Source of the DNA: a virus
IMG/VR virus record: IMGVR_UViG_3300023172_000063
Coordinates: 1-41,493 of that record
Length of the DNA: 41,493 bases
Strand: one strand, 5' to 3'
Part shown: positions 1 through 41,493 of the stretch, piece after piece
Position numbering within the stretch: the first letter of the stretch is position 1
Layout of the letters: each line of letters begins with the position of its first letter
Notes under the pieces: generated by a model
The model's input: only the letters and a program-made list of their open reading frames with translations
Databases searched by the model: none
What the model was told of the DNA's origin: nothing
Program-made: the position numbers and the translations under genes

Positions 1-2
1 AG

Positions 3-53
3 CCAAAAACCAACAGCTCTAAGCCACCCGGTGTTATTGTCGTAGGTGCATAA
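3..53 (+). CDS. C-terminal end of an upstream gene (partial)
   Basis: An open frame runs from the left edge to a TAA at 51-53 and encodes the last 16 residues of a protein ending P-P-G-V-I-V-V-G-A. The TAA overlaps the ATG of the next gene (TAATG), a junction type used repeatedly in this window. That junction is the main reason to treat the fragment as real. Too little is present to suggest a function. Confidence 0.4.
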   Translation, partial: PKTNSSKPPGVIVVGA

Positions 54-391
54 TGCAAGATGTGCATCACCTAGACATTCTGCTGTCAGAGGCCAAAAAC
101 GACGGCAAGCACTTGACCATGCGAGGCCGATTGGTGGACTGTCACAGCCAGGCATGTCTGGACGACTTACATGCGAGAATGGAAGACGCCAAGCGTACTC
201 GAGACCTATCCAGTACGAGATCAGACGAGAGAATATATTATAACGGCGTTCTGAGAGTCCTGCGCCGCAAAATTCGCGCTGTAGAAAAAGAACTGAGAAA
301 GAAGGAAGCACTGACCGAAACGCGACAGAGAATCACGCGCAGAACCGGTCGGTCTTCCATAAGAGCTATGCAGATGTCCGGCATCTTGTGA
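53..391 (+). CDS. Small basic protein of unknown function
   Basis: This 112-residue protein is rich in Arg and Lys, especially in its second half, where residues about 65-90 (VLRRKIRAVEKELRKKE) should form a charged helix. I do not recognise the family. The ATG at 53 overlaps the preceding TAA, and AGGTG at 44-48 is a weak ribosome binding site. Near the N-terminus it has LLSEAKND, resembling ILSEAKRD at the start of the 8712-9287 protein. That suggests a shared N-terminal peptide, but the match is short. It is followed seven bases later by 399-1721. Confidence 0.6.
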   Translation: MQDVHHLDILLSEAKNDGKHLTMRGRLVDCHSQACLDDLHARMEDAKRTRDLSSTRSDERIYYNGVLRVLRRKIRAVEKELRKKEALTETRQRITRRTGRSSIRAMQMSGIL

Positions 392-398
392 GGTTGAC

Positions 399-1721
399 AT
401 GGTATCCAAAAAAGTCGCAGAAAAAATTCGTTATTTAGAGGCAAAGACCAGATACGAAAGAATCCTGAGAGAAAACAAAGCGCTTAATGAATATGACGGA
501 GAAGATTTTTTTGCCAGTGTTGGAGATGCTTTTAAAGACATATTAAAAAATTTTAAACTAGCATTCATGGACATGTCGAATCAGCTACAATTTAATGTGG
601 CAAAATTTTTGTATTCTGGAAAATCTGATGCTAAAAGCATTGAGAAAATGCAAAAGGCTTATGATTCTTATAAGAAAAAACATGATGTCATTTACAACGA
701 ATGGCGTCCTTTAGTGCAAAAAAATCTTGATGCCATAAGCTCTTTTGACCCTCTGATTGGTTTGGCTATAGCACCCGGCAATTATTTGGCAACTAAGGGA
801 ATTGAAGCTTCATTGAGAGCCGGCAAAAATGCAGCAGAAATTATTTTTGGCGAGCCCTGGGCATCAATTATGCGTAAATCATCTGATTTTGGTGGCTTTA
901 TGGGAACTGGTGATAAAGAAGAAGATGAAAGAAGGTTTCGCGACGCGCAAAATTTGGGCCTAGGTTCTCTTAATGATCAGTTATCCCAACTTAATACAAT
1001 CAATGCTAAATTAGCAAAATTATTTTTAGGTTCAAAAGACAACGAAAAAAATGAAAATAAACAACGTAAAGTTGCTTTGCTTGAACAAGCAAAATTTTCA
1101 AATATGAGTGCTGAAAAATGGATCGAAGAAGTTTTAGAATATTATGGCATTATGCAAGATCAATTGATTCCAGCGGCGAAAGAATTGATCAGCGCTGACA
1201 TAAATTTAATGAAAAACACTATAGAACCTATGAAATTAAGTATTGCAACTAAGCAAATAGTCGATGCAAAAAGCTTTAGTGAATTTCAAGCGGCCATTAA
1301 AAAAATGGCGCAACAGAAAGAAATACCGCCAGAAAAAATTAAAGAAATGACCGATCTTTTAGACCAAGCTGAACAAAAAGTCAAAGATCTTATAAACGAC
1401 CCTGAATTCAAAAAAGCGCGCCAAAACAATAAACAAAATGCAATAAGTGACAAAGAATTAGCTTTTATGGCAGCTAAAAGTGCTTTTGAAATGGCAACAA
1501 AACAAATCAAAGAAAAATTTAATGAAAGTCTAGAAAAGGCTAATCCCATAGTTCAAGATGCAGTTAAAGCTTTACCCAAATCTAAAAACGATCCAGTTGT
1601 TCAAGATATTATAAGCCCTACTGGCAAGCAAAGACTTGGGGAATTAGCAGACGAATTTATTGAAGTTTACGAAGAGTATGCAGGCGTTTATGATGATTTC
1701 AAGAAACTTCGCAAGCAATGA
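399..1721 (+). CDS. Large helical protein, possible virion or internal protein
   Basis: This 440-residue protein is Lys/Glu/Ala rich and almost entirely predicted helical, with long charged stretches (roughly 255-345 and 370-440) that could form coiled coils. It has one milder segment near residues 120-140 (DPLIGLAIAPGNYLATKG). The first 25 residues end in RILREN, an L-x-E like the capsid-targeting peptides discussed for 9848-17925. Codons are markedly A/T-rich compared with the flanking genes, as in the 1078-residue protein at 9848-13084 and the tail sheath. I do not recognise the family. A virion or internal role is inferred from composition and the N-terminal peptide only. Confidence 0.75.
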   Translation: MVSKKVAEKIRYLEAKTRYERILRENKALNEYDGEDFFASVGDAFKDILKNFKLAFMDMSNQLQFNVAKFLYSGKSDAKSIEKMQKAYDSYKKKHDVIYNEWRPLVQKNLDAISSFDPLIGLAIAPGNYLATKGIEASLRAGKNAAEIIFGEPWASIMRKSSDFGGFMGTGDKEEDERRFRDAQNLGLGSLNDQLSQLNTINAKLAKLFLGSKDNEKNENKQRKVALLEQAKFSNMSAEKWIEEVLEYYGIMQDQLIPAAKELISADINLMKNTIEPMKLSIATKQIVDAKSFSEFQAAIKKMAQQKEIPPEKIKEMTDLLDQAEQKVKDLINDPEFKKARQNNKQNAISDKELAFMAAKSAFEMATKQIKEKFNESLEKANPIVQDAVKALPKSKNDPVVQDIISPTGKQRLGELADEFIEVYEEYAGVYDDFKKLRKQ

Positions 1722-1736
1722 TAGCAAAGGAAAATC

Positions 1737-2087
1737 ATGAAGCAACGTTGGGTTCCTGAAATTTTTTATGAAGATGCTGACGGCGACGGTCTGTCAAGTC
1801 ATATTCCGTTTATTACAGTTCCGGAAGATGAAGAGATGCCACGCATGCTATTCATTTTTGAGTCGCGTGAAACGGGCGAATTTGAACCGGGACAAGACGG
1901 TGAAGAGCTGCCAGTGATAGAAATGAATCTGCATCAGTATGCCGACATGGCAGTCCTTAAAGAAAAACTGGACGGACCTGTCTACGATCAAGTCCGTGCT
2001 GCATTGGGCCTCGAGCCAATGGCAAAAGCTGTTGAAGCCGGCAAAAAAATCACTCAAAGAGTGAGAGATTCAGTCACAAAAGTGTAA
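1737..2087 (+). CDS. Small acidic protein of unknown function
   Basis: This 116-residue protein is acidic through the first two thirds (EDADGDG, EDEEMP) and ends in a basic helix (KITQRVRDSVTKV). AAAGGAAAATC just upstream of the ATG provides a ribosome binding site. It follows 399-1721 by 15 bases, so the two are probably cotranscribed. No catalytic motif or membrane segment is visible and I cannot assign a family. Confidence 0.65.
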   Translation: MKQRWVPEIFYEDADGDGLSSHIPFITVPEDEEMPRMLFIFESRETGEFEPGQDGEELPVIEMNLHQYADMAVLKEKLDGPVYDQVRAALGLEPMAKAVEAGKKITQRVRDSVTKV

Positions 2088-2110
2088 AGCTCCCAATTCG
2101 TTGTTATAAT
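2082..2110 (+). promoter_or_regulatory. Candidate promoter, GTGTAA(A)-N16-TATAAT
   Basis: GTGTAAA (2082-2088) overlaps the end of the previous gene, and TATAAT lies at 2105-2110, about 30 bases before the ATG at 2142. The upstream box resembles the GTGTAAT found at 5739, 8007 and 15058, but the spacer here is 16 instead of 17. Likely drives the nuclease/FEN/GroEL run. Confidence 0.5.
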
Positions 2111-2141
2111 TCATTTGTACTACCTTTATTAAGAGGTTATT

Positions 2142-2801
2142 ATGAGTTATATTACAAAAGATCACGTGTCAAAAGCTCTTAAGGGCATGCTGCAGTTTTA
2201 CGATCAGCTGCGTGATCTTCACGAAAATTTTGGCTTACAGCTGGAAGAGAACAGGGGGCGACGCAACATCTTGATGTCTTCTGCTCAAGAAGAATTTTTT
2301 GCTCGAGCGCTAAGTCAAGACTTTAAAGGTGTTGATAATTCAGGCAAAACAGGCGAGCCAGACATTGTAATTAAACAGCTACAAAAAGAGCTAGAATGCA
2401 AGATCACCAGTCCACATCAGTCTGGCGCAATTTCCTTTCAGACTGACTGGGCTACCCTTTGCAATAAAGGCAGCTTAGATTATCTGTATATTGTAGCCGA
2501 TGAACAATTTGAAAAATTTGTGGTGTTGCACTATACTGATCTTACAAAGGAAGATTTTGCCCCACCGGCATCAGGTTCTCGTGGCAAGTCACGTATGATC
2601 AAACATAAAGCCGCGGCAAAATGCAATGTGCTCTGGGGTAAAATGCTGAGCAAGAACGAAATGGAACTCGACAAGCTGCACAAAAGACTCGCAGCATGTT
2701 CGTCAAATGCTCAGAAGAAAAAAGCTAAGATTGAAAAATCAATCAAATACTGGCAAACAACTCCAACCAAATACACCTTTGAATATGGAGCGGTGAATTG
2801 A
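2142..2801 (+). CDS. PD-(D/E)XK nuclease-like protein
   Basis: This 219-residue protein carries a plausible PD-(D/E)XK core: P73-D74 in GEPDIVI followed by E85-x-K87 in ELECKI, with a helix containing E50/E51 upstream as in many restriction-type folds. The arrangement matches type II restriction-like endonucleases, which cleave DNA using one or two metal ions. The C-terminal third is Lys-rich (about 175-200). No methyltransferase is adjacent, so a classic restriction pair is unlikely. Recombination, host-DNA degradation or a homing-type role is possible. The start has the ribosome binding site AAGAGG (2130-2135). The nuclease call rests on motif spacing and needs a profile search. Confidence 0.6.
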   Translation: MSYITKDHVSKALKGMLQFYDQLRDLHENFGLQLEENRGRRNILMSSAQEEFFARALSQDFKGVDNSGKTGEPDIVIKQLQKELECKITSPHQSGAISFQTDWATLCNKGSLDYLYIVADEQFEKFVVLHYTDLTKEDFAPPASGSRGKSRMIKHKAAAKCNVLWGKMLSKNEMELDKLHKRLAACSSNAQKKKAKIEKSIKYWQTTPTKYTFEYGAVN

Positions 2802-3220
2802 TGTATAGAATTGGACAGGTGCTTTATGTTATTGTGGGCAAGTCGAAGACGGTCGAGCCCTGCAAGGTGGTACGAAAGCAGACCGACGAGACCATCGACG
2901 GCGTGACAATCCAACACGTTTGTGAAAATGCTGAAGGCGAGACTTTTTCTTTGGAGTCATGGCAGCAAAAAAATATGCTGGCTGGCGTCTTTGAAAGGAT
3001 CGATGATGCCCGAAGTCACTTGTTGCAACTGGCCACTGAAATGGTAGATCGCCTGGTGGAAAAAGCTGCAGCAAAAGCTCAAGAGCGATTTGATGTTCAG
3101 GAATTTCCGCAGCCGACAAATTCTATATTGTCGGGTTCTTTTTCATCAACAACTGACACCATAATTTTGGATGATGGTACCAGAGCCCGCGTACACTTGC
3201 CGCCCGAGTTGCAATCATGA
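2801..3220 (+). CDS. Unknown 139-residue protein
   Basis: The ATG at 2801 overlaps the previous stop (TGATG). A TTG three bases earlier in frame is possible but not needed. The N-terminal 60 residues look like a small beta domain (RIGQVLYVIVGKSKTVEPCKVV), suggestive of an SH3-like barrel. This is followed by a helix around residues 65-97 and a Ser/Thr-rich linker. It overlaps the FEN gene by ATGA, so translation is probably coupled. No family recognised. Confidence 0.65.
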   Translation: MYRIGQVLYVIVGKSKTVEPCKVVRKQTDETIDGVTIQHVCENAEGETFSLESWQQKNMLAGVFERIDDARSHLLQLATEMVDRLVEKAAAKAQERFDVQEFPQPTNSILSGSFSSTTDTIILDDGTRARVHLPPELQS

Positions 3221-4026
3221 CAAGCAAAAAAGTCCTGCTAATTGATTCTCATAATCTTATGCATCGAGCCAGGTTCGGCTTTGGATCTGGGCCTCACAAG
3301 ATTTATTTCAATTTCTTTCGCATGTTAATGGGAGAGCTCAAGAATCACCAGTCAGGCCTAGTTTATATTGTCGATGAAGGCAAACCGGTGCAATCCATTG
3401 TATTGCTTGATTCCTACAAGGCCAATCGCACCAATAAGCCGCCTGAAGACTTTTATCGGGAAAAAGACGAGATATTCGAGACGATCAAGCAATTGAGCGG
3501 TTTCGTCTATATTAAACATCCCAGATACGAGTGTGATGATGTCATTGGTTATCTGGCGACAAAAGTGCATGCAGAGGATCAAGTCGTTATTGTTTCTACC
3601 GACAGCGACTTTATTCAGCTTATTTCTGACAGAGTTGGGCTCTGGCATCCAAAAAAGAAAAAATTCTTGGAACCATGGCACACAGACTATATCACATGGA
3701 AGTCTCTCAAAGGGGACTCTGCTGATAATGTGCCAGGGGTAGCAGGTGTGGGAGCCAAGCGCGCCGACGTTCTTTCGGCATCACCTGAAGCACTCAACGA
3801 ATTTTTAGATGCCAAGCCCGAACGAAGGCAGCAGTTTGAAGTGGCCAGACAGGTTATTACGCTGAAAGACGTGGAAGAATCAGACCTAATTTGTATACAG
3901 AGCGATTTTGCGGCAGATTCTTTAAAAGAAGAATTCACAAAACGCAACTGTAAGTCTATTATTGGAAAAGCGTGGCCAAAATGGATTGATCAATTTACGG
4001 CCGCAGGAGGAAAATATGCAGTTTGA
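3217..4026 (+). CDS. 5'-3' exonuclease, FEN / T4 RNase H family
   Basis: This 269-residue protein has the ordered acidic motifs of phage and polymerase-I type 5' nucleases. These are D10 in LLIDSHN, the YKANR motif (67-71), ECDDVIG with E105, D107 and D108, STDSDF with D129 and D131, and the helix-hairpin-helix GDSADNVPGVAGVGAKRA (166-183) containing D167 and D170. The family removes RNA primers and 5' flaps during lagging-strand synthesis using two metal ions. The length fits T4 RNase H and T5 exonuclease relatives. The start overlaps the previous stop (ATGA), and the 3' end overlaps the next gene by 11 bases. Confidence 0.92.
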   Translation: MTSKKVLLIDSHNLMHRARFGFGSGPHKIYFNFFRMLMGELKNHQSGLVYIVDEGKPVQSIVLLDSYKANRTNKPPEDFYREKDEIFETIKQLSGFVYIKHPRYECDDVIGYLATKVHAEDQVVIVSTDSDFIQLISDRVGLWHPKKKKFLEPWHTDYITWKSLKGDSADNVPGVAGVGAKRADVLSASPEALNEFLDAKPERRQQFEVARQVITLKDVEESDLICIQSDFAADSLKEEFTKRNCKSIIGKAWPKWIDQFTAAGGKYAV

Positions 4027-4216
4027 CACAAAAGTGCTTTTAAGCGCCCAGCAGCTTCAATCGCTGCGCAATGCACAGACGATCACCAGCGAAGAATATG
4101 CTTATGTTGCTGGCGATTTGGTAGTAGCAGAAAATGTGAAGTCAGGAGAAAAAAGAGTCTTGGGATACAAGGCTACCGTTTTGGCAGAGGGAAATAAGCG
4201 AGTCCTCAAGGGATGA
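4016..4216 (+). CDS. Small protein directly upstream of the chaperonin
   Basis: This 66-residue protein begins at the ATG at 4016, chosen because a strong AGGAGGA site lies just upstream inside the end of the FEN gene. The frame stays open upstream but would overlap FEN more deeply. The second half (VAGDLVVAENVKSGEKRVLGYKA, described here only in outline) looks like a short beta-rich segment. The last codons overlap the chaperonin ATG (ATGA). It is not recognisably GroES: it is too short and lacks a visible mobile loop. A partner role is only a positional guess. Confidence 0.65.
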   Translation: MQFDTKVLLSAQQLQSLRNAQTITSEEYAYVAGDLVVAENVKSGEKRVLGYKATVLAEGNKRVLKG

Positions 4217-5823
4217 GCTCTTCTCTGTTATTTGACGAAGAAGCTCGAGCCAAGCTGATTACCGGTGTTGAAAAGCTGGCTGCGGCTGTCAAAGTCACTC
4301 TGGGTCCTATGGGCAAAACCGTGGCAATCTGTCGCAACGGAGAAGTACCGCACTTGACCAAAGACGGCGTGACTGTAGCCAGTTCTGTTTTTCTAGAAGA
4401 TGCTTACGAAAATGTTGGTGCCAGCCTGGTACGTGAGGCAGCGCAACGCAGCGCTGCTGTGGCAGGAGATGGCACAACCACGTCGACTGTGCTGGCCAGC
4501 GAAATCATTCATAACGGCGATAAATTGTTAGCGGCTGGACACAGCGTTGTCGACGTGCTGGACGGCATGAGAGCCGCGGCGGAAGAAGTGACTAAAGAAC
4601 TTGAGTCAACGCGCGTCACAATTGGCGAGGACGAGCTTATCAATGTTGCAACCATTTCAGCCAACGGAGATCGCGACCTAGGTGAGATTATCAGCAGAGC
4701 AATTAATCGAGTCGGTGTTGATGGTGCTGTTTCAGTACAGGATGCAAAAGGTTATGATACCACATTAACCATTGTTGACGGCACTTATATCGACAGAGGA
4801 TATGAGTCGCCTTATTTTGTAACAGATACCGCAAAACAGGTCGCTGAGCTCGATTCTCCTGATGTGCTAGTGGTAAACGATGAGCTGACTGTTCTGGCGC
4901 CTCTGGTGCCTGCCCTGGAGCGCATTGCGGCATCGGGCGGCAGTCTGCTGATAGTTTGCAACGGTGTGAGTGGAGAAGCGCTTCAGGCACTGGTTCTGAA
5001 TCGCGTAAAAGCCGGCTTAAAAGTCTGCGTCATCAAGTCGCCGGAATTTGCTGGAGCTCGAGTCACAGCTCTGCAAGACCTGGCGGCTTTGGTTGGTGCC
5101 ACAGTGGTCACCGACGCAAAACAGGCACTGAAAGCTGAAGAGCTAGATGAAATACTAGGCAGCGTCAAAAAAGCGACTGTCACCAATCGCACCACGCTAC
5201 TTTTTGGCACGCAGCAAAATGACGACGTGCAGAGCCGCGCAAAATCCGCGCGAGAAGTTCTGGACGATCCTGCAATAGGCTCAGACGATAAAAAGATCGC
5301 AGAGAGGCGACTCAAGAGGCTCAGTGACGGCATTGCTGTCATTCAAGTCGGTGGGGCAACCGAGGCAGAAATGTTTGAGAGGCGCGATCGAGTCGACGAT
5401 GCTTTGCATGCGGCCCGAGCAGCTCTGAGAGAAGGGGTACAGCCGGGCGGCGGTGTAGCTCTGGCTCGAGCCAAAAAGCGCGCAGCAAAACAGTTCAAGC
5501 CTAAAAACTCTTACGGTATTGGGGCTCTTGCATTTCTAGACGCTTTGGAGTCGCCTCTGAGGCAGATTGCTGAAAACTGCGGAGTCTCTGCCGATTTGGT
5601 AGTACAAAAAATTAATCGTGTGGCTGTAAATTTCGGCTATGACGGTAAAAATAATAGATATGGAAACATGTTTGAACTTGGCATACTTGATCCACATGCA
5701 GTCGTTGTGTCTGCAGTGGAACATAGTTTGTCAGTTGCGTGTAATTTATTGTCAATTGGGTGTATAATAACAGAGGAATTCTCGAGTGAGAACAACGAAA
5801 TTGCCTACTTTAACAGTATTTAA
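4213..5823 (+). CDS. groEL: Phage-encoded GroEL-type chaperonin (HSP60)
   Basis: This 536-residue protein is close in length to bacterial GroEL. It shows the equatorial ATP site motifs TLGPMGKTV (29-37), DGVTVA (51-56) and GDGTTTSTVLA (from 85, with the catalytic-loop Asp at 86). It also has the apical DRGYESPYFVTD segment, and DALHAARAALREGVQPGGG containing the Asp equivalent to GroEL D398. GroEL folds proteins in an ATP-driven ring with GroES. Here the C-terminus ends without the Gly-Gly-Met tail, and no GroES gene is evident nearby. Phage chaperonins are known in some large phages and may fold capsid or tail proteins. The start overlaps the previous stop. Confidence 0.95.
   Translation: MSSSLLFDEEARAKLITGVEKLAAAVKVTLGPMGKTVAICRNGEVPHLTKDGVTVASSVFLEDAYENVGASLVREAAQRSAAVAGDGTTTSTVLASEIIHNGDKLLAAGHSVVDVLDGMRAAAEEVTKELESTRVTIGEDELINVATISANGDRDLGEIISRAINRVGVDGAVSVQDAKGYDTTLTIVDGTYIDRGYESPYFVTDTAKQVAELDSPDVLVVNDELTVLAPLVPALERIAASGGSLLIVCNGVSGEALQALVLNRVKAGLKVCVIKSPEFAGARVTALQDLAALVGATVVTDAKQALKAEELDEILGSVKKATVTNRTTLLFGTQQNDDVQSRAKSAREVLDDPAIGSDDKKIAERRLKRLSDGIAVIQVGGATEAEMFERRDRVDDALHAARAALREGVQPGGGVALARAKKRAAKQFKPKNSYGIGALAFLDALESPLRQIAENCGVSADLVVQKINRVAVNFGYDGKNNRYGNMFELGILDPHAVVVSAVEHSLSVACNLLSIGCIITEEFSSENNEIAYFNSI
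5739..5768 (+). promoter_or_regulatory. Candidate promoter, GTGTAAT-N17-TATAAT
   Basis: GTGTAAT lies at 5739-5745 and TATAAT at 5763-5768, separated by exactly 17 bases, inside the 3' end of the chaperonin gene. Transcription would start near 5775 and lead into the small gene at 5835 and the sigma factor. The same two boxes with the same spacer recur at 8007 and 15058. Confidence 0.6.
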
Positions 5824-5834
5824 GGAGATTTAAG

Positions 5835-6026
5835 ATGGCATACACAGTTCCCAAATTCCAATATGAGGACGTCTTGTCCATGTCAGATGACGAGCTCTTT
5901 GGCTCTATCAAAAGGCTCAAGCGCATTATTTCCAAGAAGCGCAAAGCTGGCGAGTCTACGCAGGAAGCTGAAGTCGAGGTGTGTTACCTGCAGGCCGAAG
6001 CACAAAATCGCGGACATAAGGTTTAA
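5835..6026 (+). CDS. Small helical protein upstream of the sigma factor
   Basis: This 63-residue protein has a good ribosome binding site (AAGGAGATTT) before the ATG. The body is two short helices with a basic patch (IKRLKRIISKKRK, about 25-37). It lies between a candidate promoter and the sigma gene, 26 bases upstream of the latter, so the two are probably cotranscribed. I do not recognise the family and see no DNA-binding motif. Confidence 0.65.
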   Translation: MAYTVPKFQYEDVLSMSDDELFGSIKRLKRIISKKRKAGESTQEAEVEVCYLQAEAQNRGHKV

Positions 6027-6052
6027 CTTAAGATCTCGAGGAGATCAAAAAT

Positions 6053-6766
6053 ATGAAATCAACTTCATTTTCGTTGATTGATTCTATTGGCAAAACAAAG
6101 CTGCTTACGAAAGAAGAAGAACAAGAGCTTTCAAAGCGAATTGAAAAAGGAGACAAACGGGCGCGAGACAAGATGATCAAAGCCAATCTGCGCCTGGCAA
6201 TGAGTGTGGCCAAAAAGTACATCAACAAAGGCGTTGACCTAGAAGACCTTTTCCAAGAGTCTATCATTGGTCTGACGCATGCAGTTGATCGCTTTGACTG
6301 GACCAAGGGATTCAAGTTTTCCACCTATGCTTACTGGTGGATTCAGCAGTCAGTGCGTCAGTATCTGGCTGCTAACTGCGGCCCGATCGATCTGCCTTCT
6401 AACACTTTTTTCAAGCTGTATAAAATTTCACAGTTCGAAAAAGACTATCAGAAGCAGTTCGGTCGGCGTCCGACAGACAAAGAAGTGGCTAACATGTTCA
6501 ATACGACGACGAAGACGCTGGCATCGCTGCGACAGTCTGCTGCCTCTTCCGTTTCGCTTGATCAGCCGCGCTATACTAATTCAGATGATGCTGGTCTGGC
6601 ACCCTTGTCTGAAATGATCCCATCAGAAGATATTTCGGCAGAGGAAAAAATCGACGGTGATCGACTGCAGGCCAAGATTCAAGAGGCGCTGCAGACTCTG
6701 ACGGAGCGCGAAAAAATTATCATCAAAATGCGATTTGGCCTCGAAGAAGAGCAAGGAGATATTTAA
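6053..6766 (+). CDS. Sigma-70 family RNA polymerase sigma factor lacking region 4.2
   Basis: This 237-residue protein has region 1.2 (about 11-45) and a complete region 2 (about 40-108), with DLFQESIIGL, FDWTKGFKFSTYAYWW and IQQSVRQ, the core-binding and -10 melting parts. A region 3-like segment follows (about 113-172). Region 4.1 begins at LTEREKIIIKMRFGL (216-230), but the protein ends seven residues later. The helix-turn-helix of region 4.2 that reads the -35 box is therefore missing. The stop overlaps the next ATG (TAATG), and the following gene is unrelated, so this is not an obvious frameshift. T4 gp55, the late sigma factor, also lacks a standard region 4.2. A late-promoter role is inferred. 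Confidence 0.92.
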   Translation: MKSTSFSLIDSIGKTKLLTKEEEQELSKRIEKGDKRARDKMIKANLRLAMSVAKKYINKGVDLEDLFQESIIGLTHAVDRFDWTKGFKFSTYAYWWIQQSVRQYLAANCGPIDLPSNTFFKLYKISQFEKDYQKQFGRRPTDKEVANMFNTTTKTLASLRQSAASSVSLDQPRYTNSDDAGLAPLSEMIPSEDISAEEKIDGDRLQAKIQEALQTLTEREKIIIKMRFGLEEEQGDI

Positions 6767-7047
6767 TGGCAATGCCAAAAGGCAAAACGTTTGACAACGG
6801 GTACTGTTCAGTTTCAAAAATGCCCGGTGCCAAAAATTACAGGCAAATTTCGGTGGAGTGCAAGAAAAATGGGATCAAGATCGGTCCCTCCAATGTTCGC
6901 AACGTGTTGCTGTCAGCAATGTGCAAGATTGCCAAGCCCATCTGCGAAGAGCGCGGCATTGAGACCAACGAAGACAACATCATGAAAATTGCCAAGAATC
7001 CCACATTTCAGATGAGCGTAGCAGCTCTGATTACGGAGGTCGAATAA
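6766..7047 (+). CDS. Conserved-looking phage protein of unknown function
   Basis: This 93-residue protein follows the sigma factor with a one-base overlap (TAATG). It is basic in the first half (Lys-rich, with two cysteines) and mostly helical in the second half. No known motif is visible. Coupling to the sigma gene suggests expression at the same time, but this does not define a role. Confidence 0.65.
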   Translation: MAMPKGKTFDNGYCSVSKMPGAKNYRQISVECKKNGIKIGPSNVRNVLLSAMCKIAKPICEERGIETNEDNIMKIAKNPTFQMSVAALITEVE

Positions 7048-7048
7048 A

Positions 7049-7399
7049 ATGGCAACATGGGAATTTTTATCGAAGAGAAGAAGGATGAAGCTCGAAGATT
7101 TCGTCAAGGGTGCAAAAACTCTGGAAGAGGCCAAGGCTGTCTTTGAGCGCAAAAAAGTTGATCTGCCCGTCGACGGCTCGCTGGAAAAACTTTTTGCCAA
7201 ACCAGTACCAGTCAAAAAGGCTGAAAAACCGAAAGCAGAAAACAACGTTAGTTATACGGGCGGCATGCAAGTCGAAGTCAAAGAGCCGGTAGTTGTTACT
7301 AAGGCAGCTGTAGTAGAAGAAGCTAAGCCGGCCAAGAAGACGACTCGCAAGAAGAAAGCTACCAAGAAAAAGTCGACAAAAGCGAGCGATGAAGGCTGA
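7049..7399 (+). CDS. Unknown protein with Lys/Ala-rich C-terminal tail
   Basis: This 116-residue protein has two parts. Residues 1-50 begin MATWEFLSKRRRMKLEDF and continue as a helical segment. Residues 50-116 form a low-complexity Lys/Ala/Val/Thr tail ending in repeated KK clusters, typical of a nucleic-acid-associated or flexible tail. A similar basic tail occurs in the 30928-31536 protein. No enzyme motif is visible. It begins one base after the previous stop and overlaps the following gene by 11 bases. Confidence 0.65.
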   Translation: MATWEFLSKRRRMKLEDFVKGAKTLEEAKAVFERKKVDLPVDGSLEKLFAKPVPVKKAEKPKAENNVSYTGGMQVEVKEPVVVTKAAVVEEAKPAKKTTRKKKATKKKSTKASDEG

Positions 7400-7604
7400 A
7401 ACTTACGATTTGCCCGTCGAAGCGGGTCCTCTGGTTTCTATGACTGAAGGCGTATATATTAATATGGCTGTCAACGGAAATCGAGTGCGCGTGGCAAAAA
7501 ACGATCTGGGCATAATCATTGGAGGTATCGGCAGTCATTACTGGGTGAGCCTTGATAACGGAACGATTATCATGGCACACAAAAAGTACTGTGAAAAGAT
7601 CTGA
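7389..7604 (+). CDS. Small beta-rich protein of unknown function
   Basis: This 71-residue protein overlaps the end of the preceding gene. The pattern VYINMAVNGNRVRVAKNDLG followed by HYWVSLDNGTIIMA suggests a small SH3-like beta barrel. No catalytic residues are visible. It appears translationally coupled to its neighbours on both sides. Confidence 0.6.
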   Translation: MKAETYDLPVEAGPLVSMTEGVYINMAVNGNRVRVAKNDLGIIIGGIGSHYWVSLDNGTIIMAHKKYCEKI

Positions 7605-7767
7605 AACGATCTGGCACCTGGTACTGCCTGCCGGCATCTCTCTCAACCTGGTGATGCTGCTTAATAATCTCATCATCGAAAATTACGGATTTGCACTGAT
7701 CAATGTGGTCAGTGCATTTATTCTCACTGCTATATTAGAAAAACAGGAAGATAAAAAAAATGACTAA
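7591..7767 (+). CDS. Small two-segment membrane protein
   Basis: Starting at the GTG at 7591, this is a 58-residue protein with two hydrophobic segments (LVLPAGISLNLVMLL and FALINVVSAFILTAIL) and a charged tail. An ATG at 7552 in the same frame would add 13 polar residues but overlap the previous gene by 53 bases. A small holin-like or membrane-modifying protein is possible, but the sequence gives only its topology. Confidence 0.5.
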   Translation: MKRSETIWHLVLPAGISLNLVMLLNNLIIENYGFALINVVSAFILTAILEKQEDKKND

Positions 7768-8005
7768 CAAAGACGTAAAAGAACTTTTTGAGCGCTACAT
7801 GAACCTTGAAAATGAAATCAAACTTCTGCAAGAGGATAAAAAACAGGTGTTGGCCGAATTTAAAGATCGCGTTGATCCCAAGGTTTTCAAAGCTGCTCTT
7901 TCTGCCGCCAAAAAGAAAGCCAAGCTCAAATCGCACGAAGCAACTGAATACGATCAGGTGGTTCATGTGCTCGAGTCTGAACTCTGCATCGATCATCTTG
8001 ATTAA
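7760..8005 (+). CDS. GapR-like (DUF2312-like) coiled-coil protein
   Basis: This 81-residue protein starts with a coiled coil (residues about 7-36, YMNLENEIKLLQEDKKQVLAEF) followed by a basic helix around 45-60. This is the layout of the short GapR/DUF2312 proteins, which bind overtwisted A/T-rich DNA. The resemblance is in the N-terminal coiled coil and basic helix and is modest. It overlaps the preceding membrane-protein gene by eight bases. Confidence 0.55.
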   Translation: MTNKDVKELFERYMNLENEIKLLQEDKKQVLAEFKDRVDPKVFKAALSAAKKKAKLKSHEATEYDQVVHVLESELCIDHLD

Positions 8006-8006
8006 A

Positions 8007-8036
8007 GTGTAATCTCTCGGTCTGCTGTGGTATAAT
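8007..8036 (+). promoter_or_regulatory. Candidate promoter, GTGTAAT-N17-TATAAT
   Basis: GTGTAAT (8007-8013) and TATAAT (8031-8036) are 17 bases apart. Transcription would begin near 8043, at the AGGAGGA ribosome binding site of the gene starting at 8056, giving a very short leader. Confidence 0.6.
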
Positions 8037-8055
8037 GTCGTCAGGAGGAAGCAAC

Positions 8056-8685
8056 ATGCAATGCAAACACTGTGAAGCAAAAATTACCGCGGCGGACCGA
8101 GAAATCGGCGCCATCGACGAGTGCCGCCTGTGTGCAAAAGACGTCGAAAAATATGTGGGCCACATGATATGGGACCACAAGACCGCTCCGGTAATGGAGA
8201 TCCACGCCAGTAAAAAATCGCTGGAAACACTAAAAGATGGCCGCTACAATCGAGGCCTCAAACTCATCAAAGAGGTCAAGGAGCGTTCCAGGCGCCGAGA
8301 GGGAGACGGCGATGCAAAATCTTCAGGCGTTCCCTTTCGTCGAGGCTTATTTAATCTTGGCCGAGACAACGAAGCTGCAATAACTGTGGAGGTGAGAAAT
8401 GGATCCGGTCGGACTTACACTGCTTTCTCTCCTGCGGCAATCTCGTCAGCAAGGCGAGGCGAAGCGCCGCCCAAAAAGATGTCTGCAGAAAAAGCAGCAG
8501 TGCTTCAGGGCTGTTCAAGGCTTGCTGTGGCGGCTTCGACAAAAGGACCGGTAGAAGTCTGGCGAGACGACCAGGGCTTTTACATTCCCAAACGCAAAGT
8601 TGCGGCGACCAGAGAGTTGTGCAGGCTCGACGCTCAAACTTTGCGATCTTTGGGATACAGGAGTGCAAACTACTCGCGTCGGTGA
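8056..8685 (+). CDS. Putative zinc-binding protein of unknown function
   Basis: The ATG at 8056 is preceded by a strong AGGAGGA (8043-8049). An in-frame ATG at 8035 lies on top of the promoter and is rejected. The 209-residue protein begins with C-x2-C (C3, C6) and a second C-x2-C about 22 residues later (ECRLC), a likely zinc ribbon or zinc finger. Basic stretches follow, and a C-terminal domain contains VEVWRDDQGFYIP. The family is not recognised. A nucleic-acid-binding role is a guess from the zinc-finger-like N-terminus. Confidence 0.65.
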   Translation: MQCKHCEAKITAADREIGAIDECRLCAKDVEKYVGHMIWDHKTAPVMEIHASKKSLETLKDGRYNRGLKLIKEVKERSRRREGDGDAKSSGVPFRRGLFNLGRDNEAAITVEVRNGSGRTYTAFSPAAISSARRGEAPPKKMSAEKAAVLQGCSRLAVAASTKGPVEVWRDDQGFYIPKRKVAATRELCRLDAQTLRSLGYRSANYSRR

Positions 8686-8691
8686 TATTTA
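8684..8691 (+). promoter_or_regulatory. Candidate late-type promoter box GATATTTA
   Basis: GATATTTA overlaps the stop of the previous gene and ends 20 bases before the ATG at 8712. The same 8-mer lies upstream of 16101 and 34731. It could be a -10 type box read by the truncated sigma factor. There is no recognisable -35 box. Confidence 0.4.
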
Positions 8692-8711
8692 CAACCAAGC
8701 GAGGTAGTCAC

Positions 8712-9287
8712 ATGCACACCAATAAAAGAATTCTTTCTGAGGCCAAACGAGACTTGGAACTGGCCATTGTCAAATGTTTGTCTCACGCTCCCCTCCGCCC
8801 GGTGGAGCTTACTGAGCTTTTGGCCGTTAGCGAAGCGGATCTGATGCGAGATCACGGCTGCGATCTCTACATGGCTGAGCAGGTCAAGCAGCATGCCAAG
8901 AGAGAGCAGTACCGAATGAGAGCTCAGAACCACTTTACGAGGACAGAAGACACAAGCGATCTTTATCCTGAAAAGCCCTACACAAGAACTTCGCCCATCA
9001 ACGAATCGCACGAAGGCAGAATGCTGGACTACGGTCACACGGCTTCCGATTCGAGAGAGGGCAGAATGGCTCGTGGCGCTCTGAGAAATATTGCGGTCGA
9101 TGCTTACAGGCTCTATCAGCTGCTCAACGATGAAGACGACCTGCCGCAGTGGTGCGAGTATAAGATTGCTCAGGCGCAACTGATGATGAACTCGGTGCGT
9201 GAATACCTGGAGTACAAGTTGGAGTCCAAAGGCGAGGACATGCCTGGCGAGCTTGAAGTTTTTGTTGGAGGTGACTTTCATGAGTGA
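8712..9287 (+). CDS. Probable virion structural protein
   Basis: The start at 8712 is chosen over an in-frame ATG at 8619 because GAGGT lies at 8701-8705 and the upstream stretch overlaps the preceding gene. The 191-residue protein begins MHTNKRILSEAKRD, with L-S-E at 8-10. Residues about 110-165 form a helical segment (ALRNIAVDAYRLYQLLNDED, then LPQW and SVREYLEYKL) of a type I associate with small virion proteins of environmental myoviruses. That association is from memory, so the functional call is tentative. It sits directly before the Dps-like gene, overlapping it by eight bases. Confidence 0.65.
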   Translation: MHTNKRILSEAKRDLELAIVKCLSHAPLRPVELTELLAVSEADLMRDHGCDLYMAEQVKQHAKREQYRMRAQNHFTRTEDTSDLYPEKPYTRTSPINESHEGRMLDYGHTASDSREGRMARGALRNIAVDAYRLYQLLNDEDDLPQWCEYKIAQAQLMMNSVREYLEYKLESKGEDMPGELEVFVGGDFHE

Positions 9288-9846
9288 TCTGATTCGCGAA
9301 TGTCCAGCAGACGATGCTGTTGAAGCACAGCTGGTTGCCAAAGCGATAGGGTCGGTTAAACAGCCCGTCGACAATACACTGCTCTCCAGGAGGCTCAGCC
9401 AGTGGCTCGGCATGCTTCGCGGCATGCAGCTGTGGTTTCACGGTGCGCACCACGTCACACGTGGCGCTTCTTTCGCTGGAGACCATGTAGATATCTTTGG
9501 CAGAATTTACGTGGCCATACAGGACGAAATTGACGGTGCTGTGGAGAAAGCTGTTGGGGTCACCGGCGATGAAGGCATTGCATGTCCGATGCACATCACC
9601 AAGATGGCGCTGCAGGTTCTACAGAGCTATCCATCGCCCCCGGCCATTTCCTCGCTGGCCATGGCAGCAGTCGGCCTGGAGATCGAACGCAACTATGTGG
9701 AGCTCGTCGAGCAGATGTTTGCGGAACTGGAAGAGGCAGACATGCTCTCCCTTGGGCTCAATGATATGCTGGCTGCCTCGGCCAATGTGCACGAGGGACA
9801 CAGCTATTTGCTTCAACAACGCGTGAAGACAGAACTGGAGAACTAA
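9280..9846 (+). CDS. Dps/ferritin-like protein (putative)
   Basis: The start is the ATG at 9280, with GGAGGTGA just upstream. An upstream in-frame ATG at 9199 would lie deep in the previous gene. The 188-residue helical protein has a segment with WFHGAHHVTRG, SFAGDHVDIFGRIY and DEIDGAVEKAVG. This matches the first and second helices of Dps-like ferritins, where His, Asp and Glu form the iron site between subunits. Dps proteins oxidise ferrous iron with hydrogen peroxide and can coat DNA. The N-terminus is MSDLIRECP, close to the IIREC at the C-terminus of the next protein. The family call is moderate. Confidence 0.6.
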   Translation: MSDLIRECPADDAVEAQLVAKAIGSVKQPVDNTLLSRRLSQWLGMLRGMQLWFHGAHHVTRGASFAGDHVDIFGRIYVAIQDEIDGAVEKAVGVTGDEGIACPMHITKMALQVLQSYPSPPAISSLAMAAVGLEIERNYVELVEQMFAELEEADMLSLGLNDMLAASANVHEGHSYLLQQRVKTELEN

Positions 9847-9847
9847 A

Positions 9848-12800
9848 GTGGAATTAAAAACTGGTAAAGTATATCGCGTTATTCATTCAGGTAAACGTTC
9901 AGCTAGGCTTTGGGGTGACGGTGCATTATCAGTAGGCGGTTGGGAAGGCAAGCGCGATTTGCCAGTTGGAACAGAGTTGCGCTTTGTCGGAATAAAGCCG
10001 GGAGATTGGGGTCCTGATGAGCCAGTTTTTGAAGATGTTGCCACGGGCCAAAAGGGATATTTTTCTCCATCTTATGGCATAGGTGACCACCGCGGCATGC
10101 CTGGTATGCCTTTAAAAGGGTGGTTAAGCGAAAATAAAGTAAAATCCAATTATCAATGTGGAGCTTTTTTAACTCAAGAACTTTTTTTTGAAAGAAAAGC
10201 TTTAATACAAAAGCATGCTAAAAATAGAAAATCGCTATCTTTGCTTTTTGAATCGTCTCAAAAAAGATTAATCTTAGAAGAAAAAATTGAATTAATTCAA
10301 TTAAACGAAGTTTTGCATCCGTTTTACTTGGCTTATCGCTCCACAAAAAACGATCTCTATTCCAGAATTGTTAAAAAGACTATAGCAGAACTTAAAGAAA
10401 GCGGTCTGATAGAATCAGAATCGCCTCTGCTAACAGAGGGTTTTTGGGATTCTGTTCAAGCCGGCATTGGTTCTTTTGCCGGCGGAATTGACAATATTCT
10501 CAAAAAAATTAAGCTTAAAAAAGAACCCAAAGGATGGGAAGAAGCGCAACGAATATTTGCAAAAATTTCAGAAAAAGAAGGGCACGACACGGTAAAAGAT
10601 CTGGTTAAGGCCATAGAGCAAGAAACTCAAGAATTAGAAACAGGATTGGGTTCTAAAGAAAAAGATCGAAAATTTCCGGTCAATAAACATGCTAATGTTT
10701 TCTTTTCAGGCGTCAATACCATCGCATCGACTTACGATTCAATTGTGGCTGCTACACAAAAGAAGTCAGGTCAAGACGGCTACTTGCCTCCCGAAGTTGC
10801 CAATGACATTATCGAGCAACTTCGTATTGTCGTGCAAAAATATATGGCTGACACTGAACGTGAAAAGGGAGGCATGTACGCTTCATTTGGAGGCGGAGAT
10901 CGCATAGAAGGCGATATAGATCCGGATGCTCACGGCATGTCATCCGAAATGGTTGAAAGTAAAAATTTAAATTTAAATCTTCTTTTGGAAAAAGATTGGG
11001 CAGCCGAAGTAGAAAAAATAAACGCTGAAGAAGAGGCCGAAAAACAACGGAATTCTGGCGAAGAAATTGATCCGGACGCTGAATATGAAAAAATTATGCG
11101 TGGTAAATCTTCGCCTGTTTTTCAAAGAATGACCAGTCTTAAGGCACCGGTGGTTATTGCCGGTACTGGCGCGGCTTTGGGCGCTTTAGGTTGGATTGCT
11201 AATCAACCATGGTTTCACGATTTTGTTTTGGACACTTTAGATATACCCAAAACAACTGATATAACGGATACTTCAACAAAAGAAGTTATGGAAAAAATGA
11301 AAACTTCTTACTTCGAAGCAAATCCGGAAATGAAAAATTTGGGAAGTGTTAAAGCTGGTGGCGGAGGTTTAACCCAGCAAGTTTCTAGGATTATGGGGCT
11401 AGACTCTGGTGAAAATTTACTTGGAGCTGATGCCTCTATAGAAGATTTAAAAAATGCAGCTCTTAAAGTTGGTGGTGGTGATTTAGACACCGGGTTGAAA
11501 AATATTGCCTCTCTCACGCAAGGCCGCGGCAATCCTGGAAAAGCTTTTGAGTGGATGAAGACAGCGATTAATAACCCCGAGGATATTGGAGTCAAAAATA
11601 TAGGGCAGGACGGTTCCCTTTGGAATCTTTTTTCTGGCGGCACAGCAAGGGGCGGCGATGTTGCAGCAAGACTTAAATTTCCCGGAAAAGATGTTTTTAG
11701 CGTTGGCGTCGGAAATAAATTAAATCAATTTGTGATGAATGCAGCGTTAAAAACTATCACAAAATCGGTACCTAAAAAAATAACCGTTAAAACTTTAAAA
11801 AAAGTTGGATCTGCAAAAGCTGCATCAACTGTTGCATTAATGACAGGCGCTGCGCCAGTACTTGCCGGCATTGGAATTTCAACAGTTGCCGCCGGCGGTA
11901 CTTTAGCATTGATTAGAAAGCGCGCAAAGTCGGCATCTCGAATGGGGACTTTAAATACGCTGTTGCAACAATTAAATTTAATTGACACTCCGCCGGCAGA
12001 AAATGTCGCTCCAGAACCCGAATCTGAATCAAATGTAACAATTACGCTTTATGATGAAGAAGGTGTCAATGAAAATTTAAAACGTTTGTATAATCATCTT
12101 TTTGAACGAACTGAAATCGAAATCACCGGACTCAGCGGCACGGAAGAATTGGAAAAAACGGGTGGAGTTGCTAAATTTACAGTTAATTCAGTTTCTTCAG
12201 ACGTACCACCCAAAATTACAAAAGCCAGTCAAATTCCATATGTTATTCAGGCAATCAAAGAAAAACTTCCTGATTTTGATTTAACGGCGCCAAATGTCAA
12301 TGTAATGATTGTCGACAAAAGAAAGAAGGTAAAAATTCCAACTGCGCCGCAGCGATCAGAAATTCCACCGGTTGCAGTTGAGCCGGCCCAGATTGCCAAA
12401 GGCGATAATGCGGTGGTTGTTTTTGACCCTGAAGGCGCCAAGGTATTTCGAATTTTAAAAAAGAAAACGTTTCAAAAATACGCTTCCGATGCCCGACGAT
12501 CGGGCGATAAAGACGCGCCGGAATTTGCTGACCGTCATGCTAGATACGATTCAATATTGGCCAAATTAAAAGCTGACGGTGTATTTGTTAATTCTGATGG
12601 CTTAGAGTCTGAGCTGGCAAAAATTTCCAGCGGTGTTGATGGCGATCAATATCGAATTTCTTATACGCGAACAAGAGGCGATAAAAAAAGAAAATCCTCC
12701 ACTGGAGGATTTACTAATGCCGGCCCAGTTAAAGACATTTCCGATATTCGTAAAAATATCAAAGGTGCCCCGGGGGCTAAACGGCCAAAAAATCAATCAA

Positions 12801-13084
12801 AAATGACCGTTATTTACCTGGTTGGTTCCAATACTATTGCTGCCTTAAAGGCGGCTGGACTGAAGGACGACAAAGCAAAATCTTTAGTGAAAAATATTAT
12901 TTTTCGCTGGGCTAAAAGTGGTAATCGACCCAAAATAGCTGACCTGAACATTGACGACGAAAATATTGAAAAAGCTTTAAAGTCGGCTAGTTTAGCCGAG
13001 GCTTTTGCATATCAAAAAAATAAAATTGCAATAGTTGATGTAAATCCCAAATTTTTTGCAAAAATAATTCGTGAATGCAGCTGA
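9848..13084 (+). CDS. Giant probable virion protein with two hydrophobic segments
   Basis: This 1078-residue protein starts at a GTG with GGAG seven bases upstream. Residues 1-95 look like a small beta domain. A long Lys/Glu-rich helical region follows, including an amphipathic FWDSVQAGIGSFAGGIDNIL. Two Gly/Ala-rich hydrophobic segments lie near 433-452 (APVVIAGTGAALGALGWIAN) and 662-690. Late beta regions and the C-terminal AKIIRECS complete it. The last element resembles the short helix shared by several neighbours. Codons are A/T-rich. No catalytic motif is seen. A head-internal or DNA-ejection protein that can enter a membrane is plausible from size, segments and neighbours, but this is inference. 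Confidence 0.75.
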   Translation: MELKTGKVYRVIHSGKRSARLWGDGALSVGGWEGKRDLPVGTELRFVGIKPGDWGPDEPVFEDVATGQKGYFSPSYGIGDHRGMPGMPLKGWLSENKVKSNYQCGAFLTQELFFERKALIQKHAKNRKSLSLLFESSQKRLILEEKIELIQLNEVLHPFYLAYRSTKNDLYSRIVKKTIAELKESGLIESESPLLTEGFWDSVQAGIGSFAGGIDNILKKIKLKKEPKGWEEAQRIFAKISEKEGHDTVKDLVKAIEQETQELETGLGSKEKDRKFPVNKHANVFFSGVNTIASTYDSIVAATQKKSGQDGYLPPEVANDIIEQLRIVVQKYMADTEREKGGMYASFGGGDRIEGDIDPDAHGMSSEMVESKNLNLNLLLEKDWAAEVEKINAEEEAEKQRNSGEEIDPDAEYEKIMRGKSSPVFQRMTSLKAPVVIAGTGAALGALGWIANQPWFHDFVLDTLDIPKTTDITDTSTKEVMEKMKTSYFEANPEMKNLGSVKAGGGGLTQQVSRIMGLDSGENLLGADASIEDLKNAALKVGGGDLDTGLKNIASLTQGRGNPGKAFEWMKTAINNPEDIGVKNIGQDGSLWNLFSGGTARGGDVAARLKFPGKDVFSVGVGNKLNQFVMNAALKTITKSVPKKITVKTLKKVGSAKAASTVALMTGAAPVLAGIGISTVAAGGTLALIRKRAKSASRMGTLNTLLQQLNLIDTPPAENVAPEPESESNVTITLYDEEGVNENLKRLYNHLFERTEIEITGLSGTEELEKTGGVAKFTVNSVSSDVPPKITKASQIPYVIQAIKEKLPDFDLTAPNVNVMIVDKRKKVKIPTAPQRSEIPPVAVEPAQIAKGDNAVVVFDPEGAKVFRILKKKTFQKYASDARRSGDKDAPEFADRHARYDSILAKLKADGVFVNSDGLESELAKISSGVDGDQYRISYTRTRGDKKRKSSTGGFTNAGPVKDISDIRKNIKGAPGAKRPKNQSKMTVIYLVGSNTIAALKAAGLKDDKAKSLVKNIIFRWAKSGNRPKIADLNIDDENIEKALKSASLAEAFAYQKNKIAIVDVNPKFFAKIIRECS

Positions 13085-13143
13085 AGAAATGTCTGAGGGT
13101 TGGATATAGAACGAATCACGCCGCAGGGTAACCAAGCAGGGGA

Positions 13144-13197
13144 ATGGAGGTAGTACTCCTCATCCTTTTCGACAAAAAGCTAGAGGTGGAGCAATGA
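13144..13197 (+). other. Possible 17-codon upstream ORF
   Basis: In the 109-base gap before 13194, an ATG at 13144 opens a 17-codon frame encoding MEVVLLILFDKKLEVEQ. It ends in a TGA overlapping the next ATG (ATGA). The AGGGG upstream is too close to be a standard ribosome binding site. It may be a coupled leader peptide or chance. The gap also has GGAGGTAGTACTCC, a four-pair hairpin. Confidence 0.2.
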
Positions 13198-13481
13198 AGA
13201 TCACAAAACAACAACTAAGAAGAATTATTCAAGAAGAAAAAGCCCGAATCTTATCGGAACAACCCATGACAAGGTTTCAACTTCGGAGTCATATCCGCGA
13301 CAGAGAACAGTCTCTTCGTGATCGCGCGGATAGAATTTTAAGTCGTGGTATGGCGCTTCCTGCTGAAGGTCAGCTTTGGAATAAAATGTCTGGTGCTCAT
13401 GAGCTTATGAACGACGCTATGGCAGCACTTGATCAGTTTGAGGCGGCTTTACAAGCATTAGAAGATGCTTCTGGTTATTGA
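13194..13481 (+). CDS. Small helical protein with putative capsid-targeting peptide
   Basis: This 95-residue protein begins MKITKQQLRRIIQEE, with I-Q-E at 12-14 and L-S-E at 20-22. T4 internal proteins are directed into the prohead by a short N-terminal helix that is cut by the gp21 protease after (L/I)-x-E. The layout here is the same, and the 13871 protein begins with an aligned peptide. The remainder is charged helix with no enzyme motif. The ribosome binding site AGAGGTGGAG is strong. An internal head-protein role is inferred. Confidence 0.65.
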   Translation: MKITKQQLRRIIQEEKARILSEQPMTRFQLRSHIRDREQSLRDRADRILSRGMALPAEGQLWNKMSGAHELMNDAMAALDQFEAALQALEDASGY

Positions 13482-13484
13482 TAG

Positions 13485-13874
13485 ATGAGAATCGATGCGC
13501 CGCTTAACATGCCTTATCGGCTGTCGGCCCAACCTTCAGGGTCGACACAGCGCATCGAAGAATCTCAGAATCAACCGGTTCAATCAAATCAGGTCGCGCA
13601 GAAAGAAGAGCCTGCAGCAAATCAACCAACTCAGCTCGATGGCCTGAGAAACATTAGCACGCAGGGCTTTTTGGAACTGAAGACGTCCGCAGTTTCCGGC
13701 GAGTTTGCTGTCGATGATACCATTCAAAAGCTGAGTGAGCAACTGGAAGAGATGGCCTCCTTCGTTGATACCTTCAGAAAACTGACCGAGTTGGTGGATC
13801 CTAAGCGCATCGAGCAGCTAGTGATTCAGAAGACGCTAGAGACGATGAACGAGGTTGCCGAGGGCAATAAGTGA
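13485..13874 (+). CDS. Unknown protein with Gln-rich N-terminus and helical C-terminus
   Basis: This 129-residue protein has a low-complexity, Gln/Ser/Pro-rich first half (about 14-50), then helices containing KLSEQLEEMASFVDTFRKL, probably an oligomerising coiled coil. It starts three bases after the previous stop and overlaps the next GTG by four bases. No family recognised. Context suggests a small virion or scaffold component. Confidence 0.6.
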   Translation: MRIDAPLNMPYRLSAQPSGSTQRIEESQNQPVQSNQVAQKEEPAANQPTQLDGLRNISTQGFLELKTSAVSGEFAVDDTIQKLSEQLEEMASFVDTFRKLTELVDPKRIEQLVIQKTLETMNEVAEGNK

Positions 13875-14086
13875 AAGTTAGCCTAAGGCAAATTCGAAAT
13901 CTTATTCGTGAGCAGGCCATGTATCTCACGCCTGAAGACCTTGCAAGACGCCGCGGCGGAGTGCCTATGGGCATTTCTCAAAAACACTGGCAAAAACTGA
14001 CAGACACGACCAGCATGCAGGAAAGTGCTGAAAAACAACTTCGGCTATTCGTTGAAGAATTTATCAAGGGATCAAGCCTTACTTAA
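13871..14086 (+). CDS. Small protein with putative capsid-targeting peptide
   Basis: This 71-residue protein starts at a GTG overlapping the previous TGA. Its first 15 residues, MKVSLRQIRNLIREQ, align without gaps to MKITKQQLRRIIQEE of the 13194 protein. Identities are at M1, K2, Q7, R9, I12 and E14, with conservative changes elsewhere, and I-R-E is a T4 gp21-like cleavage motif. The rest is short and featureless apart from an Arg cluster near 26-28. Its 3' end overlaps the convergent minus-strand gene by eight bases. Confidence 0.6.
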   Translation: MKVSLRQIRNLIREQAMYLTPEDLARRRGGVPMGISQKHWQKLTDTTSMQESAEKQLRLFVEEFIKGSSLT

Positions 14087-14339
14087 AGACTCTCTCTTTT
14101 GCCGTGTCAAAGAGATTGCGCAGAAAGGACTTCCGAATCTTGAGAAGCCTTTCGAACTTGACCTGCTGCCGAACATCCGTGTACAGTGCGGTCGGCTTCT
14201 TGATCTCGCCGTCTATCAGAGTGTCAGAGAAGTCGTAGAACTTTGATCGAGCAGGTAGTTTGCCACTGGAAACACCTGAAAATCCCGTCAAGAAAAAAAT
14301 CACAGTAGACAGCGCAGCCAACTTTGTCTTATTAATCAC
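14079..14339 (-). CDS. Small predicted exported protein
   Basis: This 86-residue protein is read from a GTG at 14339 that overlaps the TAG of the upstream minus-strand gene, indicating a real coupled pair. Residues 1-26 form a typical signal peptide: MINKTKLAAL, then a hydrophobic core (STVIFFLTGFSGVSSG). The mature part is about 60 residues, ending in an Arg/Lys-rich helix (KIRKSFLRNLF). There is no clear lipobox Cys. A periplasmic or envelope location is likely in a Gram-negative host. Function unknown. Confidence 0.55.
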   Translation of the reverse strand: MINKTKLAALSTVIFFLTGFSGVSSGKLPARSKFYDFSDTLIDGEIKKPTALYTDVRQQVKFERLLKIRKSFLRNLFDTAKERVFK

Positions 14340-15037
14340 TATTTTTTCCTATGCTTCTTGACTTGGTTCCACTGCGCAGAATCGACCTTTCTTGCCTTAC
14401 CGCCTTTGAGGAAGGAGTTGACTCTTCCCATGGCCCAAGAGTGGGCGCTCTGCCCCGGCCGTGCTCCGGAGGTGTAAAATGCGCCCATACCTTTTCTATA
14501 GACTGCTTTAAGTGCCCCCAAAGGCGCATTGTGCTTCTTTGCTTTTTTCTTCAGAGCTGCATCAACTTTCTTACTGATCTTTTTTGGCTTCTTTTTCTTA
14601 GCCTCTTCCACGGCGATTTCTGTCAACAAGTCATCTAACAAATCATCTAAAACAGATTCTGAGTACTTACTCTTTTTTGGTTTACCGTAAGTGTTCTTTT
14701 TAGCGATTTCTTCTTCATACTTGTCTCGAGCCTTGCGAGCAGCTTCTTTTTCTTTTTCTGTCTTGGCATTTTTGTATCGATCGGTAAGTTTTCGAAGCTT
14801 GTCGCCTCTTTTGGTGCCCTTCTTAGCTTTGTAACTTGCCGGCAGCTCATCAGACTCAGCAAATAGATCAGGGTGCTTCTTGCGAATTTCTTTATCAGAC
14901 ATTCCAGAAGCTTTCATTCTGGCAATTTTAACGTCATCAAAATCATTTTTGCCGTCTTTGTTTTGGTCTTTGTCTTCCTGCAGAGCCTCGCGCAGCAGGT
15001 CGTCAAGCGATTCATTGAGAACGTCTTCTAGCTTCAT
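14339..15037 (-). CDS. DUF5824-like phage protein with N-terminal (L/I)xE peptide
   Basis: This 232-residue minus-strand protein has GGAG eight bases before its ATG. The N-terminus MKLEDVLNESLDDLLREAL has the length and L-x-E pattern of T4 capsid-targeting peptides (L7-N8-E9). A DKDQNKDGKNDFDD segment (about 22-36) resembles an EF-hand-like Asp/Asn loop. The middle is Lys-rich. The last 60 residues (YRKGMGAFYTSGARPGQ, then HSWAMGRVNSFLKGG) match what I recall of the phage DUF5824 family. Its function is unknown. It is one of few genes opposing the general direction of transcription. Confidence 0.75.
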   Translation of the reverse strand: MKLEDVLNESLDDLLREALQEDKDQNKDGKNDFDDVKIARMKASGMSDKEIRKKHPDLFAESDELPASYKAKKGTKRGDKLRKLTDRYKNAKTEKEKEAARKARDKYEEEIAKKNTYGKPKKSKYSESVLDDLLDDLLTEIAVEEAKKKKPKKISKKVDAALKKKAKKHNAPLGALKAVYRKGMGAFYTSGARPGQSAHSWAMGRVNSFLKGGKARKVDSAQWNQVKKHRKK

Positions 15038-15057
15038 TTATAAATCTCCGATGTTAC

Positions 15058-15087
15058 GTGTAATTATGGTCCAAAGTGTGATAAAAT
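15058..15087 (+). promoter_or_regulatory. Candidate promoter, GTGTAAT-N17-TAAAAT
   Basis: GTGTAAT (15058-15064) and TAAAAT (15082-15087) are 17 bases apart in the gap between divergent genes. Transcription would start about 15094, 20 bases before the UvdE start codon. Confidence 0.6.
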
Positions 15088-15113
15088 CTAATAAACTGCC
15101 CATGGAGAAAGCA

Positions 15114-16052
15114 ATGACAAACCGATACGGTTACTGCTGCATCAATCTTACGCTGCAAAAATCCCGCGGCATCATGACCAATCGCACGATGCGTCGTAAG
15201 ACATTTGACGCTAAGGGCCTGGGTTATGTATCAGAGCTGTCCCTAAAGAACACCACGGACTTAAAAGAGATTATTCAGTGGAATTCTGAGAACGGTTTCG
15301 AAGTGTTTCGCATCACTTCCACCATGTTTCCCTGGGCCAGCGAATACGACTGGAGCGACCTGCCGGATATTGATGCCATCCGAGAGAACTTGCGACATGC
15401 CGGCCAATTGGCACGAGACACAGGACAGCGGCTCTCGTTTCACCCGGGGCCTTTCAATTGCTTGGCATCTCCCAAAGAAGACGTCGTTCTCAACTGTGTG
15501 AAGGATCTTTCGATTCATGGCGATCAGATGGACATGCTCGGCATGCCACGAACACATGAAGCCAAGATCAACATCCACATCGGCGCAGCTTACGGCGATC
15601 GAGAAAAGGCCCTGGACACCTGGTGCCGCAATTTCGAGAGGCTGCCCGAAAATGTGCGCTGTCGGCTGACGGTAGAAAACGACGACAGGGCCAATCTCTA
15701 CTCCACCAAGATGCTTTACGAATCGGTCTACAAGCGCCTGGGAATTCCCATCGTTTTTGATTCTCACCACGCTGCGTGCGGACCTCAGGATTCGACCTAC
15801 GAGGAAGCGTTTCTGATGGCTTACGAGACATGGCCCAAAGGCATTCGGCCTGTCTGCCACCACTCCAACAGCCGCAAAAAGTACGAGGATTCATCCTGTA
15901 GATCCTTGGCAGCACACTCAGACTACTACTACGAGCCTTTCGATTCGTGTGGCAAATCGGTCGATGTTGCCATGGAAGCCAAGGCCAAGGAGCTGGCCGT
16001 CTTTGATTACCTCCAAAAATTTGAGGGCGGACCGGAACGTTTGGTTGCATAA
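15114..16052 (+). CDS. uvsE: UV-damage endonuclease UvdE/UvsE
   Basis: The ATG at 15114 is used because GGAG lies six bases upstream (15104-15107). The open frame extends upstream only as the antisense of the previous gene. The 312-residue protein has UVDE family hallmarks: RYGYCCIN at the start, RLSFHPGPFN, INIHIGAAYGDREKAL, LTVENDD, IVFDSHH and HHSNSRK followed by AHSDYY. These supply the His, Asp and Glu ligands of the metal cluster in its TIM barrel. The enzyme nicks DNA 5' of UV photoproducts in a photolyase-independent pathway. A promoter of the GTGTAAT type precedes it, so it is likely expressed early or in the middle period. Confidence 0.93.
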   Translation: MTNRYGYCCINLTLQKSRGIMTNRTMRRKTFDAKGLGYVSELSLKNTTDLKEIIQWNSENGFEVFRITSTMFPWASEYDWSDLPDIDAIRENLRHAGQLARDTGQRLSFHPGPFNCLASPKEDVVLNCVKDLSIHGDQMDMLGMPRTHEAKINIHIGAAYGDREKALDTWCRNFERLPENVRCRLTVENDDRANLYSTKMLYESVYKRLGIPIVFDSHHAACGPQDSTYEEAFLMAYETWPKGIRPVCHHSNSRKKYEDSSCRSLAAHSDYYYEPFDSCGKSVDVAMEAKAKELAVFDYLQKFEGGPERLVA

Positions 16053-16065
16053 AGATCTGGCGGGG

Positions 16066-16073
16066 GATATTTA
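16066..16073 (+). promoter_or_regulatory. Candidate late-type promoter box GATATTTA
   Basis: GATATTTA follows a G-run in the gap after uvsE and ends 27 bases before the ATG at 16101. It heads a three-gene run (16101, 16412, 17059) that includes the superoxide dismutase. It matches the boxes at 8684 and 34709. Confidence 0.45.
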
Positions 16074-16100
16074 CCTGCAGTAACCTGTTAGGAGAAAACC

Positions 16101-16412
16101 ATGCCCCCTATCAAAGAATCCAAACTGAGAGCGATGATTCGCACCGAGCTTAAAAAACGTTTGCTTCAAGAACAAGATGATGCTTCAATTGAAGGTCAAC
16201 AGCTTCAAAAGTTAAAGCAGTTAGCAAATCAGATCGGTGCTGACGAGCCTCAAAAATTGATTGCTGCTCTTAAAAAAGATCGACGCAATACAGCACAGAA
16301 TGAGTTGGTTGCTGATTTTTTTATTAAACTGATGGACAAAGGTCAAAATGTTGATTTGACAAAGCTCAAACAAGCTTTGGCTGCAGCTCCAGACGAAGAA
16401 ACGGAAGCATAA
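16101..16412 (+). CDS. Small helical protein with putative capsid-targeting peptide
   Basis: This 103-residue protein begins PPIKESKLRAMIRTELKK after Met, with L22-Q23-E24 a little further on (LLQEQ). The KLRAMIR part aligns with LRRIIQ and IRNLIR of the 13194 and 13871 proteins. The rest is Gln/Lys/Ala-rich helix with an acidic end. TTAGGAG provides the ribosome binding site. The stop overlaps the ATG of the dismutase gene (TAATG), so the two are coupled. A small internal head protein or chaperone for the dismutase are both possible. Confidence 0.65.
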   Translation: MPPIKESKLRAMIRTELKKRLLQEQDDASIEGQQLQKLKQLANQIGADEPQKLIAALKKDRRNTAQNELVADFFIKLMDKGQNVDLTKLKQALAAAPDEETEA

Positions 16413-17062
16413 TGAAAAAAAGAAAGTCGGGTCAGACTTACGACGATGCCACGTCCAGCAGTCTCTTTCTAGATCGAATCGGCAACGAAAACGAGTGGGA
16501 GCCCGAATATCTTCAGAAGATCAGTGACTACTACAAAAAAATGGGATTGATTCGGGAGTCCTACGGTCATCTCTTTGAGCAGTCTGAAGAGGGCGATTTT
16601 GTGGATGCCATGGCAATTTTGCGACGACTGACAAAAGATGGAGTGGGAGAAGCTGTCGGCTCGGCTCAGTTTGAACAGACCGACCTAGGTCTCATAGTGA
16701 AACTGAAGGCTGAAGGAGTACCACCGGGCGAACATGGCATTCACATCCATGAAAATCCAGATGTGGGCCCGGGAAAAAAAGACGGCAAGATCCAGCCTGG
16801 AATGGCTGCCGGAGGACACTATGATCCAATGGGAACAGGCAAGCATCTGGGACCTTATGGCGATGGACACTTGGGCGATCTGCCTCGAGCTTATGCACTC
16901 GAAGATGGCACAATCGACGCCATTCTTTTGGCGCCTAGGCTAACTCTAGAAGACGTAAGAGGCAGGTCCATTATTGTGCACTCTGGCGGCGATAACTATT
17001 CTTACAAGCCAGATCCGATGGGTGGCGGCAAATCTCGAATGCTAGGAGGTGTGATAGAATGA
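16412..17062 (+). CDS. sodC: Cu/Zn superoxide dismutase with phage-type N-terminal extension
   Basis: Of 216 residues, about 63-216 form a Cu/Zn superoxide dismutase domain. All seven metal ligands are visible: H111 and H113 in HGIHIHE, H136 in AGGHYDP, H145, H153 and D156 in KHLGPYGDGHLGDLP, and H190 in SIIVHSGGDN. The enzyme converts superoxide to hydrogen peroxide and oxygen. The protein contains no cysteine at all, so the conserved intrasubunit disulfide is absent. Instead of the usual periplasmic signal peptide it has a 62-residue charged extension with KKMGLIRES (I47-R48-E49), like the putative capsid-targeting peptides of its neighbours. Genes on both sides overlap it. Confidence 0.93.
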   Translation: MKKRKSGQTYDDATSSSLFLDRIGNENEWEPEYLQKISDYYKKMGLIRESYGHLFEQSEEGDFVDAMAILRRLTKDGVGEAVGSAQFEQTDLGLIVKLKAEGVPPGEHGIHIHENPDVGPGKKDGKIQPGMAAGGHYDPMGTGKHLGPYGDGHLGDLPRAYALEDGTIDAILLAPRLTLEDVRGRSIIVHSGGDNYSYKPDPMGGGKSRMLGGVIE

Positions 17063-17925
17063 AACTTTTTGAAGCACCCCTTGATTCTTTTTTGTACAAG
17101 GACCTGACCTCGACTCTTTACTCTTCGGGCTTTTGGCTGCACGACAATGAGGATCGATTTGGGCGAGAGGCTCTGACAGAATCAGCTGATCTTCTTAAAA
17201 AGACACTGCAGAAATTTTTTAAAAAGCACGGTCTAAACATCAAAGTGGTGGCCGAAAGCTTGAGCGAGGAAGATCACGGTGTCGAGATGCAGTCGGATGA
17301 AAAACCCAATCGATATCTGATCGGCGCCGAAGCGCGCATGTCGACTCGCAGTAAGGGCCAGATCTATCTCAAGATCGTGATGGCTGAAGAAGGTTTTGAT
17401 CCGGAGCTGATCAACGCCAAAAAAGTGGTGGAAGACGTGGCCATCAAGGTACGTCACGAACTGATTCATCTGCGGCAGTATGATTCTTTGGCAAGAGATA
17501 AGGGTATCACCAAATACCAAGCCAAAAAGCAGTATGAAAAGTGGAACGATATTCCAGAGGAAACTGCTCCGGTCACTGATTATCTCAAGTCTCGCATTGA
17601 AATCGACGCTTTCGGCCACGAGTTTGCCGAGCGATTGGCGCAGGAATTTGGCCTGTCTGCCGCGCAGCAAATGGTGGCGAGAAAGGGAGACGTCTCTGAG
17701 CTGGCAAGGCTGGCCGATGAAATTGATCTAGGCTACAACTTTCCGCAGTATTTCAGAGACCATCCAGACTCAGAGTTCACCGAGCGTCTTCGCAAGAAGA
17801 TCAAAAAATACCTGCGTCGTTTTGGCGAGCAGGGCATATATGAGAATGCGCGACGCGCAGAGATAAAAAGCGCCAAAAGGCAGCTGAAAAAAATCATTAG
17901 AGAGATCATTAGATCAGGGCGCTAA
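17059..17925 (+). CDS. Putative HExxH metallopeptidase with C-terminal IIRE helix
   Basis: This 288-residue protein has a zincin signature H133-E134-L-I-H137 in VRHELIHLRQYDS. Possible third ligands are E181, D183 or H187 in IEIDAFGHE. The first 110 residues show no recognised domain. The C-terminal 20 residues, IKSAKRQLKKIIREIIRSGR, align with the N-terminal peptide of the 13194 protein (K-x-x-K-x-Q-L-(K/R)-(K/R)-I-I-x-E). The same helix thus appears at the opposite end of a different protein. The gene overlaps the dismutase gene by four bases. Peptidase activity is inferred from the motif. The substrate is unknown. Confidence 0.65.
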   Translation: MKLFEAPLDSFLYKDLTSTLYSSGFWLHDNEDRFGREALTESADLLKKTLQKFFKKHGLNIKVVAESLSEEDHGVEMQSDEKPNRYLIGAEARMSTRSKGQIYLKIVMAEEGFDPELINAKKVVEDVAIKVRHELIHLRQYDSLARDKGITKYQAKKQYEKWNDIPEETAPVTDYLKSRIEIDAFGHEFAERLAQEFGLSAAQQMVARKGDVSELARLADEIDLGYNFPQYFRDHPDSEFTERLRKKIKKYLRRFGEQGIYENARRAEIKSAKRQLKKIIREIIRSGR

Positions 17926-17939
17926 TCGCCAAGCAAACA

Positions 17940-17967
17940 TTTACAACGTCTCAAAAATTGCTATAAG
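17940..17967 (+). promoter_or_regulatory. Candidate promoter TTTACA-N16-TATAAG before the tail-fibre gene
   Basis: TTTACA (17940-17945) and TATAAG (17962-17967) resemble a sigma-70 promoter with a 16-base spacer, in the 76-base gap before the GTG at 18002. ACATTTAC at the same place also partly resembles the GATATTTA boxes. Which element is active cannot be told. Confidence 0.35.
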
Positions 17968-18001
17968 GTAATGAAACATGAGATAGTTCTGAAGGCAAAA
18001 C

Positions 18002-21000
18002 GTGACAGCATTTAGGGTTATAGAAGCTTCGGGTTCGAACGGAGTCATACAGTTTAGCACTGACGGTGATTTTGATTCGAGTCCGAATTTTGTTTTTACA
18101 ACTGGCTCTGAAAGAATGGGCATTGGGGTATCTGACCCTCTTGCCAAGCTTCACGTGTCGGGCAGCACCATTATCGGCGGTCAGCTCACGGACCTGCATC
18201 AGATTACGGGTTCTGCTGAATTTGCTAATCCAGTTTCTGCTTTTCAGGGCTTGTCCGGTTCGCTCACTCAATTAACGGACGGCACCTCTTATCTTATTGC
18301 CGGCAGCAATATCGCAATCTCCTCGCAGTCTAATGGATCAATCACGATTAGTTCGACGGGAGGCGGTACTTCACCGGGCGGCGCTGATACAAATGTTCAG
18401 TACAACGATGGCGGCCTGTTTGGTGGCAATGCTGGATTTACCTACGATGACGCGAATCAGAGGGTTGCAGCAACCCACATAGACGCCAACCTTTCGCTTT
18501 CCGCTTCGATAGTTGTGCCAAGCTCTGGCGACAATTCCATACAGATCACCAGCGGCACTCAAAACTATTCTCCTACCGATACTTTTCTTTTTGTCACCGG
18601 CATCATTGGAGCTAAGGAAGATAACGCCAGAGGCGTTTCGGTTTTTGCCGGCGACGTTTTGGTTTCTGGTGTTCACTATGTTCCTGAGCTTCAGTTTGAC
18701 ACTGAGGCAACTGTAACTGGTCATTCTACCGGCCGAATGTTTTGGGACGACGGCAATAAGACTGTCTCTCTCGATATGCAAGGTTCTGATGTCAGATTGC
18801 AGCTGGGCCAAGAAGAACATGTCTATGCCTTCAACGATTCAGGCGTCGTTATTAATAATGGCGATGCAGTTAGAATATCTGGCGCAAATGGCGGCAATGT
18901 CACCGTCGAAAAGGCAATTGCTTCCGTCAAGTCTTTCAAGAAAGAAATCGAGCAAGATCAAATTCTGGGCGTGGCAACGGAGCAAATCGGCCTCAATCAG
19001 TCGGGATACATTACTACATTCGGTGCCGTACGGGATCTAAATACTTCGACTTTTGCAGCCGGCGACATTCTGTATCTGTCGTCAGTTACTTCCGGAACGT
19101 ACACAAATTCTAGGCCGGCTGCGCCAAATTTTGCGGCCAGAGTGGGAGTTGTTCAGGTTTCTAATGCCACTGAAGGCGTTGTACTGGTAAGGCCCCAAGA
19201 GCCCACGTTCATAACTGACATAGCCCAGATTACGGGATCCGGAGTCATTGCTGGCGGCAAATCTTATCTGTGTTACGATGATACTACAGAAATAGTCTCT
19301 TTTACGAATGCTTTCACGGGATCATTTTTTGCCACCGAGGGCTTAAGCGGATCTCTGACTCAATTGACAGACGGCACATCGTATCTCGTTGCCGGCACCA
19401 ACGTGACCATCACGTCGGAATCAAATGGCTCCGTAACGATATCTTCCGTAGACACACAGGCCGATACCTATTGGGACTCGACCACCAATGGATCCATATT
19501 CACGACTGGATCAGTTGCAATTCCGGGCGCAGAAAACATCGATGCTCCAAGTGATAAAGGCACCGACGTCTTCTTTTATGTCTCAGGGAGTCTAAGTGGA
19601 GACTCTGTTTCGCTTTTTGGCGGCGATCTTTTGGCTTCCGGTGCTGTCACCGCTCAGCTGGGTTTAAGCGGCTCTCTGACGCGTTTGACTGACGGGTCTA
19701 GCTATTTGGTTGCCGGCGATAATGTGACTATTGCATCGTCCTCTAACGGGCAAGTGACGATTGCCGGTACCACTCCGACCAATGCGCAGTATGTAACACT
19801 GGCTAGCGATCCAAATCTCACCGACGAAAGAGTCTTAACCGCTGGTACCGGCATTGATATTACTGACGGAGGTGCCAATAGCACGGTCACCTTAAGCATC
19901 GACGACTCCGTTGTTGCGACCGTCTCAGGCACAACTTTTACCGGTGCAACAATTCATCAGGCCGGTCTGTCAGGTTCTTTGACTCAATTGTCCGATGGTA
20001 CCTCCTATTTGATTGCGGGAGACAATATAACAATTGTTTCGCAGTCCAATGGTGCTATTACTATTTCATCGATTGACACCCAGGCCGATACCTACTGGGA
20101 TTCAACGACCAACGGCTCGATCTTTACGACGGGATCAGTTGCAATACCTGGATCTGAAAGTGTAGATTCTCCATCCGATAAAGGCACTGACGTCTTCTTT
20201 TACGTTTCTGGTGCTCTAGACAATACAAACCGGTCGCTGTTTGGCGGTGATACATATGTTTCTGGCACTGGATACTTCGAACAGGGACTATCAGGTTCTC
20301 TCACACAGCTAGTAGACGGAACGTCCTATCTAATTGCTGGATCTGGCATTGCAATTACCACCGGTTCGAATGGAGCAGTTACGATTACCAACGACGGAAC
20401 TGTTGGCGATATTACTGCAGTCATAGCTGGGAACGGCTTGTTGGGTGGTGGCACCTCGGGCGATGTCACGCTAGAAATCAATGATTCGATCGTTGCAACT
20501 GTCTCGGGCACGACATTCACCGGTGCTACTATTCATCAAGCCGGCCTTTCAGGTTCCCTGACACAGTTATCCGATGGTACGTCTTATTTGGTAGCAGGCG
20601 ACAATGTAACCATTACGTCACAGTCTAACGGCTCGATAACAATCAGCTCAGTTGACACTCAGGCCGATACCTACTGGGACTCAACAACGAACGGCTCAAT
20701 CTTTACGACTGGATCGGTTGCAATTCCAGGCTCTGAATCTGTAGATTCTCCAAGCGATAAGGGCACTGACGTCTTCTTCTACGTGTCGGGCTCTTTGAAT
20801 TCTTCTGATGTATCGTTGTTTGGTGGAGATGTCATTACCTCGGGTTCTGTTTCAGGCCTGTTAGGACTGAGTGGCTCTCTTACACAACTAACAGACGGTA
20901 CCTCTTATCTCATTGCCGGCAGCAATGTTGAAATTACATCAGCATCGAATGGAGCTGTTACGATATCAGCGCCGACTGCTGGCGGCGGAGCTCCAACAAA

Positions 21001-24000
21001 TGCACAGTACGTAACGCTAGCGTTAAATGCAACCCTGACCGACGAAAGAGTACTGACTAGCGGAACAGGCATCGATATTGTCGACGGAGGCGCCAACAGC
21101 AATGTAACTCTCAATATTGACGATTCAGTTGTTGCTACAGTTTCTGGCACTACGTTTACAGGCGCTACGATTCATCAGGCTGGTTTGTCAGGTTCGCTAA
21201 CTCAACTAGCTGATGGCACTTCTTATTTGATTGCCGGCACAAATGTTACTATAACATCCGAGTCTAATGGTGCAGTAACAATTTCGTCAGTCGATACACA
21301 AGCCGATACCTACTGGGAATCAACAACCAATGGATCCATATTCACGACTGGATCCGTAGCGATCCCGGGCGAGGAAAGCGTAGATTCGCCAAGTGATAAA
21401 GGCACTGATGTTTTCTTCTACGTTTCAGGTGCGTTAGACAATACCAATCGTTCTTTATTCGGCGGTGATGTTTATGTATCCGGAACGGGATATTTTGAAC
21501 AAGGCCTATCAGGCTCTCTTACGCAGCTATTAGATGGCACCTCTTATCTTGTTGCCGGCGATGGAATTGCAATTACTACCGGTTCGAATGGATCAGTTAC
21601 AATCACCAATGACGGCACTGTTGGTGATATTACCTCAGTCACTGCCGGAAACGGACTGTTAGGGGGTGGTTCATCAGGTGATGTTACGCTGGAGATTGAC
21701 GATTCAATTGTTGCTACCGTTTCTGGCACTACATTTACCGGTGCTACAATTCACCAAGCCGGTTTGTCTGGATCGCTGACTCAACTAGCTGATGGAACAT
21801 CTTATCTGATTGCTGGAGCCAACGTCACAATCGCTAGTGAGTCCAACGGCGCCGTAACAATTTCTTCAGTCGATACTCAGGCTGATACTTACTGGGACTC
21901 GACAACCAACGGTTCGATCTTTACGACGGGATCAGTCGCTATTCCGGGTGCTGAGTCTGTAGATTCCCCGCTGGACAAGGGAACCGATGTCTTCTTTTAT
22001 GTTTCTGGTGCACTAGACAAAACTCAGACATCGTTGTTTGGTGGGGATATAACAGCTTCCGGTTCTGTTAACGGCTTGTTGGGCCTTAGTGGCTCTTTGA
22101 CTCAATTAACCGATGGTCGATCATATTTAGTTGCCGGATCGAACACGACTATCGTCTCTGAGTCTAATGGTCAAATCACAATTTCAAGTGATACTCCTGC
22201 TGACGCTCAGTACGTGACTCTGGCCCTCAATGCAGAGCTATCTAACGAAAGAGTTCTGACAGGTGGAACAGGCATTGATATTGTCGACGGAGGAGCAAAC
22301 AACAACGTAACTCTAAACATTGACGATTCAATTGTGGCCACTGTATCTGGTACAACTTTTACCGGAGCAACAATCCATCAGGCTGGTCTTTCTGGTTCGT
22401 TGACACAGCTGGCCGATGGCACTTCTTATCTCATTGCTGGAACCAACGTCACAATCACCAGTGAGTCAAATGGCGCTGTAACAATTTCTTCAGTTGATAC
22501 TCAGGCTGATACTTACTGGGACTCGACGACCAATGGTTCAATTTTTACAACTGGATCTGTTGCAATTCCAGGTTCTGAGTCTGTTGACTCGCCAAGTGAT
22601 AAAGGCGCAGACGTCTTTTTTTACGTATCGGGAGCTTTAAATAATACCAACCGCTCTCTTTTTGGTGGCGATGTCTATGTATCGGGAACAGGTTATTTTG
22701 AGCAGGGATTGTCTGGATCGCTAACTCAACTTCTCGATGGTACTTCCTATCTAATTGCCGGCGATGGAATTGCAATTACGACAGGATCAAATGGCGCCGT
22801 AACAATCACAAATGACGGCACAGTGGGAGACATCACGTCAGTAACGGCTGGAAACGGTCTTCTTGGTGGAGGATCTTCAGGTGATGTCACCCTTGAGATT
22901 GACGATTCTATTGTTGCAACAGTATCTGGCACAACATTCACAGGCGCTACTGTTCACCAAGCCGGACTTTCTGGTTCTTTAACTCAGCTGGCTGATGGCA
23001 CCTCTTACCTGATTGCTGGTACAAATGTTACGATTACTTCGGAATCCAACGGTGCCATCACAATTTCTTCGATAGACACGCAAGCCGACACATATTGGGA
23101 TTCCACCACCAACGGATCTATCTTTACAACAGGTTCAGTTGCGATACCTGGCGCTGAATCTGTCGATGCGCCAAGCGATAAAGGCACAGACGTTTTCTTT
23201 TATGTATCTGGCGCGCTAGATAAAACACAGACAGCTTTGTTTGGCGGTGACATTACAGCGTCTGGATCAGTAAATGGCCTGTTAGGACTTAGCGGCTCAC
23301 TCACGCAATTAACAGACGGACGATCTTATTTGGTCGCTGGATCCAATGTAACAATCGTTTCAGAATCAAATGGTCAAGTTACAGTCTCCAGCAACACTCC
23401 TGCAAATGCCCAATATGTCACCCTGGCACTCAATGCTGAATTGACTGATGAAAGAGTTTTAACCGGTGGAACAGGCATCGATATTGTCGACGGAGGGGCA
23501 AATAGCAACGTAACTCTGAATATCGATGATTCAGTTGTGGCGACTGTCAGCGGAACCACATTTACTGGCGCCACTATTCACCAAGCCGGCCTTTCCGGAT
23601 CATTAACTCAGTTGGCCGATGGCACTTCTTATCTCATTGCGGGTACCAATGTTACTATTACCTCAGAGTCCAATGGCGCAGTAACCATAAGCTCTATAGA
23701 TACTCAGGCTGATACTTACTGGGAATCTACTACAAATGGATCTATATTCACGACTGGATCGGTTGCAATACCTGGAGTTGAGAGTGTAGATTCTCCCAGT
23801 GACAAAGGAACGGATGTCTTTTTCTACGTTTCTGGCGCTTTAGACAATACCAATCGATCTTTGTTCGGTGGTGACATTTATGTGTCTGGTACGGGTTACT
23901 TTGAGCAAGGATTGTCAGGATCCCTAACCCAGCTCCTGGATGGCTCTTCTTATCTTGTTGCTGGATCTGGTATTGCAATTACGACCGGCTCAAATGGTTC

Positions 24001-25870
24001 TGTTACCATTACCAATGATGGAACTGTTGGCGATATTACATCGGTCAATGCTGGTAATGGTCTATTGGGTGGCGGTACTTCAGGCGATGTTACTCTTGAG
24101 ATTGATGATTCTATTGTTGCAACCGTCTCAGGTACAACATTCACCGGCGCAACAATTCACCAAGCTGGCCTCTCTGGTTCGTTGACTCAGCTAGCAGACG
24201 GTACATCTTATTTGATTGCCGGCGACAATGTTACTATCACCTCGGAGTCAAATGGCGCAGTAACCATCAGTTCAACGCAGGCTGATACCTACTGGGATTC
24301 AACAACTAACGGATCTATTTTCACAACAGGTTCGGTTGCCATTCCCGGCTCTGAGTCAGTTGATTCTCCAGATGATAAAGGCGCTGATGTCTTCTTTTAC
24401 GTTTCAGGGGCAATCGGGTCAGCAAATGGTGCTTTTCCAGGAGTCTCACTGTTTGGTGGCGATGTTGTTATTTCCGGCTCAATTACGGCTTTGGCCGGCT
24501 TTTCCGGATCTTTTAGCGGATCTTTTACAGGAGACGGCAGCGCTCTAACAAACGTGACTGCCTCCTACGTTTCCTCTTCGGTTATTGAAGGCGGCACAGT
24601 CGGCGAAGTCCTTGCTGTTAACGGCAGTGGTATTTCTGAGTTTACTCATAACCTTGTTGATGCAACTAATACAGCAACTCTAGCTCTAGTTGCTCGATAT
24701 GCTTACGATGGCACCGGTGTGATCTCCCTTGATTGGGGTAATCGTATTCTGGAATATCCTAATGGCGTTGATGCCGTCGATTGGGGAACAAACAACCAAC
24801 TGACCATCACAGGATCCACAGACGTATCAGGCACTCTTAACGTCACCGGCGATACTTCTATTGAGAGCGATCTGTTTGTGACCGGCACTTCTGTCCACCT
24901 AGGGGGCTTATCCGGCTCTCTTACACAGCTGGCCGATGGTACTTCTTATTTGATTGCTGGTCCAGGCGTAACAATTACGTCTGCGTCAAATGGCCCTGTT
25001 ACGATATCTTCTACAGCTGCATCTGTTTCTACCTACTGGGATTCAACAACCAATGGTGCTATATTCACTACGGGTTCAGTCGCAATTCCAGGAGGTGACT
25101 CTGGAACAATAGATGATCCGACGGATAAAGGCACTGATGTTTTCTTTTACGTCTCAGGCGCTCTAGACAAGACTCAGACTGCTCTGTTTGGTGGCGATGT
25201 TACGGCTTCTGGTTCTGTCAATGGTTTGCTTGGTCTATCCGGCTCTCTCACGCAATTAACAGACGGCACCTCTTATTTGATTTCTGGCGATAATGTCATC
25301 ATTACTTCACAGTCAAATGGTTCAGTCACTGTCAGTTCAGTTCAAGCGGATACCTACTGGGATTCGACGACTAACGGATCTATATTCACAACTGGCTCTG
25401 TAGCAATTCCTGGAGCTGAAGCTGGTACCGTAGATGCACCAAGCGATAAAGGAACGGATGTCTTCTTCTATGTTTCTGGCGCCATAAATTCGGCGGGCGG
25501 AGCTTCTGAAGGCGTTTCGGTATTTGGCGGCGATGTTTCAGTTTCTGGTTCTGTCCGCTATTACAATAGCATCACCACACCCACAACTCGCATCACACAA
25601 CCGGTCTATACAGCGACAATCAACGACTATCGAATCGGCGTGAGATACACAGCGACCGATGAAGTGACCATTCAGCTTCCTAAAATTTCAGACGTGGGCG
25701 AGAGAGATCTGAGATTCAAAGACGAAGACGGCAATGCCAAGAAAAACAACATCACGATCGTGGCATCCGGCTCAGATCTGATCGACGGCGATTCGACCGC
25801 GATATTAAATAGAAATTACATTGCCATCAGTCTTTATAACGATGGCACATCCAACTGGTTCATCGAGTAG
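18002..25870 (+). CDS. Giant repeat-containing tail fibre protein
   Basis: This 2622-residue protein starts at a GTG with GAAGG (17991-17995) upstream. The N-terminus has MGIGVSDPLAKLHVSGS, typical of trimeric phage fibres, then a NVQYNDGGLFGG module and a beta module (about 260-400) common in fibre shafts. From about residue 445 to 2510 it consists of tandem modules with about twenty copies of GLSGSLTQLxDGTSYL and eleven copies of a TYWDSTTNGSIFTTGS-type unit. The last 100 residues (YTATINDYRIGVRYTATD to DGTSNWFIE) match the C-terminal domain of many phage fibres. It probably forms a long fibre used for host contact. A lattice or decoration role cannot be excluded. Confidence 0.85.
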   Translation: MTAFRVIEASGSNGVIQFSTDGDFDSSPNFVFTTGSERMGIGVSDPLAKLHVSGSTIIGGQLTDLHQITGSAEFANPVSAFQGLSGSLTQLTDGTSYLIAGSNIAISSQSNGSITISSTGGGTSPGGADTNVQYNDGGLFGGNAGFTYDDANQRVAATHIDANLSLSASIVVPSSGDNSIQITSGTQNYSPTDTFLFVTGIIGAKEDNARGVSVFAGDVLVSGVHYVPELQFDTEATVTGHSTGRMFWDDGNKTVSLDMQGSDVRLQLGQEEHVYAFNDSGVVINNGDAVRISGANGGNVTVEKAIASVKSFKKEIEQDQILGVATEQIGLNQSGYITTFGAVRDLNTSTFAAGDILYLSSVTSGTYTNSRPAAPNFAARVGVVQVSNATEGVVLVRPQEPTFITDIAQITGSGVIAGGKSYLCYDDTTEIVSFTNAFTGSFFATEGLSGSLTQLTDGTSYLVAGTNVTITSESNGSVTISSVDTQADTYWDSTTNGSIFTTGSVAIPGAENIDAPSDKGTDVFFYVSGSLSGDSVSLFGGDLLASGAVTAQLGLSGSLTRLTDGSSYLVAGDNVTIASSSNGQVTIAGTTPTNAQYVTLASDPNLTDERVLTAGTGIDITDGGANSTVTLSIDDSVVATVSGTTFTGATIHQAGLSGSLTQLSDGTSYLIAGDNITIVSQSNGAITISSIDTQADTYWDSTTNGSIFTTGSVAIPGSESVDSPSDKGTDVFFYVSGALDNTNRSLFGGDTYVSGTGYFEQGLSGSLTQLVDGTSYLIAGSGIAITTGSNGAVTITNDGTVGDITAVIAGNGLLGGGTSGDVTLEINDSIVATVSGTTFTGATIHQAGLSGSLTQLSDGTSYLVAGDNVTITSQSNGSITISSVDTQADTYWDSTTNGSIFTTGSVAIPGSESVDSPSDKGTDVFFYVSGSLNSSDVSLFGGDVITSGSVSGLLGLSGSLTQLTDGTSYLIAGSNVEITSASNGAVTISAPTAGGGAPTNAQYVTLALNATLTDERVLTSGTGIDIVDGGANSNVTLNIDDSVVATVSGTTFTGATIHQAGLSGSLTQLADGTSYLIAGTNVTITSESNGAVTISSVDTQADTYWESTTNGSIFTTGSVAIPGEESVDSPSDKGTDVFFYVSGALDNTNRSLFGGDVYVSGTGYFEQGLSGSLTQLLDGTSYLVAGDGIAITTGSNGSVTITNDGTVGDITSVTAGNGLLGGGSSGDVTLEIDDSIVATVSGTTFTGATIHQAGLSGSLTQLADGTSYLIAGANVTIASESNGAVTISSVDTQADTYWDSTTNGSIFTTGSVAIPGAESVDSPLDKGTDVFFYVSGALDKTQTSLFGGDITASGSVNGLLGLSGSLTQLTDGRSYLVAGSNTTIVSESNGQITISSDTPADAQYVTLALNAELSNERVLTGGTGIDIVDGGANNNVTLNIDDSIVATVSGTTFTGATIHQAGLSGSLTQLADGTSYLIAGTNVTITSESNGAVTISSVDTQADTYWDSTTNGSIFTTGSVAIPGSESVDSPSDKGADVFFYVSGALNNTNRSLFGGDVYVSGTGYFEQGLSGSLTQLLDGTSYLIAGDGIAITTGSNGAVTITNDGTVGDITSVTAGNGLLGGGSSGDVTLEIDDSIVATVSGTTFTGATVHQAGLSGSLTQLADGTSYLIAGTNVTITSESNGAITISSIDTQADTYWDSTTNGSIFTTGSVAIPGAESVDAPSDKGTDVFFYVSGALDKTQTALFGGDITASGSVNGLLGLSGSLTQLTDGRSYLVAGSNVTIVSESNGQVTVSSNTPANAQYVTLALNAELTDERVLTGGTGIDIVDGGANSNVTLNIDDSVVATVSGTTFTGATIHQAGLSGSLTQLADGTSYLIAGTNVTITSESNGAVTISSIDTQADTYWESTTNGSIFTTGSVAIPGVESVDSPSDKGTDVFFYVSGALDNTNRSLFGGDIYVSGTGYFEQGLSGSLTQLLDGSSYLVAGSGIAITTGSNGSVTITNDGTVGDITSVNAGNGLLGGGTSGDVTLEIDDSIVATVSGTTFTGATIHQAGLSGSLTQLADGTSYLIAGDNVTITSESNGAVTISSTQADTYWDSTTNGSIFTTGSVAIPGSESVDSPDDKGADVFFYVSGAIGSANGAFPGVSLFGGDVVISGSITALAGFSGSFSGSFTGDGSALTNVTASYVSSSVIEGGTVGEVLAVNGSGISEFTHNLVDATNTATLALVARYAYDGTGVISLDWGNRILEYPNGVDAVDWGTNNQLTITGSTDVSGTLNVTGDTSIESDLFVTGTSVHLGGLSGSLTQLADGTSYLIAGPGVTITSASNGPVTISSTAASVSTYWDSTTNGAIFTTGSVAIPGGDSGTIDDPTDKGTDVFFYVSGALDKTQTALFGGDVTASGSVNGLLGLSGSLTQLTDGTSYLISGDNVIITSQSNGSVTVSSVQADTYWDSTTNGSIFTTGSVAIPGAEAGTVDAPSDKGTDVFFYVSGAINSAGGASEGVSVFGGDVSVSGSVRYYNSITTPTTRITQPVYTATINDYRIGVRYTATDEVTIQLPKISDVGERDLRFKDEDGNAKKNNITIVASGSDLIDGDSTAILNRNYIAISLYNDGTSNWFIE
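19335..25520 (+). repeat. Tandem protein-coding repeats, alternating A and B modules
   Basis: Markers encoding A-T-I/V-H-Q-A-G-L-S-G occur near 19948, 20522, 21162, 21740, 22364, 22943, 23570 and 24147. Spacings alternate between about 577 and about 630 bases. The shorter module (A) contains TGYFEQGLSGS and TNDGTVGDIT. The longer one (B) contains ALNAELTDERVLTGGTGIDI and GLLGLSGSLT. An A+B pair is about 1.2 kb. The amino-acid copies are nearly identical, but the DNA differs at many synonymous positions. Confidence 0.9.
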
Positions 25871-25875
25871 ACATT

Positions 25876-26217
25876 ATGGCATACATACCCGAACTTCTTG
25901 CATTTGAGGAAACCCTGGCGACGTCCTATGATCTCACCGTCGGTCCAACCACCTTTACATCCTCTGACATTTCCGATTACAATAGGATTTCGGTCCAATT
26001 TGTCGGCTCAAGTATTCAAGGCGACACCGAAGTTACGCTACAACAGTCAAACGACGGAACTAACTACGATGATATGGAAAATGGTTCTATACTTGTCACC
26101 CCTTCCAATAGCGCTTTCACTTTGGAGCGCACTGTCTTTACAGGCAAATTTTTGCGTGTTTCCTTGGACATTACGGATCGAGGCACGCTGTCAATATACT
26201 TAGTTGCAAAGAGATAA
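25876..26217 (+). CDS. Small beta-rich probable fibre-associated protein
   Basis: This 113-residue protein starts five bases after the fibre stop. It is rich in Thr, Ser and Val in alternating patterns (VTLQQSNDGTNYDDM, FTGKFLRVSLDITDRG), consistent with a single beta sandwich like those on virion surfaces. No enzyme motif. A chaperone, tip or decoration role is a guess from position. Confidence 0.65.
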   Translation: MAYIPELLAFEETLATSYDLTVGPTTFTSSDISDYNRISVQFVGSSIQGDTEVTLQQSNDGTNYDDMENGSILVTPSNSAFTLERTVFTGKFLRVSLDITDRGTLSIYLVAKR

Positions 26218-26222
26218 ACGAA

Positions 26223-26429
26223 ATGGGCAAAGTAATTACAATTGATTCTGTCGAGGACGACATTCAGGTGCTGACCGCAAAATTAGCGCAGCAAATAATA
26301 CTGATCAATGACTTGAATCTGATCACTAAAAAGAACTTGCATCAAAGTCGAATTGCAAACATGTATAAAGTGCACGAAAACGATTTTGTCATTGATCCTA
26401 ATATTTTCGAAAATGACGAGTTAGATTGA
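26223..26429 (+). CDS. Small helical protein of unknown function
   Basis: This 68-residue protein has a helix (about 9-45) with heptad-like hydrophobics (VLTAKLAQQIILINDLNLI), probably an oligomerising coiled coil, and an acidic end. It lies between the fibre-associated protein and the paralogue cluster, with gaps of five and one bases. No family recognised. Confidence 0.6.
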   Translation: MGKVITIDSVEDDIQVLTAKLAQQIILINDLNLITKKNLHQSRIANMYKVHENDFVIDPNIFENDELD

Positions 26430-26430
26430 T

Positions 26431-27027
26431 ATGTCGACAACAATTCAAGATGGAACAGGAACCAGAAACCGGCTGAGAGTGACCGGTCAAAATCGATTAC
26501 TGTCGCAGGCTGTTATTATTACTGAAGAAGATAATGCTATTGTAGTGGGAGACGGTTATCAGATCGCTTCGACTCCGGTCAGTTTTACCGGCGCTAATGA
26601 GACAGCAGTGCTATATACCAAAAATACAGACGATAGAGACTTCGTGCTGGACCGGGCTGTTTTGATTTTAGGCACGGCTGTCAGTGCTAGTTCCGATCAG
26701 GACTGGACCTTCAGAGTTCTGCGAAATCCAACGTCGGGAACCATTATCGATAATGCAGTATCAGCCGGCATCTCAAACTCCAATCACGGCTCTGCGAATA
26801 TTCCAAACGGAGATAATTTTAAAGGAGTAGAGGGTGACACACTAGTGGATGGTACCGGCGCTCCACAGAAGATCAAGCAATCAATTGACAGAATTATTTT
26901 GCCGCTTGGGCGGCGGCTTCCTAAGGGCACTAGCATTGGCTTTAAACTTACACCTCCAAATGGGACGGTTACAGCTACAGCTCTTGTCGTCACACATTGG
27001 TGGTACGACAATGATACACTCGGGTGA
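26431..27027 (+). CDS. Virion-type beta protein, paralogue 1 of 4
   Basis: This 198-residue protein starts STTIQDGTGTRNRLRVTGQN after Met, the opening shared with the next three genes (I-x-DGTG-x-G/R, then a short strand and N-R/K-L). It continues as predicted beta strands with LYTKNTDDRDFVLDR near 65-80, matching FKNNEDKDIV in the next copy and FQNDNDFDLV in the third. PKGTSIGFKLTPP near the end corresponds to PKGSSIGVNIIPP in copy 3. No enzyme motif. Probably a surface or tail-associated protein. Function unknown. Confidence 0.65.
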   Translation: MSTTIQDGTGTRNRLRVTGQNRLLSQAVIITEEDNAIVVGDGYQIASTPVSFTGANETAVLYTKNTDDRDFVLDRAVLILGTAVSASSDQDWTFRVLRNPTSGTIIDNAVSAGISNSNHGSANIPNGDNFKGVEGDTLVDGTGAPQKIKQSIDRIILPLGRRLPKGTSIGFKLTPPNGTVTATALVVTHWWYDNDTLG

Positions 27028-27033
27028 TTAAAA

Positions 27034-27630
27034 ATGGCAACAACAATTGAAGACGGAACGGGTCAAGGTTTTTCGCTAAAAATTGATAGTGAAAACAGAG
27101 CTCTAGCCTCTGTTAAAAGCGAAACTTTTTTTGAAGATGCCGTTGGAAGAGGCAACGCATTCAATATTAATACTGAATTTTTGGCAGTTTCGGCATCGAT
27201 TGAAACTCCTCTACTTTATTTTAAAAATAATGAAGATAAAGATATCGTGATTGCAGCTTGGTTTATCGGCACTGGACTCAGTGGCGGATCCGAAACTGAA
27301 AAGGCTTTAATGAGAGTCTACCCAAATATTACTACGGGCTCTATTGTTTCTGCTGGTACAGATATTACAGTCGTCAACAGAAAAATTAGCAGTGCAGTGA
27401 CTTTTGAAGTTGATGTCAAAAAAGGCGGTGACGGCTTTTGGATGAATCCAACAGGATCAAACACTCCTGTACTTTATCAGACTCAAAATGCTGCTTCTAG
27501 AGTTTTTGGCAATGTTTATTTGGTAGTACCAAAGGGAGGATCACTGGGCGTCTCTTACGAGCCCAATGGTCAGCAGCCTATTAACATCTATACAGGCTTT
27601 CAAGGTTTCTTGCTTGCAAATAACAGCTAG
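27034..27630 (+). CDS. Virion-type beta protein, paralogue 2 of 4
   Basis: This 198-residue protein begins ATTIEDGTGQGFSLKIDSEN, aligned with the first paralogue. Shared landmarks are LLYFKNNEDKDIVIAAW near 67-83 and VPKGGSLGVSYEPNG near 170-184. Sequence between landmarks has diverged strongly, so the duplication is old. Codon use is A/T-rich. Likely the same fold and particle location as its neighbours, possibly forming hetero-oligomers with them. Confidence 0.65.
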   Translation: MATTIEDGTGQGFSLKIDSENRALASVKSETFFEDAVGRGNAFNINTEFLAVSASIETPLLYFKNNEDKDIVIAAWFIGTGLSGGSETEKALMRVYPNITTGSIVSAGTDITVVNRKISSAVTFEVDVKKGGDGFWMNPTGSNTPVLYQTQNAASRVFGNVYLVVPKGGSLGVSYEPNGQQPINIYTGFQGFLLANNS

Positions 27631-27638
27631 GAAAAAAT

Positions 27639-28232
27639 ATGGGATTTAATATTGAAGATGGAACAGGCAACGGTTATCTTGCGCAAGTCACTGATGTCAA
27701 CAGACTTAAGACAGATGCAGTGCAGAGAACTGAGCGGGAAGAGGCAGCAATTTCCGGCGATGCTTACCTGATCGGATCTGGATTTGTAACTCTCACATCG
27801 GCAAATCAAAGTGCAGTGCTTTATTTTCAAAATGATAATGATTTTGACCTGGTTATCACCAGATTTTTGGTCGGGGTCAGAGCCAGTACCGGTGGTACAG
27901 AGAACCACGTCAGAGGCATCATCATTAAAAATCCGACGGCTATGAGTGGCGGTTCAAGCACTGCTCTTTTGGCTCCCAACATTAATTTTGGATCTTCTAA
28001 CACACTCACGCTCACCAGCGAAATAGGCGCTGAGGCCGCTTCATTGACGGGCGGATCTACATATGCAGCCTTGGTTGCCCCGGTCGAATCGCTAACTACG
28101 GAAACTGCAGCGACAATTTTGCCCAAAGGGTCTTCCATTGGGGTTAATATCATACCTCCGCCATCCAATACGTCTCTGCAAGTCTCCGTGGGGATTAATG
28201 CGCATAGACTACCAAACAATAATGGAGCTTAA
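27639..28232 (+). CDS. Virion-type beta protein, paralogue 3 of 4
   Basis: This 197-residue protein begins GFNIEDGTGNGYLAQVTDVN. Landmarks shared with the family are LYFQNDNDFDLVITRF (about 66-81), a middle strand pair with KNPTAMSGGSS, and LPKGSSIGVNIIPPPSN (about 166-182). The KNPT-S/T element also occurs in paralogue 4 (KNPTSISSPT) and as RNPTSG in paralogue 1. GGAAAAAAT precedes the start. Confidence 0.65.
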   Translation: MGFNIEDGTGNGYLAQVTDVNRLKTDAVQRTEREEAAISGDAYLIGSGFVTLTSANQSAVLYFQNDNDFDLVITRFLVGVRASTGGTENHVRGIIIKNPTAMSGGSSTALLAPNINFGSSNTLTLTSEIGAEAASLTGGSTYAALVAPVESLTTETAATILPKGSSIGVNIIPPPSNTSLQVSVGINAHRLPNNNGA

Positions 28233-28235
28233 GAA

Positions 28236-28817
28236 ATGGGATTTCAACTATTAGACGGCACAGGTTCTGGAAAGAAAGCTAAAATCGACTCATCTAATAA
28301 ACTTCAAGTTAGAAGCGTTATTGAGCCTGAATTTACAGAGGCAGCTGCAAGTGGAGAGGCGTTTTTCCTAGGCACTCCTCTAGTTAATCTAACGAATGCA
28401 GCAGAAAGCGCTATATTTTTCTGTGAAAATAATGAAGACAAAGATCTCATTTTTGAAAACTTCTTTTTTGTTGCTGAAGCCACAACTGGCGGTTCGCCTG
28501 ATATGTTCAGAGTGAACTGGTATAAAAATCCGACTTCTATTTCTTCCCCAACAGCAACTACATCTCTTAATCAAAATTTTGGTTCCTCCAAAGAATTAGA
28601 TGTGACACTGCAATATGGTGCTCAAGGTTCGACTGTCACGGGAGGCACTAATGTGGCATTACTTAGCTTTCCAATTGGCCAATTTAATAATTTGCAACCT
28701 GCAAGATTGGTTTTGAAAAAAGGCAATTCATTTGCCATTACTGTTACTCCTCCGACCGGCAATACATCTATGGACGTTCAGTTTGGCGCCAGAACCTTTT
28801 TGTTTACTGAGAGGTAA
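28236..28817 (+). CDS. Virion-type beta protein, paralogue 4 of 4
   Basis: This 193-residue protein begins GFQLLDGTGSGKKAKIDSSN. Family landmarks are FFCENNEDKDLIFENF (about 64-79), KNPTSISSPT, QNFGSSKELDVTLQYG (compare INFGSSNTLTLTSEIG in paralogue 3) and LKKGNSFAITVTPPTGN near 167-183. It is most similar to paralogue 3, suggesting that these two separated last. The stop lies two bases before the next ATG. Confidence 0.65.
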   Translation: MGFQLLDGTGSGKKAKIDSSNKLQVRSVIEPEFTEAAASGEAFFLGTPLVNLTNAAESAIFFCENNEDKDLIFENFFFVAEATTGGSPDMFRVNWYKNPTSISSPTATTSLNQNFGSSKELDVTLQYGAQGSTVTGGTNVALLSFPIGQFNNLQPARLVLKKGNSFAITVTPPTGNTSMDVQFGARTFLFTER

Positions 28818-28819
28818 TA

Positions 28820-29485
28820 ATGGCGCGCAGAACTTCTATTATCGATGATAACCAGCAAGCTCTGATTGAGGACGGCGGATATCTGCGCGTGTCTCCTGCA
28901 CCATTTCCGCCAGATGACGAAAGAGATATTCAGAAGGTCTTCCGTGATTTTTTGACTCTGGATGGGGATGGCACAACATCAAGCATGCTTGTTGACGGCT
29001 CCACAACTTCGCAGCTTTTTTATATTCAAGCCGTGCCAAATCTGGACATTTATATTACCAGCGTATCTTTTTTGATAGCTGCAACTGGCGTGTCACTTGG
29101 CAATGATTTTTTGGGCATTGGCTCGGCATTGACTAACGGGGTGCGAATATATTACGAAGACAACAATGGCGAAACAAATATTGCCACGGATCTGATCGTT
29201 AACTTCAGTTTTATTCGGTTGTGCCAGGGTAATCCAGCCTTTGGCGATGCCGCTAATGCTTTTTTGGCTCCGTCAATTTCAGGTAGCGGTAAGAACGTCT
29301 CTGACGGTTATTTGCCTGTTTTGGATTTCAAAGGCGTATTTGGCTTTCAGTACGGTTTGAAGTTGGCCAAAAATACCAATCACCGCCTGGTCGTCGAAAT
29401 CAATGACGATCTCACAGCAGGCACTGTTGGCGCCGGCGCTCAGTTCGATGCAATTGCTTACGGCTTTGAGCGCAAGGAAGGCTGA
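28820..29485 (+). CDS. Virion-type beta protein, possible distant relative of the paralogues
   Basis: This 221-residue protein has a preceding GAGGTAATA ribosome binding site. It begins with a different sequence (IIDDNQQALIEDGGYLRVSP). It keeps a similar plan, with FYIQAVPNLDIYITSVSFLI near 68-87 in the place of the ENNEDKD strand and KNTNHRLVVEINDDL near 187-201 in the place of the KGxS strand. Relationship to the four upstream paralogues is likely by size, position and pattern but not proved by clear identity. No enzyme motif seen. Confidence 0.6.
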   Translation: MARRTSIIDDNQQALIEDGGYLRVSPAPFPPDDERDIQKVFRDFLTLDGDGTTSSMLVDGSTTSQLFYIQAVPNLDIYITSVSFLIAATGVSLGNDFLGIGSALTNGVRIYYEDNNGETNIATDLIVNFSFIRLCQGNPAFGDAANAFLAPSISGSGKNVSDGYLPVLDFKGVFGFQYGLKLAKNTNHRLVVEINDDLTAGTVGAGAQFDAIAYGFERKEG

Positions 29486-29486
29486 T

Positions 29487-30110
29487 TTGGAATTTTATCC
29501 TCCCACCAAGATCAAAGTGGCGCAATCTCCTGGAAAGGGCCTAGGTGTATTTGCCACCGAAGCTATTTCGGCCGGAGAAGTCATCGAGTGCACGCCTATT
29601 CACTCTCTCAGTTCAGAAGACGAATCCCTCCGCGACTATCAGTTCTGCTATCCCAAGTCTCTAAATTATCGAGAACAGGTGCTGGCTTGGGGCTACGGCT
29701 CGCTCTACAATCACAGTTCCGAGCCCAATTGCTGCTGGAGAAACCATCCTGAATTTCGAGGTTTTGAGTATTATGCGCTACGCGATATTCACTCGGGTGA
29801 AGAGCTGTTGATAAACTACGGCGGCACTCCATATTGGCAAAATGGTCGCGATCACGTGGAAGTCGTGGAGCCCGAAAGAAGCTACGCCTATTTCAGTCTT
29901 TCTCCCGACGACATGGCTAAACAGCTTTCCGAAGCCGGCATTCCCTGCTACAATCTGATTTCCAATCCGATGGATTTTGATTATTATAATGTCAAGCAAT
30001 TTCCTACGCTTTTAGTTTTGGACGAAAACAAAAATGTGATAGGGCAAACATCCGGCCGCGGAAAGATTCTGGCCGTGATTAACCGCAAAAAACTTCTGGA
30101 GTTTTCATGA
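29487..30110 (+). CDS. SET-domain protein with thioredoxin-like C-terminal part
   Basis: The start is a TTG at 29487, two bases after the previous stop, with AAGGAAGG just upstream. The frame is open further upstream but lies inside the previous gene. The 207-residue product has SET motifs: GKGLGVFATEAISAGE (16-31), YNHSSEPNC (74-82) and GEELLINYG (104-112). These bind S-adenosylmethionine and form the lysine channel in protein lysine methyltransferases. Residues about 136-205 resemble the second half of a thioredoxin fold, with QFPTLLVLDENKNVIG (171-186, containing the usual cis-Pro position). It overlaps the next gene by ATGA. A virion-protein substrate is a guess. Confidence 0.8.
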   Translation: MEFYPPTKIKVAQSPGKGLGVFATEAISAGEVIECTPIHSLSSEDESLRDYQFCYPKSLNYREQVLAWGYGSLYNHSSEPNCCWRNHPEFRGFEYYALRDIHSGEELLINYGGTPYWQNGRDHVEVVEPERSYAYFSLSPDDMAKQLSEAGIPCYNLISNPMDFDYYNVKQFPTLLVLDENKNVIGQTSGRGKILAVINRKKLLEFS

Positions 30111-30535
30111 CAATTAAATTGGTCAAGAGCGTTAATTTCGGCAGATCCCAGCGCGGACTGGCCACGGTGGGCTTCACTCTGATCGACGGCGATGGAAATA
30201 TCTCCGCAGCCAGATCGACGACAGGCGTGCACGAAGTTGGAACTGACACAGGCATTTATGCATCGCAGATCAATTTTACCACAGAGTTTTCCGGCTCGAT
30301 CCTATGGGACACCGGAGGCGGCAATCCGAGATACGCTTCAGAAGAATATAATCCGACCGACGAGCGACTCAAGTTCAATTACGACATTGCCGGTGGCAAG
30401 TGGATCCTGGATCCGACCCTCAATCAGATGATCTTTTTTGCCGAAGATAACACCACAGAAATTGCCCGTTTCGACATGAAAGATTCTGCTGGATCGCCAA
30501 CTGTCAACGAAGTCTTCTCACGCACAAGGACTTAG
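30107..30535 (+). CDS. Probable virion protein of unknown function
   Basis: This 142-residue beta-rich protein overlaps the SET gene by four bases. Landmarks are VGFTLIDGDGNISAA (about 21-35), GIYASQINF, GSILWDTGGGNPRYASEEYN (about 63-82) and a C-terminal strand region. The pattern is like the small immunoglobulin or lectin-type domains found in phage tail regions. I do not recognise a named family. Context supports a tail or baseplate component. Confidence 0.6.
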   Translation: MTIKLVKSVNFGRSQRGLATVGFTLIDGDGNISAARSTTGVHEVGTDTGIYASQINFTTEFSGSILWDTGGGNPRYASEEYNPTDERLKFNYDIAGGKWILDPTLNQMIFFAEDNTTEIARFDMKDSAGSPTVNEVFSRTRT

Positions 30536-30538
30536 CGC

Positions 30539-30931
30539 ATGGTCGCTTCCATCGTCACGAGAGGCTTTGGCAACAATCCGGCCACATCCACTCTCACCAA
30601 AAAGATCGTCACGCAGGGATATGGCGGCGAAATTGCGCCAACTCCTCCTGCGCCCCCCATTGAAATTGGCGGCGGTGGAACCAAGATCGGTCGCCAACCT
30701 CAGAGCGTTCTTTACACCGTCAAGGCCTGCCTGGTAGAAGTCAATGACAAAATGGTGCACCAAGAAATCTGCGGCATTAAAAAACGCACTGTGCCGCCTA
30801 AGACTCGAGACCCAATGATCCGAGCCCGTCTCAAAAACAATTCGGTCGCAAGGAGTAGAAGCGGGATATTTATCAAAGCAAAGCTGTTGAGGCGGCCCAA
30901 AGAGGATAGCGACGACGGAGAATCCGCATGA
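30539..30931 (+). CDS. Unknown protein with Gly/Pro-rich region
   Basis: This 130-residue protein starts IVTRGFGN and repeats a related element, IVTQGYGG, about 20 residues later. A Pro-rich (PTPPAPPIE) and Gly-rich (IGGGGTKIG) linker follows, then a basic C-terminal half (KKRTVPPKTRD, RARLKN). Short glycine-flanked strands of this sort are common in small virion proteins. The last codons overlap the following ATG. A GATATTTA 8-mer at 30865 lies inside this gene. Confidence 0.55.
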   Translation: MVASIVTRGFGNNPATSTLTKKIVTQGYGGEIAPTPPAPPIEIGGGGTKIGRQPQSVLYTVKACLVEVNDKMVHQEICGIKKRTVPPKTRDPMIRARLKNNSVARSRSGIFIKAKLLRRPKEDSDDGESA

Positions 30932-31536
30932 GTGATTTTGACATTTATCTAGACACAGACAACAGCCTGGCCTTTTCGGTGGACATTGCTGGAGCTGCTG
31001 GATCATCTGTTCGTAGCCAGTTCGTCATGGAAGGACCCAATGGCATCAACTTTTGCTTCAAGGGGCGAAGCGAAGGCAAAGAGATCCACGTCGAGATACC
31101 CACCCTGAAAAACATGATATCAGAGGGCAAATACAATACGCGACTCGAGGTGATCATCGACGACCGAGTTTTTGTGCCGCTCGAGCTCCAGACCGAACTG
31201 AGACGCACAGTGACAGTTGAAGCTGCGGTCAAGACAATCAACCGCTCCCAACCCATCGTGACAGCCGCGGTCATCAATCGACCCAAGATCGTGGAACAGA
31301 CTGCGGCAGTGCCTGTCGAGCCCGAACCGACTCCGACGGAAAAGGAAGAGCCGATTGAGGTCAAACAAGAGCCGGCCAAGCAAGAAAAGCCTGAGCCCCA
31401 AAAGAAAGCTGCGGCCAAAAAGCCGACCAAGACCAAGACCGAATCGGCAAAGCGCAGACCCAAGAAAAAGGCCGCTAGCAAAAAGCTTAAAGACGAAGAA
31501 TTTCTCAAGCTACTGGAGAGCTACGACCTGATCTAA
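30928..31536 (+). CDS. Unknown protein with beta N-terminal domain and Lys/Ala-rich tail
   Basis: Of 202 residues, the first 100 look like a compact beta domain (DIYLDTDNSLAFSVDI, then GPNGINFCFKGRSEGKEIHV, LEVIIDDRVFVPLEL). The last 75 are a low-complexity Glu/Pro/Lys/Ala tail with AAAKKPTKTKTESAKRRPKKK, followed by a short helix (EEFLKLLESYDLI). Such tails suggest contact with DNA or a flexible linker. It overlaps the previous gene by four bases. I cannot name the family. A virion or assembly role is inferred from context. Confidence 0.6.
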   Translation: MSDFDIYLDTDNSLAFSVDIAGAAGSSVRSQFVMEGPNGINFCFKGRSEGKEIHVEIPTLKNMISEGKYNTRLEVIIDDRVFVPLELQTELRRTVTVEAAVKTINRSQPIVTAAVINRPKIVEQTAAVPVEPEPTPTEKEEPIEVKQEPAKQEKPEPQKKAAAKKPTKTKTESAKRRPKKKAASKKLKDEEFLKLLESYDLI

Positions 31537-31570
31537 TTTACTCACTGGTCATTGTGATTACTATATTGAC

Positions 31571-31828
31571 ATGCAGTCCTGCAAAGATAAAATTGAAAAG
31601 CTGAAAAAAGAGAGTCTTTCTGGAGATATCAATCGAATGGCACAAGCCCTCGAGGACGCTATTCAGCTGCTTTGCGAACTGGACGAAGAGAGAGAATCGC
31701 TGTGGCAATTGTTGGACGAAATGAAAGCGTCTGATATCAAAAATCACGCCGCAGCCCAAAAAGAATCGATTGACGAAGCTGTCAGCAGGGCGCAGTCTCT
31801 TTTGATGGCGAAGGTTGCTAAAGCATGA
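31571..31828 (+). CDS. Small coiled-coil protein
   Basis: This 85-residue protein is predicted to be almost wholly helical, with heptad-like hydrophobics and many Glu/Lys (IEKLKKESLSGDINRMA, QLLCELDEERESLWQLL). No ribosome binding site is visible before the ATG, and TATATT ends only three bases upstream. Either translation is leaderless or it begins at the next in-frame ATG (31637). Overlaps the next gene by ATGA. Confidence 0.5.
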   Translation: MQSCKDKIEKLKKESLSGDINRMAQALEDAIQLLCELDEERESLWQLLDEMKASDIKNHAAAQKESIDEAVSRAQSLLMAKVAKA

Positions 31829-32034
31829 GACAAATTCGAATTGGAGACACCGTGCGGGCTTTTTTGGATCCGACGCTGCACGGACAAGTTGTTGAGATAT
31901 TTTACAAGCAAGTTGGAGGCGGATACATGATGGTAGGCGGCGTGCCTCCCGTTGAGGCCTTTGCCAAAGTTCAACTGCCCAATGGCCAGGTTCGAGTTGC
32001 CAAGACCACGGATCTGTCCATTCAAAATCCATAG
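31825..32034 (+). CDS. Small SH3-like protein of unknown function
   Basis: This 69-residue protein begins IRIGDTVRAFLDPTLHGQVVEIF and continues in short alternating strands (FAKVQLPNGQVRVA), the look of a KOW/SH3-like barrel. It overlaps both neighbours, by ATGA upstream and by one base with the GTG of the GIY-YIG gene. No functional residues are identifiable. Confidence 0.6.
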   Translation: MRQIRIGDTVRAFLDPTLHGQVVEIFYKQVGGGYMMVGGVPPVEAFAKVQLPNGQVRVAKTTDLSIQNP

Positions 32035-32318
32035 TGTGGTACCTATACGTTGTTGAATGCTGTGATGGCTCTCTTTACTGTGGCATAACAAAAGATGTAA
32101 CAGATCGAGTTGTTACTCACAATAGAGGCAAAGGTGCCAAGTATACCCGGGCTCGCCGGCCTGTCAGGCTTTTGCAGTGTGCAGAGGTATCAGAGAATAA
32201 AGGCGCAGCTTTGCGCGCAGAATACCGATTTAAAAAACTGCGACGCAAAAAGAAACTAGAAACGCTGTCAAGTGGTCTTGAGGTCTTTACAAGGCAAATT
32301 GCAAGTGAATACCAGTGA
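32034..32318 (+). CDS. GIY-YIG nuclease family protein (UvrC/YhbQ type)
   Basis: Starting at a GTG that shares its first base with the previous TAG, this 94-residue single-domain protein has the GIY-YIG motif as Y3-L-Y5 and Y15-C-G17. R25 lies in the helix (DRVVTHN), then KGAKYTRARRP (33-43), and the catalytic Glu is at 63 in ALRAEYRFKKL. The pattern and size match the short YhbQ-like family, metal-dependent nucleases with roles in DNA repair. The 3' end overlaps the convergent membrane-protein gene by 32 bases. Confidence 0.85.
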   Translation: MWYLYVVECCDGSLYCGITKDVTDRVVTHNRGKGAKYTRARRPVRLLQCAEVSENKGAALRAEYRFKKLRRKKKLETLSSGLEVFTRQIASEYQ

Positions 32319-32586
32319 CAATCGTATAAACTAAGCAGCAAAACACTATAGCAACTTTGGTCCACATATGTCTACGCATGGAATAAAACAGGACCATACC
32401 CGCAAAAGTCAGTGACAGCTTAGAGACAAAAAAGTGCCATGGCCCCATTTTTATCATCATGTCCATGAGAGGATTGAGCTCTTCAGCGGCGCCAGACGTC
32501 ACAGCCTCCCAAGTCAGCATTGCGTCAATGACACTCAGTAGACCCAGAAAAATAATAGCGAGTATCCAATAAAAGTCTTTTGTCAC
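32287..32586 (-). CDS. Small membrane protein, DUF5658-like
   Basis: This 99-residue minus-strand protein has three hydrophobic segments (about 8-23, 52-67 and 76-94). The second lies after NPLMDMMIKMGPW, an N-P-L-M turn typical of the DUF5658 family of small integral membrane proteins. There is no signal-peptide cleavage site. It is coupled by a four-base overlap to the membrane-protein gene upstream on the same strand. Function unknown. A role in altering the host membrane is possible. Confidence 0.65.
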   Translation of the reverse strand: MTKDFYWILAIIFLGLLSVIDAMLTWEAVTSGAAEELNPLMDMMIKMGPWHFFVSKLSLTFAGMVLFYSMRRHMWTKVAIVFCCLVYTIVTGIHLQFAL

Positions 32587-32927
32587 GGGTCTCTCCAGAA
32601 AATTTGAATGGCCATGATGACAATAGACAACGCAATGCAGATCATAGTTTTAGTCCGAAAGGGCGACTCGTCCAGATAAAAATATGTCATGGCTGGAAAT
32701 ACTAAATATGAGGCGCCAAAAGCCAATAGCCGTACGGACCAAAGGTTGTCAAAATATGAATAACCGACCTTTGTTGCATAAAATGTTAATAACGATATGG
32801 GTATGCTTAGAACCAAAGCAATCATTAAAGCAGCGCGCTGGTTTTGCATAATGAGCTGAGCATTCGATGCATACCATATGGTCACGTGCATGATCACAAA
32901 GATGACCATGATTAAAAGAATCTGCAT
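32583..32927 (-). CDS. Small four-segment membrane protein
   Basis: The ATG at 32927 (GGAAAATTAC upstream) gives a 114-residue protein with four hydrophobic segments: ILLIMVIFVIMHVTIWY, ALMIALVLSIPISLLTFY, a third around LLAFGASYLVFPAMTYF, and MICIALSIVIMAIQIF. A TTG seven codons further upstream (32948) is also possible. It is cotranscribed with the DUF5658-like gene and divergent from the HNH gene starting at 32964. No family recognised. The pair's reverse orientation suggests separate timing from the surrounding genes. Confidence 0.6.
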   Translation of the reverse strand: MQILLIMVIFVIMHVTIWYASNAQLIMQNQRAALMIALVLSIPISLLTFYATKVGYSYFDNLWSVRLLAFGASYLVFPAMTYFYLDESPFRTKTMICIALSIVIMAIQIFWRDP

Positions 32928-32963
32928 GTAATTTTCCGATGTCCACAATAATGAGCTGAATCA

Positions 32964-33467
32964 ATGCCCACAGAATTACTTATCTATGTGAGTGATCGCC
33001 CTGCAAAACCTCTGGTCAAAGTTTTGAGTACAGGCTTTGAACCTCTCTATAAAATTCGATGGCAGGATGCTATCAAAGATCTTTATTCTGGCCGTTTTGA
33101 AGTAGTAGAGCATGATCCAGACATCAGCATCGGTACTTCTTCTGGCCAAGAACCTTTTCCTGCCGTAGTCCGTTTTGCGCGCGGCGTTTTTTTGGGCGCT
33201 CTAAAATTCAAGCCCAAGCAGCTCAGACCCACTCGCAGAAACATATACGAGCGAGACAGTGCCACCTGTCAATACTGTGCCAGCCGAATCTCTTTCTCTC
33301 GCGCCACAATGGATCACGTGGTGCCAAAATCCCGCGGCGGAAAAAACACTTGGTCCAATTTAGTATTGTCCTGTGCTACATGCAATAACAAAAAAGGTAA
33401 TCGAACTCCTGGAGAAGCCAATATGAAATTGCTCAATAAAAAGGGTTATTCCAGTCCGGAGTTTTAA
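32964..33467 (+). CDS. HNH endonuclease
   Basis: This 167-residue protein has an N-terminal part without known motif (1-85) and a C-terminal HNH domain. The latter contains C102-x2-C105 (CQYC), the catalytic D117-H118 in TMDHVVPKSRGG, N132 in WSNLVLSC, and C137-x2-C140 (CATC) completing a structural zinc site. HNH enzymes nick or cut DNA and occur in phages as homing endonucleases or packaging-related nucleases. The gene is free-standing. No group I intron signs or split neighbours are visible, so its target is unknown. Confidence 0.88.
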   Translation: MPTELLIYVSDRPAKPLVKVLSTGFEPLYKIRWQDAIKDLYSGRFEVVEHDPDISIGTSSGQEPFPAVVRFARGVFLGALKFKPKQLRPTRRNIYERDSATCQYCASRISFSRATMDHVVPKSRGGKNTWSNLVLSCATCNNKKGNRTPGEANMKLLNKKGYSSPEF

Positions 33468-33478
33468 GGACGTTTGCC

Positions 33479-33486
33479 TATATTTA
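33479..33486 (+). promoter_or_regulatory. Weak candidate promoter box TATATTTA
   Basis: TATATTTA differs by one base from the GATATTTA boxes but ends only six bases before the ATG at 33493. Transcription would start at or in the codon. Either the message is leaderless or this is coincidence. Confidence 0.2.
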
Positions 33487-33492
33487 GTATCG

Positions 33493-34395
33493 ATGCGCAG
33501 AGAAAAAATACAGATTAACGACGATGTTTTTGATGTTGAAGTTGCCGAAACTGAAAAGGAACGAGCTCAGGGCTTGATGCATCGACGACATTTGCCGGTT
33601 GGTCGTGGCATGTTTTTTGTAATGGATGGCGGACCAGCCTCGTTTCACATGAAGAACACACACGTTCCTCTTGATATTTTGTTTTTTGACGCGCAGGGCA
33701 GGGCAGTCAAGATTGATTCTATGGCGCCTCATATCGGTCACAGTCGGTGTAACAAAGATGTAAGATACGTATTAGAACTGCCTGCTGGAACATGTCAGCA
33801 ATGCGGCATTATTCAGGGTGATGTAATGAAAATCAAAAGCGAAGAAGCACTCAAAGACATGGTAATGGAAGTTCTGCAAGAATCCTGGCAGAATCCAAAA
33901 AGAATTAGCGATATCGTATATCGGCCCTGGTCGCTTAAGTTTTATGAACAGGTCAGGCAGATCAAGTCTCGCATGCATGAAAGCGGAGAAAAGCTGAACT
34001 GGTTTGAGCAGGAAATGCTGGGGACGGACATCGGAGAATTTGCGTTATATGAAGGGCGTAAGGTGCCTCTGGACATTCCTATTCCCGAAGGTTTGGAAGA
34101 AGCTGACTATCAGGGCAAAGACGTGGAGCTTAACAAGCCCAAAAGAGGTGGCAGTGGAAATTCGAAATTTCACGTATATGTGAGAGATCCCAAGACCAAA
34201 AACGTGAAAAAAGTACAGTTTGGTATTAAAGGCATGACAGTGGGCATTGACGATCCAGACCGCGTGAAGTCATTTGTGTCACGGCATCAGTGTAAAAAGA
34301 AAAATGACAAGACCAAAGCTGGATACTGGTCCTGTCGTTTGCCTCGCTACTGGAAGTCTCTGGGTCTCAAAAAGACCGGCAAGCAGTGGTGGTAA
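33493..34395 (+). CDS. DUF192 domain fused to DUF5872-like C-terminal domain
   Basis: In this 300-residue protein, residues about 5-115 carry DUF192 features: ERAQGLMHRRHLP, GRGMFFVMDG, FHMKNTHVPLDILFFD and C-x2-C in TCQQCG. A helix follows with MVMEVLQESW (L-x-E). The last 75 residues (KFHVYVRDPKTKNVKKVQFG, DDPDRVKSFVSRHQC, GYWSCRLPRYW) match what I recall of the phage DUF5872-type domain. DUF192 proteins have no well-established activity. No ribosome binding site is clear. A virion or assembly role is plausible from context and the C-terminal domain. Confidence 0.75.
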   Translation: MRREKIQINDDVFDVEVAETEKERAQGLMHRRHLPVGRGMFFVMDGGPASFHMKNTHVPLDILFFDAQGRAVKIDSMAPHIGHSRCNKDVRYVLELPAGTCQQCGIIQGDVMKIKSEEALKDMVMEVLQESWQNPKRISDIVYRPWSLKFYEQVRQIKSRMHESGEKLNWFEQEMLGTDIGEFALYEGRKVPLDIPIPEGLEEADYQGKDVELNKPKRGGSGNSKFHVYVRDPKTKNVKKVQFGIKGMTVGIDDPDRVKSFVSRHQCKKKNDKTKAGYWSCRLPRYWKSLGLKKTGKQWW

Positions 34396-34682
34396 TGGAG
34401 CTAGGCCCACTGCCATTCAGCGAAAAAAAGATTGCATCCAACCACTATGTTCGCAAGTTTTTGGCATCGTCCGCAGAAAAAATGGTGTGGCACCAGGATC
34501 CCGAAGATCGCACGATAAAATTATTGGCCGGCAGCGGTTGGCTTTTGCAGATGGATAATGAGCTGCCAATAAAATTAGTGCGCGGAGAGTCTTACAATAT
34601 TCCCCAATTTATTTGGCACCGTCTAATTGCAACTTCAGGCGCAACGGATATTGAAATTGAAGTGATAAAGAAACCGGCATAA
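34395..34682 (+). CDS. Cupin-like small protein
   Basis: This 95-residue protein starts at the ATG at 34395, overlapping the previous TAA (TAATG). The segment LLAGSGWLLQMDNELPIKL, followed by GESYNIPQFIWHRLIAT, has the glycine-turn, strand and IP-x-x-x-WHR pattern of a cupin beta barrel. Only one clear metal-type His (in WHR) is seen, so it may be a binding rather than a catalytic cupin. It lies between the DUF192 fusion and the tail sheath. Confidence 0.65.
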   Translation: MELGPLPFSEKKIASNHYVRKFLASSAEKMVWHQDPEDRTIKLLAGSGWLLQMDNELPIKLVRGESYNIPQFIWHRLIATSGATDIEIEVIKKPA

Positions 34683-34708
34683 TGTCCCTTCGGAAAATTA
34701 CTTACTGG

Positions 34709-34716
34709 GATATTTA
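34709..34716 (+). promoter_or_regulatory. Candidate late-type promoter box GATATTTA
   Basis: GATATTTA lies in the short gap after the cupin-like gene and ends 14 bases before the ATG of the tail sheath gene. As the sheath is a late virion gene, this is the strongest case for a late-promoter role of the motif. Confidence 0.45.
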
Positions 34717-34730
34717 GTTCTGAGTAAGTC

Positions 34731-37700
34731 ATGCCAAAGTTTCAATCACCAAGTAAACCAAGTGTCGTCGGAAATAGCGTATCGACGCAAGTTTTAAATA
34801 CGCTAGATACTCCTTCTGCTGTACCCGCTCCAGCTGCGTTTATAGGAACATCAATTTCTGGCCCTGCTTTTGTACCATTTGATATTGCTAGTGATTCTGA
34901 TTTTGAATCTGTTTTTGGCACCTTAGAAGAAGCTGTTGAACAGCAAAAAAACGGCATGTTGGCAGCAAATCGTTATTTTATAAATGGCGGAGGATCGATA
35001 GTTTATTTTCGTACTTTGGGTGCTGGAGATTGTAAAGCAAGATTGACAACAGGGAATAATCCAGGCAGCGTCAACAACGCTGGTTTTGTGGTCGGGCAGG
35101 AAATAATCAATACCGGCACCAATCTTGTAGGCCCCAATACGTATGCAGGATCTACTGCAACAAATCCGGGAGTTTTGGGTCGCGCCTATTTTTTGGTGGC
35201 CTTTATGTCGGAATCGGCTGGCTCCACCTACCTTTCCGATGCCGGCATTCAAACTGTCGGGCAAAATACCGCTGCGCCAATTATTCGCGGCATGCTATTT
35301 GCTCCGTCTGGCGTTGTTCTCTCTCTGAGTTCTAATCTTGAGCCCAATAACACGCCAACGTCGATTGCTGCGTATGATACTTTTGGAAATTCAGGCGATG
35401 GTGGATGCAATATTGGTAGTATGGTATCTTCGTTTGGAACATCGACATTTCAAATGCTTTTAAATGGCCATGTATCAACTGATGCTTATCCTAGTTCCAT
35501 TTATTGTTCAATGAATCCAGTTGCAACTTATCAAGATTTGATTGAAAGCAGCTTGATAACTGAATTTGATTTGCCTGTCAACAAGAGCTTGGGAGATTCA
35601 TTGTATTTTGCTGATGTGTTTAATACTGATCCTACCAAAATTCAAGAAGCTGGGCATTATTTGCATTTACATTATGATGTTTATTCTGATCTTGCTGTAG
35701 TAACAGGTTCGGGGCTTACAGACAACACAGTTAATTTCAATGAAAGAGAGCCAGTCGTATTACTGTTAACATCTTCAGCAGCAAGAAATACTGCAGTTGA
35801 TGGAACGGTTGAATATGTTGGCATACCTAATTTTGAAAACTATCAGAACAGATTTGCTAAAGCATTTTCGCCGTTTGTTGTTTCGCAAAAGATAAATGGA
35901 AAACGATTTGACTTATTTAAATTGCATGCATTTTCTGACGGTAAACTAAAAGAAGATTTAAAGTTTATAATAAGCAATATTGTTCCGGATTCAACTCCAG
36001 CTGGTTGGGCTAAATTTAATCTAGATGTTTTTGCAGCTTCGGCTAGCGAACACGAGCCTACGTTACCACTAATTTCTTTTTTAGACTGTACGCTAGATCC
36101 AGTTTCTGAAAATTTCATTGTTAATAAGATTGGCGATAGATATGCTTATTATGATTTTGATACAGATTCAAACGCACAAAAGACTGTCATTGTCGGCGGC
36201 CGGCCGCTTACCAATCAATTCATTCGTGTCGAAGTTTCTCAAGAACTTTTAGATGGTAATATACCTAATTTTGCAGTTCCTATTGGTTTTAGAGGCCCTT
36301 ACCACCTCGTGACATCCGGTACAGCTTTACGTACAGGGGAACCCGTTTTAACAGGCACTTTTAGTAGCGACGCTACTGATATATCAGGCATTTCAACAGA
36401 TACCCTGCGCCGCGTTGTGCAGCCCCCCATAGAATTTAGAGAAAGACTTTCTGAAGGAGTTCCTGGTACTGATCAACTTAAAGTCATGCCTGGATTAACT
36501 TGGGGTATTCAGTACTCCAGGAAAGATGATATCGATAATCCAAATATTAGACACGATATCGGTTCAATGCAAAACATGTTTTTGTATTTCCCAGATTTCA
36601 ATACTGACTTCAGAAATCCATGGATTGGAGACAATGCCGGAGTTGCCGATGTGGCTGGCTGTATTTTAGATGCTGATCGTTTTAACAACAACCTTTTTAC
36701 CCTAGAGCGCATTGCAGTTATAACCGGTTCTTCTGGCAATGGCAAATCTCTTTTGGCACCTGATCCTTCAGAATGGCCGGCCGCAATTTATGTAAGAAAT
36801 GGAAAACTGCCATCGGCATTAAATAAATCAGATGCCACAGGTATCAGTGATAAAATTCGTTTTGTCGATCCCAATACGGATTTTAAAGATCCGGCCAGCA
36901 GAAAAAATTTGTCATTTACCGTTCCCATGCAGGGTGGATTTAATGGATTGAATATATTTGATGAACAGTCTAACAACATGACAGATGTTGCTGTTTTTAG
37001 AAATCGTTTTGATCCTAATTTAAATGGACCGTCCCAGTCAACTACGGCTGCTTACAGTAAAGCTTTAGATATTTTATCAGAAAAATCCGAAGCTGATATG
37101 CAACTTTTATCAATACCTGGCATAAGGCACCGTGTAATCACTAATAAGGCTGTACAGTTATCGCAAGACAAATTTAACGTTTTATTTATTGGTGATGTTG
37201 AACAGTACGATTCAGATGAGAATTACGTAACCGGTTCTGAACAAGAACCTGATTTAACGAATACGATAAATAAATTTGAAGAAAGAGCTTTAGGTAGTTC
37301 GTTTGGTGCTTTTTATTTTCCAGATGTACTCATAAATTTTCCGGAAACTGAAAATTTAGAAAATCTAATAATAAAAACTCCACCATCAGTTGGCCAAATT
37401 GGGACAATTGCACTCAATGATAATATTGCTGGTCCGCATACGGCTCCCATGGGATATACTCGCGGTGCGATAGGAAACGCAATGCAATCAACTATAGCTT
37501 TTGATGAAGAGACAGATGTAGAAAGGCTTATAGCAGCAGCAATTAATCCTATTGTTGATGATGTAAATGTTGACGGTGTAATTTGCGCAGTATCTCAAAA
37601 AACAACTCTGCAACAAAAAACAGGATTTTCGCGAATCAATATTCGGCGTTTAATGATTGAAATTAGAAGAACAGTCAGAAATATTGCACGATTATTTCTT

Positions 37701-38018
37701 TTTGAAGTAGCAAAAGCTTCTACCGCACGACAATTTGAAGCAGCTGTAAATTCTTTTTTAAATGGACTTACAGCTGCTAATGTAATATCAGATTATCGAG
37801 TCAGTATTGACCAAACGTCTTTTGTCGGCAGCCAGCAGCCAATTAGCAATAACGTGCAGGTTAACGTTGGTAAGTTTCGACCCCTCGGCGATCTTCTCAA
37901 TCAGCAAAGAAACGCAGAGACAGAACTTAAAACAATAAGAGCCAGCGTCTTTGTTCAGCCTATTCAGTCTGAGGAGATCATACAGCTGGACATCGACGAA
38001 TCAGTGGAGGATTTGTAA
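34731..38018 (+). CDS. Contractile tail sheath protein (gp18-like)
   Basis: This 1095-residue protein opens with a tail-sheath N-terminal pattern (PSAVPAPAAFIGTSISGPAF, then FESVFGTLEE and AANRYFINGG). It ends with the conserved sheath C-terminal region (INIRRLMIEIRRTVRNIARL, FEAAVNSFLNGL, NVQVNVGKFRPL). Sheath subunits form a helical sleeve around the tail tube and contract to drive infection. T4 gp18 is near 660 residues, so this one is unusually large, with about 400 extra residues in the middle, probably added surface domains. Codons turn strongly A/T-rich from about 35400 to 37850 and less so at both ends. Confidence 0.9.
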   Translation: MPKFQSPSKPSVVGNSVSTQVLNTLDTPSAVPAPAAFIGTSISGPAFVPFDIASDSDFESVFGTLEEAVEQQKNGMLAANRYFINGGGSIVYFRTLGAGDCKARLTTGNNPGSVNNAGFVVGQEIINTGTNLVGPNTYAGSTATNPGVLGRAYFLVAFMSESAGSTYLSDAGIQTVGQNTAAPIIRGMLFAPSGVVLSLSSNLEPNNTPTSIAAYDTFGNSGDGGCNIGSMVSSFGTSTFQMLLNGHVSTDAYPSSIYCSMNPVATYQDLIESSLITEFDLPVNKSLGDSLYFADVFNTDPTKIQEAGHYLHLHYDVYSDLAVVTGSGLTDNTVNFNEREPVVLLLTSSAARNTAVDGTVEYVGIPNFENYQNRFAKAFSPFVVSQKINGKRFDLFKLHAFSDGKLKEDLKFIISNIVPDSTPAGWAKFNLDVFAASASEHEPTLPLISFLDCTLDPVSENFIVNKIGDRYAYYDFDTDSNAQKTVIVGGRPLTNQFIRVEVSQELLDGNIPNFAVPIGFRGPYHLVTSGTALRTGEPVLTGTFSSDATDISGISTDTLRRVVQPPIEFRERLSEGVPGTDQLKVMPGLTWGIQYSRKDDIDNPNIRHDIGSMQNMFLYFPDFNTDFRNPWIGDNAGVADVAGCILDADRFNNNLFTLERIAVITGSSGNGKSLLAPDPSEWPAAIYVRNGKLPSALNKSDATGISDKIRFVDPNTDFKDPASRKNLSFTVPMQGGFNGLNIFDEQSNNMTDVAVFRNRFDPNLNGPSQSTTAAYSKALDILSEKSEADMQLLSIPGIRHRVITNKAVQLSQDKFNVLFIGDVEQYDSDENYVTGSEQEPDLTNTINKFEERALGSSFGAFYFPDVLINFPETENLENLIIKTPPSVGQIGTIALNDNIAGPHTAPMGYTRGAIGNAMQSTIAFDEETDVERLIAAAINPIVDDVNVDGVICAVSQKTTLQQKTGFSRINIRRLMIEIRRTVRNIARLFLFEVAKASTARQFEAAVNSFLNGLTAANVISDYRVSIDQTSFVGSQQPISNNVQVNVGKFRPLGDLLNQQRNAETELKTIRASVFVQPIQSEEIIQLDIDESVEDL

Positions 38019-38019
38019 T

Positions 38020-38217
38020 ATGAAAGCAATATTGGACAGAAATCTCGAAAAATTCATGAGCCGTAAACTCCTGGTCTGGGTGACGACCACGGTGCTTTTG
38101 ACCGTCGACAAAATTGACGGAGAACAGTGGCTGGCTATTGCTCTGGCCTATATTGGCTCTCAGGGCATTGCAGATATTGCCACGGCCTGGAAGACCGGAA
38201 AGCTGCTCAAAAAATAA
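38020..38217 (+). CDS. Small membrane protein, possible holin-like
   Basis: The start is the ATG at 38020, one base after the sheath stop. A longer in-frame version would overlap the sheath gene. The 65-residue protein has a hydrophobic segment (KLLVWVTTTVLLTV), a short polar turn with DGEQW, a second segment (LAIALAYIGSQGIADIA), and a basic tail. The two-helix hairpin and size fit small phage holins. The sequence does not prove this, and no lysin gene is present in the window. Confidence 0.6.
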   Translation: MKAILDRNLEKFMSRKLLVWVTTTVLLTVDKIDGEQWLAIALAYIGSQGIADIATAWKTGKLLKK

Positions 38218-38236
38218 ACTTATTGTCACTACGTAC

Positions 38237-38242
38237 TATAAT
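38237..38242 (+). promoter_or_regulatory. Candidate -10 box TATAAT before the metabolic cluster
   Basis: TATAAT lies 20 bases before the ATG at 38263, with GGAGG between. The GTGTAAT box is not clear here: TAA is found at the right place, but the other bases differ. TTATTGTCA sits eight bases upstream of TATAAT, as also at the 5763 promoter. This promoter would serve the Nudix, glutamine synthetase and ThyX genes. Confidence 0.45.
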
Positions 38243-38262
38243 CTCCCTTGTACGGAGGATAA

Positions 38263-38691
38263 ATGATTCACAGCGCTGGAGTGGCGGTTATTGATTGGGC
38301 AGGCGATGAACCTTGTGTGCTTTGCGTTCGTTCATATGGCAAGTGGGACTTTCCTAAGGGTAAATTAGATGTCGGTGAAAGTCACATTCAGGCAGCGTGT
38401 CGAGAACTTGAAGAGGAGACAGGCATCAACGTAGGACGCGATGCTGCATTGGTAGGCGTCAACGCCCCGCCGGTCACCTATCGAACTAAAGGCTCAAAGA
38501 AAAAGACGGCAACATACTTTTTGGCCGATCGAACTTCTGATGTGCAACCGTTTCTGCCTGTAAGTCCTGAACTGGGCCATCCTGAGAATGACGCTTGGGA
38601 ATGGATTCCAGTCAGTCGTTTATCTGAGACGATGCCTGCTAGGTTGCAGCCCGTCGTCGCGTACATTAACGATTGGATCGAGAGTGATTAG
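38263..38691 (+). CDS. Nudix hydrolase
   Basis: This 142-residue protein has a complete Nudix box, G-x5-E-x7-REUxEExGU: G33, E39, then R47-E48-L-E-E51-E52-T-G54-I55. The Glu residues bind magnesium for pyrophosphate cleavage in nucleoside diphosphate-linked substrates. WDFPKGKL just before the box resembles MutT/Ap4A-type members. Substrates could be oxidised nucleotides, dinucleoside polyphosphates or RNA caps, and the sequence does not decide. The ribosome binding site ACGGAGG is good, and a TATAAT box lies upstream. Confidence 0.92.
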   Translation: MIHSAGVAVIDWAGDEPCVLCVRSYGKWDFPKGKLDVGESHIQAACRELEEETGINVGRDAALVGVNAPPVTYRTKGSKKKTATYFLADRTSDVQPFLPVSPELGHPENDAWEWIPVSRLSETMPARLQPVVAYINDWIESD

Positions 38692-38699
38692 GAGATTAA

Positions 38700-39737
38700 G
38701 TGAACAAGGTTCTGCTTGAATATGTTTGGTTAGATGGGTACAAGACGCCCAATTTGCGCAGCAAAATTAAAGTAATAAATGCCCACAAAGACAGTGGAAA
38801 GCCCACGGGCGGATGGAATGGCACCGCACCTGACTGGAACTTTGATGGCTCCTCTACGCGTCAGGCTCCTGGAGATAATTCCGAAAGAATTCTAAAGCCG
38901 GTTCGATACTACCCTTACGACAAGACCAATACACACTTGATTGTGCTATGCGAAGTCTTTAATCCGGACGGTACTCCTCATGAATCCAACTATCGTGCTA
39001 AGCTGCGTGAGAATCAGGATTTTGCCGATGGTCAAGCATTTTGGTGGGGATTTGAGCAGGAATATTTTCTGACCAAAGATCGCAAGCCGCTTGGTTTTCC
39101 TGAGGGAGGCTATCCAGGTCCGCAAGGCCTCTATTACTGCGGTGTTGGTGGCAATCAGGTCAAAGGTCGTAAGGTTGTAGAGGAACATCTGCACAAATGT
39201 CTCGAGATGGGTATAGAGCTGACAGGCATCAATGCCGAGGTTGCCGTGGGCCAGTGGGAGTTTCAGTGTTTTGGAGATGACACACTCAAAGCATGTGACG
39301 ATCTTTGGATCAGCAGATATCTGCTTTATCGTATTGCAGAGTCACACGGACTGGATGCCGATATCAGGCCCAAGCCGGTCAAAGGCGACTGGAACGGTTC
39401 TGGCTGTCACACCAATTTTTCCAACGGCATTATGCGAGCCGGCAACGAAAAACACTTCAAGCAGGTTCTCAAGTCGCTAGAAAATCGGCATTTTGAACAC
39501 GTCGATGCTTATGGGGAAGATAATGATCAGCGGCTGACAGGCCTGCACGAAACGCAGCACATTTCGAGATTTAGTTGGGGCGTGGCCGATCGCGGTGCAT
39601 CAATTCGGGTGCCGGCTGATACTGCCAAAAAGTGGACAGGTTATCTTGAAGATCGTCGACCAGCATCAAACTGCGATCCTTATAAGGTCGCCAACTTAAT
39701 CGTTGAAGCTGTCAAGGTTTGCAATCGTGAAAAATGA
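38700..39737 (+). CDS. glnII: Type II (eukaryote-like) glutamine synthetase
   Basis: This 345-residue protein starts at a GTG with AGGAG upstream. It is the length of GSII, shorter than the roughly 470 residues of GSI. Motifs run in order: EYVWLDG (7-13), FDGSSTRQAPGDNS (48-61), FEQEYF (118-123), NAEVAVGQWEFQ (178-189), GDWNGSGCHTNFS (229-241), RLTGLHET (278-285), RGASIRVP (298-305) and EDRRPASNCDPY (317-328). These hold the metal, ammonia and ATP site residues. The enzyme makes glutamine from glutamate, ammonia and ATP. In a phage it is likely an auxiliary metabolic gene supplying nitrogen for nucleotides. It overlaps thyX by 11 bases. Confidence 0.95.
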   Translation: MNKVLLEYVWLDGYKTPNLRSKIKVINAHKDSGKPTGGWNGTAPDWNFDGSSTRQAPGDNSERILKPVRYYPYDKTNTHLIVLCEVFNPDGTPHESNYRAKLRENQDFADGQAFWWGFEQEYFLTKDRKPLGFPEGGYPGPQGLYYCGVGGNQVKGRKVVEEHLHKCLEMGIELTGINAEVAVGQWEFQCFGDDTLKACDDLWISRYLLYRIAESHGLDADIRPKPVKGDWNGSGCHTNFSNGIMRAGNEKHFKQVLKSLENRHFEHVDAYGEDNDQRLTGLHETQHISRFSWGVADRGASIRVPADTAKKWTGYLEDRRPASNCDPYKVANLIVEAVKVCNREK

Positions 39738-40461
39738 TTACCAGAAAAAGATCGATCTGTACGGTCACAGCAAGTGTTTTGTCGAATACGTGCAGCACAT
39801 GGGAGACGATCTCACCATTGTCAATGCTGCTCGAGTCAGCTTTGGAAAGCACAAAACAGAGCTGGACAAGAAAGATAAGAAGCTCATCAAATATCTGATC
39901 GATCATAGACACACGTCGACGCTCGAGCACTGCCACGTAACTTTCAGATGTAAGGTGCCTCTGTTTGTTAGATCGCAACACCACAGGCATCGCACGTGGA
40001 GCTACAACGAAATCAGTCGTCGCTACACCGATTTCAATCTGGAATTTTACGAGCCAGAAGATTTTCGAACGCAGCACAAGTCCAATCGGCAGGCATCCAA
40101 TGTTGATTCAATCAATCCCGAAATTGAAATTCGAGTGGGTACTGGAGAGATTAAAGGCTATTATAAGGGAAGTGCCGCCCAAATGATGAAGAGATTTCAC
40201 TCTGACGCGCTTAAGCTATTTGATGCAATGTTGGCTGCAGGCGTGTGTCGCGAGCAGGCCAGAGGTGTTCTACCGCAAAACCTCTTGACCGAATATTATG
40301 CTAGTGCAAATCTCAACAACATCTTGAAATTTATTGATCTGCGTACTCATGATGGCGCGCAGTGGGAAATTCAACAACTCGCAAAAGGAATGTTAGAAAT
40401 GGTCAACGATCTTTATCCGGAGGCGGTTAAGGCCTATTCGGAAAGAAAGGGGCATAGCTAA
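39727..40461 (+). CDS. thyX: Flavin-dependent thymidylate synthase ThyX
   Basis: The GTG at 39727, with AAGG about nine bases upstream, gives 244 residues. A TTG further upstream is less likely. The ThyX signature RHR-x5-S-x-R appears in the form RHRTWSYNEISRRY (87-100). STLEHCHVTF (64-73) and the later RGVLPQNLLTEYY are other conserved parts. ThyX methylates dUMP to dTMP using methylenetetrahydrofolate and FAD/NADPH, replacing ThyA. It is translationally coupled to glutamine synthetase and followed by a SLOG-like gene, making a nucleotide-supply cluster. Confidence 0.95.
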   Translation: MKNDYQKKIDLYGHSKCFVEYVQHMGDDLTIVNAARVSFGKHKTELDKKDKKLIKYLIDHRHTSTLEHCHVTFRCKVPLFVRSQHHRHRTWSYNEISRRYTDFNLEFYEPEDFRTQHKSNRQASNVDSINPEIEIRVGTGEIKGYYKGSAAQMMKRFHSDALKLFDAMLAAGVCREQARGVLPQNLLTEYYASANLNNILKFIDLRTHDGAQWEIQQLAKGMLEMVNDLYPEAVKAYSERKGHS

Positions 40462-40806
40462 ATGAAAGTTTTTGTGGCAGCCAGCCCTCACTGGCTTGAT
40501 GCCGATACTATCAGAGACAATCTGACAATGCTTCCTGTTTCTTCCACGATCGTAGTCAGTTCGAGAACTGGAGGCGACACTACCGTGGCAAGAATTGCCA
40601 GCGAAGAGCTGGCCTTTCACGTCGATGTGGTGGACCTAGAAGAAAATTTTAAGAAAAATGCGATGCAACTCTTGCGAGAAGAAGAATGGGACTGCGCTTA
40701 CTTTTTTGCAACGAACCAGAAGGAGCCGGAACATGCCCTAGCCCGAGTCTCACGAGCCGGCAACGTGGAGACTCATATTGTGACCAGCAGCCTGGAGGTG
40801 GTATGA
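40462..40806 (+). CDS. SLOG / DUF2493-like protein
   Basis: This 114-residue protein starts immediately after the thyX stop. MKVFVAASPHWLDADTIRDN, then VVSSRTGGDTTVARIASEE, resembles the Rossmann-like SLOG folds of the DUF2493 family: a first strand with a Ser/Gly turn and a later Gly-Gly-Asp loop. Such proteins bind nucleotide-derived ligands. The usual GxxxGxD is altered to SRTGGD. It overlaps the next gene by ATGA. The ligand is unknown. Confidence 0.6.
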   Translation: MKVFVAASPHWLDADTIRDNLTMLPVSSTIVVSSRTGGDTTVARIASEELAFHVDVVDLEENFKKNAMQLLREEEWDCAYFFATNQKEPEHALARVSRAGNVETHIVTSSLEVV

Positions 40807-41015
40807 TGTCAACTGTCGATCACCCAAGGCACTACAATCACGGAACCATCGAAGTGATCGATGTCATCGAAGACTGGCGACTGGGCTTTCATGCCGGCAA
40901 TGTAATCAAATATTTGGCTCGAGCCGGGCACAAGGGCAGCAAAATGCAAGACCTGCAAAAAGCCAGGTGGTACCTCAACCGCCTGATCGAGCAGGAGGAG
41001 AAAAAAGTTGGCTGA
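40803..41015 (+). CDS. DUF3310 protein (phage nucleotide-kinase-like)
   Basis: The ATG at 40803 forms an ATGA overlap with the previous stop. An ATG at 40806 is equally possible. The 70-residue product is a standard DUF3310 domain: DHPRHYNHGTIEVIDVIED, then FHAGNVIKYLARAGHKG and DLQKARWYLNRLIE. T7 gp1.7, a nucleotide kinase, contains the related segment, so a nucleotide-metabolism role is often suggested, consistent with the neighbouring thyX. GGAGGAG near its end is the ribosome binding site of the next gene. Confidence 0.88.
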   Translation: MMSTVDHPRHYNHGTIEVIDVIEDWRLGFHAGNVIKYLARAGHKGSKMQDLQKARWYLNRLIEQEEKKVG

Positions 41016-41493
41016 AAAAAGACCGGTAGTGGCAGTCAGCGGTGGATTCGATCCTCCGACGACCGAACAAGTATTTCTGTTAAAGTCTGCCGCAGAGCTG
41101 GGTGAAGTGTTTGTCTATCTTAATTCGGACGACTGGTGTGGCAAGCAGAGAACTAGCGGTAAGCCCATGGCACCATACGGCACGCGTAAAGGCATCCTGA
41201 TGCAATTACCCTATGTGTCGCGTGTGTTACCAGCCAAAGAGGACGAGAACGGCTCTCTGTGCGCCATGTTAGAACTTCACAGGCCGGACTTCTTCGCTAA
41301 AGGTTACTGGTCTCGAGTCGACAAGCTGCCGGAATTACAGACATGTCGCGACAATGATATCATGATAGTTTGGTTCGTACACGCCCAGGACGGCTTTGCA
41401 GCCCAAGATGCTGCACTAGATCTCCAGCAGGCCATCACTTCCAGTCAAGAGCGGCAGAGAAAAAAAGCAGAAAAAAGAAAGAAAAATTGTAAA
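41008..41493 (+). CDS. Nucleotidyltransferase-like protein, HxGH replaced (partial)
   Basis: The frame starts at a TTG (41008) with GGAGGAG seven bases upstream and is open to the window end (162 codons). VSGGFDPPTTEQVFLLKSAA, followed by YLNSDDWCGKQ, then ELHRPDFFAKG, follows the layout of RfaE/HldE-type cytidylyl/adenylyltransferases. There GxFDxxHxGH binds the nucleotide phosphates. Here the HxGH tetrad reads TTEQ, so both catalytic His residues are missing, and activity may be changed or lost. The last 25 residues are Lys/Arg/Gln-rich. The true C-terminus lies outside. Confidence 0.75.
   Translation, partial: MAEKRPVVAVSGGFDPPTTEQVFLLKSAAELGEVFVYLNSDDWCGKQRTSGKPMAPYGTRKGILMQLPYVSRVLPAKEDENGSLCAMLELHRPDFFAKGYWSRVDKLPELQTCRDNDIMIVWFVHAQDGFAAQDAALDLQQAITSSQERQRKKAEKRKKNCK

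Follow-up and report, generated by a model that had tools for sequence, protein, structure and literature searches.

Most probably (at roughly 0.8), a large group of uncultured T4-like phages uses the short N-terminal peptides described here as exchangeable capsid-targeting propeptides, and the best reading is a leader system like the T4 internal-protein propeptides, expanded and diversified. The peptides are restricted to N-termini, end at a defined boundary and are exchanged between three classes on homologous cargo, and the head cluster of relatives holds a prohead protease together with leader-bearing genes. The window (the whole 41,493-nucleotide stretch of viral DNA analysed) holds candidate members of this system. 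A preliminary description of the window had proposed a portable N-terminal docking helix removed at (L/I)-x-E, and the N-terminal restriction, the presence of S77 protease and gp23-type capsid genes, the drop in conservation and the leader exchange all argue strongly for that proposal at the sequence level.

Placement and abundance of the class A leader

The class A leader has the consensus MK(I/V)xKxQLxxIIxE, is strictly N-terminal, and begins hundreds of small proteins, otherwise unrelated to one another, in large uncultured T4-like phages, mostly marine, with up to about 33 copies per genome; tagged genes number roughly 9-37 in each larger genome. The pattern K[ILMV]xKxQL[KR]xIIxEE matched 195 times in 1.05 Mb of relatives (191 times after ATG, four times after GTG and never internally), and, since ATG was used in recruiting these loci, the unbiased test of placement is given by the non-ATG matches only. 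The profile scan against shuffled controls proposed in the preliminary description showed N-terminal enrichment in relatives: a profile of residues 2-15, applied to five proteomes at score >=16, found 59 N-terminal, 8 internal and 1 C-terminal matches, compared with 0.05, 0.2 and 0, respectively, in shuffled proteins. Leader classes were called 624 times in real proteins versus once in 3,887 shuffled proteins, gene starts being taken from a simple purpose-written gene caller. Across cellular genomes (84,980 species) class A is almost absent, with 7 stretches on 5 MAG contigs.

The earlier caution that chance must be excluded is thus answered in the relatives but not in the window alone, where the DNA pattern of the short core IIxE matched 8 times against 8.2 expected and is not enriched. 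This last result would suit the view that a short common helix has simply been matched by chance. In the case of class A, that view is contradicted by the strict N-terminal placement, the profile and class calls against shuffles and the rarity in cellular genomes, and we find it scarcely credible, albeit chance resemblance is possible for individual weak members in the window, such as the protein at 9280.

Class A is conserved at the protein level, and a nucleotide-level leader was ruled out because synonymous codons vary freely (179 distinct DNA versions). A tblastn search of cultured phages with the 22-residue class A consensus gave no match, so that class A was not found in near-identical form there, and a text search of the literature with the motif letters found no paper.

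Leader boundary, exchange and the head cluster

Class A leaders end in I/L-x-E, which is the site published for T4 gp21. A second L-x-E lies at residues 20-22, where class A conservation stops: information content drops to background past residue 22, and in 111 of 181 sequences an L-x-E begins at residue 19 or 20. Of the 338 non-redundant tagged proteins, 83 have an L/I/F-x-E beginning at position 20, compared with about 4-5 at each position downstream. Cleavage of the leaders is predicted after E14 and E22 (a slash marks the junction in all sequences below). The capsid-protein propeptide of the relatives ends ELLRE/S or QIVSE/A, the T4 gp23 equivalent being FLTE/A. As in a T4-type capsid targeting sequence (CTS), the leader is short (about 10-20 residues), N-terminal, and ends in the gp21 motif L/I-x-E.

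Two further 14-residue leader classes, B and D, stand in for class A on homologous cargo and join exactly after E14, as in IIAE/AIDLDIEKGDVIL (class A), YMKE/NIDLDIKVGDVLL (class B) and ILLE/SISLDVDVGDVIL (class D). The metallopeptidase-like cargo carries a class B leader in the related record G006, class D in G005 and G008, and class C in G009. The leaders are portable and are the only common part of unrelated mature proteins, again as in a T4-type CTS. While 126 of the 419 tagged cargo queries had a tagged homologue, 63 also had a homologue called leaderless (some through wrong start calls); therefore, a leader need not be present on every cargo. Pfam recognised 6 families in 120 tagged cargo proteins, nearly all being of unknown function, and enzyme-like cargo (guanylate-kinase-like, weakly HAD-like, L,D-transpeptidase and HExxH proteins) is a minority.

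The tagged homologues of those 126 queries, and full-length homology between some tagged neighbours (the 13194 protein and L093 align at 40% over 96 residues), would be expected if the tagged proteins were paralogues of one family with a slowly evolving N-terminus. However, the 338 non-redundant proteins range from 60 to 553 residues, only about one-third of them have any homologue beyond the leader, and the occurrence of unlike leaders on the same cargo contradicts common descent of this kind, which we regard as very improbable.

Among the 30 tagged records, which were recruited by the tag itself, a gp21-type (S77) prohead protease was found in 22 and a gp23-type capsid protein in 21, each being present in 10 of the 10 records of >=170 kb. 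The head cluster (18-20 kb) includes 2-4 leader-bearing genes in each of the five genomes examined, sitting between the portal, protease and capsid genes. The search for a gp21-like protease, suggested earlier, thus succeeded in relatives but found none on the partial contigs of the window virus, because its 76-kb contig is without the head cluster. Many tagged genes also lie in clusters away from head genes (about 270-284 kb in G009 and about 238-241 kb in G008), and this, together with nearly all cargo being of unknown function, would be consistent with a docking helix for a non-prohead target, such as the phage transcription or replication machinery or a membrane, in which (I/L)-x-E is part of the helix and no cut site. 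We consider this improbable, as a mere docking helix is not expected to have (i) a second L-x-E at residues 20-22 with the conservation drop there, (ii) unlike leaders exchanged exactly at E14, or (iii) tagged genes beside the protease.

Candidate leaders, enzymes and C-terminal ends in the window

All peptides quoted in the preliminary description are present at their genes, and MKITKQQLRRIIQEE (13194) and MKVSLRQIRNLIREQ (13871, GTG start) indeed align without gaps. The propeptide system fits the window proteins at 13194, 13871, 16101 and, on the minus strand, 14339-15037, which had been overlooked; the protein at 9280 probably also belongs to it. The candidate leaders are:

13194..13259, plus strand: class A leader MKITKQQLRRIIQE/EKARILSE/ of a 95-residue protein (13194-13481), with predicted cuts after E14 and E22
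13871..13912, plus strand: leader MKVSLRQIRNLIRE/Q of a 71-residue protein (13871-14086, GTG start), core score 16.6
16101..16172, plus strand: divergent leader MPPIKESKLRAMIRTELKKRLLQE/Q of a 103-residue protein (16101-16412), core score 10.5
9280..9300, plus strand: short leader MSDLIRE/C of a 188-residue protein (9280-9846)
14975..15037, minus strand: leader MKLEDVLNESLDDLLREALQE/D of a 232-residue protein (14339-15037)
53..91, plus strand: leader MQDVHHLDILLSE/A of a 112-residue protein (53-391), which has a degenerate C-terminal tag SSIRAMQMSGIL

The window leaders other than that of 13194 are divergent. Of the segments grouped as similar in the preliminary description, those of 13194 (core profile score 38.6), 13871 (16.6), 16101 (10.5) and the C-terminus of 17059 (25.1) match the core profile, whereas the C-terminus of 9848 (2.0), 16412 (-6.9) and 9280 (-11.1) do not and have other support. 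The 13194 leader scores 44.7 with the 22-residue profile, has tagged homologues, and follows an RBS-like GGTGGAG. The syntenic G009 homologue of 16101 has the leader MPAITEEKLRDSVRKYLVENNLIE/QDE; a Pfam Ntox1 hit on 16101 (E 0.0013) was below the cut-off and was taken as spurious. MSDLIREC is located within a longer ORF (GTG at 9199), and the start at 9280 is supported by the G009 homologue MDRKINE/CPADDAVEA (69% identity); a further homologue, L016, bears a leader of class A that scores 33. The minus-strand protein has a G004 homologue with a class A-like leader, MLLTESSLRRIIRRALIE/AKDQN, at the same join point, and for the 53-391 protein the G004 homologue starts MKTLRETIRRIILE/T and the G009 homologue ends IRESSRMMKLAGIL.

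The proposal that the helix loads enzymes including superoxide dismutase (SOD) is supported for the enzyme-like minority of the cargo; the SOD bears a different leader module:

16412..16558, plus strand: candidate module C leader, SOD residues 1-49, ending DYYKKMGLIRE/S
16559..17062, plus strand: Cu/Zn superoxide dismutase cargo, Sod_Cu at residues 83-215 (PF00080, 9.9e-26)
17059..17925, plus strand: HExxH (RHELIH) metallopeptidase-like cargo with a residual leader MKLFE/A and a C-terminal IKSAKRQLKKIIREIIRSGR resembling class A

KKMGLIRES corresponds to residues 42-50 of the SOD ORF. The 49-residue leader differs from class A and is found in the relative G009 directly on the metallopeptidase: over SOD residues 3-49, identity to the N-terminal end of that G009 protein is 66%, and the match ends at E49. 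No Sod_Cu was found in the other 29 records searched, and viral contigs yielded SOD/metallopeptidase relatives only in G009 and the window virus itself; three more metallopeptidase-like homologues were found in the collected phage records. The HExxH motif of 17059 is conserved in homologues, HELxH being invariant in five sequences. No Pfam family scored above its cut-off for 17059; an AlphaFold model had a pLDDT of 66.8, and Foldseek retrieved nothing of similar fold from the PDB at E<=0.001, so that neither was informative about a peptidase fold.

IIREIIRSGR (17059) and AKIIRECS (9848) are true C-termini. Nevertheless, the earlier idea of class A-like C-terminal tags did not survive as a class, with 1 C-terminal match at score >=12 in 1,366 proteins versus 0.35 in shuffles. 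The single copy, on 17059, is probably what is left of a second leader that had been fused on: the peptide is absent from homologues, which end before it, in G006 the homologous position is taken by a class B leader, in frame and with a second cargo behind it, and the gene after the metallopeptidase homologue in G009 starts MRITKRQLRRIIREA. These arrangements, and its being the sole case in 1,366 proteins, make it unlikely that KxxKRQLKKIIRE is instead a working C-terminal packaging tag, which its score of 25.1 would favour, as no shuffled protein reached 16 at the C-terminus. Another C-terminal tag, RWxxLAGI, is end-restricted, common to non-scaffold proteins and the gp22-like scaffold, and usually found directly after L-x-E. 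It bears on the following end:

13037..13084, plus strand: C-terminus PKFFAKIIRE/CS of the 1078-residue protein, where homologues continue NHAANELGRWQKLAGIR

The BLASTP alignment of this protein ends at E1076, likewise for G007 and G024, and the terminal IRE is the point where its relative starts the RWxxLAGI tag.

Known systems and a proposed mechanism

The T4 internal proteins have propeptides of 10-19 residues with the gp21 motif L/I-X-E, and the CTS suffices to package foreign proteins (PMC9026906). Like the T4 CTS of IPI-IPIII and Alt (PMC9026906; PMC3012670), the leaders described here are short N-terminal peptides with an (L/I)-x-E cut motif, the only part in common between unrelated mature proteins, in phages with an S77 protease and a gp23 head. 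The putative leaders here differ in sequence from T4 MKTYQEFIAE/A and fall into at least three exchangeable classes, in mostly uncultured viruses; class A and MKTYQEFIAE agree in general form alone and are very short for a homology call. In phiKZ and SPN3US, a distant homologue of gp21 removes the propeptides of many head proteins after x-x-E, and two SPN3US paralogues have an identical N-terminus, but these propeptides mostly exceed 100 residues and the phiKZ motif is S/A-x-E (PMC5694885), whereas the present leaders have 14-22 residues and I/L-x-E. Although the preliminary description took the C-terminal copies to be new, removal of C-terminal propeptides by gp21 has a precedent in T4 Alt and gp21 (PMC9026906); what differs here is that non-scaffold proteins and the scaffold have RWxxLAGI in common, usually after L-x-E. 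The cultured relative Flavobacterium phage immuto (NC_055915) has the same gp23 and S77 gene order and a scaffold (gp067) ending RWQKLAGIIK, and its gp080 begins MKKSQLRQIIKEALD, with the putative leader MKKSQLRQIIKE/A, but its head cluster has few leaders only, and these are divergent. A literature search found no paper on immuto proteomics.

We suppose that, while the head is being assembled, a leader of roughly 14-22 residues, probably helical and ahead of otherwise unrelated cargo, would dock that cargo on the scaffold and core proteins that form the prohead core. The gp21-type S77 protease would then cut after (I/L)-x-E, and the mature cargo may stay in the head and be ejected with the DNA. 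A more tentative version, to which we give slightly less than even odds, has two prohead labels: besides the exchangeable leaders at the N-terminus there would be a C-terminal (L/I)xE/S..RWxxLAGI copied from the scaffold C-terminus. Cargo, here including the SOD via its captured 49-residue leader, would be docked like scaffold, the prohead protease would release it, and it would enter the next host by injection.

Should the leaders prove to be packaging labels, sequence would reveal what many uncultured phages carry in their heads and inject, ejection would be a likely role for hundreds of small hypothetical proteins, and the leaders may serve as ready-made tags to load proteins into phage heads. 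For the window virus, the leaders would then point to delivery of the SOD and the metallopeptidase-like protein at infection.

The N-terminal leader and the genomes that carry it

The preliminary description proposed a K..(I/L)IRE helix, located at either protein end, as a head-packaging tag. The window showed no enrichment of the bare IIxE core (8 matches vs 8.2 expected). With a strict DNA pattern for MK[ILMV]xKxQL[KR]xIIxEE, a form of the N-terminal class A leader MK(I/V)xKxQLxxIIxE, we found up to five copies within 13 kb among the matches listed in the viral collection. Protein matches in 120 loci (1.05 Mb) amounted to 195, namely 191 at ATG, four at GTG and none internal, of which only the non-ATG matches provide an unbiased test of placement, as the loci were recruited using ATG. 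A profile of leader residues 2-15 was run over five proteomes (1,366 proteins; gene starts picked by our own simple caller). At scores of at least 16, the end-restricted enrichment anticipated earlier appeared at the N-terminus, with 59 matches vs 0.05 in shuffled proteins; internal and C-terminal matches numbered eight and one (0.2 and 0 in the shuffled control). The segments initially aligned as one motif were separated by this profile: those of the window genes starting at 13194, 13871 and 16101 and the C-terminus of 17059 fit it, and those of 16412, 9280 and 9848 do not.

Across bacteria and archaea (84,980 species), the strict pattern hit seven stretches on five MAG contigs, with several copies on each. 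Two of the four motif-bearing MAGs tested had an S77 prohead protease, assigned at the MAG level, so that the contig may differ. NHDW01000006.1 (306 kb; loci L269, L272 and L273), binned in a Methylococcaceae MAG, carries at least seven class A leaders and is probably the genome of a large phage wrongly attributed to the bacterium.

Among 30 motif-bearing viral records, the gp21-type S77 protease was found in 22 and the gp23-type capsid protein in 21, and all ten records of at least 170 kb had both; as the records were chosen by the tag itself, the S77 association is a consistency check rather than a measured enrichment. Five of these genomes were read whole, and class A leaders (core score of at least 12) numbered 21 in G008, 26 in G004, 6 in G006, 10 in G011 and 33 in G009. 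The 18-20 kb around the protease and capsid genes held two to four leader-bearing genes in each, in the place occupied in T4 by gp67 and gp68.

Leader anatomy, exchange and cargo

In T4, gp21 cuts after L/I-X-E, and propeptides of 10-19 residues target internal proteins to the core (PMC9026906). I12-x-E14, constant in the leader, has the form of a gp21-type site. Across 181 class A sequences, information content is at background beyond residue 22, and L-x-E begins at residue 19 or 20 in 111; L/I/F-x-E begins at position 20 in 83 of 338 non-redundant tagged proteins, vs about 4-5 per position downstream. The first 45 bases of the leaders exist in 179 distinct DNA versions, and selection acts on the leader protein, since synonymous codons vary. 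We guess from sequence that the leaders are helical. The gp23-type propeptides of these viruses end in ELLRE/S, QLLKE/A or QIVSE/A (slashes mark predicted cuts), whereas that of T4 ends in FLTE/A.

Two other 14-residue leaders, class B (MKLLxENWRxYLxE) and class D (MKLLREYIRxLLxE), also have glutamate mostly at residue 14; leader class calls totalled 624 in real proteins vs one in the shuffled control. A single family of cargo, the protein part after the leader, bears all three classes: MKITKLQLRRIIAE/AIDLDIEKGDVIL, MKLLLENWRKYMKE/NIDLDIKVGDVLL and MKHLREYIRQILLE/SISLDVDVGDVIL. Without gaps, identity is 3-5 of 13 residues before the join vs 15-20 of 26 after it. It is in this family that the case for unlike leaders sharing one job and ending at E14 is strongest. 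Some leaders lie within ORFs, with a cargo domain on either side (EIFNNWRGYLKE/MIDLDIEV and ENVLRKYVRQLLKE/DPM; L228:11943-13007 in G006 and L257 in G009), which suggests in-frame fusions that a protease would split.

Only a handful of 120 longer class A proteins had Pfam matches, including an L,D-transpeptidase. Among the cargo of classes B and D are a guanylate-kinase-like protein and one that is weakly HAD-like. Enzymes thus make up only a minority of the cargo that can be recognised, and the loading of enzymes envisaged earlier may hold for that part only.

The window virus and its leader-bearing proteins

The window is a 41.5-kb fragment of a T4-like myovirus, which is also represented by the 75.7-kb contig IMGVR_UViG_3300023117_002343 (G001), of which the extra 34 kb was read. 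Neither carries a terminase-portal-protease-capsid cluster by reading, and PF03420 (gp21-type protease) had no match on these two partial contigs without the head cluster; the protease to be sought elsewhere in the genome was not found on them. Ahead of window base 1, between about 7 and 0.2 kb upstream, G001 encodes a run of unknown proteins that bear (L/I)xE sites at the N-terminus, such as LPKRQALNE/AYVVEPKKF, conserved in G008 as SKKILNE/AYVLQPKKY; one protein of the run has the C-terminus RWQLLAGLK. By sequence, the run is a candidate for the head-core genes of the window virus.

Features of the window
4213-5823: GroEL-like chaperonin, 73% identical to that of G009
6053-6766: sigma-70-type factor
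14339-15037, minus strand: protein absent from the preliminary description; in its homologue, a class A-like leader meets the cargo at the matching position
16412-17062: Cu/Zn superoxide dismutase (SOD)
29403-30110: SET-domain protein (PF00856, 2.4e-18) with a thioredoxin-like tail by eye, rare for a phage
38700-39737: glutamine synthetase
39703-40461: ThyX

All peptides quoted in the preliminary description were found in the window. KKMGLIRES, in the SOD, is a leader end as partly suspected, albeit of a different kind: SOD residues 3-49 are 66% identical to the longer class C leader of G009, and the match stops exactly at LIRE49. Because it ends there, the SOD stands between the leader and the cargo which that leader precedes in G009. 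That cargo is homologous to the HExxH protein at 17059, whose other homologues carry a class D (G005, G008) or class B (G006) leader. No Cu/Zn SOD was found in the other 29 records; within the collection, the phage genes closest to that of the window SOD are lambdoid sodC from Salmonella prophages. A signal peptide is not evident. Usual SodC has a disulfide between two cysteines, both of which are apparently missing here (ENPDVG and RMLGGV stand at the positions of the SodC cysteines; by eye comparison with SodC). The 9280 protein begins MSDLIRE/CPADDAVEA, one homologue MDRKINE/CPADDAVEA, and a second homologue has a class A leader.

C-terminal peptides

The class A-like C-terminal peptide of 17059 is the sole case in 1,366 proteins, so that C-terminal copies of this motif do not form the class originally supposed. 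It is likeliest a remnant of a fused leader, because at the homologous position G006 has a class B leader, in frame, followed by a second cargo. A distinct motif, [RK][WFML]xxLAG[ILVM], is by sequence a real C-terminal one, with 29 of 35 occurrences within the last 12 residues. The gp22-like scaffolds, those of two cultured phages among them, terminate in it, as do 12 further proteins. In our classification, hydrophobic-x-E lies at most 14 residues before it in 12/12 non-scaffolds and 4/16 scaffolds (background 21-24%). Two head-cluster proteins (L102:1334-3394 and L196:6405-8543) have a class B-like N-terminus (LLTENWRKFV) and C-terminal RWQQLAGI on one chain; the G029 member directly follows the protease gene.

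T4 Alt offers a precedent for gp21 processing at a C-terminus (PMC9026906). The 1078-residue protein at 9848 aligns with its homologue to IIRE1076, after which the homologue runs on as NHAANELGRWQKLAGIR and the window protein ends after CS. Because the homologue continues, AKIIRECS, which had been taken as a copy of the tag, would instead be the predicted cut site of a different, C-terminal tag since lost by the window virus.

Follow-up and report, generated by a model that had tools for sequence, protein, structure and literature searches.

Cu/Zn superoxide dismutases of the bacterial periplasmic type (SodC) are known from lambdoid prophages such as Gifsy-2 and Fels-1, and the SodCs of IMG/VR prophages keep both their export signal and their two disulfide cysteines, i.e., they are exported enzymes that alter the host. 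Superoxide dismutases (SODs) have been reported in general terms from freshwater phages (PMC6802176), and virions of the chlorovirus PBCV-1 contain a packaged, active Cu/Zn SOD (PMC7019647). Phage T4, for its part, packs diverse internal proteins by means of a short targeting sequence at their N-terminus, which is cut off by gp21; its IPI, IPII, and IPIII are unrelated small proteins with a common short N-terminal peptide ending at a gp21-type [L/I]xE site (PMC9026906, PMC3012670).

Here we describe a SodC gene within a 41,493-nucleotide stretch of viral DNA (IMG/VR record IMGVR_UViG_3300023172_000063, positions 1 to 41,493), which we call the window. Like the SodCs of Gifsy-2 and Fels-1, this gene is phage-borne, and its product shares fold, ligands, and active-site Arg with the periplasmic SodCs of Brucella (4l05), Salmonella (1eqw), and E. 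coli (1eso), at 44-49% domain identity. Unlike those enzymes, it has no signal peptide and no disulfide cysteines and bears an extra N-terminal leader; the prophage SodCs of IMG/VR differ from it in retaining both signal and cysteines. The PBCV-1 enzyme, A245R, is likewise a viral Cu/Zn SOD, but that of a eukaryotic virus.

A SodC without cysteines or an export signal

The ORF at 16412-17062 (+) comprises 216 codons and a stop, with frame, coordinates, and sequence confirmed, and encodes a leader, a linker, and a Cys-free SodC domain. Its ATG overlaps the stop codon of the ORF at 16101-16412 (TAATG), and its stop codon overlaps the ATG of the ORF at 17059-17925 (ATGA). The product matches Pfam Sod_Cu (PF00080) with an E value of 1e-25 and 91.2 bits against a curated cut-off of 28.9, and phrog_1975, "superoxide dismutase precursor", at 4e-43. 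The domain occupies residues 72-216 (16625-17059, +), and the seven Cu/Zn ligands listed in a preliminary description of this DNA (H111, H113, H136, H145, H153, D156, and H190) are all present, in register with the ligands of 91 other SodCs, while the guiding Arg of the active site, R209 here, is kept in 92/92 aligned sequences. The same description had proposed a structure prediction of the domain; the AlphaFold2 model is a confident SodC beta-barrel (pLDDT >90 over most of the domain) with a poorly determined N-terminal part, and its best Foldseek match is the Brucella SodC 4l05 (TM 0.93 to the target), which is also the closest solved structure. Per homology and the predicted model, the ORF is a bacterial-type Cu/Zn SodC. 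These residues also bear on whether the product might be a head or tail component with a structural or metal-binding role, built on a SOD fold and without dismutase activity. Inactive SOD-like folds are known, e.g., B. subtilis YojM, and the virion-like, Cys-free surroundings of the gene would suit such a role, but 4/4 phage SodCs, two of them just 55% identical to that of the window, retain every one of the seven ligands as well as the guiding Arg, and we consider this explanation unlikely.

The window SodC contains no cysteine anywhere, its two disulfide positions being V118 and G212. Both disulfide cysteines are present in 88/92 SodCs of an alignment made up of 80 bacterial loci, picked as best matches, and viral ones; both are missing in 3/92, namely in the window and in the phage contigs L028 and L035. 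The conserved intrasubunit disulfide is usual in Cu/Zn SOD and is not demanded by the PF00080 family model. One row of the alignment, the SodC of Acinetobacter "phage MD-2021a" (H5), served as an alignment row only; we rejected it as a phage gene because its neighbours, yccS and mdfA, look bacterial-chromosomal. No signal peptide was found in the window SodC, the highest 15-residue hydropathy in its extension being -0.09, compared to a median N-terminal peak of 1.97 in 88 bacterial and prophage SodCs. The missing disulfide and the missing export signal, both claimed in the preliminary description, are thus borne out. Relatives with a Sec signal and cysteines at this locus had been named there as evidence that would speak against the claim; the syntenic SodC of L028 (73.9 kb), 77% identical to the window SodC, is wholly Cys-free and signal-free.

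The proposed survey of phage SodCs for the loss of both cysteines yielded, besides the window and L028, two further cases. L035:2929-3489 (IMGVR_UViG_3300030098_006784), on an apparently unrelated phage contig, encodes a SodC with neither disulfide cysteines nor a signal peptide, nor the leader and tag described below. In a maximum-likelihood tree, the window SodC groups with that of L028 (100/100) and then with that of L035 (97/90), on long branches. The second case, P0002, is not included in that tree; it was found by a PF00080 search of tag-bearing phage records (L243:1498-2208, -, of record IMGVR_UViG_3300032087_006453) and is a 237-aa protein whose SOD domain is without cysteine. Its N-terminus matches a YHS-like metal-binding domain (CPVSGKPI ... 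YHFCSRGH) at E 0.0016, below Pfam's cut-off, which is possibly a built-in metal-delivery module and at most a hint of how copper could be loaded without export.

A second family, of the SOD1 type, is found in aquatic phage contigs in IMG/VR (L267-L304; 31 distinct sequences). These SODs show no evident export signal and retain the disulfide cysteines, and in almost all rows whose N-terminus is complete an [LI]xE motif lies just before the fold, at about -50 from HxHE, with a varying middle residue. They bear an N-terminal CPRT..CQCE segment, and in L273, L275, L280, and L303 the SOD is fused to a much longer protein. In phages, then, signal-free SODs are not rare, while a wholly Cys-free SodC is.

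The main rival to the head-cargo account given below is that the SodC is an unpacked, cytoplasmic auxiliary enzyme of infection with an accidental leader, its losses fitting the reducing cytoplasm, in which the disulfide of a SodC would not be made. This would account for the kept active site together with the lost signal and cysteines with no need for packaging; the same losses recur in L035, and P0002 has its YHS-like domain in place of a leader. We regard this reading as possible, though on balance we would not expect it to be correct, since it leaves unexplained the fixed [LI]xE before the fold in the SOD1-type family as well as several features of the extension and gene neighbourhood to which we now turn.

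A leader shared with the adjacent HExxH protein

The preliminary description had a 62-residue charged extension stand in for the signal peptide. We find instead about 71 residues ahead of the SOD fold, and these are composite. Residues 1-49 (16412-16558, +), with a net charge of 0, form a leader that two related phages carry on their HExxH protein and that ends in the prohead-protease-like IRE/S (the slash marking the putative cleavage position); helices are predicted by AlphaFold2, at low confidence, for residues 12-23 and 31-50. Residues 50-71 (16559-16624, +) are the SOD's own N-terminal linker with LFE/Q, which in L028 reads MIRKVFSHLFE/Q, so that the SOD's own N-terminus corresponds to residues ~47-71 of the window ORF. 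Two candidate [L/I]xE sites, IRE/S and LFE/Q, are present ahead of the SOD domain, though motifs of this kind are too short for significance alone.

The window phage is collinear over most of its length with the 284-kb record G002, its closest long relative. No SodC was found in G002, where the leader is fused directly onto the homologue of the window's next gene, a 288-aa Cys-free HExxH protein (17059-17925, +). L028, likewise collinear, has a separate, leaderless SodC gene starting MIRKVFSHLFEQ, followed by the leader plus HExxH protein. The leader of the window SOD is 60-64% identical to those of the HExxH proteins of the two relatives, and the window's HExxH protein begins where the relatives' leader ends (MKLFE/A compared to M-x-LI-x-E/Q). 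Since the leader sits directly on the neighbouring protein in the relatives, and since the window protein restarts at [L/I]xE, the extension is, as far as these alignments indicate, a movable N-terminal module exchanged at the [L/I]xE motif. The absence of a signal peptide thus stands, but the SodC has been joined to a leader that belongs to the neighbouring HExxH protein. The HExxH protein itself has no Pfam match, and its low-confidence model gave no convincing fold match. A search for the leader on other proteins in 23 further tag-bearing records returned weak matches in L247 (E 8e-6) and L248 (E 1.5e-5).

Because the gene order differs from that of both relatives, we considered whether the leader-SOD join could be an artefact of assembly. 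A second, independently named IMG/VR record of 75.7 kb, which matches the window at 99.98% identity across 41 kb, carries the same leader-SodC ORF, however, and the ORF overlaps both its neighbours by start and stop codons. An artefact is accordingly extremely improbable, and the second record led us to reject both it and chance as explanations of the join. The sharing of the leader with a neighbour is, in turn, not explained by a cytoplasmic enzyme whose leader is accidental.

A tagged, cysteine-poor gene cluster and the prohead protease

Near the SOD locus, a recurring N-terminal tag, KITKRQLRRIIKEEkarLLxE, is found. In G002, many small unrelated proteins begin MKITKRQLRRIIKEEKARLLxE, with clusters at 184-188 and 270-284 kb that surround the position equivalent to that of the window SOD; the dense stretches run from 183969 to 189226 and from 270719 to 284375. 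Two ORFs of G002 (274326-275036 and 273550-274377) have two tags each, as if adjacent cargo genes had fused. Searching viral contigs with the tag in back-translated form gave 63 stretches that contain it, and the tag stands at the N-terminus in 289/311 tagged ORFs, which amount to 273 distinct proteins of large phages. When 51 of the largest were compared to Pfam and PHROG, few matched any family, an HD phosphohydrolase being among those that did. A text search for the tag sequence found no mention among open-licence papers. As far as that literature shows, the tag class, its cysteine poverty, and the leader swap that brings in the SodC are new, while SodC, the PBCV-1 virion SOD, freshwater phage SODs, and T4 targeting sequences were already known.

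In the window, a 95-aa Cys-free protein (13194-13481, +) carries the canonical tag KITKQQLRRIIQEEKARILSE/Q with a position-specific scoring matrix (PSSM) score of 59, and a 71-aa Cys-free protein (13871-14086, +) carries the tag KVSLRQIRNLIRE/Q with a score of 18; between them, in the same cluster, lies an untagged 129-aa Cys-free protein (13485-13874, +). Directly upstream of the SOD, a 103-aa Cys-free protein (16101-16412, +), whose homologues in L003 and L028 occupy the same position, has a divergent N-terminal tag, IKESKLRAMIRTELKKRLLQE/Q, which is a weak match (score 0.5, a value attained by 0.03% of shuffles). The gene before it (14880-16052, +; true start probably near 15114) encodes a Cys-rich UvdE-type UV endonuclease that flanks the cluster and is conserved as a neighbour across the three phages. 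The window SOD with its leader does not match the KITKRQLRRIIKE-tag PSSM (score -19.7, a value attained by 11% of shuffles). A C-terminal tag on 17059-17925, seen by eye, was dropped as it is unsupported by the PSSM in a fixed 22-residue register, and the T4-type late promoter TATAAATA is absent from the window.

Several other genes of the window may be recorded here. Directly downstream of the SOD cluster, 18002-25870 encodes a 2622-aa repetitive protein with weak carbohydrate-binding and phage-tail matches, whose internal blocks align with one another at 73-84% DNA identity. A phage GroEL-like chaperonin (4213-5823; Cpn60, E 2e-61) lies near a sigma-factor-like gene (6053-6766), a SET-domain-like protein, identified by eye, is encoded among the tail-region genes (29403-30110), and 38700-39737 encodes a protein resembling glutamine synthetase, whose catalytic domain is matched in part.

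Among the small proteins of G002, 92% of the tagged ones are Cys-free (0.09% Cys), compared to 28% of the untagged ones (1.46% Cys; p 3e-10). The six cluster genes of the window total 902 aa with zero cysteines (p 9e-4 against the rest of the window and 1e-7 against its enzyme-like genes), and these p values are optimistic in that the cluster was chosen after inspection. As cysteine is scarce in the tagged class and absent from the window cluster, the cysteine loss of the SodC is most readily understood as something it shares with the tagged proteins around it as a class, and not solely as an adaptation of the SOD. The preliminary description had read it as an adaptation to the reducing cytoplasm or the particle interior; the context fits either place, but the loss is better attributed to the class. 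Neither the location within a tagged cluster nor the cluster-wide absence of cysteine is explained if the SodC is simply a cytoplasmic enzyme.

G002 also encodes a gp21-type protease (82430-83035; PF03420, E 6e-27) within a T4-like head module. The window and its 75.7-kb twin are fragments that exclude the head module, and it is thus in the relative alone that the protease is seen. A gp21-type prohead protease is present in 14/15 tag-bearing records of 100 kb or more, and eight shorter tag-bearing records are without one, as expected of fragments; by a rough comparison, 2/6 SOD1-bearing records in that length range have it. In 14/14 modules, the protein encoded one or two genes after the protease begins like MAKxxRxxLKxLxKECLVEILxE, and the next is also tag-like. 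Of 11 conserved head-module proteins, the tag PSSM matches two, whose genes lie between those for the protease and the scaffold, and [LI]xE[AGSQ] is enriched about 11-fold just past the tag relative to protein bodies.

The SodC as putative head cargo

A leader in common with an otherwise unrelated protein, the tagged cluster, and the gp21-type protease of a relative together favour the SodC being head cargo of a large contractile-tailed (T4-like) phage, to which we give about an even chance. The leader, taken over from the neighbouring HExxH protein, would act as an N-terminal propeptide that carries the SodC into the prohead core, and the gp21-type prohead protease would remove it at [L/I]-x-E (IRE/S and/or LFE/Q). 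The mature, disulfide-free SodC would then be ejected with the DNA, or act on the packed genome, and remove superoxide; packaging, cleavage, metal loading, activity, and benefit are all inferred parts of this account. The class-wide loss of cysteine would also free the SodC from needing oxidative folding. The likeness to the T4 internal proteins is architectural: the tag here is longer, differs in sequence, and occurs on far more proteins, which are putative cargo, and the window SOD carries a different leader.

Against head cargo, the SOD and its leader fail the canonical tag profile, and the missing tag counts in favour of a cytoplasmic enzyme. The L035 SodC, which lost its disulfide with no tag or leader, also counts against packaging, and the SOD1-type phage SODs, which keep their disulfide cysteines, indicate that packaging alone does not require cysteine loss. 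We nevertheless propose, tentatively and with slightly less than even confidence, that the T4-like phages of this group use a new capsid address (KITKRQLRRIIKEEkarLLxE and alternative leaders) to fill the head with dozens of Cys-free cargo proteins cut by a gp21-type protease, and that the SodC was recruited by a leader swap at the protease site, shedding its signal and disulfide.

Should the tag prove to be a capsid address, hundreds of small, uncharacterised proteins of large phages would become recognisable from sequence as injected cargo, a pool in which counter-defence proteins would be expected. The SOD would then be a member of that cargo with a clear chemistry, meaning that phages supply antioxidant enzymes along with the injected DNA, and it would offer a natural experiment on which features of SodC, namely export and the disulfide, are dispensable inside the particle or the cytoplasm.
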